A DNA stretch of 64,000 nt, taken from assembly GCA_033980235.1 (NCBI GenBank), contig CM067080.1, positions 1,717,501-1,781,500 on the forward strand, given 5' to 3'. This stretch comes from Diadema setosum. Taxonomy: Eukaryota > Echinodermata > Echinoidea > Diadematoida > Diadematidae. The notes beneath the pieces are model-generated. The model saw nothing but the letters and a program-made list of their open reading frames with translations. It ran no database searches and was not told the DNA's origin. Numbering within the stretch: position 1 is the stretch's first letter; each line of letters starts with the position of its first letter. The position numbers and the translations under genes were made by a program. Shown here one piece after another: positions 1 through 64,000 of the stretch.

Positions 1-52
1 AAAGTTAGTAAACTTTACAGGATGTGTGTGAGTGACAATGATGAAGACAAAC

Positions 53-3000
53 CTCCACAAAGTTGCCGGTGTAGAGTTCCTCTAGGGTGACCTCTAGGTC
101 AATTGTGATGTCATCGCCTCTAGGGATGTCATGATTTCTCTGATGGCCCTGACCACCGAAGGCAAAGTGAAAGTCTCCAAAGAAGCTAAGGGTGAAAATG
201 GAGAAATATGAACACTGAGCTCTTTGCTTTTAATGTGAATGGTCTATTTTAAAGGACAAATCCATGATTAAAATTAGTTTTTGTTCAGATAGAAGTGGAG
301 AAATTAAAGGAACAGGAGTGTGAAAGTTTGAGTAAATTCTGATGAAAACTGAGAGTGATTTTTTTTTCTTTTTAGTTATGATCAAACACAAATTGGTAAT
401 TCTGTGATGTCACACCTGAGCCCACCTCATATTTGCTCTGTACTATAAGACAAGAAAGTTTCATATTTCCATCTGAGTAAATAACATCATTCATGTAACC
501 TAATACAACTATACATTGTAAATATTTTTCTATACAACCACTGCATGCAAAGTTACATAAAAATTGTACATGTATATTCCCTCATTATTAATGATGACAA
601 AGAAAGAGAGATTTTATGGAATTGCATGCATAGGGCAAATGGAAAGAGAGCTCACATGACACATACATGTACATGTACTCACAAAGTTGCCAAATTGTGC
701 TTGATTGATCATAACTTTTGTACTGTACTTTTCATCAGAATTTGCTCTAACTTTCACTGTGCTTTCAGGGTGGACTTCCCCTATAACAGAGGCTTGATAG
801 TACAAAAAATAACTTCAAGTAAGAAGAATCAAAGATATTAACCGGCCAGCATCAAGGACATTTAAGGATGGTGATAATATCTGAATCATCAAAGCTTTCA
901 AATTTAATTCAAAGGAAATGATTGAACTGTGAGAATAAAAAAAAATCTTCAGCAAACATGCACAAGCTAAACATTTTGTTAGAAGTGGGGCCTACATTGC
1001 ACTCATAACATGTATTCAATTCTTTTTTTCTTTTCTTTTTTTTTAAATATGTAAAGTGCATTGAACTCTATGCAAAAAAATGTATCATCAAATCCACCTT
1101 GAAAGGAGTTGCATGGTTTGAAGTATCAATACAGTCAACACATAAGAATTATCACTCTGATAATCATGCTTCATAACTGCCTACCCTTCTCAGCAATTAT
1201 AAATATCCCGTTTGCATGAATATTGTCAGAATACCATGTTTATACATCAGTTGAAAGAATTATGCATAGTAGATTTTGATCTCTTAGAAATATTTAAAAA
1301 TGCCACCTCAAACAATTAAAGAACATTTGTATTTTGTGTTTCAGTTCAATTTTAATATCAAATTACACATCCAATTGTGGCTGAACTTTTGTCGATTTTG
1401 AAAGGTCTTCTATCAGTTTTCAAACATTTCCATGAACCTTGTGGGTTCAACTCCTGTTTGAACATCTGCATAAAAAATGCAAACATGAAATTGACACTTG
1501 ATCAATATGATAACATAGGTAGCCAGAACACATTGTACAAACATCTAGAATGTTTACTTTTCAAGTTGGAAAAAAAAACCCAATATTACCTACCATCAAC
1601 TACAAGTTAAAGGAAACCAAAGCCCAAACATAAATGGGGATCGAGAGAAAGCAGCAGGAAATAGTACACATTTAGTGACCGTCTGAGGAAAATTGAACTG
1701 TCTGTTCAAAAGTTAAATGAATTTTGAAATGTCAGTGTCATCATCGCTGGATGAGAAGACTACTTCAGCTTGTGATGTCACATGTGTAGAACAAAGGAAA
1801 TATAAAGAAAATTCAACATATTTTCACTTTTCTAGCATAATGAAAGAGCACATGACTTTTACATTTTTCTGAAAGCAGGGGAATAATATTACTCTTATGT
1901 CAGTAACAAGTCAAGGGAATGTGTGTACTTTACTTGAAGAAAAAAAAAAATTGTGGAATTCTCCATTCATTTCCTTACATTGTTGTCAATGACACCAAAA
2001 ATTAGAAAACTTTTGAACAGATTGTCCAAATTTCCTCAAACTTTCACCGATGCATTCTACTAATATTGCTGCTTTCACTCAATCCATATTTGTGCTTGGG
2101 TTTATCTGGTCTATCAGGATACTCACCTCGAGAAAGGGTCTCCGTGACCTCCATGACCCATGTCCTTCAGACCTTCCTCTCCTCTTGCATCATACGTTCT
2201 CCTCTTGTCTTCATCTGACAGAACCTGCCCAGGGGAAAGACAAAGAGAAAGTCTCTTAGATGATCTCCTTGTTTGTTTGTTTATTTGTTTGTTTGTTTTT
2301 CTTATGTGTGTGGGTTTTTTTTTCAACGAATAGTGAGGTAAAACTCCATGCCTGAACAAAGCATCTACAGAACATGTACACATGTATGACAGGAATGATC
2401 CTCATTAGCAAAGTGTACATGTTATTACAGAGCTCTGTGAATAAGGATACAAAATGTACAGGAATGTATAATGTATGTTAATTTCATGCATAGTTTCTTG
2501 ATTAGGTCACATACATGTAGCTCCTTTAAACTTCCCCACCTTCTAATATGATTTCATATATTGTTTACATACAGACAATTCACATGCATAATTATGCACT
2601 ACAATTGAATATAACATGCACTCACATCAGTGTGCACATGTACACACACACACACACACACATACACAAAGTGACTAAAGGATATGATTATAATTTCATG
2701 CCCATCTTTCTTGACTACAATATTCATCTCTTTTACAGATGTCCAGCGTGTACGTGTATATTATCTCCCACCTCCATATATAACTGCATACATCTACATT
2801 GTTTACAGGCCAACCTGTCTAACCGTGCCTTTGTCAACTACAATGTAAAATATCAGAAAGTGGGTCATTGATCAATATGACTTCTCAGGAACACAAGGAG
2901 CCTCATCTCATTAAAATTTAGAAATATTTGTACCAAGAAAGTCATGTTTATTTCCCAGTGGATTTGAGACCTTCTGTGACTTCTTGGTAGTGACTGATGC

Positions 3001-3600
3001 TAAAGATATCAAGCTGACATTAAGCACATTTCACAACAAAAATATAACAAAATTATTGGAGATTTAAATCATAACATATGCAACAAGCTATCTGTCTACA
3101 GTATATGTACATGGAAGTACATTTGTACATTGTGTAGATCATATCTCCTCTGCGATCTCTTCTCCTGCAAAAATAATCTTCCACTTTTTCCCTCAGCTAT
3201 TTCCTGGTGCTGTGTTGATACCATATGTACAAATAGATAAGAACTTGACATTAGTAATAGTATAATATACACACACACACATGCCAACACACAGACACAC
3301 TACATGTATGAAACACACCGGTACAATCTGTCTTGACTCACATGAATACACATGTGCTAATGAATGCCAGTACAGTGTACTGGCATGGAGCTGTCTTTTT
3401 GGTAGCTCCATGGTACTGGGAATAAGGACAAATGGTCATGAATAATGCATTCACAAAAGCCAATGAGATTTAGCCCTGTGCTACTGAATAATTCATCAGG
3501 TTTAGCTCCTTAACTCTGACCAATCACAATCCAACACATGTGCCAAATCTTCCTACACGCCTACCAGCTGTTTGTTGTGAATGAGAGTTGGACCTGTGTG

Positions 3601-3631
<31 letters not shown>

Positions 3632-6600
3632 GTGATTGGCACCGTGTGGCAGCTAAACCAGGGTGGTGGGAAGCCAATACTTACAGTAGTTTTACGGACT
3701 AGAAGAGAGCGGGGAAATTCCAGGGCAAAGTGTGCAATGTACTGCAAATATTATCAAACTATGATTGTCAAGGTATATACTGAAGGCACATTTAGGGGAG
3801 TTTCAAAACCCTATTCATTCATAATTTCAGTCTATTCCTTCAGATTTAGTAATCTAATGTGCTTACTCAATATTCAATACAAATGCAGGTATGATTGTTC
3901 TTGGTAACCTTTTTTAATTTTTTTTTTTTTTTATTATTAGACTTTAATATTCACTGTCCAGTATTCAGTCTAGTTCATGAAACCTCTACTATACATTTTG
4001 TACAGTGCCATGAAACTATCTAATTCATTTTTTTTAATAGAATTTAGCACTATATCAATAACCATATCATCATCATTATTATCATCATTATCATTAGGCT
4101 CTCTTTATCATTACTGTTGATAGATAAACATTATGAATCTCAACACATTGCAAACTCATGAATCTCTAGGAAAGTTTTCTTTACTCAGCTTGGCTTTCTG
4201 TTGGTAGTTTGTTAGTCAGACTATTAGAACACAAATTATCAAAATATTGAGGTTGTACAATGATTTGAAATTCAAAGTGACTCTCCACTTCGGTTAGATT
4301 TTTGCAAACAGGTCTGACTAGAATTTTTATGAACATCTGAAGACATTTTCTTTTTTTTTTTTTTACGGAGGTGAGGCAGAATTATTGGCAATTACAGTCA
4401 GTCAATCATTTGCATCATTGCAGCTCAAAGACACAAGCACTTGAATCTTACTGCAGCATGCAACCAATGAGAGAATGGGACTCGGTGGTGTCAAATTTCA
4501 AGGCAAAGTACAGAAAGCATGCCTTTTACTTCCTTCAGTTGACGAGTAGGTCATGAGTAGAGTGAGTGTTGTGATCAAGTGTAAAGGGAATATATGCCCT
4601 ACCTGTATAGATGCAGACTTGCTGTTATAAATGGGCGCACTGACTGTCACACCAAGTCAAATCAAACAAATTGCTCTGAATTGCAATTTTGTGATTTGAT
4701 TTTCCAGCCACTGTGATTTTTACATGTGTCTCCTTTACAACCATAATGTCCATTAATGAGTGTGATAATAATTTCAAGCAAACTACAATATTCACGCAAA
4801 TGTTAAGGGAAAAACTCCACAGCTCTTGGTATTCTGTACAGTATACATTGCATCAGCAACATACTGTACTTGTAAGTAAACAACCTGTATTTTCAGTGTG
4901 ACTTTTAAATGTGACTTTCACTGATTAAATATGACAAAGTGGACTCAAAAGTCACTTTGTATTTTAAATTCCTGGTGTATGTACTGCCCAACCTTCACCT
5001 CCCATCAGAATCACACCACTCACATGAACAGTGCGCTTGAAAGAAATGAGAAAACATGCTGTTATTCAAGTGAGCAGCATGAAATTCTCTGAATTTTTAT
5101 AACTAGACTTTAATACAGCCTCCTGCTTTCAAGTTTCAATGTATGAAAGATGACTGTATCACCAATGTCTATATTAAAATGCACGACATTTTATCTTTGC
5201 CATACACTGTAATCCTCTCTCATTTAAAAATAAAATAATATAAAAAATTGCACCTCCAACCCCCGTCCCCCCCCCCCAAAAAAAACCCAAACAATCCAGA
5301 TTAATATCAAAGGTACTGTTTACCATTGGCAGCACTGATTTAAAAATGTTCGAGCTATCACATTTGATAGATATGTGTGGGTCAGTTGTATCACAAAACA
5401 TCCTACCATACAAACATTTTGCAATAAAGCCTAAAATATAAGGAGATATCACAATTTTCCTCACTAAGCCATGACTGTGGACAGTTTTTACTGCTTAATT
5501 CTATCCATAACTCACATTTCAGAACTATTTTGAAGCACTAAACTGGATTTTTTGTTTCATCTGAAAGTGGTAAATAATGCCTTTAAAGGTATTAGCCCAC
5601 ATTTGTAAACCTGCAGCAATTGGTCTCATAGTTAGCATGGAGTTTGGGTATGATTGCAGTAACACCTGTGCAAAATTTCGTTCCAATTAGTCCATTACTT
5701 TCATAAAAATAAATGAAAATGCACCGTAATCCGTATGCATGCGTAAAACGCTCGCTAGCTCCGGTCCACGTACGTGTTACATGTACAATGTATGTAGCTA
5801 TAGCCCGCGCTCGTAATTCGATTTCGGGTCGGGTTGACCCGGTTTAAAAATTGATTTTAAAACGATGATTTTCTCTCTTTTATCGAATGGTATAGACAAA
5901 GAGCGACAGGTGAGGTATGTTACTGAACATTATAACTTGTAGAGTGAAGTCATATTGGACCTGTTTTATGCAGTTTTGATTTTCGTGGGTTTGCAAATGT
6001 GGGCTAGTAGTAGTACCTTTAAAGCACCATCTGTAAGTAACTATCAAGTCATATTTACTTTGTTTCTCAACATTTCACTCTAAAAATGAACCAATCTTTG
6101 CTTTGTTGTTGTCCTCAAGCATCCTGTTTTTGTTGACTTTATCTATTAGTTGTTGGTGTTTGTTTGTTTGTTTGTTTGTTTGTTGTTGTTGTTGTGTGTG
6201 TGTTTTTTTTTTTTGGGGGGGGGGGGTTACATTTTGATAACTTTTATACATCTATGACCAATGGGATGCTAGTTTTGGTCAAATACACAGCTGTGAAATT
6301 CATCAAAATATCATAGCTCAGTAAATTCTGCCTACAAAGTACTATATGTACCATGACAGTACGACCTGTACACATTCACACAAAAGTCTCAACATACATT
6401 GTAGCAACTTTGTAAGACTTCACAGATACAAATTGCAAGATTTCAATAGAACATTTCTTTGAAAGAGCAACAGAAGTTACAGTATGAATCAGGTGCCCAT
6501 TTCATTTAGATGTTTTCAATTTATGAAAGGTGGAGTAATTGAAGTTACTGTACCAAGGCAACCACTCACATGCTCACACCTGATTGGATGTTATTGATTT

Positions 6601-7060
6601 GATTTGATTTGATTTATTTATTATCCGTATGGCATCATTTACAATGTTTTTATCAACATCATCAAACATAATATGTACAAATATGATATTCATTATGGCT
6701 AGTTTCTACAATTTCAACAATTTTGATTACACGTACATTTGTACATCTGTGACATAATTACAGTACATGTGTTATGAATTTTTCTTGATGTCATGGTAAT
6801 TTCACTTACAATCGTATAAATTGCAACTCACGATACAAGCACATACTCCGGAAACAGGAAACCCTATTTGATTAAAATCACATGATAATCATGGGTACTC
6901 CACCTCATACGCTGCACCGAGATCTTGAAACTTTTCGTTAGCCTCAGGGTCATCTGGATTTTTGTCCGGATGATATTGCATGGCGAGTTTCCTGTACGCC
7001 TTCTTGATCTGGTTTGTGGACGCATCCCTTGGCACTCCCAAAATCTTGTAGAAATCCCTC
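53..7060 (-). CDS. DNAJB11: DNAJB11/ERdj3-type ER DnaJ co-chaperone, partial (three exons)
   Basis: ER-lumenal Hsp40 that delivers unfolded proteins to BiP. Three exons splice in frame on the minus strand. Exon 7060..6904 has acceptor CTGCAG and donor GTGGAG; it encodes the J domain from [10 protein letters not shown] through the HPD motif to AAYE. Exon 2224..2127 encodes [21 protein letters not shown] and the GHGG stretch. Exon 185..53 encodes [12 protein letters not shown], the start of the Gly/Phe region, and then the first strand of the substrate-binding domain ([24 protein letters not shown]). Junction codons GAG/GTT and AG/C keep the frame, and the order and spacing fit human DNAJB11. 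The gene continues past the left edge. Exon 7060 begins with the third base of a codon, so an upstream exon with the signal peptide must exist, but I could not place it with confidence between 7.1 and 9.9 kb. The family is clear; the missing ends make this a partial gene. Confidence 0.93.
186..2126. other. DNAJB11 intron between second and third recognised exons
   Basis: AT-rich intron with no coding signal. It carries a block related to a dispersed repeat at about 1611-2105 (see separate entry). A second weakly related block lies near 240-450, starting TTTAAAGGACAAATCC and containing a TGTGATGTCACA palindrome. Confidence 0.7.
1611..2105. mobile_element. Dispersed MITE-like repeat, family 'TTGTCCgATTTTCCTCAAAC' (copy 1)
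   Basis: The segment near 2020-2100 (attgtccaaatttcctcaa, then 'tttcaccgatg', 'cattctac', 'actcaatcca') recurs at 35.59-35.90, 52.12-52.32 and 63.00-63.18 kb. Copies also share the element interior (GATGAGAAGACTACTTCAGC here and its counterpart 'gtagtcttctcatccagc' at 35.74 kb). No coding capacity is seen, so it is a non-autonomous element. Boundaries are approximate. Confidence 0.6.
5309..5588 (+). mobile_element. MITE-like element, family 'AAAGGTACTGTTTACC' (copy 1)
   Basis: It starts with AAAGGTACTGTTTACC and ends with GGTAAATAATGCCTTTAA, which are imperfect inverted termini. The interior (TGGGTCAGTTGTATCACAAA, AAAGCCTAAAATATAAGGAG, TGAAGCACTAA) is repeated at 38965-39350, 53348-53710 and, inverted and truncated, 44634-44835. 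No protein is encoded. Superfamily not determined. Confidence 0.75.
5581..6024. mobile_element. Inverted-repeat element with CTTTAAAGGTA...AGCCCACATTTG termini
   Basis: The left end (CTTTAAAGGTATTAGCCCAC, then ATTTGTAAACC) is mirrored at the right end (TTTGCAAATGTGGGCTAGTA, then GTACCTTTAAAG), giving terminal inverted repeats of about 30 bases around a ~440-bp non-coding body. The interior is unusually CpG-rich at 5720-5850. The left terminus overlaps the right terminus of the neighbouring MITE at CTTTAAAGG. Confidence 0.75.
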
Positions 7061-9759
7061 CTGCAGATTAAGATTGAAACCAGTGAATTCATGTGAATGA
7101 TCAGATGAGGGGAATAACTTAGAAAGTCATCTTTCACTATTCCAACACTGTAACTAGCCATCGAACCGTGTACACTGTACCTGTGAATAGAAAAGCATGC
7201 GCTCGTAATTTTTGAATATCATACAGCACAATGTGCACTGCACCTACAACCCGTACAATACAAATTGTGTATGAACTCATTTGAATTGCACAGCACCAGA
7301 CAGTACATGCCATACCAATATTAACAACAACAACAACACCACCAACAACAACATACAAGCATATGTAGCTCAGTCATCATTGTTTAGGTTTTCAAAACTG
7401 AACATATATGCATATATATGTAAATAATATGCAGAATCTAGATCCAATCCGAACTGGAGAAGAGTTGTGGGCAACATACATGTAATCACTTCCTTGCTAT
7501 TAAAACTATTAAGATGTCTCCTCTTCTGTCAAAAAGATAAATGAATAAAAAAGAAAAGATAATCATGATAAAACCACAAAGATAGATTATGAATAAATGA
7601 AAAATAAGCATGGTTTTGAAATAAAGACGAAATACTATGCAAATAACAGGTACAGTACAGTGTATATCTAAACTAGAATTAATACGGAATAGCTACGCTT
7701 TATTAATTGCATTTGAACAATTCAGAATATTCCAAAGAAGAAAACTTAATTTTGGAGGTTTAAAATACAAACACATTTGCTATTCTGACACTCAGCGGCA
7801 ACAAGTATAAACAGACCAAAGTGCAATGTACATTGTAGGGACCTACATTGTACTTGTATAGTGAACTGAGGGACAAAGTTCAAGGCAAAGCCCTCTGATT
7901 CAGATGGAATTATTGGTTGTAACCTGTTATGAAGTACGTACCTCGCAGAACCGATATGGGTCACATATGATGCATGCATATTTACATTCAGCTACAAAGT
8001 TCATCTAATCATGGAACAACATATTGAAATAAATATGTCTTGTATAAATATTACAAACTTCCATAAAATGGTTTGTCCTTGTTACTAAATGTTCATTATG
8101 TCCACATCATCTTCTCCAAGCTAAAAACAGAGCAGTCACATGTGTATTAATAGAGACAAGGTTAGTCGGACTCATGAATGTAATTTACAGCATGTATTTC
8201 AACAATCACTTAATGTGATTGGATACTACTTCCTGCTTACATTCACATGCCATTTGTCAAATAAACTAAAGCCACAAAATAAATCAGCTCTTCCCATATT
8301 CAAAACAGTGTAAAAAACCCAAACACACAAAATATGAGGAACATTGCAATTAAAATGAAACTGTGACTTTTAAAAAAGTATTAGGTACTGCAGGTAGCAT
8401 ATATTTATGGCTCAATTCTTTTGTGTGTGATTTTGAGGGAATGAATTTTTGATCGCCTTGTAATCTGAGTGGTCTACTATTTGCTTACATTACTAATTTC
8501 CTCTCCCACTCACACATTTTTCATGGACATAGAAGGTTACTGAAAAGGCAAAAGCAGACACATTGCCCATGAATATCAGGCATATGTTCAATCAGTCTCA
8601 TTTTCTAAATGGTTGGTGTGATCACCATTGTTGTGTGAAATGTAAGTGAATCATGAAACTTGGAAATGTGTGGATGTGTGTAAACATAATATTCAAATTA
8701 AACAAAGGATGCGATACCTAGTCACAACTATGGGCTCCGAGGTATACCAACATCTACAGCTGTAGGGATATCTCTCAGAGGTTACATGATATTGTAGGAC
8801 AGATTATCTTCATGAGAAATTTGCATTAATTTTTGTCAACACGCATTGATTCCATTGCATTAACTATCATTCACTTCCTCAGTGCAAGCACTAGCTTCTT
8901 TCCAAGGTGGTGACACCTCTTAGTGGAGAGAATCCACAAAACAAAAGGTCATAACAAACATTTCATGATTAGCACAAAAATTTCATCCACATAAGAGAGT
9001 GTAAGAGGGTTTTGATAATTTGTGCTATACTGGGACTAGCTAGACTAGTCCTTCAAACAACACATAGCTAGACTAGTTGTAGGTAGACAGACTGGATTGA
9101 TATAATTGATGTAACACGTCTTTGCCATTTAGCAGTCACTTAAAATGGTGACCCTGCACAAGGGCGCAGTAAAAAATGTCACATTAGACATATGTCATGG
9201 AGAATTCCATGTGTGCGATACGAGTCAACAATCTGAAATGTGACATGAATGTGTAGTATTTTCTGCCACAGTGACATGAAAATAAAGTGAAATTGAGGAA
9301 TATTTTGCATACAAATCCGTTCACCTACCAAGCACGCACACTAAGTTGAGTTTTCTTTTAGGTAGGATCACATAAATTTACAACTCAAAGGAACGACCAG
9401 AATCGACACGACTACCTACTTCCGTATACTAAATGATGGATGCTAAAGATACAAGGTCAAGGTATTGAATCAAAAAGTGGTCGACGAGTAGGACTACTAC
9501 ATTGTAGGTCCAACCGATGTACATTGTATGGAAGTAGAAAAATGTAAACATAGCACCGCACGCACCACCTTTGTTGCTCTTGTTCATTGTTCTTTGAACT
9601 GTTTCTGTGCCTGTGGTGATTTATATTAGACCAGAGACGTTCGACTTTTGAGTTGTGGGTGGTTCCAGACATACTAGTTAAAAGAACTAAGTCACCTTAG
9701 ATGTACTTAGAATTGGTCTCAGACATCTGACTCACTACGGTTTGCACTCCCACCGTTCA
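7061..9759. other. DNAJB11 upstream intron or 5' region, no exon recognised
   Basis: The first DNAJB11 exon (signal peptide, ending two bases into a codon) should lie here or slightly further right. Candidate hydrophobic stretches on the minus strand, near 7800-7860 and 9420-9520, lack either an in-frame start or a donor in the right phase. A minus-strand TATA-like motif (CTAATATAAATC) lies near 9625. No repeat or RNA gene was recognised. Confidence 0.5.
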
Positions 9760-10090
9760 TGAGCGATGACGTCATGTCTCGCTCCGCACTCTGCACGCAC
9801 CGTGCCGTTTCTCCCCTCGTAGCAGACGACGAGAAGCTAGTATCGGTTAGGTGATCGGCTTGCTATCGCTTTCACTGTTGAAAGGCTCTCCCTCATTGGT
9901 CGGATAGTCCTCCCACAATGCATTTCGAAAATGACATCATCGCTTTCTTCCATTCATAAGCTTTCCATTGATACCAAGCAATTCCCACTAGCGATTTGGA
10001 AAACGACCTGATTTTTTCTCGTAATTTCGCCCTTTCTTGTGGAATTTTCCGGACATTTGTACCAGCAGTATGTCAACAAAAGAGTGAGTT
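9760..10090. promoter_or_regulatory. Promoter-like interval between DNAJB11 (-) and RAG1L (+)
   Basis: It contains a perfect TGACGTCA (CRE/ATF-type) palindrome at 9767-9774, a minus-strand CCAAT motif at about 9895-9899, and a CpG-richer stretch at 9740-9860 that contrasts with the surrounding AT-rich DNA. On the plus strand a donor-like AAAAGA/GTGAGT sits at 10083/10084, which could end a 5' untranslated exon joined to the acceptor before RAG1L at 12076. ER-stress genes such as DNAJB11 are commonly driven by ATF6/XBP1-type elements; assigning this site to DNAJB11 is inference. Confidence 0.45.
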
Positions 10091-12076
10091 TGGTCATACA
10101 TGTAATTTTTTGTAGTTGTCGATATATTTTTTTCTGAATTCTCGAGTGTATTCTCAGTGTTTTGATCATACTTCTAACGTGTGCGAGTGTGTGCAACGTA
10201 TGTGCGAGGATGCTTGAGTGCATAGATCAATGTTCAAAATGTGTGATTTCTGCAGCGAACGACCTAACCGATACAATACATTTGAGGTGCGCACCGAGAG
10301 CGAGCGTCGCGCGGAGCTTTGAGTGACCTTGTGGGTTGGCTATTTTTAGACCGAAAGTGATTGTGGCGTTTGGGGCGGGGGGATCGAAGCATAGATGTAG
10401 ATGTTGTTGTGTAAGCACCTCTGTTTTAGCGTTATATGTACTGTCTTCTCTGCTCCCTGACTGCTGAGTAACTGCTGCTGTTCTTCGTGTGTTGTGTGAC
10501 TGACGCGTGTTACAGTATAGGCCTACATGCAATTTTGGCGGGCAGTGTAGTGCATGCAGTGAATGTATGTCTGTCTGTGGCATGTAGTTGTGACTCGACT
10601 GGCCATGACCAAGTGCAATAAATTTTCTGTCAGACTTTTTCAGCTCAGTTTAACGTTTCAGGGTGCCTGTAGCTGTAATAACCATTTTGCACTCTAAAGA
10701 CAAGTACCCATGCATGTCTGTGAAGCTTGAAGTCGATAGAGTATAAAAAAGGGAAACAAAGAAGATAACAAGAATAGGCCCTAAAATAAGTTAACTGTTA
10801 AATAACACAGTGAAAAAGAAAGGCTCTATTTAATGGCATATTTATAGGGAGAATCCAATCAATAGTTAACTATCCACATTGCATTGTAATGTAAACTCTT
10901 TGATTCAGTCTGAATAAACCCTGTCCCTGCCTCTAACCTTAACTGTTAACTGATGAAACAAAATATTTTTAAAGTTACATAGCAGATAATGTTAGAGCTA
11001 TCAGTATAGAGGGGTCTATAACGTTATGAATAGTATCTAGGCTACCGGGCCTACCATACCGGTAATAATAATAAAAAATAATGTTAAAGTGAAGATCTTT
11101 GTCACAGATGTTGACCGCCAGACGTGTGATGTGAATGATTCCCTAACGCTGACAATGTTTCTAAAATTCTACAAGTGCTGTAATGCCAACGAGATTAAGT
11201 GTGACATTATACAATTGTAGTCTATGTTATTAGGCCATAATTAATATCAATTACAGGTAGACTCTAGGTAGCATATTTTAAATTTTTAGTCTCGCTAAGT
11301 CTATCAAGATCCCTTAAACACAGATGAAAAATCTAACGTTACCGGTACCGAGTTCTGGACATGACATTATTCTATTTCTTGTAAATAATTATTAACAGTA
11401 ACACTATTAAACGTACTTTAATGTCGGTTCTATATGAACACTAGATAATAGTATTAATACATGTATCTCTACATCAAGTTTATACTGAATTTGCTAATAA
11501 TAGTATATTTTGTTGTAATTTTTGAGCATTTAGAAGATAGAATTTTTAGTCAACCTCAGTCCGGCTTTGCATCGCTCTCCTTAATTCTTCTACAATTGTA
11601 CATTAGCAACCAACCTTTAACGTTAACTTGTAAATTTAGGTGAACTTTTCCATCTTCATCGTAGACTCTACACAATATAACAGTACTGTAAATAACTAAA
11701 ATGACAACACATGCAATTAAATTTCTAGTGCCATCAGATCAGCCGATCAATAGTCACTTTATTCATTCATTTTTTTTTAAATGTTTGACTTCATATGCAT
11801 ACATTGAGGTCTATTTTTACAGCTATAATAATACAGGATATGTGGGTTTTTTTGATCTCTAGAATCTTGGAAAACAAACGTTGGGGGCAAGGCAAGGGTC
11901 AGGTCCATATCTAGTAGAGCTCCCAGAAGTTTTCCCACAACTTTTAAATTATGGAATGTTGAATTCCGCAGCTGCTTGCATCCTGTGATTTTTACCAATT
12001 GCAGTTAATATGATGAGATGATTGATTGGAAGAAAATAATTTCCTTTTATTTTTTCCTGCTCTTATTTAATTTCAG
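10091..12076. other. Region upstream of RAG1L, probable 5' intron
   Basis: No coding exon was recognised. The first 500 bases are relatively GC- and CpG-rich (for example 10270-10320) and then become AT-rich. It ends in a polypyrimidine tract and TTTCAG at 12071-12076, a convincing acceptor 12 bases before the RAG1L start codon. Confidence 0.5.
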
Positions 12077-12088
12077 ACCCAAGATGGT

Positions 12089-14887
12089 ATGGCTGAAAAG
12101 CATGTGGGTCTTCTGAAGAAAGCATGTAGAGTTTGCGGCAAAGCCAACCTCAAGCAAAGTCTCAACCTACCAGCCTACAAAGATCTTCTGGAAGAGACTG
12201 TCGGTATATGCATAGACGACGATGTAGATGGTATTCACGGGAAGAAAGTGTGTAACAAATGCCGCCACAATTTACTGAAAAGAAAGAAAGACCCTAGCCA
12301 TCCAGTCGAACTGTTCACATTTGAACCGCATGACATAGACTGCCAGTTGTGTTTCAAGAGTAAAGGTAGACCTAAGAAGAGTACCGGTAAGCCTACTGTA
12401 GATGACACTTGCAGTTCTGGATTAGAAAGACTTACGAGTGACATCCCTTCACGTACAGCCCATGTCGTCAGAGATCTAACTGCGGAATTTTCGGAACTGA
12501 CTCAACCTTCTGGTGTTGATTCATCTTCTGCTTCTACAAGCACAGCACCACCAGAAGTTGCAGAGCGAGCTGTCCCAGGTGGAAAATACCCACCGCAGAG
12601 ATTCATACATAATCATTTGGCAGATATTTTAGCGTGCGTAATATGTAATCGTGTTACAGAAAACCCACTGACTGGACATTGCGAACATATCTATTGCACA
12701 GATTGTTACCACCAGTGGTTTTCAACTAGTAGTGTCTGCCACAAATGTAAGTCTATTGTCGTAGAAGGTGAATTTTCAGGAAAGTCAGGGTTAGTCAATG
12801 ATATTATTTCTTCTTTGAAAGTGCAGTGTAGGTATAACGTGAATGGTTGTTCTTATACATGTGAGTTGGCCTATTTGAAACAGCACGAAGTAACTTGTAG
12901 CAAGAAGTTAGAACCTCCTGTCAAAAAAACCTGTCGCAAAAGTGCGTCTCGCACAGGTTGGAAGTCAAAATCACGTCTAACTGACGCAAGGAGAGACTAT
13001 GTAAAAAGTAAGCGGTTAGCCCCTGTTCTATCGCAGATTGACTCTTTTTGTAGTAGAAGAGTAGAGGACAAAACTGACGTTCTTTTTTTTATTTTGATTG
13101 ATCATCTTAGGTGTACAAAAGATAGTAGGTGGAAACAAGTAGATAACGTTTGGCATAATAAGCTTGGGTCACTTACACCAGAGGAGTGCCTCGCACTCAG
13201 AGTTTCATCTTTGCAGAGTAAACAGCAGTACCGCAAACATTATACATTCTTGAAACAGAAAACTGGAGAAGAGGTGCTGAAGCCAGTGGGGATTCTTGAT
13301 GGCGTAGAAAAAACTTTCATGCCTGGCTCTGCCAGGTATGAAATAGGGGGACAAACACCCACTGACACAGTTTCTTTTTATCACACTCCAATAAAGCCAG
13401 TGCCAGGTTCCATAGTTGTCGGAGAGAGCTCATATGAGCCAATAAATGTTCGAGAACTCTATCACAGACAGTACCCAGAGAGAAAACGTGCTGAATGTAC
13501 AGCAGTTAGGTGGCCTTATCCAAGTGCTGTAGCAAAAACCCTAGAGGAGTTAGATCCTCAAATCCAGGAAGGCCTAAAGAAAGGGGGGATCGATCCACGC
13601 GATGAAAATGTAGAATTCACAGTTCTGATTAAAGATGGTTCAGATGGGATGGGAGATGTGTCGGTTTACAAGGAAAAAAGCGACATATTTCTTCCTGACA
13701 AAGCATTTCGTTCTAGTTTTGCCATTTTGCGCATTGAGGCTATCCGCCAAGTAGGAGGCAACATTGTTGTTTTCGAAGAAGAAAAGCCCAATTCAGTTAG
13801 ATGCAATAGACCTTTGCTGGAAGGGATTGGTGATGAAAATAATATCTTAACAGCAAGTTTGTTGCAGATTCCTATCGAGGACGAGAGAGAATTTCTCAAG
13901 GGGAAAGTTCTGAAAGTGTGGTGTTTTGGTGTATGGAGACGGTTCTACTGTAAGTTTTTCAATTCTATGATAGACGAAAAACTAGATAGAGCTGAAGGCG
14001 GGCTTGCTGGCAGTGGATCCAGGTACTTGTGCACTTTGTGCACTGCTACTCGGGAGAGTAGCAAGTCTGAACTAGGTTCTTTTACAATTAATAGAACCTA
14101 TCACATGACTTCAGCGATCGCTGATTATATTCGTGTCAATCCGGATAAGCTTTCAAAAGCTGAGCTGGATGGGCTGTCACTCGGTGTGAAACAGCGTCCA
14201 TTGTTAAAGTCAGACGCTGAGGCAAAGCTTCTGGATGCCACACACGCTGACATAAATCTCGGCATTTTCTTTAAGAAAATTATTGTCAGAGAAATTGCAG
14301 CAGTTCAAAAGTGGGAGTTGACCGAGGATATCAAAGGTCTAGTTGAGCATGCCGAGCACAAATTTGATGCTCACATCAGGAAGCATGTGGGATCAGCTCC
14401 CCAGCTTATGATGCCAGGAAACTACGCAAGACAGTTGTTTGCTGAGAAAAATGCCAATGTCATCCTTGCACTTATTCCTAGTGAGGAAAGACGGGAGCAT
14501 TTGGCAGTCATTATGGAGAAATTTCGTTTGCTCCGTTCCGTGTACCGTGCGCATTCGCCACGTGTCACACATGCCCGGGAACTGCGCCAGTACAAGGTTG
14601 TCGCGGTGCAAATGGGCAGGGAGTTGATCTCTCATTTCGACTATGTACCATGGCCCAATTACCTACATAAGGTCATAGAGCACCCTCAGGAAATCATCGA
14701 GAACGAGGATGGACCTGGGTCAGTTGGAGCCATTAGTGGAGAGGGCAACGAAGCCAGCAACAAGCTCTTCCGTCACATGAGGAAGAATCTGTCACGGAAG
14801 GGTAAGGTACTTCATGGGCTTCGAGATGTGTTGTGGCTGCATTGGCTGTATAGTAGCCCCAAACTCATACGCTTATCAAAGGTTTGA
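12089..14887 (+). CDS. RAG1L: RAG1-like recombinase/transposase (RAG1L), 932 codons
   Basis: Homologue of vertebrate RAG1, the endonuclease subunit that cuts DNA by nick-and-hairpin chemistry. N-terminal Cys pairs lie at C13/C16, C55/C58 and C85/C88. A C3HC4 RING follows at about 183-220 (CVIC, HCEHIYCTDC, CHKC), then a C2HC finger (C247, C254, H266, C270). The catalytic core spans about 320-925. By comparison with RAG1, the acidic triad is D519 (SDGMGD), D629 (MIDEKL) and E888 (GEGNE). Zinc ligands are C648/C651 (CTLC) and H860/H865 (NYLHKVIEH), and the C-terminal WLHWLYSS matches the family end. Spacing of the triad (110 and 259 residues) fits vertebrate RAG1 (108 and 254). The frame is intact in one exon and slightly shorter than the ~1040-residue vertebrate protein. 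An in-frame stop at 12068 and the acceptor at 12071-12076 favour the ATG at 12089, though an upstream coding exon is possible. RAG2L lies convergently 8 kb downstream. Confidence 0.96.
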   Translation: MAEKHVGLLKKACRVCGKANLKQSLNLPAYKDLLEETVGICIDDDVDGIHGKKVCNKCRHNLLKRKKDPSHPVELFTFEPHDIDCQLCFKSKGRPKKSTGKPTVDDTCSSGLERLTSDIPSRTAHVVRDLTAEFSELTQPSGVDSSSASTSTAPPEVAERAVPGGKYPPQRFIHNHLADILACVICNRVTENPLTGHCEHIYCTDCYHQWFSTSSVCHKCKSIVVEGEFSGKSGLVNDIISSLKVQCRYNVNGCSYTCELAYLKQHEVTCSKKLEPPVKKTCRKSASRTGWKSKSRLTDARRDYVKSKRLAPVLSQIDSFCSRRVEDKTDVLFFILIDHLRCTKDSRWKQVDNVWHNKLGSLTPEECLALRVSSLQSKQQYRKHYTFLKQKTGEEVLKPVGILDGVEKTFMPGSARYEIGGQTPTDTVSFYHTPIKPVPGSIVVGESSYEPINVRELYHRQYPERKRAECTAVRWPYPSAVAKTLEELDPQIQEGLKKGGIDPRDENVEFTVLIKDGSDGMGDVSVYKEKSDIFLPDKAFRSSFAILRIEAIRQVGGNIVVFEEEKPNSVRCNRPLLEGIGDENNILTASLLQIPIEDEREFLKGKVLKVWCFGVWRRFYCKFFNSMIDEKLDRAEGGLAGSGSRYLCTLCTATRESSKSELGSFTINRTYHMTSAIADYIRVNPDKLSKAELDGLSLGVKQRPLLKSDAEAKLLDATHADINLGIFFKKIIVREIAAVQKWELTEDIKGLVEHAEHKFDAHIRKHVGSAPQLMMPGNYARQLFAEKNANVILALIPSEERREHLAVIMEKFRLLRSVYRAHSPRVTHARELRQYKVVAVQMGRELISHFDYVPWPNYLHKVIEHPQEIIENEDGPGSVGAISGEGNEASNKLFRHMRKNLSRKGKVLHGLRDVLWLHWLYSSPKLIRLSKV

Positions 14888-15200
14888 GTACAGTGTTCTG
14901 TTTCTCATATTCTGTTTCACCAGAATTGACATTGGTACATTGTATGTATCTGCATTTGCAAGTTGTGCATACAGTACATACATTTTGAGTTTGAATTGTT
15001 CCAATATTTACAGACCTGTATGCTTCTTTTCCTTGGAAGGTGCTTTTGATGCATGTCACATGTTTGATTTACATTTTGATTATCATTATGGCACTTTGCC
15101 TGATGACAAGACTTGCCTGACATCTCTGCCTATCTGCTTCTGGTCGACTGATTTTGCCTGCTTTGACATTGTTTTTATGTGCTGATCCTGATTTTGCCAG
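14811..15200 (+). repeat. RAG1L 3' end, first copy of a ~390-bp direct repeat
   Basis: This segment holds the last ~25 codons of RAG1L plus its 3' flank (TTCATGGGCTTCGAGATGTG, then 'gacattggtacattgtat', then 'tttgcctgctttgacattg'). It recurs almost unchanged at offset 390. Confidence 0.85.
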
Positions 15201-15600
15201 TTCATGTGCTTCGAGATGTGTTGTGGCTGCATTGGCTGTATAGTAGCCCCAAACTCATACGCTTATCAAAGGTTTGAGTACAGTGCTCTGTTTCTCATAT
15301 TCTGTTTTACCAGAATTGACATTGGTACATTGTATACATGTATCTGCATGTGCAAGTCGTGCATACAGTACATACATTTATTTTGAGTTTGAATTGTTCC
15401 AATATTTACAGACCTGTATGCTTCTTTTCCTTAGAAGGTGCTTTTGATGTATGTCACATGTTTACATTTTGATTATCATTATGGCACTTTGCCTGATGAC
15501 AAGACTTGCCTGACATGTCTGCCTATCTGCTTCTCGTCGACTGATTTTGCCTGCATTGACATTGTTTTTATGTGCCAATACATGTACCGAATTACATGTA
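15201..15600 (+). pseudogene. Duplicated RAG1L C-terminal fragment and 3' flank
   Basis: The segment begins TTCATGTGCTTCGAGATGTG, and the following ~65 bases repeat the RAG1L terminal codons (DVLWLHWLYSSPKLIRLSKV and stop) with very few changes. The copied 3' flank follows, with small insertions. It carries no start, core or catalytic residue, so it is a non-coding duplicate. It is the first unit of a longer decaying series of related repeats that extends towards RAG2L. Confidence 0.85.
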
Positions 15601-16609
15601 CATGTACATTGTATACTTGTCTGCATTATCATTTTGAATTGAACTTGTCTTGCAAGATTTTGCATGACTCAAGACCAAGAGTAAGAAGATATTTTCTCTT
15701 CTGTACTATCAGAGGTACACGTAAATTTTGTAAGCCCCATTTTTGATGATCATACTATTTTGATTATCGATATGACCATTTTGTATCCCTTCAGGACAAG
15801 ACTTCCTATGGCATCTTGACCTATCTGCCGGTCATCAATTGATATCGCCTGCATTGACATTACACGTGTGCCGGTAGTACTGAAGTACAGTACTGGTCAA
15901 CTTGTACATATATGTACACGTCATTTCACACTGCATATCTCAAAAGTCATCAGTATTCAAGCATATGTAAAGGGGATCATTACTCACTGTACTGCCTATA
16001 AAAGTGCTAGTGATGTGAGCTCTATGTTCAACGATGTACAAGATGTATGGTACATGTTTTCAAATGACCATTTTATGTCACCAAATGACAAGCCTTCCTG
16101 GCATCCCAGCCATCTTGTGGACAGATTTTGCCTGCTTTGACATTGTTTGTACTGGATGTATTGTACAGCACAGTTGTACGGAATAGAAAGTGTACATAAC
16201 AAGTACTTATGTTGTATACACAGTACGTGCATGCATACAATGTACAATTTCCTGAGAATTGTTCTGCGGATCAAGATTAAGAGAAAGATGATACATTTAT
16301 TCACTCACCTGTACTTTCAAAGTTGTGCAAGGTGTGCAAAATTTGAGTGATACATTTGAGTACGGATTGATGTGAAGTCATGTCGTTTTGTGATCTGGAA
16401 CTTTGCCACTGCCTGCCACTGCCTGCCTCAGCCCGCCTCAGCCTACGTATCTGCCTCTCGATCATCATTTGACTTTTCCTGTGTTGACATATTCATATGT
16501 CAGCCCATGTACAGTGAAGTTTGGTTCACTTGTACGCGTTGTACACATGTACAATGTACGACATGTGTATTATCATTTTGAGCCGAAATTGTTCTACAAG
16601 CTTTTCCTG
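15601..16609. repeat. Diverged repeats derived from the RAG1L 3' flank
   Basis: Degenerate versions of the 3'-flank words (TTTTGCCTGC..TGACATTG, GCAAGATTTTGCATGACTCA, 'catgtacatgtac') recur here near 15655, 15850 and 16130. No coding signal. Confidence 0.6.
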
Positions 16610-18010
16610 TTTGTTTGACTGCCATGATTAGAGTAAACGGATGTTTACTCTTTTTTCTTTTCTTTTTTTGGCTATCAAAAGTGCATAAGTATGTTTCCTC
16701 ATGCATGATTATGTACAGTGTATAAGGGTGATAGTTGTTGACTTATCGATATGAGATTTGATATTGCTTCGCGATAAGACTGCTGCCCCCATAAAAGGAG
16801 GCATACTGTATCCGTCTCTCATCGATTGACTTTGCCTGCTTTGCCATTCTCTGTATTTTTATGTGTCAATATGTGTACCTATAGGTACAAGTTGACTTCC
16901 ACATGTGCATTTGTTATACATGTAGGCCTACATTTTGACTTTAATTGCCTGCTTTGCCATTCTCTTTACTTTTATGTGTCAATATGTGTACCTATTTAAG
17001 GTACAAGTTGAGTTCTGCATGTGCATTCGTTGTACATGTATTATGTATTTTCAGTTGGAGTTGTTTTGCAAGTTTTTTGCACTGCCATGATCAAGAGTAA
17101 ACAGAAGTTTACTCTCTTTTTTTGCTATCAAAAATGCTTGTACATGTACATTCCTCATGCATGATCATGTACAGTATATTTTGATATTTATCGATGAGAT
17201 TTGATATTGCTTTGTGATAATACTTTGCCTGCTTTGCCATATTTCTATGCGTCGATACCTGTTCTTTGAATACTTAAGGTACAAGTTGACTTCTGCATGT
17301 GCATTCGTTGTACATGTATTATGTATTTTCAGTTGGAGTTGTTTTGCAAGTTTTTTGCACTGCCATGATCAAGAGTAAACAGAAGTTTACTCTCTTTTTT
17401 TGCTATCAAAAATGCTTGTACATGTACATTCCTCATGCATGATCATGTACAGTATATTTTGATATTTATCGATGAGATTTGATATTGCTTTGCGATAATA
17501 CTTTGCCTGCTTTGCCATATTTCTATGCGTCGATACCTGTTCTTTGAATACTTAAGGTACAAGTTGACTTCTGCATGTGCATTCGTTGTACATGTGTTAT
17601 GTATTTTCAGTTGGAGTTGTTTTGCAAGTTTTTTGCACTGCCATGATCAAGAGTAAACAGAAGTTTACTCTCTTTTTTTGCTATCAAAAATGCTTGTACA
17701 TGTACATTCCTCATGCATGATCATGTACAGTATATTTTGATATTTATCGATGAGATTTGATATTGCTTTGCGATAATACTTTGCCTGCTTTGCCATTCTA
17801 TGCGTCAATACCTGTACTTTGAATACTTAAGGTACAAGTTGACTTCTGCATGTGCATTTGTTGTACATGTATTATGTATTTTCAGTTGGAGTTGTTTTGC
17901 AAGTTTTTTGCACTGCCATGATCAAGAGTAAACGGATGTTTACTCTCTTTTTTGCTATAAAAAATGCTTGTACAAATTGTACATATTCCTGTGTACGATA
18001 ATGTACATTT
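16610..18010 (+). repeat. ~278-bp tandem array with internal hairpin
   Basis: The words GAGTAAACAGAAGTTTACTC and 'ttgcctgctttgccat' recur. Successive 'acagaagttt' positions are 17101, 17379 and 17657, a constant step of 278, with flanking units at about 16636 and 17932 slightly diverged. Each unit holds a GAGTAAAC..GTTTACTC inverted repeat followed by a run of 6-7 T, a ttgatatttatcgatgagat segment and several TACATGTAC palindromes. Central units are almost identical, indicating recent homogenisation. Confidence 0.9.
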
Positions 18011-18048
18011 TGAGTATATCAATGTGAGATTTTATATCGCTTTGTGAT

Positions 18049-18085
18049 ACCAAGGAGGTACTAGCCTGTGTAGTACCTCCTTGGT
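18049..18085. repeat. Hairpin, 14-base perfect arms, 9-base loop
   Basis: ACCAAGGAGGTACT at 18049-18062 pairs with AGTACCTCCTTGGT at 18072-18085. It lies at the end of the tandem array. A related CCAAGGAG palindrome occurs at 35564. Confidence 0.85.
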
Positions 18086-21000
18086 GATACTAAGACTTTG
18101 TCACCTGCATTTAAGCATGTCTGCCTCTCATTCATTGATTTTGCCTGCATAGACATTGTTGTCACAATGTTGTAAATACAGTTCAGCAGAAATTGCTCTG
18201 CAGCACTTGTGTGCACATCAGCAAGAGTAAACTGAGTCTGCTCTTGAGGATCATCGTTGTTGTTTGCTTGCTTAGTGAACAAAGAGACATTTTTCTTTTC
18301 AAGGAGTATTTTAGACAGAAGTGTACCTTTCCAGCATTGGTCATTGATATTTTGTAGATATTGACATCTCAAGCATCTCTGTGGCTGCGACCTTGTTTCT
18401 TTAAAAACACAATCGTTGCCTACATTATCATGATCATGCACCAGCAAGATGACACTGGTTGGTGCCAAAGTGCATGAATACTACTATACATCGTACATGT
18501 TCATAATGATTCTTGATAATGCTTGACAGTTAAGCGGCCATTTTTGTCTGGTTTTGCAATTGATGTTATACATCACATTAGGCATTGCTCCTTTACAAGG
18601 CTGTGCATACATGAACTGTACATTTTGTTCATGGCACATAGCTATTAATATTTTTTTGCTTTTTACGTTCTTGTCCATCCCATCTGAACCATCATTCGAT
18701 CATATCATGAAGGAGCTACGAGTACAATTGTACAGCGTTTATTTTCACGTACCAACCACTGTACAAGTGTATTTGTAAGCTCTGCCTTCTCTTCTTATTT
18801 TATCTTGTCAGTATGTATTTGTCATTTTCAAATGTACAGTATACTGTAAACTACAATGTACTGTACTCTTTTACAAAGGCTCCGTTTTCTCTCTGGGTAA
18901 TTTAATTACATTGCTATACAATGTAGATCTGTATTTTCCTTCTTTGAACTTGCAATAGCTGGGCAATTCTGCGGTTACTACCATTTCATTGAAAGAAATG
19001 TAGATATTTATTTTTACTGCTAAATCACCATTTATTCATTTCAAGTAAAAATCATTTTAAAAGCATGTTCTTCCTTCCCAGGTTTCATAGAAAAGAATGA
19101 GTACAATCCAATAACTATTACAATTGCTATGGCAACTAAAAGGGCTGGTATGTTGCGAAAAAAGGACATGACAAAAAAAAAATAATGTCTTAACAAAAAG
19201 TGTGCAAAATTTCAAGTAACTTCAAACAAAGTGTTGCATTAATTTCAATGATCAGGACAAATGGTCATGCAAATGTTTTTAGCAGTTCGACCAATAATTT
19301 ATTAGCTAGACCCCAAAATGCATGGTTGGTAACGTTACGGTTAGAAACGTTACAGTTGTCCAGAGTAATTCTGCAGGTCATTTCACCCTTTTGTAATTGA
19401 CAAAATGTCACATGACTTATGGAGTATTTAAATGTATTCCCATTTTTACCTTTTAGCAAAAAATTGAAGAAATTTTTTCAAAGCAGCCACTGTAATTTGT
19501 ATAAATGAATTTCATCATCCCCAGTCCCACATGTACATTTTAAATGATGGTTTTATATCTCTCAAGATCAATAAATACTAAGAATAAAATCTAGTGAATT
19601 TGAAAGACCTTAGTGATTGGTGAACATCCATGGCATTACTTAATACCTAAATTATAGAGCTAGAGGCCCATTTCTTTCATCCATGTCATGTCCACCCAAT
19701 TACCAACTGCGGGATTGCCCAGCTACATATTGCATCCTCATACAGTGTACATGCACATGTATAGTTGTATGATCAGAGTAACCGGTACTGGCATATTCAT
19801 GATTTTATTATGTACAGTGTTGTACAATGAATTTGTATACATAATGAAGGTACACTGTACATGTTGTGTATTCCCAGTTTTGCACACAAATGCATGAATA
19901 ACATGTACAGTCAGTGTAAATGTAGCTTTGCATGGTGTAAGTGATTGGTTATTTGCTGTGTCACGAGGTACAACATGTAATGTACCGGTATGTTGTATTG
20001 TACTCTGCAAATTACTTGTAATATGAATGGGTACTGCACATGAACTGTGAAGTGTATGTCAGGATGGTGTTAGTCTTTTACATTGTACCTCCCTGATACA
20101 ATTTTGTAGGAGTACAGTCTGTACAATGTGTAGTACAACAGTTTGTATACATGTCACATGTACATGTATCAGCAATCCTTTTCAGTGCAGAGAGGATACA
20201 GTAGCACAGATTCACTCTTACTACATGTACTATGTTCAGTTACATGTTCATTGTTGTAAAGTTTACACGGTATATCGAACTGTACGTACACTGTACAATG
20301 TACTGGCCATATGATGCACTTTGTAAATAATTTTTTTCCCCTATTGTTTACTTGAGTTGATTTTGTTCTGCAAGATTTTGGATTAATTAGACCAAGAGTG
20401 AACTGATGTTTTACTCATACTGCCAAAGGTACACACTGTATTACCGAGTTCCTTGTTTGGTACAATTTGCTCACATTTTGAATATAACCACTTTATGACA
20501 CAACTTTATCTAGCACCTATATGCTTCTCCAATGGCTCCTCATTGATCAAGTTTGCCCACATTGACTTCATTTTTGTGAATGTACAGAACAGTGTACTGA
20601 CTGAAGTCACATTAAAAATCTATTTTATAAGACATTTCCCTCTGCTTTGACACATTTTATATGATTTTCACTGTTCCTACATGTTTAAGCAAGACTTGAG
20701 ATCAAGAATATACTGTACATGTATTGCATGTACGTGTATACGCTTGCTCTCTCTTGTCGCTGGAGATGCTAACATTTGTACAAAGTCACAGCGTTTACAA
20801 TGTAGTTGTGTATTCTATTAAGAATGTCATTCACAAGTACTTGAATTGCTGTACATGTACATTGTTTAACATGTTTTTGTGGCACAGATAGTGGGCAAAA
20901 ACAGTGTCTACCCCACTGTGTAGAGGATTGCTTTCCAAGAGGAAATGAGACTACATTGTAGAATGAGAAAAATTATTGTTGAATACGGAATTTGAAACCA

Positions 21001-22856
21001 ATAATGTACCTGGAAAGCGAAATTGATATGCAAGTCAGTGTTGGCAGGAAAAAAAAGAAAGAAAAGAAAAGATCTTTGAGGAGGGCAAGTGTCACATTTG
21101 CAAGTTTACAACACCTGTTAGCCTGCATGCAGCTCATTGTACATTTGTGTGTATTTTGCACACTTGACATTACATTGCATTGTGACACACTGTATGTACA
21201 GATACACTAAGTGTTTGTCACTGTCTTCAACCAATGAACAAATTGTGGCAGGGTTTTGCTTTTTTTGAACATTGCCAAATGTGAATTTTGCTTATGTTTT
21301 CTGAAAAAGCTTTCATGTATTTGTACATTTTGGAGTGAAATTTGACAGTTCTGCAGGTATACCAAAACTATGTTTTACCTTTAATGATCGATGTTAATGT
21401 GACAACAGGCTTTTCTGTGCCTGTGACCTTGATGTAATTCTCTCGTTGAAAGTGGCAGACATGTAGCCTATTCTTATGTGATTAAAATTGGAAAAACCAA
21501 ACACTGAATCTTTTGATGCAAACAGTATAGGTTTCAGAAGATACAATCCGCTCACACACTCAAACACAAAGACAAAACAAAGAGTAACATGCATAGATAT
21601 GAACCTGAAAAGAGAATACAGTAGGCAGATTTCTGATTAGATATTGACTGGCTGTATTTTCTGCGTGTGACCTGGAAAAGTTGAAATACAGTTGTACATG
21701 CAGATTATGCTATACAAATGCACAACATGTATGAATATATGTGTATTCATAAATGCATGTTATCTTCTTTTGATGCATCACATGTCCATTAAGAGTACAG
21801 TCCAACCTTAAGTGGCTACTACAGTTGTATTAAGGAAAACCTGCCTATACCTGCAGCATTCATTGTTCCTGTCATCCACTTTATTAGGCAAGAAAATGTA
21901 CATTTTGCTGAAGTTCAGTTAAATTCATGCTTAAAAGATAACCTTGTGATCTTGAACATGAGTACAGCTGTATGAATGGGCATCGCGTCGTGTGTGCCCC
22001 CCCCCCAAAAAAAAAAAACAACAAAACAAAACAAAAAACAACAAAACAAAGCACATTTCTGACATAATTTGAAAACTGGAAATTGATAGAAATATCAAAT
22101 GCCAGTAGAACTTTAAATTGTATACATGTATGGGAGATCATCCTAAATTTTGGAATTCAGCAAACCCAGGCATGTGCTTATCAAACATTATTCTGTTTAG
22201 TTACATGTACAGCTGTACACAATCTGTACACAATGGGTAACTGTTACAGCAGGCAGGGCGTACTGCACTTAACATATACGATGTACAGTGTTTGCACTTC
22301 ACAGATTATCTGTACCTGAATTGTATTGTGCAGTCTTGTTTTGAAAAAGCTGTGATGTGCTCACAATAGAGACAGTTACATTTTTAAAAAAGTGAGCAAA
22401 ATAGTGTAAGACTTGAAAAAAAAAAATGTTTGTGCTGAGCCAAAGCAGCTTTCTTTTTTTTCCCATACTAAGTAATGACACTTCATACGAACAAGGAATA
22501 CAATGTACCTGTGCTCTAAGGTGTTGTTACTCCGCATGAAATCAAACAAAATTATTTTTATTGTGTACACACTGTACACTGTATACTGGTGTATAATGAT
22601 TTTCAAAGAAAAAAAGCTAACAGAAGGAAACAGTATTGGACTTTCAGAAGATAGTGTAAATACTGGTTTATCAGAGTTGTAAAGTGTCAGTGGTGAAGGG
22701 GTGTCACCATCCATATACAGTACATGTACTAACATTGTAATTGTACATTATGCATAGTACATGTACAACATTGCACCGTTACTTTGTATTGTAAATTGAA
22801 ATGTGTATTACATGTACATGTCATGGCCGGCAGAACGGGGGGGGGGGGGGGGGGGG
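18086..22856. other. RAG1L-RAG2L intergenic remainder
   Basis: No gene recognised. Two more decayed units of the 3'-flank repeat are visible at about 18200-18245 (CAGCAAGAGTAAACTGAG) and 20365-20420 (CCAAGAGTGAACTGATG). The stretch is extremely rich in TGTACA and ACATGTAC words (for example 19740-20310). A poly-G tract of about 22 bases at 22836-22856 directly abuts the duplicated RAG2L end. Confidence 0.55.
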
Positions 22857-23397
22857 TTCATCTCTGAAAGTATCAAGAGTTTAACGCCTTGCTTTGCACA
22901 ATGGACAAATGTACTTCTTTGGAGCTCGTTTTAGTTTCACACAGAACATGTGAAACCACTTTTTACACTTGTCACAGTCAATCCATGATATTCCTTGGTC
23001 ATCACAGTCTTCAATGTTGCATTCAGGCAGTTCACATGATGGCGGTGTAAAATCTCTCCCTGTAAGTAAACAGAATTGCTTAGATGTTCCACCCATCACA
23101 ATGACACAATCTTCCTCCAGAACGTGAGATGTGTGTCCAGCTGTTGCAAAGTCATCACTCACTGTATCTGGTAATTTCTTGCATGTCTTGGCCATGGGAT
23201 CCAACACGTAGACAGCAGAGGAAATGTTAGGTGACTGGTTATAGTCTGTATTCCTTTCATCTTCTTGATGGTAACCACCTATAACTAGTATTTGGTTGTT
23301 TAGAATTGTGCAGCTGTGAAAGGAGATGAAGGTGATGTCCAAGGGAGACATGTCCAAGATGACATTTCGAAGTGAAAATGTCATGACGCCTGAGATG
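22857..23397 (-). pseudogene. Extra 3' copy of the RAG2L terminal exon (kelch 5-6 plus PHD)
   Basis: These 541 bases match 23401-23941 with an offset of 544 and a 3-base spacer (GCG); I see no mismatch. The copy encodes RAG2L residues from about 290 to the C-terminus, including a full PHD finger, in an open frame. It lies downstream of the RAG2L stop codon and has no splice acceptor of its own. Its far end abuts a poly-G tract. It is either a very recent tandem duplication or an assembly artefact. Confidence 0.85.
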
Positions 23398-23424
23398 GCG
23401 TTCATCTCTGAAAGTATCAAGAGT

Positions 23425-26162
23425 TTAACGCCTTGCTTTGCACAATGGACAAATGTACTTCTTTGGAGCTCGTTTTAGTTTCACACAGAACATGTGAAAC
23501 CACTTTTTACACTTGTCACAGTCAATCCATGATATTCCTTGGTCATCACAGTCTTCAATGTTGCATTCAGGCAGTTCACATGATGGCGGTGTAAAATCTC
23601 TCCCTGTAAGTAAACAGAATTGCTTAGATGTTCCACCCATCACAATGACACAATCTTCCTCCAGAACGTGAGATGTGTGTCCAGCTGTTGCAAAGTCATC
23701 ACTCACTGTATCTGGTAATTTCTTGCATGTCTTGGCCATGGGATCCAACACGTAGACAGCAGAGGAAATGTTAGGTGACTGGTTATAGTCTGTATTCCTT
23801 TCATCTTCTTGATGGTAACCACCTATAACTAGTATTTGGTTGTTTAGAATTGTGCAGCTGTGAAAGGAGATGAAGGTGATGTCCAAGGGAGACATGTCCA
23901 AGATGACATTTCGAAGTGAAAATGTCATGACGCCTGAGATGAACGAAGTGCTGAGAATCATTGCTTCATTAATTGGCATGCGTTTGATAGGAAATGCCCC
24001 TTCATACTGAACTCCCCCCACAAGTACTAGTTCTCCAGTGTCTTCCATGAATGCAGCTGAATGAAAGCATCTGCCCTTTACTTCTGGAATTGATGCTATG
24101 TGATTCCACCTGTAGTTGTCCCCATGAAGAAGATAGAATTTACCATCATCACAAGATGGGGTGAACCTATCTCCTTGGCCTGGTGAATAACAGTCTCTGT
24201 GTTTGTAGCCACCAAAGACGACAAACTTGTCGTTTCCTATCTTTGTGAATGTGTGACCAGCCCTACCTGTAGGAGAAAAAAGCAAATTTGAAAAAGAACC
24301 AGTTTGTTGGTTTTATTAAAGTGTATTGACAGATGTTACTTTTATTTTTGTTCTTTTCTGTTTGCATGTCCATGTATATATGTTATTAAATATGTGTTTT
24401 TGCTCTGTTACTGTTTAAGATGTCCGTTGTATGAATAAACCGTGGTCCAAGAGTTATGCGGAATATTACTGTTCTCGAGAACTGTTGTGTATATTTGTTT
24501 ATTTTGTGATATGTGTTCTTTGTATTTGATGATGAATGATTCCAGTGTAATTCATAAGTCCAAATTATTTGCAGTGTGTATCAAAAGTTGATGACAAGTG
24601 TGCATATTAATAAGATGAAATCTCAATGAAATCTCAATTGTTCAATCTACACACAGTTTCTAAAACTTTACATACAACTCCACATTTACATCAATATAAG
24701 CTAATACTATGTACCTGATGGAACATTGCCTCCTTGAAAACAAAGCGGTTTTCCCTTTTTGCTGGGTGTGGCACTCTCCTCTAGTTGCACGGTTGTTATG
24801 TCGAAAGATGGTGATTTTGCCGATTTAGAGGTCTCTTTGATGACATAGAGGTCCTTTGATGAAGTGCTGTTGAAACTGAGATCAAGTCCTCCCCATACAA
24901 GTATGTCTCCAGTTTGTCTGGCAGCCATTCCATGAGACTGGAGATATGGTATAGTTGAACCTAGGAGAGGTACACGCAGGTACATTGTATGTTAGTGAAA
25001 ACATTAATGAAATATCACACACCCATGATTTTGTCACATATTTGTCTGTGATATTTATTTCTAATTGATAATCTGTTGTACAAAACAATGAAATAGTTTA
25101 TGAGAATAATCAAACCAAAACACTTGCTCTAATGAAAACAAAAATAAAATCCATTAAAAACAGACTGATTGTAGTTCAACAAGCATTTCCCCTAGGCGCT
25201 TTGCCGAGTATACCCCGGACTCGGACTCGCCCCGATGGGCTAAAAGGGATGGTACAGTTTCGGTCGAAATCGGCTCCAGGTTTCCAGCGCTTTTTGATGA
25301 TTTTGCAAGTTTGCGCATTTGTTTGACTTGGTTGTAAACTGTTTTGTCCATTTAGTTTTTTGTTGTTTTTCTTTAAATATACAAATCCATGATGAAATAA
25401 ACTATGTATGTTTGTGTGGTAAAGAAATATGTGATGATGTGTACCGTAGTGTTCACACAGGACACAGGCTTATGTCATCTCACCATCAGACACTGTGTGA
25501 AGATAACATTTACAAAGTGTGTGTGTGTTTGTGTGTGTGCGCATGTGTTTGCCTGTGTGTACAGGCAGTCAACCTTGCCTAAACAGTGGAGCCCTTTTGA
25601 ACTGAAGAAATGCAATGAAGCTTTCATTCCACTGAGAGGAAATTCAATATATGAAGGATCAGAATCAGTGGAATGAATCACAATATGAAGGATTTGTAAA
25701 GACCTTTAACTTAGGCGATTATTTGACTAATTAAATGCGAGGTTGAGGTACATGTAGCAAGATTATCTGTTAGTATCTATATGTATTAATACATTATACA
25801 TACAAAGTTTTATATCCTAATCTATTTTTACTTCACATAAATGATGTGAAAAATAAAACAAGAAACATACCACTTGTTCTGCAAGTTACAGCAGACATTA
25901 TTTCAACGTCGTCCTCACTAAGTTTCACCCGTACTTCCACCAGGTTTGATGAAAATGGTATGGATGCTGGCTCCCCTGTTCGTGATCCACCTAAAAAGAT
26001 GAAACGTTTTTCCTCCTCGCGTTCACTGTCTAACAGAACACATGTGTGCCCTTCTGGTGGATAGTAATTACCTAGTTTCAAAGCAAAGTGATGACTGCTT
26101 TGGGAAATTTTCCCCTTTTTTTCAATGCTGGCCTTAAGTGGGAGGTATTGCAAGGTATCCAT
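23425..26162 (-). CDS. RAG2L: RAG2-like protein (RAG2L), 459 residues, three exons
   Basis: Homologue of vertebrate RAG2, the non-catalytic partner that stabilises RAG1 and reads chromatin. Exons are 26162..25871, 24960..24715 and 24266..23425. Both introns split a Gly codon (G/GT), keeping the frame: RTSG-STIPY and VPSG-RAGHT. Six kelch double-glycine motifs form the blades: GG58-59 (FIFLGGS), 121-122 (LVWGG), 198-199 (VVFGG), 263-264 (LVGG), 328-329 (VIGG) and 390-391 (VMGG). The C-terminal PHD finger has all eight ligands: C414, C419, C429, C432, H437, C440, C452 and C455. The sea urchin RAG2L PHD finger is reported to bind methylated H3K4. The ATG at 26162 follows an in-frame TGA. Vertebrate RAG2 is ~527 residues, so this protein is shorter, mainly in the acidic hinge between kelch and PHD. 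It converges with RAG1L as in vertebrates. Confidence 0.95.
24961..25870 (-). other. RAG2L intron 1
   Basis: Bounded by AGTG/GTATGT and CCTAG/GTTC on the minus strand. It contains a CpG-rich island of about 110 bases near 25190-25300 and a (GT)n-rich stretch at 25518-25560. No exon recognised. Confidence 0.7.
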
Positions 26163-28150
26163 CCTTCATCATTGAAGTCCACAGAGCAAGTGATTAAGTC
26201 ATGTTTTCCAATGAAGGTGATGTTTAGAGTATATTTTCCTTAATCCCAACTTTCAGTGATAAGCCAGCTATGGGCAAGTCAACAGAACACTTTCCAAGCT
26301 ATGGTAGCGCCACAAACAATTTCCTAGTCTTATCAAGACCTCTTCCCCTCCTCAAATAAACCAGCAGAGTGGCCATAATCAACTTTTTGTTTGAGGAAGA
26401 TGAGAGCTTGGGGAGGGGGCAGTAGCAAGGCAAGGAAGATGTGGAGTATACATATGCCCTTTTTACATAGAGGGATGCAGCCAAATATCATCAGTGACAT
26501 CTTGGGAGATTAGTGACTCCAAGTACAATGTACTCCCGTGATAACGAACACGGTTATAATGAAATTCCAGGTACAACAAAGTAAAAACTCGAGCCTCAAG
26601 ATTATCCTCTCTATTTATTTTCATTGTTTGGTTACTGTATATCGAAATTTCAATATAAATGGAAGGAAACTGCCAATCCTGAAGACTTCATTACAATGGA
26701 AGTCCACTGTAGCTTGATTGTCAGTCCCTATGTTTGATAATTTCATATTTGAATATGAAGCTTATTCCCTATCATCAGCTTCCAATCACAAATTCATTCA
26801 GCTTGTTTTTATTGATCCATGCTGCTATTTAATAGATATCTCAAATCAATGAGACATCTTTGTCAAATAGTGTACAGCTTGTACGGTACTAATTAAATTC
26901 TGAAAAAATCTGCAGTCAATTGAAGGAACCAAACATGAGACTTTGTATAGTTATTATAGGCTTACCTAGTGTTCCAACTTAATTTAGGGCCTATTTGAAA
27001 AACACATTGTCATGAACATTGCTGTAGGCCTATACTTTGTCTATAGATCAGGCGATATTAAACAGTGTACTTGTAGGCCTTATTTGGCTGGGGACCCGTA
27101 AAAAAGTTTTTCAACATCTAAAATCTGGAGTGGAACACAATATTTATAGTGCAGTGTTGATAGTTTATAGTTGATAGGCCTATATTCTATATACGTCCTA
27201 TAATTACAGAGAACAGTTGTCAGTTTCATGAAAGTCTTAATACCAGTATGACACTCTTCATGCTAATGGTCGCGTTTATGAAATTCACCTTACTCCTCAG
27301 AAGCTACACAGAGCAAGTTCATAGCCATTCTGAAAATGTATTTTAAGATGTTTATGTGATCACTTTATGAAACTGCTTTCATGAAGCCTCTCTATTTAGT
27401 TTGTCTTATGAAAGAAAAGTCTCTCGTATGACTTTCGTAGAAACGGATTCCATATATTGAAATTGTATAGATCTGTTATTTGCTGTTAAGAGTATTGCAA
27501 TTCATCTTCTAAAAGGTATTATTGTTCAGTCAGTAGTTTCTATTCAATTCAATTCATTTCACAGCAGCATGACATCTGTGTGCGTGCAAGCACAGAAATG
27601 TCATGCAATATGTTGGTTTAATTTTTTGTATGACGATTTCCTCGTGCATGCCAGCATCCACACCGTACTGAATACAGTACTGTACTAGTAGTTTGCAGGC
27701 ACTAACCCTTGTTGGTCGAAAAGGAGTCTGCGTCAAGACTACTACATGCGTCACCTTGCAATGTGTGTGTTGTGCAAGTGTGTTTGCTTGCAGGAAGAAG
27801 CTCCAACACAGGTTGTTGTTGTTGTTTTTGTTAGGGTAATGACGCATGTATTAGTCTTGGAGCAGGCTCCTTTTGACCAATAAGGGGTTTGCGCCTGGAG
27901 GTGTGAGAGTACACGTACCTCCCTCCCTGACTACAGTACGAGTACATGTACCATGCATGCCACCCAGTGCAGTAATCTCAGAAAGAGCATGTTACCTCCC
28001 TGGTTGTTACATACAGCCACTGAACTCTGTATACAGCGCACGGCAAATGCACTGCGCAATGACCATGGGAATGCCAGTACAGTACGGCACTGTTCCTGTG
28101 CAGTGCTTGGGTTCACCAACACACACAGACACACACAGACACACACAGAC
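26163..28150. other. Upstream flank of RAG2L, nothing recognised
   Basis: AT-rich DNA without convincing exons on either strand. The RAG2L promoter or a 5' untranslated exon should lie here or in the GC-richer block just beyond. Confidence 0.4.
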
Positions 28151-28198
28151 AGAGATAGACACACACAGACGCAGACACACACACACACACACACACAC
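28118..28198. repeat. (CACACAGA)n / (CA)n microsatellite
   Basis: Alternating CACACAGA units grade into pure CA. Confidence 0.95.
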
Positions 28199-28239
28199 GG
28201 TAGTGCTAGCATATGCACACTCCATGTGCCACTGCAGAG

Positions 28240-28530
28240 CCGCGGCTTAGCCAATCAGCAATGAGGTATCGTCCTGGCAAGCGCACAGCGGAGAGAGGAG
28301 AAGAGAGCTCGAGAGGCCGAGATATTTTTAGCTCAGCTCTCCCTCTGCTGCGATCGCACAGCGATAGTCAAGATCTCGATACTCTCAGAGCAATCGGGAG
28401 TGAGAGGCTCGAGCGGCTTGAATTCTCGGTTCGTTCTGGGCAGTATGAATCATTCATGCATGGGATCTGCGCTTGCGCAGTGTTGACCAAGGCGCTGCTT
28501 AAACTGTGTACATGGCCTATGGGAGCCAAA
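28240..28530. promoter_or_regulatory. CpG-richer, promoter-like block upstream of RAG2L
   Basis: GC/CpG-rich for this window, with a TGCGCTTGCGCA motif at 28468-28479 that resembles an NRF1 site, and purine-rich stretches. It lies about 2.1-2.4 kb upstream of the RAG2L start codon. A 107-codon plus-strand frame spans it but shows no recognisable domain, so I do not call it a gene. Confidence 0.35.
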
Positions 28531-30482
28531 CCGTAGTGTGACTGACTGATCACCTCCTGATCTAGAGTAGAAAATTAGACCACTCTACTAAATTATACTG
28601 TTTCAACTTCAAGTTCACGATGCATGTGTGTCAACTGTGTAGTGTCACTAGCTGTGTAGCCCAACGTCGTGTCCTACTTGAGTAATTTACAACGTGCATA
28701 CACAAGCCAAGTGAACATCCACTGCACTGGCACTGGTACGGGTAGGCCTACGTTTTTTTTTTTTATAAAGGCCTAAACTATAGTATACACGGGTGACAAA
28801 AATACATTCACTCTTGATATTCCAGCCAGGTGAAGCTGGCACTATCATGTTAGCTGTTAGATCTAGTGCTTTTTCAAGATTTAGTATTAAATCTAACCAT
28901 ATCAATCATTGTCAATAGTATCATTAGTCACATTACATTGGCCATTAGGCATTAGTACGACTATGGTCTAGTATGCGTCCATGAGTAATGACGATTACGA
29001 GGCCACACGAATTAGAATGAGTGGGACTGATATGGCGTACTCTACGAGTCTTCTTATTCCTAGATATTTGTTGAAAGGTTCCCATGTCCTAAACAGAAAT
29101 AAAACTCCGCTTACTCACCCTGCTAATACAGTGATGGAAATCTGTAATAACAACAAACATATATTCCACGTATAAATGGCCATCTCGGCAACTGGATATA
29201 CTAGTTATACCGGCACGCCAGTGTAGTCCCGAATTACCGTGTTACACATGCAGGATTGATACACAGTCAGTGGAGTGACACTTGCGATACGTGACTACAC
29301 CACACTGTACGCGATCATCACCCGTCCACCCTTTCCACGAACTCAACGATCATTCGTCGGTTGTGTGGTCCAATACACAGTCAGCGCAGCCGCAGTTGTC
29401 TCGGCCACACCGGAATACACAGTCTACGTACACGTTGTACATGACATTTTCTTCAGTTGTTTTGTCAAAATTCAATAAACTGCACGTTATTTGGTGATCG
29501 TCACTCATAGCGACTGGAAGTATATCATTACATCTGTGAATATGATGACGTAACAAATATAGCAAGTGTTTGTTTCGTGTTCATGTTTCCATCGATGTAG
29601 AAATATTTTTTAAACGAACACATCAGCCAGTTTGACACTCATTCCGAACATATTATTTCGCCCAATGATGACAATACTGTACCTGGGAAAGTCTACCACA
29701 ACATGTGATATCAACACTTATTTACTCATTCTCGATTAACGAGACATTAAACAAATATCCCTATTTCTGCTGAAATGATCGTTGTTGAGCATGATGATAA
29801 TGATATCACCACTATTATCTATTCAAATAAGATTGAAAATTGATATTTGAGTTAATATGACAACGTTGAAGTTTATATATTACGAATGTGAAAACTTCGC
29901 AATAAGCCTATCACTGGCGACTTAAGCTACAATACAGTCAGATATCAAATATCAAAAGAATAAAGTGAGATTAGGCCTATAATTATCCATATTAATTTGT
30001 AAATTCTACTGATGGATCAGTCATTAAAACCAAACCAACAAACAATCTAAGCAAACACTCTGTGGATATGTTAGTATGTGAATGAAGGAGCTACATATTC
30101 CAAAAAGAATACAGGAATACAAGTTGAACATTTTACTGTAATTTGACCCAATTTAAGTTGTAGAGGACTATTTGAAAGTGTGAAAACATTAAATGTTACA
30201 AACCAAAGGAACGTGTCATAAAAAGTGTCTGTAATTATTGCAAGTTGCAGCAATTGCAAACACGGATAAGTCCAATGTTTCCATTAACTTCAAAAGAAAG
30301 CAAAGCAAAACAACACAAAAAAAAACACAAAAAAACAAAACTAAGAATACCTACATGGATATATAAGTTTCATTGTGCCCACTGGTATCAGTAGAAATAA
30401 GTACAAAGTACAAATAACCAGACAAGATGAAGATGGAAAGTCTGGAATATGCCTGAATGTCTGTAACAGACAATGCACCTGT

Positions 30483-30525
<43 letters not shown>

Positions 30526-30973
30526 ACAAACAAACAAGCTATTGCACCAATTATATGGAGGTGACCGGCGGGAAAATATCTTTCCCACCTTCCTGATTAC
30601 ACCAAGGAGACACGAAACTAGCTAATTGTTGTTGTCATCTTAATCTTAATGGAGCTCTGCCGGATTAGCAATTTGCTCCAAAATACTTTTATTCATAAAT
30701 TTGATTCCTTGAATTTAAAAACAAAACCAACAATATACTATTTACAACTAATATTGATGATATTTAAATTTAATATTTATTCACTAAATGTTTACAGGAA
30801 ATAAAGTGAATAGGTTTTAGGAAAATCAGATGTCGCATGCCTACTCCTGTACTGGAGTAAAATGTGACGCCATTCCCATCGACCCGCCCGCCGACCCGAT
30901 GAAATCCTGCAGTGGCCTCTCCCTGGGGCAGGCGCCTATTTTATAGTCTTATCGGGCTTGGGTTCGATGTTAT
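28531..30973. other. Intergenic, nothing recognised except (CAAG)n at 30482-30538
   Basis: No coding exon, RNA gene or inverted-repeat element recognised. The microsatellite AAGC/CAAG grades into CAAA near 30525. Confidence 0.5.
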
Positions 30974-31403
30974 AAGGCTGCGTTCACATAGAAGTATTCG
31001 GTATTCGGTATTCGCTATTCGGGCCCCGAATACACCATCACCCGCACCGTCAACTCACCATCCCATGCAGTGAGGATTTCTTCCTCCTACATCCTAGCAA
31101 ATCTTATTAACAATTTCTAAACTGCATCAGAATGTCAGTCTACATGCTTATTTCTGCTAAAGGGCAAATCCAGACCAAAATTGTCATTATTTCATAAACG
31201 AGAGACGGTATACGCTGCAAGAACAAGTTCGATTCCCACTTTGCTGTACAGTGTACTTTTCGCAGCTATTCGGTACTTTCGAATAGTGCCCTCCTATGTG
31301 AACCGGTGTGAGGAAATCCTATCTTTCGATTCAAGCTTTTCGCGTGCCCTCGAAAAACCAGCCCGAATAGGCCCTACCCGAATAGTTATGTGAACGCAGC
31401 CTT
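30974..31403. mobile_element. MITE-like element with AAGGCTGCGTTCACATA termini
   Basis: The left end AAGGCTGCGTTCACATAGAA is mirrored by the right end TTATGTGAACGCAGCCTT. ATTCGG-type words are enriched next to both ends ('tattcggtattcgg' left, 'cccgaatag' right). The ~430-bp body is non-coding, which suggests a non-autonomous DNA transposon. Confidence 0.85.
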
Positions 31404-31815
31404 AGCCAAGTATAGGGGTCATAGAAGAGTAGCGAAAAGGGTGAAGAGAGTGAAGAGAAACAGACAGCAAGGGAGGTTGAGGGCGCTGTTCAACTCCTCT
31501 CTCTCTGACTACCATGGGCTAACATCTCCTTGCTCACACAACACGGAGGAAAGAATGTCATGCTTTCACTCCATTGCTGGAAGAATAGAACTATAGTGGG
31601 GGCGCTCGTTGAGTTTACCTTGGGACTGAAAATGTTCTAAGTTCAACATGCATGCATGGATCGTATAGAAATCGTCTCAATATTATGATAAACAGCTCAA
31701 TTCCTACATCGATATAATGTTAAAAGAAGTTGCGAGGTGAATGCCCGCAAGCAAAACTGAATTTGAAACCATTGTATCAAATGGTATTTCATACCCAATG
31801 GCACGTGTGTGTGTG

Positions 31816-31848
<33 letters not shown>

Positions 31849-32465
31849 CGTCGTCGTTGTTGTTGTTGTTTTTTGCTCTTTCCCTATGTTGTTATCATAC
31901 AATTTTGTTTGCATTAAATACCATTCAAATAGTATTATAAGAGCTGTAGATCAATTTTTTTGTTTAATTTTAAACAAGACATTAACAGCATGTCATACAG
32001 ATTATAATGCGTTTCGTCTTGAAAAAGTTGTGCCCGGTATAGGCAATTGAAGTCACCTTATTCTTAATGTCTGCTCTAAAAATCCTCTCTAATTGATGAT
32101 TTTCGTTTCCATTTTTCTCCTTAACTCACAAGTCCCACGCAATCACAATTAGTAAAGAAAAACTACAAGAAAAGAAAGGCGAAATAATGAACTTATCAGG
32201 GCAGATATGAGCAAAAACAAAGGTCCCCAGCTCCACTCACCACCCCCCTTCCCGTCTCTCCTAAAATCAGTGCTGATATAAAGTAGAGAAAGGAAGAGAG
32301 GGAGAGAGGGAGAGAGCCAGAGAGAGAATGCTGTCTTATCTGAATAGAAAACATAACACTCTTTGAATCTTCAGTGATCCTTTCATGTACAGGTCTGTAT
32401 TTTTTAGCACACGTTGAGTAAAAGCTAGCTGGGATTTAAGTGTTTATAATAGCATTGAAATTTCT
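31404..32465. other. Intergenic upstream of paraoxonase-like gene A
   Basis: No gene recognised. It contains a (GT)n/(GTT)n microsatellite at 31806-31871 and a GA-rich stretch near 32290-32330. Confidence 0.5.
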
Positions 32466-32600
32466 TATTACAATGGTGGCGCTACACAGGGGACTCCAAA
32501 GTCCAACCTCCCTGATTTAGAGCAAACTGTTAAAGGTGTGTTATGGATTGTGAGTGAATTGTCTTCCGAACATTTTGGCTGCTCCCCTGACACCGACAAA
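32466..32600 (+). promoter_or_regulatory. Conserved promoter/5'UTR block of paraoxonase-like gene A
   Basis: The words ATGGTGGCGCT, CAAACTGTTAAAGGTGTGT, GTGAGTGAATTGTCTTCCGA and ATTTTGGCTGCTCCCCTGAC recur before the start codons of genes B (48240-48491) and C (58630-58885). Conservation across the three copies stops upstream, suggesting a core promoter or 5' leader. No TATA box is obvious. Confidence 0.6.
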
Positions 32601-35600
32601 ATGGCTTTCAGTTTCCGCCAGCTCATTCTCGCCGTCCTGCTAGCGCTGCTAGTTGAACGACTGGTCAGATTTACGTGAGTTTGACAACTAAGATTATACT
32701 TGTATCTTAGCTTATATAGCATGAACCAGTTGGTGGATTGACGACGAAGCGAAAAAAAGGCCTTTGGGTTTGCACGGGTTGAATACCTTCCAGCTTCGAT
32801 CGTCTGCGAGTTCACGATTGTGAGAACTATTATTTGCTTTGCTCGCATCTGAATATTGTCCCGTGAGTCTAATACATTTTAAAAATTCGCGATAGACAGT
32901 CACGCTGGCGAAATTTTTCATGTTATCTTTTGATCTTCTTACTGCTGTAAAATGACAGCCAATATTATTTGAAATGGAAAACGACGTACGTTATTGCGTT
33001 AGTCAGCATTGGGTTCTTGACTGAAATATCTTTGGTTATTATTCCCCCCCCCCCCCACCTATTTCACTCATTCAGATTTCAATAGCAGGCTCCATGTAGG
33101 TCGCAAATTTGTTTAGAAAGTCAACGTTCATTGGTGAGATAATTAACCCGGGTCTAGGGGCTAGGGCAATTACTACCTGGGCAATTACCCCGGACCCTTC
33201 CCCTGGCCTTAATCCTAATCCTACCCTATCACAGACTCTCAACCCTAAACCTAACCCTAACCCTTCTAATCTTTGCCCTAATCTTACCACTAACCAGTAT
33301 TTAGCCGGGGGGGGGGGGGGGGGGGTAATTGCCCTCTGGGGGTAATTGCCAACTGGGGGTAATTGCCCGGATACGTATTAACCCTATAAAGCCCGGGTGG
33401 GGATCATTTGCCACTCCTACCCCCTTTACCCGATTTCAACCAATTGGTCATTTTTCATAAAATCTTATTGCGAACATTTTGATATAATTTAGCTATGTCC
33501 GATATTGCTGGTTGCCATGGCAACCGTAAACTGACAACTATGTCCGTTAGATTTTGCATGTTTTCTGTTCCAATTTTAGTTAATTGTTGTTGTTCAACAT
33601 TTTTTAATGAATAAATAAACAATGTAACATGAAAGGCCAAGGTTGTCTCCTGGGTTAAACAGGAGGCACAAGGCAAAAACAAAGGACAATACAGAAAAAC
33701 ATGAAAATACATTTTACATGATAAAAACATAGTGAAAAATATAATGATGGATGAAATGGGGGTTTTCTTGGATGTAATTTGCTGAAGGACGAAAATGTGA
33801 AGTAATTATGCTTATGAATTACCCTGAAATGGTATTTTTATCATTTCCTTTATTTTTTATATGACATAGGCATCAACTAATAGGTATAATAGAAACGATC
33901 AAAAATCCAAAATTTTCAAAAGACTGGCCTTTTATTTTGTGTCATTTTCACCCAAGCTTTGCCTGTAGTATCATTTGTGCATCTTATCAATCTGCAAGCT
34001 CAAAATTCAAATACACCCTATTATGGAAATATGAAATGTGATACCAATATATGTACCTATCCCAAACAATTCACTGTAGGTCTCGTATATTTCTTTATAT
34101 TGTAATGAATATCGCCCCCAGATGATGACCTTGAGAAATGTCAACCATAACTAATACTGAAGGCTGACTTAGTTTTCCTTTGTGACTAATATATTTTTCA
34201 TTTTCGTAGGAGCATCGATAGTGTTTAAACATTGTTTTTCCCTAATCTAATCTGTGCTTTTTCCATCTCATACATTTTGAATAAGAACAAATGAGGCATT
34301 AAACGTATCAGCCATACACGTCTATGATTCAGGTGCGCGTCACGAGACCGACACCCACGAGTTATATATACAGCCTACGAGTTATACAGCCCACGAATCA
34401 TACAGCCCATGAGTTCGACACTAAGCCAGAGACTCCAACCCCAAGCACCTTCTCATCTGGAGATTCTCCCGCCTGAAACCCCTAGCAAACGGGAGACTCC
34501 AACTTGATGTGCGTTTCCAGCGCACATCACGAGCGCGAAGTTCCTTGCCGCCGGGGTCCAGCTCTAGGGTTCTAGATGCTCTCTCGTGCTATCTCAGGCT
34601 TATTTTTCAACATACGATGACACTAAGTAAGAAATCATTTCAAGCGATAGACACAGAGCCAGGGCGGGTGAAATTGAATCTCAAGCGGGAGAACAAGAGA
34701 TTTGGCAAAAATGGGCTTTCGGCGGGAGATCTCCGTCGAAAGCGGGAGAGTTAAAGTGGAGTCTCTGCTAAGCAAACAAGACCCACGAGACCGACTCATT
34801 AAACCCCGTGTTATATCGGTCGAACTCGTGAGCTGTTTTTACCTAGTGTCGGTCTCATAGGCTTTATTTGCCTATAGTGTCGAAATAGGTGGACTCTACG
34901 ACTCGTGGGCTGTATGACTCATGGCCACAGTCATGGGTGTCGGTCTTGTGGGATGACCCCTGTTATTCAGCTCTTACAAAGTCAACACCCTAGATCGTAT
35001 CTCAGAACGACAGTAATAATAATAATAATAATAGCTGGTTTTTATATAGCGCATTTCACACACTTCAGGGTTTCAACGCGCTTTACAGACTATTATTACC
35101 CCGGTCACTGGATACATTATCAACCAGCACTATTGTAAACAGTGCTCATTCTCCACTCCCTGGGGAGCATTCCAGCCAGTCGCAGCCATTTTTACAGGCG
35201 CGCACATGCTTATCAACCAACATATGCTTTCTCATCCCGCGGGTACCCATTTATACTCCTGGGTGGAGAGCAGCAATGTGGATAAAGTGCCTTGCTGAAG
35301 GGCAAACGTGTCGGGCTTGGCATGGGCTCGAACCCACGAACCATACCACGCTCATGTCGTTCACAGACGAGCGCTCTTATCCACTCAGCCACGACACCTC
35401 CACATCAGTCATCCCAGTCATCCCATTTGATTATCAGGGTTACCCGGTTACCCGAATTTGTTTCCCAGTGACAATGAATGAAGCCATCGCTGGGAATGTC
35501 TTGGATATTTTCGGATAAACTCGCTTAGTTTCGAACGAAAATGATTATTATCATTTAGAGTCAGACCAAGGAGCTATAGCTCCTTGGTCAGACGCTTGGT

Positions 35601-36514
35601 ACTGGTATAGAGCCAGCGTGACGTCACAAAGAATCCAATCAAGTGTTCTTTCATTATGCGAGAAAAGTGAAAATATGTTTATTTTTCTTTATATTTTCTT
35701 TACATCGTTGTACACATGTGACATTACAAGCTGTAGTAGTCTTCTCATCCAGCAGTGACTGAGAAGTCACTTTAAAAAATTCATAACTTTCGAACGGATT
35801 GTCCGATTTTCCTCAAACTCTCACTGATGTGTTCTACCAATACTGCTACATTTACTCAATCCACATGGCTATGAAGGTGGACTTGTCCTTTAAAATCAAC
35901 GACAACAACAGTGGTATGTTGTTTCATTGCTTTACAGTAATTCAAGTTTACTTTTTATTGATTATCGGCAGAATCCTCCTTGGCTTCTTCTCCAGCATCT
36001 ACACCCACTACCCAGGAACTTGCAGGGACCTCGCAGGCATTGGTATATACATGATTATTTTTTAGTCTCTTTCTGGCAAATGCCGTAAAAGAATTCTCTT
36101 CAAGTGCAATTCCACGCAATGCTCAGATTGGTTTTAATAAAATGGAATAAAATCATGACAAAATGGTGGAAGTTTCACCAGAATCGGAGCTTACATGAGA
36201 AACTTTAAAAACTTTTAAAATTTTACATGTGATATTAGGAACAACCACACGGGCAAATTCAGGTGGGTGTTGATGTAAGCAACTCCCAAGTCTCCCATAG
36301 ACCAGCAAAATGCTATTCCAAACTTATTATCACTCCATTTTCACTTTTACATGAAATGAAAAAAGAATACGAGAGTTGCGAATCTTCGATTTTTTATGCA
36401 ATGTTATTGATCCAGTCAATGATTTAATGCTGTCTTTTCTTTCTCTCGACAGTTGATGGCTCTGAAGACATTGTTGTGACATCAACTGGTCTAGCATTCA
36501 TATCTTCGGTAAAT

Positions 36515-36576
<62 letters not shown>

Positions 36577-39500
36577 TATATTATATATACATATGTGTGT
36601 GTGTGTGTGTGTGTGTGTTTGTATGTTCGTGTGTGTAAATAAGTCTGTACTATATTTTCACATTTCTCTGTGTATATGCTCGTCTCCCAACCTGTCTGTC
36701 TTTCTGCCTGTATATATATATATATCCACTTTCTCTGTCTCTCTCTCTCCCTCCCTCCCTGCCTTCCATTCTCGTTTTTGTAGTACAATATTGTTTCCTT
36801 TGCATTGATGAATGGTATCGGGATTATTGGAGTATCGTTTTCTTCACATTGGTGATCGGCGTCGGGATTATTGTAGTATTGTTTCCTTTGCATTGGTGAA
36901 TGGTATCGGGATTAGTATCGTTTCCTTTACATTGGTGAATGGTATCGGGATTATTGGAGTATCGTTTTCTTCACATTGGTGATCGGCGTCGGGATTATTG
37001 TAGTATTGTTTCCTTTGCATTGGTGAATGGTATCGGGATTAGTATCGTTTCCTTTACATTGGTGAATGGTGTCGGGATTATTGTATCATAGTATCGTTTC
37101 CTTTGCATTGATGAATGGTATCGGATTATTGTAGCATTGTTTCCTTTGCATTGGTGAATGGTATCGGGATTATTATCGTTTCCTTTACATTGGCGAATGG
37201 TGTCGGGATTATTGTATCATAGTATCGTTTCCTTTGCATTGATGAATGGTATCGGATTATTGTAGTATTGTTTCCTTTGCATTGGTGAATGGTATCGGGA
37301 TTAGTATCGTTTCCTTTACATTGGTGAATGGTGTCGGGATTATTGTATCATAGTATCGTTTCCTTTGCATTGATGAATGGTATCGGATTCTTGTAGTATT
37401 GTTTCCTTTGCATTGGTGAATGGTATCGGGATTAGTATCGTTTCCTTTACATTGGCGAATGGTGTCGGGATTATTGTATCATAGTATCGTTTCCTTTGCA
37501 TTGATGAATGGTATCGGATTATTGTAGTATTGCTTCCTTTGCATTGGTGAATGGTATCGGGATTAGTATCGTTTCCTTTACATTGGTGAATGGCGTCGGG
37601 ATTATTGTATCATAGTATCGTTTCCTTTGCATTGATGAATGGTATCGGATTATTGTAGTATTGTTTCCTTTGCATTGATGAATGATATCGGGATTATTGT
37701 AGTATCAATTAATTTGTATTGGTGAATGGTATCGGATTATTGTAGTATCGTTTCCTTTGCATTGATGAATGGTATCGGGATTGTTGCAGTATCGTTTCCT
37801 TTGCATTGGTGAATGACATGAATGGTATGGGATTATTGCAGTATTGTTTCCTTTGCATTGATGAATGGTATCGGGATTATTGTAGTGTCAATTAATTTGT
37901 ATTGGTGAATGGTATCGGATTATTGTAGTATCGTTTCCTTTGCATTGTTGAATGGTATCGGGAAACGAGGTGATCAGTGCTATTCTTTTTGTGTTTCGCC
38001 GACGAATGCGATACGTGTATTTGTAATGTAATTAATTGTGTGATCTCTCATCACATATAGGGCGCACGACAGCTGCAGGACCCATCCGTGTCTATTGTTG
38101 GGAGGATCTTCTTGTTTGACTTTAACCATCCTGATGAAGACCCCGAAGAGGTGACAGTAGAAGGAGGCGGTATCCATGACAACGGCTGGATTCCTCTCGG
38201 AATGGATGTCTGGGAGAGTGGGCCTAAAGGTATCTGACATAACATTTTCATAAAAGAACTAAAACAAACAAGCAATGTATGAGATCTAACTCCAAAGTAA
38301 AACGAAACATAGACCTACTTCAGACATATTCACTGAATATGTGAGATAATGGTGTCAATTGTAACAAGTAGAATGCTACAGGGGACTAAGAAAAGATGTT
38401 CTCGGTATGATGACTCTAATTTCGGGCTCGTAATCACTACTGTTTGTTTCTCTCTTTCATTTTCCAGCTGACAAGATGGCTGGATCAGGGAGTTCTCTTT
38501 CCACCTCCCTGGCTTAATATCAAATATTCAGCTGGTCTTCCATGGGCTCCAGTTGTGAGTGCAACTGATGGGGCGGACCACTTTACCGGGTTTTGCACCC
38601 CGCCCTGTCGTCTTTTCTCGTTATCACTAACATTATTTGTGTGTCTTTTTTTTTTTTGTTTTCAGACAAGCCCACCTTCACGTTGTATGTTGTGAATCGG
38701 AAAAAGGGGCATGTTGGCATTGAAGTGTTTGACTTTATGAGACGAGACAAAAAGCCGATCCTCAAGCACAGACGAAAAATAACGGACCAGAATATTTGGA
38801 GGTAAGTTCATTGTCCGGTCGAATGGTTAAGGTAGTAATATGTTAAGTCCTGTCGTCTGATGGTGGATCCGTTTTCGGTGACATTACTAGTATGTAGTGC
38901 ACCTCACAAATGAGAATGAAAAGTAAGAATGCAAGTGACGTCATTACCATGTGACAAATAAAGATTAAAGGTACTGTTTACCTTTGGGAGCAGTGATGTA
39001 AAACATGTTCAAGATATCACTTTTGAAGCATACAACTGTGTGGGTCAGTTGTATCACAAAACATCCTACATATAAAATTTTTGCAACAAAGCCTAAAATA
39101 TAAGGAGATATCACTATTTTTCTCATTAGGCCATAACTGCCATGACTGTAGACGGGTTAGTCTGGAAATAATTATCTTCAATAACTATTGTTCACATTTT
39201 GTATATTTAACAATATTCAACATTGGATATACTGGTTCAAATTTTTACATTTGCTGTTTCTATCATTAACTCACATTTTATAACTATTTTGAAGCACTAA
39301 TGCTGGGAATTTGTTTTATGTATTCTGCAAATGGTAAATTATGCCTTTAAGACCATGCTTCTTGGCGTCATGACATTCAAAATGGTGGTTACAGTCTGTT
39401 CGTTTGTTTTCTCTTGAGTTGTTTGTTTGTACATTTGGGTTTTTTTTACTGAGATGCCGCCTGCTTTAAAAATGATTTTTTTTTTTAATCAAAAGAGATG

Positions 39501-40289
39501 TGTAGGCCTACCTTTAATTCTCTCTAAAGGAACTTGTTCAGTATTGAATAATAGATTCAGTCGTATTATGCAAGATATTTTGGATAGAGCGGCTTGTCGA
39601 GACAGTTGATGGCAGCAGTATCTCAAGTTCTCGCAGAACTTGTCAGTTTCGAAGTTGCCTGGAAAGAAAGAAATTGTTTAAAAACATTGCATTAAAAGTA
39701 TTTGAGGTGAATATTTGTTAGCTCCCGAGTATTTTACGTTAATGATTGTAACATTTCGCCCGTATACAATAAAGATAAAAACTCTGTCACCAACAGCTCA
39801 TAGTGAAATATCTGCTCTTCACCACTTAAAACATTCAGATCGACACATCTGAAACGGTGTAAAGCCATAAAGCTATTCGTTATTGCTGTATGAATCACTC
39901 TCCTAGTATATTTCGATTGCCTTTGCCGACAATGACTGAGTAATGCGCTTGTGAGATGAATATTACTTAAAACATCTTGGTAATTTTAAAAATGTGTCCG
40001 CAGGCCAAACGATCTTATTCTTGTGGGCGAGGAACAATTCTACGTCACAAACGACGGATACCTACCTAAACTTGTTGCCAATGTGGAACTGGTCCTAGGC
40101 CTGAAAGTCGGTACTGTTGCATATTATGACGCTGGGGAGGCTCGAATCGTGATAACTGGAATTGGAATGGCGAATGGCATTAACGTGTCCCCTGATAAGA
40201 AGTAAGTATTATTGCGACTCTTTTCTGTATTGTGGCGTCTGCATGAAACAGGTGTGAATATCTGAAATATATCTTTGTATGTATGTATG

Positions 40290-40322
<33 letters not shown>

Positions 40323-40360
40323 TTACATTTATATAGTTATATATAACTCTTTTTACATTG

Positions 40361-40442
<82 letters not shown>

Positions 40443-41414
40443 CACACACTCAGCAAAAAAAGAAAGTAAACACTTTTTACAGTTAATATTTTTCATAGGA
40501 GATTTTTGATAAAAATCAATGTGTCGTACACCATATCAAAGAGGATTGTTTAATAAATTGGCCATCAACCTGCTAGGTTTATACAAAGGGAAATTTTATG
40601 CATGAGTGAATACATTCGTTTTTGTCCTCCAAGGAAGAAAAGTAAAAATTGCAGAATTGGACATGCTGAAATTCATTTGGAAATGCCCTTCAAAATAGCA
40701 AATGATAACAAAAGACCAATTTAACGCAATGAGAGACATGAATGAAACAGCAGAAATAAGTTTCCGTTCCCTTGTTTCCCTTTATATTCAAAACAAAAAC
40801 GCAGTTGGGAAACTAAAGGTGGAACATAAGCATTTTCCATCAATTCAAACTTTAAATCACTTAGGGATTATAAGCCGTCAGGTCTATAAAATCGACAGAA
40901 TTTCTTCATTTTACCTTTTGATTAAGGAATTTATGAATGCACGAGACAAACTCAAGAACCAAATATTATTTCAAATTTTCTTAATTTGGAATAGCGTTTC
41001 ATATTTCTTTTCTTTGTTACCCTAACTTTTCTCTTATGTCTTTTGACTGCGGATTTGACGGAAGATTCTTCATTTTCCTCCATTATTTTTTGTCTTTCTT
41101 TATCTTTGGAGGGTTACAGGGACATTATTGAGATCATAGGTTGATTTTTGCAAATTAATTTGCATTTCTATTGTGTTGAATTTGTCTTTTTATCTCATTA
41201 TAATATGGAAGAGCAAATATGCTTGAATAACAAATTGTCCATTTTGCAATTTTCACTTTTCTGCCTTGGAAGAGAAAAACGAAAGATAACATTTTCATTG
41301 ACCTACTAGGGTGATAGCTAATTAATATGGTGTATAAAACACCATTTTAAACCAGGATATGAGAAAGATAAACTTGAAAAAGTGTTTACTTTCTTTTCTT
41401 TCTTTTTTGCTGAG

Positions 41415-41460
<46 letters not shown>

Positions 41461-42404
41461 TATATTTGTCATTCCCGTTTGGAGCCCGTATTTGACCTTC
41501 TCCTTATATTGTCTTAAATGCTCGCAACCACGTTGTGAAGCTTTATACGAATTATCATGAATATTGACAATTGCTTTCCGTAACGAAGAATGACATGTTT
41601 GTGATTAACTTGTTGTAATTTCATTTTCAAATGTATTGCTGATGCCAAGCCGTACCTACCCCACAGACACGTTGGGTATATGATGTTCCTGTTTATCCTA
41701 GTTAGTGTGATCACACCGGGTTTCCTGGGCCCTGTTTCATAAAGCTGTTCGTAAAGTTACGCAAGACTTTACGAAGGACTGGAAAATGAAGTGCCAAAAT
41801 GCATGCGATTTTTTTTTCTTACGTTTTTAACAATGTACGACTGTATGTCAATATTCATCTATACAGGGGGAAAATACACTTTCAACTAAAAGCATGTGTT
41901 AACATGTTAGAATTAATAATCAATAATTTTATCTACAAATTTCAACTTTAGCTATTGACATTAACGATGATTAGGAAACCACTTGGCTTGCCATATTGAA
42001 GTTGTTTGTAAAGTCGTGCCTAACCTTACGAACAGCTGTATGAAACAGGGCCCTAAGCTGAATTGATACCACGTAAAATACTACTGAAGCCTGTGATAAT
42101 GCTGACAAAAAATTGAAATGTTGGGAATTATTTCTGATTTTTTTTTTTCATGGGGAAATTTGCAGCGCGACTCGCTTATCCCAAACACACATACTGTAAA
42201 TATTCAATTCAATTCAATTCATTCATGTTCATTCCTTTTTTCCAACAAAACATAACACAGAATGAATTAGGAATTGTATCATATGCAAATATTCAACTGT
42301 GCAAAGGATAATTGATAGTTAACAAATAAAGATATACATGCATACCGGCAAAATAGAATATGAATAGAGCGTCTCTTTTATTTTTTCTCCGTCTCCCCCC
42401 CCCC

Positions 42405-42437
<33 letters not shown>

Positions 42438-42452
42438 ACAAACACACACACA

Positions 42453-42492
<40 letters not shown>

Positions 42493-42708
42493 ATGATACT
42501 TATAGTCCACGTGTTGGTACCAGTACAGAAGAGTAAACGTTCCTATGACTTGTCTACCACTTATGTATTATTATACAGAGAATAGAGCCATCTTGTTTAC
42601 TTTCATAATTGTCATTATCGACCCTGAGGAAGACGTATATATTCGTCGAAAATTTGGTGTGAATAAATAGCACTGTTGGACTGAAATGCATTACCACCCT
42701 ACTTCGTC

Positions 42709-42786
<78 letters not shown>

Positions 42787-43705
42787 CTCTCTCTGTTTCT
42801 ACCTTAACATTTACATATCATCTTTCTTTACAGGTTGCTCTACGTTGCTGCCGCCACAGAGAAGAAAATCTACGTCTACAAAGTAAACGTAGATGGAAGC
42901 TTCACACAAGTCCAGGTTTGCTTTCTTCCCCGAATTGTGATTTACACAGTAGGAACCTGTTGAAAAAAAAAAACCCAACAAAACAAAAACAGATCCTCAT
43001 TCCAGTGATAAGCATACTGTATCTTAAAATACCAAAAATAAGAATTCCCGGGGTCATCCCACAAGACCGACACCCACAAGGACTACCACACATTGGGGAA
43101 TTCGGGTACACATCACGAGCCCACATACAGCCCACGAGTCATACAAATCACGAGTCATACAGCCCATGAGTTCGACACTAGGCAAATAAAGCCCAAGAGT
43201 TCGACACTTTATAGGTAAAAACAGCCCACGAGTTCGACAGGTACAACACGGGGCGTAATGTGTCGGTCTCGTGGGCCTTGTTAGCTAAGTGTCGAACTAA
43301 TGGGCTGTATGACTCGTGAGCTGTATAACTCACGGAGTGTATGACTCGTGAGCTGTATGACTCGTGGGCTGTATGACTCGTGGGTGTCGGTCTCGTGACG
43401 TGCACCCGAATTCCCGAATGTGTGGTATAGTCCTTGCTATATGTCTTGGGAAAAACAGTAAAGGCCACAAAAACTGAGAATAACGAAAGATAAATCTGCG
43501 ACTGTGGGATCCCTTATCAAAATAATTTAATTTATTGTTATCTTTTTTATCCGTGTTCGTTTGTATGTTTTGCATGTGTGTTGTGACAAGCTGATGCCTA
43601 TTCCAAATCATTTCCCAGTTCTTATAGGCCTCTGTTGTCGTGAGGTTATAATATTTCAGTTTGGAAAGGCTATATCGAAAGAAGGGTCGTTGAATAAATG
43701 GTGTA

Positions 43706-43751
<46 letters not shown>

Positions 43752-45278
43752 TTATGTATATATATTAAAATTATTTTGGAAGGGAGTAGCTGGGTGGTTA
43801 TTGAGGAGATTGTAGCAAAAATGACCGCTTTTAAAACCCATAAATCTTATTGAACGAAGGATTGATGTATCTCTTATGCTTACTTGCCTATTTCTATCTC
43901 ATTGTTGTTGTTTTTTATTATTAGCACATGTAATTTTGTTGTGTGTACGCATAATCATAGGTGTAGAAATCATGTGTGTAGGTACCCTTTAATGTCCACG
44001 AGGGGGTATTTATTCTTATTTTTCCTTTACATTTCTATTGATTTCTCTGTCGTTGTTGTTTCTAATATTCATGTAAAATTTCCTTGCGTCCAAGAACCAT
44101 ATTCCGCAAACGACTATACATTAACCCATCGCGTGCTCTGAGTGCTTATTGGCACAGAAAATCCCATAGCATTGTACACACTGTAAAAAAGTCCGAAGCA
44201 CCGAAAGGGTTAGGCCTAATCAAAACCTGATTGTCATTGATTTTATTCCTTTTTATCATCACTGACGGACAGGTGGTCGCACTCACTTCAATACCAGACA
44301 ACATCGATGTCGACAAGAACGACGGGTCGTTGTGGGTCGGGTGTCATCCTTCCATGTATGCCGTCATCATCCATACTGGCTTTGGGCAGGTATACCGAAA
44401 TCGAACATTCTCAAATCTACACAGAAGATGGCTTAAAAAACCGTTGTATTAGTGCTCCCCCCACTCAAGTCTTCAAAGTCAAGTTTCTCGCAGTAGAGTT
44501 AACACAATGGCCCGAATTCCTTGTCCATGGTTTAAGCCATGGACAAAGACCGTGGAGCGCCAAGTGTCGCATGGAATATTTCGTTACGAAATCAGTCATT
44601 TCTTCGACGAAATTACTATTTCGTTACAAAATAATCAGTTTCAAGACTAAACCGTCTGCAGTTATGATTTATTGAGAAAAATAGTGATATCTCCTTATAT
44701 TTTAGTCTTTACTGCAAAAATTTCATACGGTATAAGATGTTTTGTGGTACAACTAACCTACACATATGCATCGAATGTGATCTCTTGAAAAAGAAATGTT
44801 AAATCACTGCTCCTAAAGGTCCATAGGACCTTTAAATATTGCAACCTGATGTATATGGACGTTGCAAAGGCAAAAAGAATTCCCCATAGCCGATTTTCTT
44901 GTTGTCATTTGGGTACTAAAGCCGTAATGAGCAATATAATAGTCTGAACTACGGCTCGATATGATCTTAATCTTCGCCATATTTCGAACATATTCTTGGA
45001 GCTAACTAGTGTTATTTCATGCTGAAGCTTGCCTTAGAGTATCTAACTGTGCCCTTCAGATTCAAACGGCCCTCAATGAAATTTGGGAATTTTTTTCACC
45101 TGGATAACAGATTCTCAAGATCAACTTGGACACCGCTCTCAACTATACCATCAGAGAGGTTTTTGCAGACGACACGGGTTTGATTCAAGGAAGCAGCATC
45201 GCCTGTCGCCATGGAGATGCAATCATAATTGGAACAGTCAAAGCAAAAGCTGCATACTGCGAGTTACTTACCAATTAG
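32601..45278 (+). CDS. Paraoxonase-like protein A, nine exons, 356 residues
   Basis: Six-bladed propeller of the PON family, calcium-dependent lactonases/esterases. Exons: 32601-32674, 35972-36042, 36453-36508, 38061-38229, 38666-38801, 40004-40201, 42834-42915, 44273-44389 and 45111-45278, all with GT/AG ends and consistent phases. The N-terminus [17 protein letters not shown] is a retained-signal or anchor-like helix, as in PON1. Calcium ligands are present: E53/D54 (GSEDIVV), N171 (RPNDL), N226 (ANGIN) and D271/N272 (PDNIDVD). The disulfide pair C42 and C351 (AYCELL) and VGCHP are also kept. The two family catalytic histidines are not: the PHGI position is PLGM (L113) and the VVNH position is VVNR (R135). 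Length equals the family norm (~355). Intron 3 carries a 1.2-kb minisatellite. First of three tandem copies; enzymatic activity uncertain. Confidence 0.92.
33130..33390. repeat. Inverted-repeat element with telomere-like core
   Basis: The left arm (AATTAACCCGGGTCTAGGGG, then CAATTACCCCGG) and the right arm (GGTAATTGCCCGGATACGTA, then TTAACCCTAT) are partly complementary. Between them lie degenerate CCTAA/CCCTAA words, including CCTAACCCTAACCC near 33249, and a poly-G tract at 33306-33325. It lies in intron 1 of gene A. Confidence 0.6.
34331..34960. mobile_element. Long foldback element, 'cacgagttcgacacta' family (copy 1, interrupted)
   Basis: The left arm carries TCACGAGACCGACACCCACG, 'tacagcccacgaatcatac' and 'ccatgagttcgacacta'. 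The right arm carries the reverse complements: 'tagtgtcgg', GACTCGTGGGCTGTATGACT, GGGTGTCGGTCTTGTGGGAT. A segment at about 34425-34771 with its own ends (CAGAGACTCCAAC..GTGGAGTCTCTG) is nested inside. Lies in intron 1 of gene A. Confidence 0.75.
35012..35400 (-). mobile_element. tRNA-derived SINE (copy 1)
   Basis: Read on the minus strand, the head is tRNA-like: TGGCTGAGTGGATAAGAG (box A) and GGTTCGTGGGTTCGAGCCC (box B) within ~75 bases of 35398. A body follows with 'tataaatgggtacc', ending in a (TTA)n tail at 35012-35031. The acceptor stem is not complete, so this is a retroposon and not a tRNA gene. Lies in intron 1 of gene A. Confidence 0.85.
35564..35589. repeat. 26-bp perfect palindrome
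   Basis: GACCAAGGAGCTA is followed immediately by its exact reverse complement, with no loop. It sits at the edge of a dispersed MITE-like repeat. Confidence 0.95.
35592..35897 (+). mobile_element. Dispersed MITE-like repeat, family 'TTGTCCgATTTTCCTCAAAC' (copy 2)
   Basis: Shares GATTGTCCGATTTTCCTCAA, 'actgatgtgttctac', 'actcaatccacatg' and a TGGACTTGTCCTTT terminus with the related copies. It lies just upstream of exon 2 of gene A. Confidence 0.65.
36515..36620. repeat. (TA)n and (GT)n microsatellites directly after exon 3 of gene A
   Basis: (TA)n at about 36518-36570 and (TG)n at 36594-36618, beginning within ten bases of the exon 3 donor. Confidence 0.95.
36783..37968 (+). repeat. Minisatellite with 131-bp higher-order units in intron 3 of gene A
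   Basis: The monomer is TTTCCTTTGCATTGATGAAT followed by GGTATCGGGATTATTG. Three monomer variants of 39, 49 and 43 bases form a 131-bp block. Marker ATCGTTTCCTTTGCATTGAT starts at 37093, 37224, 37355, 37486 and 37617, exactly 131 apart each time. A different 127-bp block occurs twice at the left (marker GGAGTATCGTTTTC at 36829 and 36956). Monomers become irregular after 37680. Confidence 0.95.
38965..39350 (+). mobile_element. MITE-like element, family 'AAAGGTACTGTTTACC' (copy 2)
   Basis: Starts TTAAAGGTACTGTTTACC and ends GGTAAATTATGCCTTTAA, which are inverted termini. Shares GGGTCAGTTGTATCACAAAA and CCTAAAATATAAGGAGATAT with copy 1. Lies in intron 5 of gene A. Confidence 0.85.
40290..40440. 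repeat. (TA)n microsatellite, interrupted
   Basis: Long alternating TA runs at 40290-40316 and 40366-40436 in intron 6 of gene A. Confidence 0.95.
40449..41414. mobile_element. Inverted-repeat DNA transposon remnant inserted in (TA)n
   Basis: The left end (CTCAGCAAAAAAAGAAAGTA, then AACACTTTTT) is mirrored at the right end (AAAAAGTGTTTACTTTCTTT, then TTTTTTGCTGAG). Both flanks are (TA)n, consistent with insertion at a TA-rich target. The 966-bp interior has a 107-codon frame at 40702-41025 that does not resemble a transposase I know. Probably a deleted or non-autonomous copy. Confidence 0.8.
41727..42054. mobile_element. MITE with GGGCCCTGTTTCATAAAG termini
   Basis: GGGCCCTGTTTCATAAAGCT at the left is mirrored by AGCTGTATGAAACAGGGCCC at the right, extended by GTTCGTAA/TTACGAAC. 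The ~328-bp body is non-coding. Lies in intron 6 of gene A. Confidence 0.9.
42375..42490. repeat. Compound microsatellite (CT)n-(CA)n-(TA)n
   Basis: CT, CA and TA runs follow each other at about 42403-42489. A further (TA)n is at 42713-42782 and another at 43711-43745. Confidence 0.95.
43079..43434. mobile_element. Long foldback element, 'cacgagttcgacacta' family (copy 2)
   Basis: The left arm (GGACTACCACACATTGGGGA, then ATTCGGGTACACATCACGAG) pairs with the right arm (CTCGTGACGTGCACCCGAAT, then TCCCGAATGTGTGGTATAGT). The interior consists of CCCACGAGTCATACAG / TTCGACACT words on one side and their complements on the other, so nearly the whole ~355 bp can fold back. The same words form the element at 34331-34960. 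Confidence 0.85.
44519..44549. repeat. Short hairpin CTTGTCCATGG / CCATGGACAAAG
   Basis: Inverted arms TTGTCCATGG and CCATGGACAA are separated by six bases in intron 8 of gene A. Confidence 0.8.
44634..44835 (-). mobile_element. MITE-like element, family 'AAAGGTACTGTTTACC' (copy 3, truncated)
   Basis: Inverted relative to the other copies: AGTGATATCTCCTTATATTT and GGTACAACTAACC match their reverse complement, and it ends TAGGACCTTTAA. The other terminus is missing or strongly diverged. Confidence 0.7.
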
Positions 45279-48239
45279 ATAAAAAGAGCATACCATACGA
45301 TTTTCTCTCATTATGCAATCATTATAATCTCCTTTTCCTAATCGTCTTCAAAAAATAAGTATCATCTATAGGGCTTTTTAGGTAGGCCTACATCTGCAGT
45401 GGCCCCACAATTGACTTTAGATAGTACCATGAGCTCTCTAAAACAACAAAGACAAGAGCAAAAAGAAAGCGATTTTGAATTCCTGAATTTCATCTTCAAA
45501 TCCCTTGATATGCTGGTCCTTACAGTCATGTCAACCAATATCATTGTTTACCAGTGAAGACGTAAAGTAACGTGGTATGTTCATGGAAGGCGACAAATGA
45601 ACACACGCGGAAGAGTTCCAGTGTTTCTCAAACCTCATGTTCAACAACTGACAATGAAAAGTTGTATTCTCGAGTGACGTAGTGTGTATTCTCATGGTCA
45701 GTTATACGTCAATTCTGGTAGACCTTGAGTGAAAACAAACAGCTCGATTGTACAGTATATAAGTGCTGAGCAAGCTTGAGCGTGCCTATGCCGCGAGTGA
45801 ATGCAGTGAGTGGACGAACTTACGTGGTGATACAGAAGACACAGTACGGCGTCGGCATTAAGAATCCTCTAGCTGCCATTCTTTCCTGTAATTTGTCAAT
45901 AGCATTTTTGTGGCTATCAGAAATGTTAAGATGGACCATATCTGCCAGTTTCATGGAATTTCAAAGCCAATGATGGAAGAAAGTAGATAATTTCGTCTCA
46001 AAAATAAGTCGATCGTCGGTTTGTTTTCACTCCAGTCGCCGGATGCCCGACCATTAGAATATAGATCAGATCCTATACTCCTTACCTCATGTCTCCATAA
46101 AGTCTAAACTTGCAAGACGAAATCGTACACGACGTACACACAATGTTAAAGCCCGCTGCACACTACACAATCAGACGGTCGTACGACCTTAAGACCGGAA
46201 GTGTGACGTCCACAGCCTTGCCAGTGTCCAGTCGTACAGCTGGGTCTTTACAGTGCCAGTCCTAGAAATTTTGACTTCTCGAATTTTCACGACCGGTCGT
46301 TGCCTCTCTGGTCGTGCGACTGGTCTGATCGTGTAGTGTGCGACGGACTTGTTATGCAGTTTACAGGCAAGATGTGATGGATACTGAAATTATGATAGTA
46401 TTGTGCAATCTGTATTATACACCTTGTCTCTCACCACATTACTTTTTTGATAGTGCGCATTTAAAAATGATCAAGGTGCTTGTGTCTCGAGCAAAGAAAA
46501 ATGTGTTGCAACGGGGAATCTGTAAATTACAATTTCAGATTGGATTCAATTTGATTTGATATGAGTTGTGATTCTATCCGCATATCCATGAATCAGAATA
46601 ATGTCCATCAAAATATCTTGATTGCAAGGAATACATTTTGTACTTTTGTTAATTGTCAATGGTCAGTGGTGTATTATCTATAAAGCGCTTGCAAACATTT
46701 TGTATTAATAGGGTCTACATAATTTTTATATCTTATAACTTTTTTTTTTTGCTATTTGTATCATCACAATATCTTTCCATACAAAAACATAAAAAAGGCT
46801 TAACAAACGAAGCGTGAATTAAGCATATTATTTTCATTATACATCTATACGGCGTGAGGCTGGTTTGATATGCCTGTAACCCGTAGACAACAGTGCATAA
46901 CATTAAAGAACATAATGGACGTCGCAAAGTTTTGTCACAAAGTTTGAATTTCAGATGCCTTTTCCAATCAAGTACACCTGCAGTTAGTGTTACTATTTGA
47001 TGTGAGTGTTTTGCTATTTTCTTCTGAATTAAAATATATATTCTAACTGAAATTTTATGAAGAGATGAATATTAGTACAAAATGCAAATATATAGATATT
47101 CAATATCAAAATATTTACACCTTATGAATACAATATTTTTACAATCATTTTTTAAAAATCATTTTGTATTGTTTTAGTTCAGACATGTTTCGTTTTGTCT
47201 GATGAATTAATGCTTTGTTCTCTGGTCATCCGAATTTGATAGGTCTTTTTTTTAAATATATTTTGACATAAAACATAATGTTGATATAAAACGTTGATTT
47301 TAAATTATACATTGTAAAGGAAATCTCCATTTCCAAGCCCCGGGCTTTTGCGTAATTTCTTCCTTTACCGCATATGTCTCTGTAAACATTTTGAATGTGA
47401 TTTTATGAAATCAATAAATTGATTTGAATTCAACTTAATTGAGCTGAACTGAATTGAATTGAATTGAATTGAATAGTTTGCGTAAATAAAATCACTATTA
47501 ATGTATAATAATGTACAGATGATATCCCCCGACAATAGTAATAATAATGATAATTATAAACTTGGCTGACCAAGTCAGGTCTATAAGAGTAAATTGATGG
47601 TTCTCAGAAGTCGAGCTGGAGGAGATAAGTTTAGAGACATACATGTACATAGAGCAGAGAAAAATTAAACATGACGATAAGACGTGCAAATGAAGGCGAT
47701 CTTTTGCAGACTTAAATACGAATGTTAGATTTTGCCATTCACCTCCTTCGCGTGCTCCGGGAAATCTGTTTTTGAAAGGAGAAATAATTCGTGCGAGAAC
47801 AGAAACCAGCTAGGTTGATTGATTTGAAAATTTTCTTGATGTATGATTTTACACAATTCCCCTGGGCAAGTATTCCGTAACTCAGATACGGTAAAAATAA
47901 GCGTGAAATACACATTTTGCAAAATATACATGGGGATAAAATGCTTGATTTTCTTCTTAAATCCGATATTTCTTGAAAAGATCTTACACAAGTAATCTAT
48001 GTGACATATCCTCTATATATCGTGGTTAATGTAAAGGTCAAGAAATTTAGACGATTCAAACTTGAATCAAATAGTCATTATTCATTTTTATATCGCCTGG
48101 AAAATGAGTGAGAGAATTACTATCAAAAGAACACATAAAGTGTTTTGTTTAATACATTGAGAGACAAGTTGTTTCCTTAGATAAACAAAATGACGGATAT
48201 CAAGACACATATCAATAACCAGTATCAAGAATATTAAGA
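45279..48239. other. Intergenic between paraoxonase-like genes A and B
   Basis: No additional gene recognised. It contains a foldback element at 46151-46348 and a (GAATT)n tract near 47440-47475. The stretch at about 47560-48240 is duplicated at 57890-58660, upstream of gene C, marking the border of the segmental duplication. Confidence 0.6.
46151..46348. mobile_element. Small foldback element, GCACACTACACAATCAGAC termini
   Basis: CGCTGCACACTACACAATCA at the left pairs with TGATCGTGTAGTGTGCGACG at the right. CGGTCGTACGACC and GGTCGTGCGAC further inside also pair. About 198 bp, non-coding. Confidence 0.85.
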
Positions 48240-48491
48240 GAAACTTCAGTAGCTGTGAGTAGTATTCTTCTCATTAACGATGGTGGCGCTGTGTGGGACA
48301 CTCAGAGTCCACCCCACCTCATATCTATTCACCCCAGTTTGCAGAGATAAGGCGGCAAATGCGTATACTACCTTCGCTCCACCAAGAAGCTCCATGGGTC
48401 CAGGTGTACAGAGGAAACTGTTACAGGTGTGTAATGGATGGTGAGTGAATTGTCTTCCGAATATTTTGGCTGCTCCCCTGACACTGACGAG
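48240..48491 (+). promoter_or_regulatory. Conserved promoter/5'UTR block of gene B
   Basis: Shares GTGAGTGAATTGTCTTCCGA, ATTTTGGCTGCTCCCCTGAC and GATGGTGGCGCT with gene A, and AGCTGTGAGTAGTATTCTTC with gene C. Confidence 0.6.
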
Positions 48492-51400
48492 ATGGCTTTT
48501 AGTTTCCGCCAGGTTGTTTTCGGTGTCCTGCTAGCGCTGCTGGTTGAACGACTGGTCAGATTTACGTGAGTTGGGAACTTTAAGATTATACTCGTATTTT
48601 ATCTTGGCGTGATCTAGTTCATGAATACGGACGAAGAAAAAGAAGGCCTTTGCACGGATATCCCTTCCGGCTTCTAGCATTTGCTATACTGTGAGAACCA
48701 TGTTTGCTTTGCTCGCATCTGAATTGTTCTGTGCGGCTTTATGTTTACAATGCACAGTCACGCTGGTATATTTCTGCGTGTTTGAGTCTTCTTTCTGAAG
48801 GACCATAGATTGTAATGGACGAACGAGCATATCGCTTTAACGTATATCAGCATGGATTGTTAACCGAAATACATGTATCTATTTTACTACACATTATCAT
48901 ACTCCGCTCATTCATATCTAGATAGTATGTCCATGTATAGTTTATAAATGTAGTTTGTTTGATGAGGAATCAAACAACTATAAGAACGAAGTCTTGCTGG
49001 ACGCAGTCAATCCACAAAAGAGATAGTCTATGCGGTGTCTATCGTTTATTTTTCATCTTCGTACGAGGAGCATCGATAATGCTTGAAACCTTTTTTTTTT
49101 TTCATCATCTAATTTGTTCCTTCTCCATAATCATCCATGTCATACGGAAGACCAAATGAGAAGTAGCATTCACCTACAGTATGTCTGTATTTCGACTCTT
49201 TTACGAAGTCAATTAATGCATAGAATTCTGTGGGTTTTTTTTTTTTTTTCTATTTTGTTTCTTATTACGACGCCACCCGATGGGAAAGGATCGGATATTT
49301 CGTATGTACTCGCTTATACTGTCAGCTCAGCAAACGATGATCATAAGTTATGAGTCAGATGTTTTGGTATTATTCATGACCAAGTCTGAAGTCACGAAGA
49401 CCTCACCCCCCCCCCCCATACCTCCACCTCTTTAATAAAAAGCAAAAGCAAAAACAAAAGCAGTCACTAGCTTTTAATTCGTTGCTTAAAAGTGATTAAT
49501 TTCTCTATTTTATCGACTATCGACAGATTCGTCTATGGAATTTTCTCCAGCATCTACACCCACTACCCAGGGACTTGCAGGATGCTCCCAGGCATTGGTA
49601 ATCACGATCCTTGAACCCCATACTTGCAAGTTTCAATGACGAATCTCTCGAGTATTCTCTTTTCAAGTGTAGCTTCACAATTATGTTCACGTTAGCCTTA
49701 ACAAACTGGAGTAAAATCATGACCTTTGAGAGAAAAAACTTAGTGAACTTTGAAGATTTTACATGCGATATCAGAAGCAACCTCATAATTGTATATAGGT
49801 AACTTTGAAGTAATAATGATGTAACCACCTCACACGTCTCCCAAAAACAAAGCAAAAAAATCGGACCTAATTAAAGGTGGATCCCTCCTTTTACCGGGAC
49901 CACTTTGTTTTGGGACAATCTCAGCCATTTTAAATACGATTTTCATTTAAAAAAATACAATTTTTAATTTCTCTTAAAACTGTATGCCCTTAAATATTCT
50001 ATTTAAGCGGTATCTAATCTTCTCTTAAAAGTTTAAATCTGAATCCCCATCTCAAACGAAACTATACCATTCCTTTAAACTGTATTTTCACTCCTTTCCA
50101 TATCCAAATGAAATAAGGAAGATACGAGAGTTGTTGATTTCTGAATTTTCATGAAATTTTGTTCAAGCGACGGAAACGATCTCAATGCTGTCTTCTTTTT
50201 TTATCATCAACAGTTCATGGCTCTGAAGACATTGTTGTGACATCAACGGGTCTAGCATTCATATCTTCGGTAAATACCACACATATCACAACATTAACAA
50301 GGGTAGTTCCATAGTGACATCTGAAATCTCCATAAACTTAATACGCGGACCACCAGGTTCCCATATGGCACGGCAACGTCATATAATGATCCTTATACAT
50401 TGTGTACTAACCTCTCTAAAAGGAGAATAGACGTTACTGAATGCGAAAGGAGTGAAGTCATGCTTCCTTTGTATGATTTATACTTAGCTCAGAAGTCTCC
50501 TTTTGTTTTCATTACAAATTGTCAGGCATCAGCATATCAGCTGGAAATAAAACTATAATCTCCTCGCACTTTATGATAAAGCTGTTATTTTTTTTACGAA
50601 CTTGAAACATTTTTTTTTTTTACTCTTAGAAATAAAATCCTTTGCAAGAATTTGTCGAAGTTGCCATGAACTAAGGTTTATTCAACCTGACCATGCATTT
50701 GTGGTTTTAAGTTGGGGCTGATATTCATCTTTTTATGATGAAATTATGTCAACTATTGCAAAGGTGCTGTGAACAACAACCCTTTCTTATACCAAAGTCG
50801 ATGTGTTCGTCATTTTGATATGAATGCCAGGAAACCGTTTTACTCCCTCCTCTCTCTCTCTTTCTCACTCTCCCATACAGACAGACAGTCTGACACACAA
50901 GCATATACATATCAACATATCTCACTCTATATATTCTCCTCTCTTTCTCTTTGTCTTTCAAATGTATTTTTACTGTATCGTTTTATTTGTATTTGGTGAG
51001 TGGGAACAGTGCTCTCATCTTTGTGATGATAGTTATGTTCTTTATGTCTATCCCCGACGAATATTACGATCTTTTGGTTTTTACGTCTTATCCGGGCTCA
51101 TCATAGGGAGTATTACAGATCCAGGAACAATCACCATCCATCGTTGGGAGAATCTTCTTGTTTGACTTCAGTCATCCTGATGAAGATCCCGAAGAGGTGA
51201 CAGTAGAAGGAGGCGGTATCCATGACAATGGCTGGATTCCTATCGGAATGGATGTCTGGGAGAGTGGGCCTAAAGGTATCTGATGTATTTTTATTAAAGA
51301 ATACACACAAAAACAATCAGACAATACATGAGGTCTATCTCCAAAGAAAAACGAAACATAGACCTATTTCAGACATGTTCAATGATCATTCTTTGTCCTA

Positions 51401-54400
51401 CGAGCAGAAAGCTGCAGCAGAGGGGTCCAGAGGATATCGGTGTGTTGAATCTAATTATGGAATTGTAATTATTACTCCGGCTTGTTTTTGCTGTCACCAC
51501 ACATACAGCCTAAGATTGGGATGACAAAGACTATATCTGTACTGGTAAATCCTCGCAGAGAGTCGTGAGTACAAAAAGCAAATCTCAGATTCAGACATGT
51601 CTATTTAACTCAGCAGGATTTGCCATGTGTAATTTTCGGATCAAACTCTGTTCTATATAGGTATTGTGCTATGGTTTTCTCAAAGAGAATCTCTTTGGGT
51701 CGTCTGCAACAACGACGCTTATGATTATGCGCACGCTATAAAAGGTTATACTGCTTGTAAGAGGCAGAAGCCCCCCAAAAGTTTGCAAATCGTATATTGT
51801 AATAGTCGAGGTCAAAGTCCAGTGCAGTCTGCACTTCGCTGATATTTCTAGGGGTGAATCAAAGTCGATGTTTTGTCTAGGCGTCTGTATCTGTTTATGG
51901 ATATTATCCATGACCTGAGTGTGCTGGTCCCCTTTAGTATACTATACTGTCTAACCGCTGAAGAGGGTTGGAGTTCAAGTGGGTGTATAATGAATGTTTT
52001 CTCTAATATATCAGTTCTAGGGCCCTCTGGCAGAGCAGTGGAAACACCGAAGAGGCTGCCCTAGATAAATAAGACCTTATTGTAGTACATAATAATACAT
52101 TATGTGCTGTAATGACCTGTAGTCAGTAGTAGTCTTCTGAAACAGCGATCTCGTCATCAAATTTAAACATTTAAAATGGATTCAGATAAGAGTTTCTTCA
52201 CTTTATCTCCTTCTACAAATTAAATTTGTCCGATTTTCCTCAATCTTTCACCGATGTGTTCTACTAGTATTGCTGCATTCACTCAATCCACATGTATATT
52301 TGGGCTTATTCCCCTTTAAGTGTTAGATGATTAATGTACTTTTATGTCTTTTCGACTACAAATTTCATCTTATACTTATAAAGTATAGCGATAAGAACCA
52401 TAATGCACTTTGAAACATTTTGTCGCATTTTGTTATCACTAACATTGTGTTTTTTTTTTTTTGTTCTTTCAGACAAGCCCACATTCACGTTGTATGTCGT
52501 GAATCGGAAAGATGGTGATGTTGGCATTGAGGTATTTGACTTCATGAGGCGGGACAAAAAGCCAATCCTCAAGCATAAACGAAAAATAACGCACCAGAAT
52601 ATTTGGAGGTGAGTGCATTTATCACGAGGGCATAATATTAGTCCAATACTTGCTCATGCAGTAGTGGGATCTGCATGTAGCTTCATTTGTTTTTAAGTCC
52701 TGTCGTCTGTAAGCGGACCATAATGGGGGGGGGGGGGGGTTCGGTGACAAAATTTAACGCACTTAACAAAAGAAAAGTTACAATGCATGTGGCGTCATAG
52801 TCACGTGATTGTCGGGACCATAGCTGTAAAGGTGTCCATGCATAACTCATTCGGTTTTTGCGTTATGGCTTTCAAAATGATATAGTAATAGTGTTTTCGT
52901 GTGTTTTTTTTCTCTCCTTTTTGTTTAACTCTAGCTATTGCCTCTGTTTTTAAACTAATTTGTATCAATTATAAATATTTAAGGCCTCTCTTTCTCTGTA
53001 AAGGAACTTGTAGAGTATTGAATCATAGATTCAATCAAATTATGAAACGATATATTGGATGGAGAGTCTAGCCATGTCTGTTGGTGGCGGCGGCATCTCA
53101 AATTCATACAAAAACTGACAATTTTGAGCATCTTCACCCGGCAAGGAAATGGTTTAAGGGCATTGCATATGAAGTGCTTGCTGTGAACATCAAATTTTGT
53201 TATCTCCTATACATGGGAATCCACCTTGATTATTGTTTCAAACCATTACAACATGCCTATATAATAATGTTAAGTGCACAGGGTTTGTTCCACGTATAAC
53301 AATGAACATTCCGTCACCATGTTCACATTTATCTGCTCTTCACCATGTTAAGGTCCTGTTTACCACTGCGAGCAGTGATTTAAAAATGTTAAATATATCA
53401 CATCTGATACGTTATGTGTAGGTCAATCGAATCACGAAACATCCTACCATGTAAAGATTTCGCAATAAAGCCTAAAATATAAGGAAATATCACTATTTTT
53501 CTCAGTAAATCATAACTGTAGACGGTTTAGTCTAGAAGCATTTTTATTATACATTTTGTTCACATTTTGTGTATTAAACAATTCAACAGTAATCATCTTA
53601 TTCAATTTTTTACATTTGTTATTTCTGTCCCTTACTCATATGTTAGAACTATTCTGAAGCACTAAAGCTGGGTTTTTGTTTCATGTGCAAATGGTAAATA
53701 ATGCCTTTAACATATTCAGATTGACACATTTAAGAATAGAGATATATTATACTTATGATTTGAAAAGATCTGAAGCCGAATCACCATCATGGTATTTTTC
53801 GAGTACCTTTTCGAGTACCTTTGCCGACAATGATTGCCTAATGCGTGAGATGAATATAATCATAATATTACTTCACACATGACATTGTGTCCGCAGGCCA
53901 AACGACCTTGTTCTTGTCGGCGAGGACCGATTCTACGTCACAAACGACGGATACTTTCCTAAACCTGTGGACAATCTGGAGCTGATCCTAGGCCTGAAAG
54001 TTGGTAGCGTTGCATATTATGACGCCGGGGAGGCTCGAATCATGAAAACTGGAATTGGACTAGCCAACGGCATTAACGTGTCACATGATAAGAAGTAAGT
54101 TGCGTGCAAAGAGCTTATAATACTATAATGACTACGAGCAGGTGGTGAGGAGAAAAATCTCTCTCTTTGGTTGTGTGCGTATTATTGCGACCCCTCTCTG
54201 TATCATGACGCCTCCATTGATTAATGTATGCAGGAAACAGGCGTGGATATAATGAAACAAATTTGTTATCCCTTTTTGGAGCAATTAACAGAATTAATTA
54301 CGCGAATATACTATTTCTCTTATTTTGGTTGTATTTCTGGCTATACCCTAACGTGCCAAAAGCACATCCTCTAAAAATAAATGAACTTTTTCTCTGTTCT

Positions 54401-56207
54401 TTTTATTTCCTGTCCTTACATTTACGTTTACACATCACTTTCACAGGTTGCTCTATGTTTCTGCCGCTACAGAGAGGAAAATCTACGTTTACAAATTTAA
54501 TGCAGATGGGAGCTTCACCGAAGTCCAGGTTTGCTTTCTTCAATGAAGTATGGTGTCCAAAATATAGATACATGTATATTGAATGTGATGAAAGGAAAAA
54601 TCCTCTTTATAATCATTTGCAAAATGACAGCACGAGGATACCATATTTTTGGTATTTCTGGCTATGTCTTAAAAAAAAGTTTTTAAAAAAGCACAAACAA
54701 ACAGAGAAGACATATATGATCGATAATAATATACATCTAAAACTATGGGATCCTATTTATCAAAATGGAATTTAAAACAAAATAGTTCATGACGTTGTGT
54801 TGGTGCATGCGTGTTTTCATACATGCAACATATTTACACCACATTTTGCGTTTGTCATCCATTGTGGGGCATTTATTCTCTTTGTGCTGTTTTGTTTGTT
54901 GGTTTGTATATATTGTTCATATCGCGCCATGTGTCAGTGTTGCGACAAGCTGCTACCCAATTCGAACTGTTTCAGACAATTTTAGAATATGACCATGGTG
55001 ACAAGCTACATGTACATAAAAAGAAGGGTCATTGAATAGGTGGTTCAACCGTCAATCACGTCAATTGTCATGCAATGATTTTTACTGATCCACACTCAGC
55101 CGTGCGTCCGGTAAAATCCAAATGCATGGCCATGTGTCCGGTAAAATCCAAACGCATGGCTCAAGTCTTGTCTAGTGTTGTTAGGTGTACCCGACGCATG
55201 ATGGGGAAAATGGTTGTATTTCATAAATTTACAGGTCCATTTTATAACACAAATTATGCACAGGCCTACTTCGTGGATCAGTGAGAAATGGATGCTCTCG
55301 TTTAACTTTGGAACAGTCTAAAGCGACCTCGCTGCACTCGTGGGTTTGAGTTCCAAAGTTAAACTCGCGCATCCAATTCTTACCGATCCACTCTGTCCTG
55401 TGCATCATTTGTATACTGCCTTGTTAATTGATTTTACTTTCTACTCACTGTAAAAAGTTCCTAGCACGGAAAGGGCTAATCAACACCTCATTGTCAATTC
55501 TTGAATTCAATTTCTCGTGACGGACGAACAGGTGATCGCCCTTGCTACGATGCCAGACAATATCGACGTGGACAAGGATGACGGCTCGTTATGGGTCGGG
55601 TGTCATCCTTCTATCTATGCTGTCTTCATCAAAGCTGGATTTGGACAGGTATCGCTCTCCAAATTTCTTTGAAACTGGGAACAAAAGCATGTAAAGATAT
55701 TTTTCGGGAATTCATGTTTGAAAGTATTTCCCAGATGAATGAATGTCACAAAGACACCGAGAAATTCACCTAGCTGATTTTTCTGCTCCCATATAGGATA
55801 GTGTATAGGATATAATACATAATGACCAATTTATCATAGTTGACCTTGTAGCTTCTCGCATGACATTGTTCCCGCATTTTTTTAAAAAACTTGTTCTATT
55901 TCTTAGACCTAGTGATAATAAGAAGTGTTATTTCGTGAAGCTTGCACATCTTACTTGGCATCAATACTACTTTGGAATCATTATGGTTGTAATATTGGGA
56001 TTATTTATTTATTCTTTTTTTGTTTCATCTGGATCACAGGTTCTCAAGATCAACTTGGACAGCGCCCTCAACTATACCATAAGAGAGGTATTTGCAGACG
56101 ACACAGGAATGATTCAAGGAAGCAGCATCGCCTGTCGCCATGGAGATGCTATCATAATAGGAACCGTCATAGCAAAAGCTGCATACTGCGAGTTACTTAC
56201 CTATTAG
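48492..56207 (+). CDS. Paraoxonase-like protein B, nine exons, 356 residues
   Basis: Exons: 48492-48565, 49527-49597, 50214-50269, 51107-51275, 52473-52608, 53897-54094, 54447-54528, 55532-55648 and 56040-56207. Every exon has the same length as in gene A, and all introns have GT/AG ends. It starts [21 protein letters not shown], an N-terminal membrane-anchor-like helix. Calcium-site motifs GSEDIVV, RPNDL, ANGINVS and PDNIDVD are intact, as are the cysteines in PGTCRML and AYCELL. The histidine-pair positions read PIGM (Ile) and VVNR (Arg), so the usual PON catalytic dyad is absent here too. Product probably a secreted or membrane-tethered propeller; substrate unknown. Introns are much shorter than in A because A has gained repeats. 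AATAAA follows 165 bases after the stop. Confidence 0.92.
52019..52084 (+). mobile_element. SINE 3'-end fragment
   Basis: AGGGCCCTCTGGCAGAGCAG and CGAAGAGGCTGCCCTAGATA match the reverse complement of the SINE at 63338-63601, with a TAAATAAGA tail. Only the 3' part is present, in the opposite orientation to that SINE. Lies in intron 4 of gene B. Confidence 0.7.
52120..52320 (+). mobile_element. Dispersed MITE-like repeat, family 'TTGTCCgATTTTCCTCAAAC' (copy 3)
   Basis: Shares TTGTCCGATTTTCCTCAATC, 'tcaccgatgtgttctact' and 'actcaatccacatg' with the other copies. Directly follows the SINE fragment. Confidence 0.6.
53348..53710 (+). mobile_element. MITE-like element, family 'AAAGGTACTGTTTACC' (copy 4)
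   Basis: TTAAGGTCCTGTTTACC to GGTAAATAATGCCTTTAA, with the family interior (GCAATAAAGCCTAAAATATA). Intron 5 of gene B, the same intron that holds copy 2 in gene A. Confidence 0.8.
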
Positions 56208-56372
56208 ATAGGTTTTCATTTTCTTATCGTGAAATTATTGTAGTTTCTTTTTCTATTCTTTAAAAAAAAAAGAATAGGAACATCTGCATTGGCCCCAGAT
56301 ATAATCTTAGATAATACAATGACCTCACTAAATCAGCAAAGGGAAGATCACAAGGCCAGTCATGATAAATTC

Positions 56373-56378
56373 AATAAA
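56373..56378 (+). promoter_or_regulatory. Likely polyadenylation signal of gene B
   Basis: AATAAA about 165 bases after the stop codon at 56205-56207. Confidence 0.5.
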
Positions 56379-58629
56379 CTTTATCTTGAATATCAGGTTT
56401 GTAATAGGTTTTCATCTATCTTCACATGCCTTAGGTTCATCGTCACAATCACGATAACCAACTAAACTGTACCCCCAGTGAAGACGTAAAGTAACGTGGT
56501 AAGTTAATGGAACGTGACAAATGGACGCGGAAGAGTTCCATTCTTTCAACAAAAATGCAAATAATAATATGTAGATATTCAATACAACGTATCAATATAT
56601 TTACACCTGTATTATACAAAATATTTGAAATCCTGCTGTATGTTTGTTTTTGTTTGTTTTGCATTGTTTTAGTTCAGTTTTTCTGTTCCGTTTTGTATGG
56701 TCAATTAATGTTTTGTTCTTTAGTCATTGAATTTGATAGTTGTTTTTTTTCTTTTACATTTTGACATAATTAGAATAGTTATGTTGATATAAAACGTTGA
56801 TTTTTGTATTGTAAATGACATCTTCATTTCCAAGCCCCAGGCTTTTGCGTGATTTCTTTCTTTGACTCACACGTCTCTGTAAATATTTTGAATGTGATTT
56901 GATGAAATAAATAAATTGAATTGAATTGAATTGAACTGAATTGAATTGAATAGTTTGCGTAAATAAAATCACTATTAATGTAAATTCATACACTGTATGT
57001 ATAAATGATATCCACCGATAATTCGATTCAATTCAATTCAATTCAAACAATTAAATTCAATTCAATTTTATTTCATACTTCTCGTATACATCAATATTAC
57101 ATCAAAAGTAATAGCACAAGTTCTTGTACCTTGTTACTAATGTACAAAATAAACTAAAACAATATACAATGTGTATACATGGTATACACAGTAGTTATAA
57201 TGATGATTAGTCGAAATCTCGCTTTGGGTTGTACCAAGAGAAATATGACGGGACCTACATGAAAACAAGCTTGTTTGGCTGTAAGCCCCGAGTAATCGGT
57301 GTTTGTCAACGAAAGAGAAACGGAGAACGGACAAAAATTAACACCAGGTAATTGAGATATACCAAATAAGAGAAACGGGAAATGCTTATATGATTTTTTA
57401 AAAGAGAAAGAAAAAAAAAAACTAGTCTGAAATTTCAACAGTAATTGTGACCGAACAATCATTTATTTTCAGAGTAGAACATGATTATGACTATATATAA
57501 ACAACCTCATCCCCCGATTCCCCCCCCCCCCCCAAGCATTGTATCCACACACAAGCACTCGGGAAGTATTCCTCCTGATGTATCAAACTGTGGCATGGGC
57601 AAGGGATGGGGAGGGAGGTGGGGTGAGGAGTTTCTGGCTGCCTGGTCAGGTCAGAATCAGCTGGAGGGTTCTCCCCCCCCCCCACCCCCACCCACCCGGC
57701 CCTTTACCCCTCTACCAAAATAGGCTATATTATAGCCTATTTTGGTGTACTCTAAACTGTTGCTACATTAGAACTATTACACCATGCAGCAAAAAAAAAA
57801 AAAAAAGCGACACGTACAGCTATTGAGTCAATGGCGCCTGCCGTCGAGCTCTGGGTAGAAAGTGAGAGTAACAGTAATGATAATGATTTTTATAAACTTG
57901 ACTGACCAAGTCAGATTTGTTAGAGTAAATTGATGTTTCTCAGAAGTCGAGCTGGAAGAGATAAAGAGATATATATAGAGCAGAGAAAAATTAAACATGA
58001 CAATAAGACAACATTAGACGTGCAAATGAAGGCGATCTTTTGCAGACTTAAATACGAATGTTAGATTTTGCCATTCGCGTCCTTCGCAAAATAAAATCGT
58101 TCGCGTGCTCCGTGAAATTAGCCCTTACGGAATCTGTTTTCAAAGGAGAAATAATCCGTGCGAGGATAGAAACCAGCTAGGTTGACTGAGCGAATAGCCC
58201 GTTTTGGTATTTTGCAAATTTTCTCAAAGCAAGTTAAACGTAATTCAGATACGGTAAAACTAAGCGTGGAATACACATTTTTCAAAATAGTATTATATAC
58301 AGTACTTGGGAAAAATGTTTGAGTTTGTTTAAAATTTAAGTATTTCTTGAAAACATTTTACATAAGTATAATCTATGTGACGTTGCCACTATATATCATG
58401 GTCAATGTTAAGGCCTAAAAAAATACACGATTTAACTTGAATTGAATAGTAATTATCTACAACATGTACAATTTGTATTTTCATATCGCCTGCCAAATTG
58501 GTGAGAGAATTACTAAAATAACACATAAAGGGTTTTGTTTACATTGAGGGACAAGTTGTTTGCATCGTAATCCACAGATATAAGTTGATAAGAACAAAAA
58601 GACGAATATCAAGATATGTATCAATAATC
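56379..58629. other. Intergenic between paraoxonase-like genes B and C
   Basis: No gene recognised. It contains (AATTG/AATTC)n tracts near 56915-57070, C-runs near 57520 and 57670, a 33-bp palindrome at 57714, and the duplicated stretch at 57890-58629 that corresponds to 47560-48240. An inserted block at about 57480-57830 interrupts the similarity between the two flanks. Confidence 0.6.
57714..57746. repeat. 33-bp near-perfect palindrome
   Basis: ACCAAAATAGGCTATA, one central T, then the exact reverse complement TATAGCCTATTTTGGT. It lies at the edge of a poly-C-rich insertion. Confidence 0.95.
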
Positions 58630-58885
58630 AATATCAAGAACATCAAGAGAAACTTCAGCAGCTGTGAGTAGTATTCTTCTCATTGACGATAATGGCGCTG
58701 CGTGGGACACCCAAAGTTCAGTCACACCCCCATCACCCCCCACCACCCCCCCCCCCCGTCCGTTTGCAGAGAAGCTCCTTGGTTCCACGGTGTTAAGAGC
58801 AAACTGTAGGCCTACAGGTGTGTATAATGGGGTTGTGAGTAAATTGCCTTCCAAACATTTTGGCTGCTCACCTGACACTGACGAG
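58630..58885 (+). promoter_or_regulatory. Conserved promoter/5'UTR block of gene C
   Basis: Shares AGCTGTGAGTAGTATTCTTC, GATAATGGCGCTGCGTGGGA and CATTTTGGCTGCTCACCTGA with the other copies, interrupted by a C-run near 58747. Confidence 0.6.
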
Positions 58886-61800
58886 ATGGCTTTTAGTTTC
58901 CGCCAGGTCATTTTCGGTGTCCTGCTAGCGCTTCTAGTTGAACGAGGAGTCAGATTTACGTGAGTTAGGAACTAAGATTATACTCGTATTTTATCTTTTT
59001 ATCGATCTAATTCATGAATATGAGGACGAAGCGAAGGAAGACCTTTGCACGGATATGCCTTCCAGCTTAGAGCGTTTGCGAATTATTGTTAGAACCATGT
59101 TTGCTTTGCTCGCATCTGAATTGTTCTGTGCGGCTTTATGTTCAAAATGGACAGTCACGCCATAGTATATTTCTATGTGTTTGAGTGTCCTTTCTGCTGT
59201 AAAGGACTGCAGATTGTAATGGAAGAACGAGCTTATCGCCGTAACGTATAATCAGCATGCCTTGGATTGTTCACCGAAATATCTTTGTTACTACACACTA
59301 TCATACTTCGCTCATTTATATCGAGGAAGTATGTCCATGTAGTTTATAAACGTATATAGTTTGCTTGTATATGAGGAATCAAAACAGCTATAAGAATGAA
59401 ATCTTGCAGGTCGCAGTCAATCCATAAAAGTGATTGTCTATACGGTGTCTATCGTTTACTTTCATCTTCGTACGAGGAGCATCGATAACGCTTGAAATAT
59501 ATATATATTTTTTTCATCATCTAATTTGTTCCTTCTCCATCTCATCCAACTTAATACGGAAGACCAAATGAGAAGTAGCATTCACCTATGTCTGTATTTC
59601 GACTCTTTTACGAAATCAATTAATGCATAGAATTCTGATTTTTCGATTTTGTTTCTTATTACGACACCACCCAATGGGAAAGGCTTGGATATTTCGTATA
59701 TGAACTCGCTTATACTGTTGGCTCAGCAAACAATGATCATAACTATTTTGGGGAAAGTAAGGCTCACGGACAGATGGTAATTATCTCTTGTAAAATCTGA
59801 CTGTCAAAAGTCCATTTCATTGTAGGTCCGTGTTTAGAGTCAGACGTTTGGATACTGACCAAGTGCGGCTTCACAAAAAACTCACTCCCCCCATACTTAC
59901 CACCACCTCTTTGATAAAAAGCAAAAATAAAAAGAAAGACAAAAAATCTGTACCTTGATTGCCTAAAAGTAATTAATGTTCTCTTTTTATCGATTATCGA
60001 CAGATTCATCTATGGATTCCTCTCCAGCATCTACACCCACTACCCAGGGACTTGCAGGGGCCTCCCAGGCATTGGTATTCATGATCCTTGAGCCCCTTTC
60101 TTGCAAGTGCTAATGACGACATTATACTGGCGTGAAAGAACGCAGTGTCCCACAGTGTGTTCACAGTGTGTTCACATAGTCGTCTATGTGAAAACGCTCG
60201 AATTTAACAGTGTGAAGATGATTTCACACTGGTGTGGTTTTCAAAGAGTGTTCACTTAGTAATGCTTTGCTTTACACTGTGAATTGATAACTCACATTGT
60301 GTTCACACTGTTAAATCGCTCGGATTTAACAGTGTGAAGAGATTTCACATAGATTTCACAGTGTGAAGAGATTTCACATAGATTTCACAGTGTGAAGAGA
60401 TTTCACATAGATTTCACAGTGTGAAGAGATTTCACATAGATTTCACACTGTGTTAACACTGTGTTCACATTGTGTTCGCACTGTGCTCACACTGTGCTTC
60501 TCACACTTTAGGACACTGTGTTTTCTCCAGCAGGGCATCCTCTAAGTGAATCTCTCATTTCACAATAAATCACGACAAACTCAGATTAAAAAAATACTTA
60601 GTGAACTTTGAAATTTTACATGCGATATAAGGACCAGGAACTTTGAAGAGGTAATGATGTGACCAACTCATACGTCTCCCATCAACCTGATAAAAGATTA
60701 TTTAAACCGATGATATAGTTTTAGTCTAGATGGGGATTCAGGTTCTAACTTTTTTGCGAGATAATTATAAACCATTTATATGAAAAATTAAAGAGCATAC
60801 AATTCTAAGAGGTATTAAAAGTTTAAATGATGAAAAGATTGGGAAAAAAAGAGCGGTCCTAATTAAAGTTGGGTCCCACCTTTTATTAGGACCACTTTGT
60901 TTTGGGATATTTCAGCCATTTTAAAACCAATTTTAATCAGTTAATAAATTCTTAATTCCTCTTAAAACTGATGTATGCCCTTAAACATCTAATATGCATC
61001 TCGTAATAGTTAAAACCTGAATCCACATCTCAAGCGAAACTATACCATTCCTTTAAACTGTATTTTCACTTCTTTTCCATTTTGACATAAAATCAGGAAG
61101 ATAAGAGAGATGGTAATCTCTACATTTTCATGGAATCTTGTTAGAGCGACCGATGCGATCTTAATCATGTCTTCTTCTTCTTTTTTTTTTTTTTTATCTT
61201 CAACAGTTGATGGCTCCGAAGACATTGTTGTGACGTCAACGGGTCTAGCATTCATATCTTCGGTAAATACCACACATATCACAGTATTAATACTCTGAAT
61301 AATAACATCATATAATAATCCTCTAATATTATTTGTGCACCAAACTCTGCAAAGGAAACAAGATGTTGAATGAATGCTATAGGAGTAAAGTTATGCTTCT
61401 TTGTATAATTCATTTATTTAGCTCCGAATTCTACTTTTGTTTTCATTACAAGCTGTCAGGCATCATCATATCCGCTAAAAATATAGTTATAATCTCTTTA
61501 CGCTTTATGGCAAAGCTATTGATTTTTTAAAACAAACTTTAAAAAGTGTTTTGCTCACTTGTAAATAAAAATTAAATCTTTTGCAAGAATCTCATGAACT
61601 AAAGTTTATTCAACCCCACCATGCTTTTGTGGTTCTAAGTTGCGGCTAATATTTACCTTCTTATACGACGACAACCCTTTCTTTTACCCAAGTCGATGTG
61701 TTAGTCATTTATTATTTTAAATACGAATGTCAGGCATGTCAGGTACCAATTTACCTCCACTCTTCCTCATTCTTTCATACAGACAAACAGACTGACACAC

Positions 61801-63337
61801 ACACACACATACAAATTTAACGTACATCCCCTCTATATTCTCCCCTCTTTCTCTTACTTTGTCTTTCACATTTATTCTTACTGTATCGTTTTCTTAGCAT
61901 TTGGTGAATGGAATTGGGAACGCAGCGAACAGTGCTTTTATCTTTCTGATACTAATAATAGGTTCTTATGTGTTTCGAATATTACGATCTTTTGATAATA
62001 CAATTGTATTTTCAACATCTCATCCGCGCTCCTCGTATAGGGCGCACTGCAGATCTTGGAACAATCACCATCCATCGTTGGAAGGATCTTCTTGTTTGAC
62101 TTCAGTCATCCTGATGAAGATCCCGAAGCGGTGACAGTAGAAGGAGGCGGTATCCATGACAACGGCTGGATTCCTCTCGGAATGGATGTCTGGGAGAGTG
62201 GGCCTAAAGGTATCTGATGTATTTTTATTAAAGAATACACACAAATAAACACAGCAGGCCCTATGAGATCTAACTATCTCAAAAGTAAAACGAAACATAC
62301 ATGTAGACCTACTTCAGACAGGTTCACTGATTATTCTTGTGTCAGTTGTAACGAGTGAAAAGCTGTAGAGGGGTCCAGAGGTTATCGGTTCATGTTATGA
62401 ATCTAATTATGGAATCGAGCTTATTTTTGCAGTCATCACACATACAACCTAAGACTGGGATTGGCAAATACTATACCTGTGTGCAACAGGTAAATCCTCG
62501 CAGATAGTCGTGAGTAAAGCAAATCTTAGACATAGACATGTCTATTTAAGCCAGCAGGATTTGCCGTGTATAATTTTCGGATCAAACTCTGTTGTTAGGT
62601 GCTGTGCTGTTTTATTTGGTTCTCTCAACTATAATCTCTTTGGGTAGTCTTTGCACGCGCTAAAGGTGACTGCTTGTACGAGGCAGAACTCCTTTGTAGT
62701 TTGAGTATAATAGACGAGGTCAAATTCCAGTGCATTCAGCCCATAGCTGATATTTCTAGGGGTGAATCAAAGTCGATCTTTTGTCTAGGCGTCTGTATCT
62801 GTGTTTGGATATTATTCATGACCCGAGTGTGCAGGTCCCATTGAACAATAGCAGTTGAAGAGGGTTAAAATTTAAGTACGTGTAGTGAATGTTTTCGGTA
62901 ATATTTGGATAACTGTCTCAAGCGTACGTGTACTTTTCATGTGAAAGAATATTTTGTGGAATTTTCTTTATATTTTTTTTTCTATATCGCAGTACATAAT
63001 TATGTGATGTCATGACCTACAGTAGTCTTTTGAAACAACTGTCTCGCCACCAAATTTAAACAATTCATAACTACACTTTTGAATGGATTGTCCAATTTTC
63101 CTCAAATTTTCACAGTGATGTATTCTAGTAATATTCTTTAATTCATTCAATCAACATGAATTATTTGGGTTTTATTCTCCTTAGTCGCCCCCACTGTTTG
63201 CTCCAGACTCCTCACTTCCAGCTGCCCAAACTGCCAGCCTCCAAGTATTCTTAGGCTTTCCCTTCTTCAATTTTTCCTCTGGGATTTGAGTATTTGATGA
63301 TTATTAATTGCACTCACACATTTAATAGACTACAAAC

Positions 63338-63377
<40 letters not shown>

Positions 63378-63662
63378 TTTTATTTACCCAGGGTAGCCTC
63401 TTCAGTGTTGACACTGCTCTACCAGAGGGCCCTGCCATTATTATTACCCCAGCGTTGCCAGGTACCCATTTATACACCTGGGTCGAGAGGGACACAGTAG
63501 GTAAAAACATCTTGTCCAAGGACGCAAGCACTGGGCGGGATTCGAACTCGTGTCCTCCGATCGGGAGTCGGGAGTCTTATCCACTATGCCACAGCGCCCC
63601 CACAATAAGAACAATTAGATAATGTACTTTGAACTATGTTGTCTTATTTTGTCTTTGTTAAT

Positions 63663-63698
<36 letters not shown>

Positions 63699-63839
63699 TT
63701 CAGACAAGCCCACGTTCACGTTGTATGTTGTGAATCGGAAAGAAGGTGATGTTGGCATTGAGGTATTTGCCTTCATGAGGCGAAACAAGAAGCCGATTCT
63801 CAAACATAAACGAAAAATAACGCACCAGAATATTTGGAG
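58886..63839 (+). CDS. Paraoxonase-like protein C, partial (exons 1-5)
   Basis: Exons seen: 58886-58959, 60004-60074, 61207-61262, 62041-62209 and 63704-63839, with lengths identical to genes A and B. It starts [21 protein letters not shown]. The SEDIVV calcium-site motif and the PGTCRGL cysteine are kept. The two histidine positions read PLGM and VVNR as in gene A. Exon 5 ends with a proper donor (GGAG/GTGAGT), so the gene should continue past the right edge with four more exons. Closest to gene B in introns and flanks, so B and C probably arose from the latest duplication. No frame damage is visible in the five exons. Confidence 0.9.
60142..60515. repeat. GTGTGTTCACA-rich tandem/inverted repeat with a 29-bp core
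   Basis: In intron 2 of gene C. GTGTGAAGAGATTTCACATA starts at 60332, 60361, 60390 and 60419 (period 29). The flanks carry TTCACAGTGTG words on both strands, so the block can also fold on itself. Genes A and B have no such block in intron 2. Confidence 0.9.
63005..63183 (+). mobile_element. Dispersed MITE-like repeat, family 'TTGTCCgATTTTCCTCAAAC' (copy 4)
   Basis: GGATTGTCCAATTTTCCTCA and related words. Intron 4 of gene C, at the place equivalent to copy 3 in gene B. Confidence 0.55.
63338..63601 (-). mobile_element. tRNA-derived SINE (copy 2)
   Basis: On the minus strand the head reads GGCGCTGTGGCATAGTGGAT (box A region), then GAGTTCGAATCCCGCC (box B). The body shares 'tataaatgggtacc' with copy 1, and the tail is (TTA)n at 63338-63375. 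Lies in intron 4 of gene C, about 100 bases before exon 5. Confidence 0.85.
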
Positions 63840-64000
63840 GTGAGTGCATTTATCACGAGAGGGTATAATTAGTCGAAAACTGGTCCATTTGGTAATAAGA
63901 ACCATAGTATTGTATTTTCAAAGTCCAGTCGTCCGCCAGTGGACTATTATGGGGGGGGGGGGGGGCGTTTTCGGTGACATTTTGAGCGCACTTAGCCATG

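Follow-up and report, generated by a model that had tools for sequence, protein, structure and literature searches.

A convergent RAG1-like and RAG2-like gene pair in the sea urchin Diadema setosum, probably the cargo of a RAG-like transposon

RESULTS

Identity and Layout of the Gene Pair

The DNA analysed here, a 64,000-nucleotide stretch of the Diadema setosum genome that we call the window, contains a RAG1-like gene (RAG1L) and a RAG2-like gene (RAG2L) that converge tail to tail with 8.5 kb between them (Table 1). A preliminary description of this DNA had claimed intact, linked and convergent homologues of both genes here, and each of these points holds: the ORFs, Pfam and the closest solved structures identify the two homologues, coordinates and strands bear out their linkage and convergence, and both genes have open frames, and RAG1L retains its catalytic residues. 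Set against the possibility of a non-RAG transposase, which that description had raised, the closest matches proved to be RAG1L and RAG2L.

The RAG1L protein matches the Pfam RAG1 family with an E-value of 3e-81, the RING match being weak, and among solved structures its best match is amphioxus RAG1L (6b40, 593 bits), followed by mouse RAG1, aligned over residues 25-926. The catalytic residues Asp-600, Glu-662, Asp-708 and Glu-962 and also His-795 (mouse numbering) are kept, as are the zinc residues, and positions 649 and 848 carry the transposon-type Val and Met where vertebrates have Glu and Arg. The RING and the zinc finger that follows it align ligand by ligand with those of mouse RAG1 (ZDD) and of P0001, a protein of 986 residues with both RING and tail that was the one match returned by protein searches for further RAG1L. 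The tail motif itself, Cx2Cx3GHx4C (CTT), was found neither in the RAG1L ORF nor in six frames of the window and the element. A TTTCAG just before the RAG1L ATG, at a site shared with a relative at C4:21.40 Mb, implies a 5' exon, which was not found. A structure prediction for RAG1L from a four-sequence alignment gave a mean pLDDT of 41.8 and was set aside.

The RAG2L gene lies on the minus strand and consists of three exons with GT/AG junctions that encode 459 residues from an ATG at 26162. Its best match among solved structures is amphioxus RAG2L (6b40, E = 2.7e-23), and its PHD finger fits the ligand pattern of invertebrate RAG2L. The acidic hinge of the vertebrate type was not found, as the PHD follows directly after the propeller, and only 6 of the 45 residues leading up to and into it are acidic. 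The last RAG2L exon is partly duplicated in tandem, the duplication spanning window positions 22853-23941. Separately, one 0.8-kb repeat in the spacer is common to the interiors of two different RAGL elements, that of the window and that on C14.

Table 1. Features of the RAGL pair, its proposed element and related elements elsewhere in the genome (positions without a prefix are those of the window)
Feature	Position	Strand	Remarks
Putative left TSD, TGACT	9728..9732	.	
Putative left TIR, CACTACGGTTTG	9733..9744	+	RAG1L side; similarity continues with a 1-nt gap (CTCCCA)
Proposed whole element	9733..28538	.	18806 bp
TTTCAG, splice-acceptor-like	12071..12076	+	Just 5' of RAG1L ATG; by eye
RAG1L	12089..14887	+	932 aa; single uninterrupted coding exon (ORF, Pfam, structure-relative search)
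RAG1L start codon	12089	+	Uncertain; GTG at the equivalent place in the C4:21.40 Mb relative
RING finger (C3HC4) of RAG1L	12635..12748	+	Residues 183-220; followed by a C2HC-like zinc finger
RAG1 catalytic core (Pfam RAG1)	13001..14866	+	RAG1L residues 305-926
Tandem duplication, RAG1L 3' end	14811..15575	+	14811-15182 versus 15201-15575, 94% identical
278-bp tandem repeat	16996..17974	.	3.5 copies; spacer between RAG1L and RAG2L
Spacer repeat, ~0.8 kb	18958..19723	.	81% identical to C14:7153533-7154327, inside the C14 element
Tandem copy, 3' part of last RAG2L exon	22853..23397	-	1 mismatch in 545; downstream of RAG2L stop
RAG2L exon 3 (Kelch repeats, PHD)	23425..24266	-	Kelch and PHD domain matches
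RAG2L PHD finger	23440..23580	-	Residues 409-455; computed from exon table
RAG2L exon 2	24715..24960	-	
RAG2L exon 1 with ATG	25871..26162	-	
Putative right TIR, CACTACGGTTTG	28527..28538	-	RAG2L side
Putative right TSD, TGACT	28539..28543	.	
C1 element	C1:3393013-3409400		TSD CTGCA on both sides
C20 element	C20:17163486-17179865		TSD CCGTA on both sides
C14 element	C14:7150622-7167397		Same ends as C1/C20; TSD GAGAA
Fourth RAGL lineage (C4b)	C4:27276357-27290853		Open RAG1L core and CTT

The preliminary description had placed DNAJB11 and a paraoxonase cluster next to the pair; a DnaJ domain was matched to its left and arylesterase (paraoxonase) domains to its right, three of seven ORFs giving such a match above the curated cut-off. 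The arylesterase exons are repeated over window positions 39990-56207 and form a tandem gene cluster, and a minisatellite-like array of diverged repeats occupies 36789-37963. Published RAGL pairs are placed beside DECR1/RHPN1 in S. purpuratus and H. pulcherrimus (PMC9885083, PMC4411706) and within an intron of the Ecp2 gene in L. variegatus (PMC4411706). The window pair is not at the DECR1/RHPN1 site, and the published sites thus differ from that of the window, as expected for mobile DNA.

RAGL Relatives Elsewhere in the Genome

A search of the genome (885,718,524 bases in 96 contigs) found at least 53 stretches that match RAG1L (49 of 85 candidates scored). Two of the relatives, on different chromosomes (C1 and C20), are 99.3% identical over 16.4 kb (BLAST). 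Of 16343 aligned sites 43 are substituted, 24 indels separate the two copies, and their identity breaks off sharply at either side, at CAC-type ends (CACACTGGAACA and CACAATGGTACG). That they are an assembly copy of a single site was ruled out, because their flanks and duplications differ. Their RAG1L genes have three exons, encode 836 residues with no stops and are identical to each other; their RAG2L exons are open, with identical frames in exons 2 and 3. A third copy, on C14, has decayed, with two stops in RAG1L and no recognisable RAG2L in its interior. As near-identical copies with different TSDs, the C1 and C20 elements have transposed recently. They demonstrate RAGL mobility in the D. 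setosum genome, and relatives of RAG thus appear to have been mobile in a sea urchin in recent times.

The fourth lineage (C4b) has a RAG2L match with one frame change. The pair CACGTTCAACTT/CACGTTCAGCTT beside TTGTC, with 12 of 16 matches, is retained only as a candidate for its ends and not as established termini, such a score being common by chance. RAG1L fragments on C9 and C6 gave terminal pairs no better than 5 bases. The nearest relative of the window RAG1L is the copy at C4:21.40 Mb, and its decay fits a transposon lineage.

Six elements were scanned for domain patterns. The RING was present in two, that of the window and the C4:21.40 Mb relative, and the Cx2Cx3GHx4C tail in four (C1, C20, C14 and C4b); the C4:21.40 Mb match ends near residue 894, so that the tail cannot be judged there. 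PMC7204232 describes the CTT as present in essentially all invertebrate RAG1L, though not as defining, and the ZDD as absent from echinoderm RAG1L; PMC9885083 has the ZDD missing from all echinoid RAGLs studied and also mentions a P. lividus N-terminus that includes it. With its RING, the window RAG1L is an exception to the published absence of the ZDD in echinoderms. A tree of six core sequences (528 columns, with C20 omitted as identical to C1) groups the window with C1 and C4b (support 78) and leaves P0001 outside (80), and is too small to assign the window to RAGL_A or RAGL_B. Given this grouping, the simplest reading is that the RING would be ancestral and lost in the C1/C4b branch, and that the tail would have been lost in the branch of the window.

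Ends of the Window Element

The preliminary description had seen by eye neither terminal inverted repeats (TIRs) nor a 5-bp target-site duplication (TSD) around the pair. This does not hold: a search of the flanks (2000-12089 and 26162-40000) for CAC starts in inverted match with an identical outer 5-mer returned four pairs. In the best of them, at 9733/28538, all 12 of 12 bases match and the 5-bp TSD is perfect. Both ends begin CACTACG, which does not fit the heptamer CAC(A/T)(A/G)TG proposed earlier, and a scan of the flanks for the canonical heptamer gave no convincing pair. When these flanks were simulated, an exact run of 12 with a matching 5-mer arose by chance once in 2000 first-order runs and three times in 3000 second-order runs. 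Among 984 comparisons of real sequence from unrelated places it never occurred, the longest run there being 10 (comparisons among C1, C20 and C14 were excluded, these being a single family). The distance from start codon to the adjacent end is 2356 bp for RAG1L and 2376 bp for RAG2L.

Several observations weigh against these ends. Looser scores are reached more often by chance, as at least 12 matches in 16, their order ignored, occurred in 129 of 2000 simulations, and when a gap was allowed, 4 of 3000 simulations and 6 of the 984 real comparisons scored at least as well. Three other CAC pairs also have a matching 5-mer, the best of them (5021/28228) with 11 of 16 matches, and in the C14 element, used as a positive control, the ungapped score fails to put the true pair first, two false pairs scoring as high or higher. 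The ends of the window element were absent from the other RAGL loci compared, the decayed C4:21.40 Mb relative having no visible ends, and the ends of the C1 family match within the window only with 2-3 mismatches. Taken together, we regard the 12-bp pair and TGACT as the probable ends of the window element.

Selection and Age

The alignment of window and C4:21.40 Mb RAG1L contains 72 gaps; over 689 codons, with stop codons skipped, dS is 0.68, dN 0.10 and dN/dS 0.15. Protein selection thus acted for a long time on both lines, and the C4 copy decayed later. The ratio for C1 against C14 is 0.21, so that a value of 0.15 cannot tell a host gene from a transposon. Under simulated neutral change, the window ORF stayed open in 5 of 2000 runs at 5% and in none at 10%, which in this model shows selection on the ORF if it is that old, selection on a host gene and on a transposon not being separated. 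In a simple independence model, the 34 unchanged letters of the TIRs and TSD are very unlikely for an insertion as old as the split at dS 0.68, and the preserved ends thus suggest, under that model, an insertion younger than the split.

DISCUSSION

We consider it probable (roughly 0.7) that the window pair is the cargo of an 18.8-kb RAGL transposon whose insertion site has a DnaJ gene on one side and a paraoxonase cluster on the other, and we take the locus for an architecturally unusual copy of a RAG transposon rather than for a demonstrably settled host gene. The preliminary description is thereby upheld in its homology, linkage, convergence and intactness but not in its hint, drawn from the missing termini, of a settled pair, against which stand the CAC-type ends, the TSD and the other RAG transposons in the genome.

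The movement of RAG and ProtoRAG elements proceeds by binding of the ends, nicking, hairpinning and joining with a 5-bp stagger. If the window pair is such cargo, RAG1L would be a transposase of the DDE type that works with RAG2L as its Kelch-PHD partner, and a RAG1L dimer with two RAG2L would, by analogy with ProtoRAG and RAG, bind both CAC ends. A nick at the CAC would be followed by hairpins on the flanking DNA and excision of the element, and the freed 3' ends would be joined to a new target at points 5 bp apart, leaving the 5-bp duplication. This scheme draws in part on PMC7204232. The duplications around C1 and C20 are the footprint of this joining step in the D. setosum genome, and from the window element's own footprint we infer that its lineage may have moved in the same way. 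Against a transposon stands the lack of the CTT in the window RAG1L, which raises doubt over the present mobility of this copy; one paper calls the CTT critical for full activity of amphioxus RAG1L.

This loss is central to the alternative that the pair was domesticated, captured by the host from a RAGL transposon recently enough for the ends to be readable; losing the CTT would have cut the use of transposon ends, and RING and PHD would have been kept for a role in the host. The C1, C20, C14 and C4b relatives all keep the tail that the window lacks, the window holds the only full-length copy of the RING-bearing subfamily among the matches listed, its dN/dS against the C4:21.40 Mb relative is low, and domestication has been argued for other sea urchin pairs (PMC9885083, PMC8355894). 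However, the TIRs and TSD around the window pair are intact, the residues at positions 649 and 848 are of the transposon type, and a low dN/dS is equally expected of a transposon lineage that kept moving, as the C1/C14 value illustrates; we therefore think domestication unlikely. That the terminal repeat is a coincidence, the real ends having been lost long ago from a locus that, as in S. purpuratus, is settled or turning into a fossil, is very improbable, for although an exact match is expected by chance about once in 1000 simulations, and neither inspection by eye nor the heptamer scan had found anything canonical, no such match occurred in the 984 real comparisons, both ends have the RAG-type CAC start and their spacing from the start codons is near-equal.

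Beyond a transposon carrying its genes, a more speculative and doubtful picture is of RAG domestication half-way. The pair would still have its transposon ends, its RAG1L would combine the vertebrate-like traits of a retained RING, a lost CTT and a single coding exon, and it may be of use to the host, whose nucleus also houses a recently mobile family that lost the RING and kept the CTT. Our search of the openly accessible literature returned nothing on RAG genes or RAG transposons of Diadema and nothing on recent mobility of RAG transposons in any sea urchin; three papers (PMC8355894, PMC9435367, PMC9885083) call sea urchin RAGL pairs silenced, fossilised or domesticated and regard their transposition as unlikely. 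The two near-identical transposons of D. setosum, with open frames, ends and TSDs, thus point to an animal host in which RAG transposition may be ongoing and could be assayed. The RING-bearing window RAG1L also means that loss of the ZDD did not extend to every echinoderm. Because RING without CTT and CTT without RING occur naturally in one genome, what each domain does can be put to a direct test.

Among known systems, ProtoRAG of Branchiostoma belcheri resembles the window element in its convergent RAG1L and RAG2L, CAC ends, 5-bp TSD, Val-649 and Met-848; the RAG1L cores are 48% identical and both have the ZDD, whereas the end sequences differ and amphioxus has a RAG2L without PHD and a RAG1L with CTT, the reverse of the window (amphioxus domains after PMC7204232). 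The TransibSU/RAGL_B elements of S. purpuratus, H. pulcherrimus, P. lividus, L. variegatus and the bat star share the convergent pair with a PHD, and that of the bat star also has a TIR and TSD (PMC4411706). Papers report that echinoderm RAG1L has no ZDD or RING and that TIRs are missing in sea urchins, whereas the window has both RING and ends; D. setosum is a diadematid echinoid outside the four species whose genomes were screened for RAGL in PMC9885083. Jawed-vertebrate RAG1-RAG2 is likewise convergent, with a RING/ZDD, no CCHC tail and an uninterrupted RAG1 coding exon, but the window lacks Arg-848, Glu-649 and the acidic hinge of RAG2, has TIRs, and is only 36% identical to mouse in the core. 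The C1, C20 and C14 elements share with that of the window the genome, gene order, CAC ends and 5-bp TSD, and differ from it in a RAG1L core that is 48% identical, in having three exons, no RING and a CTT, and in their end sequences.
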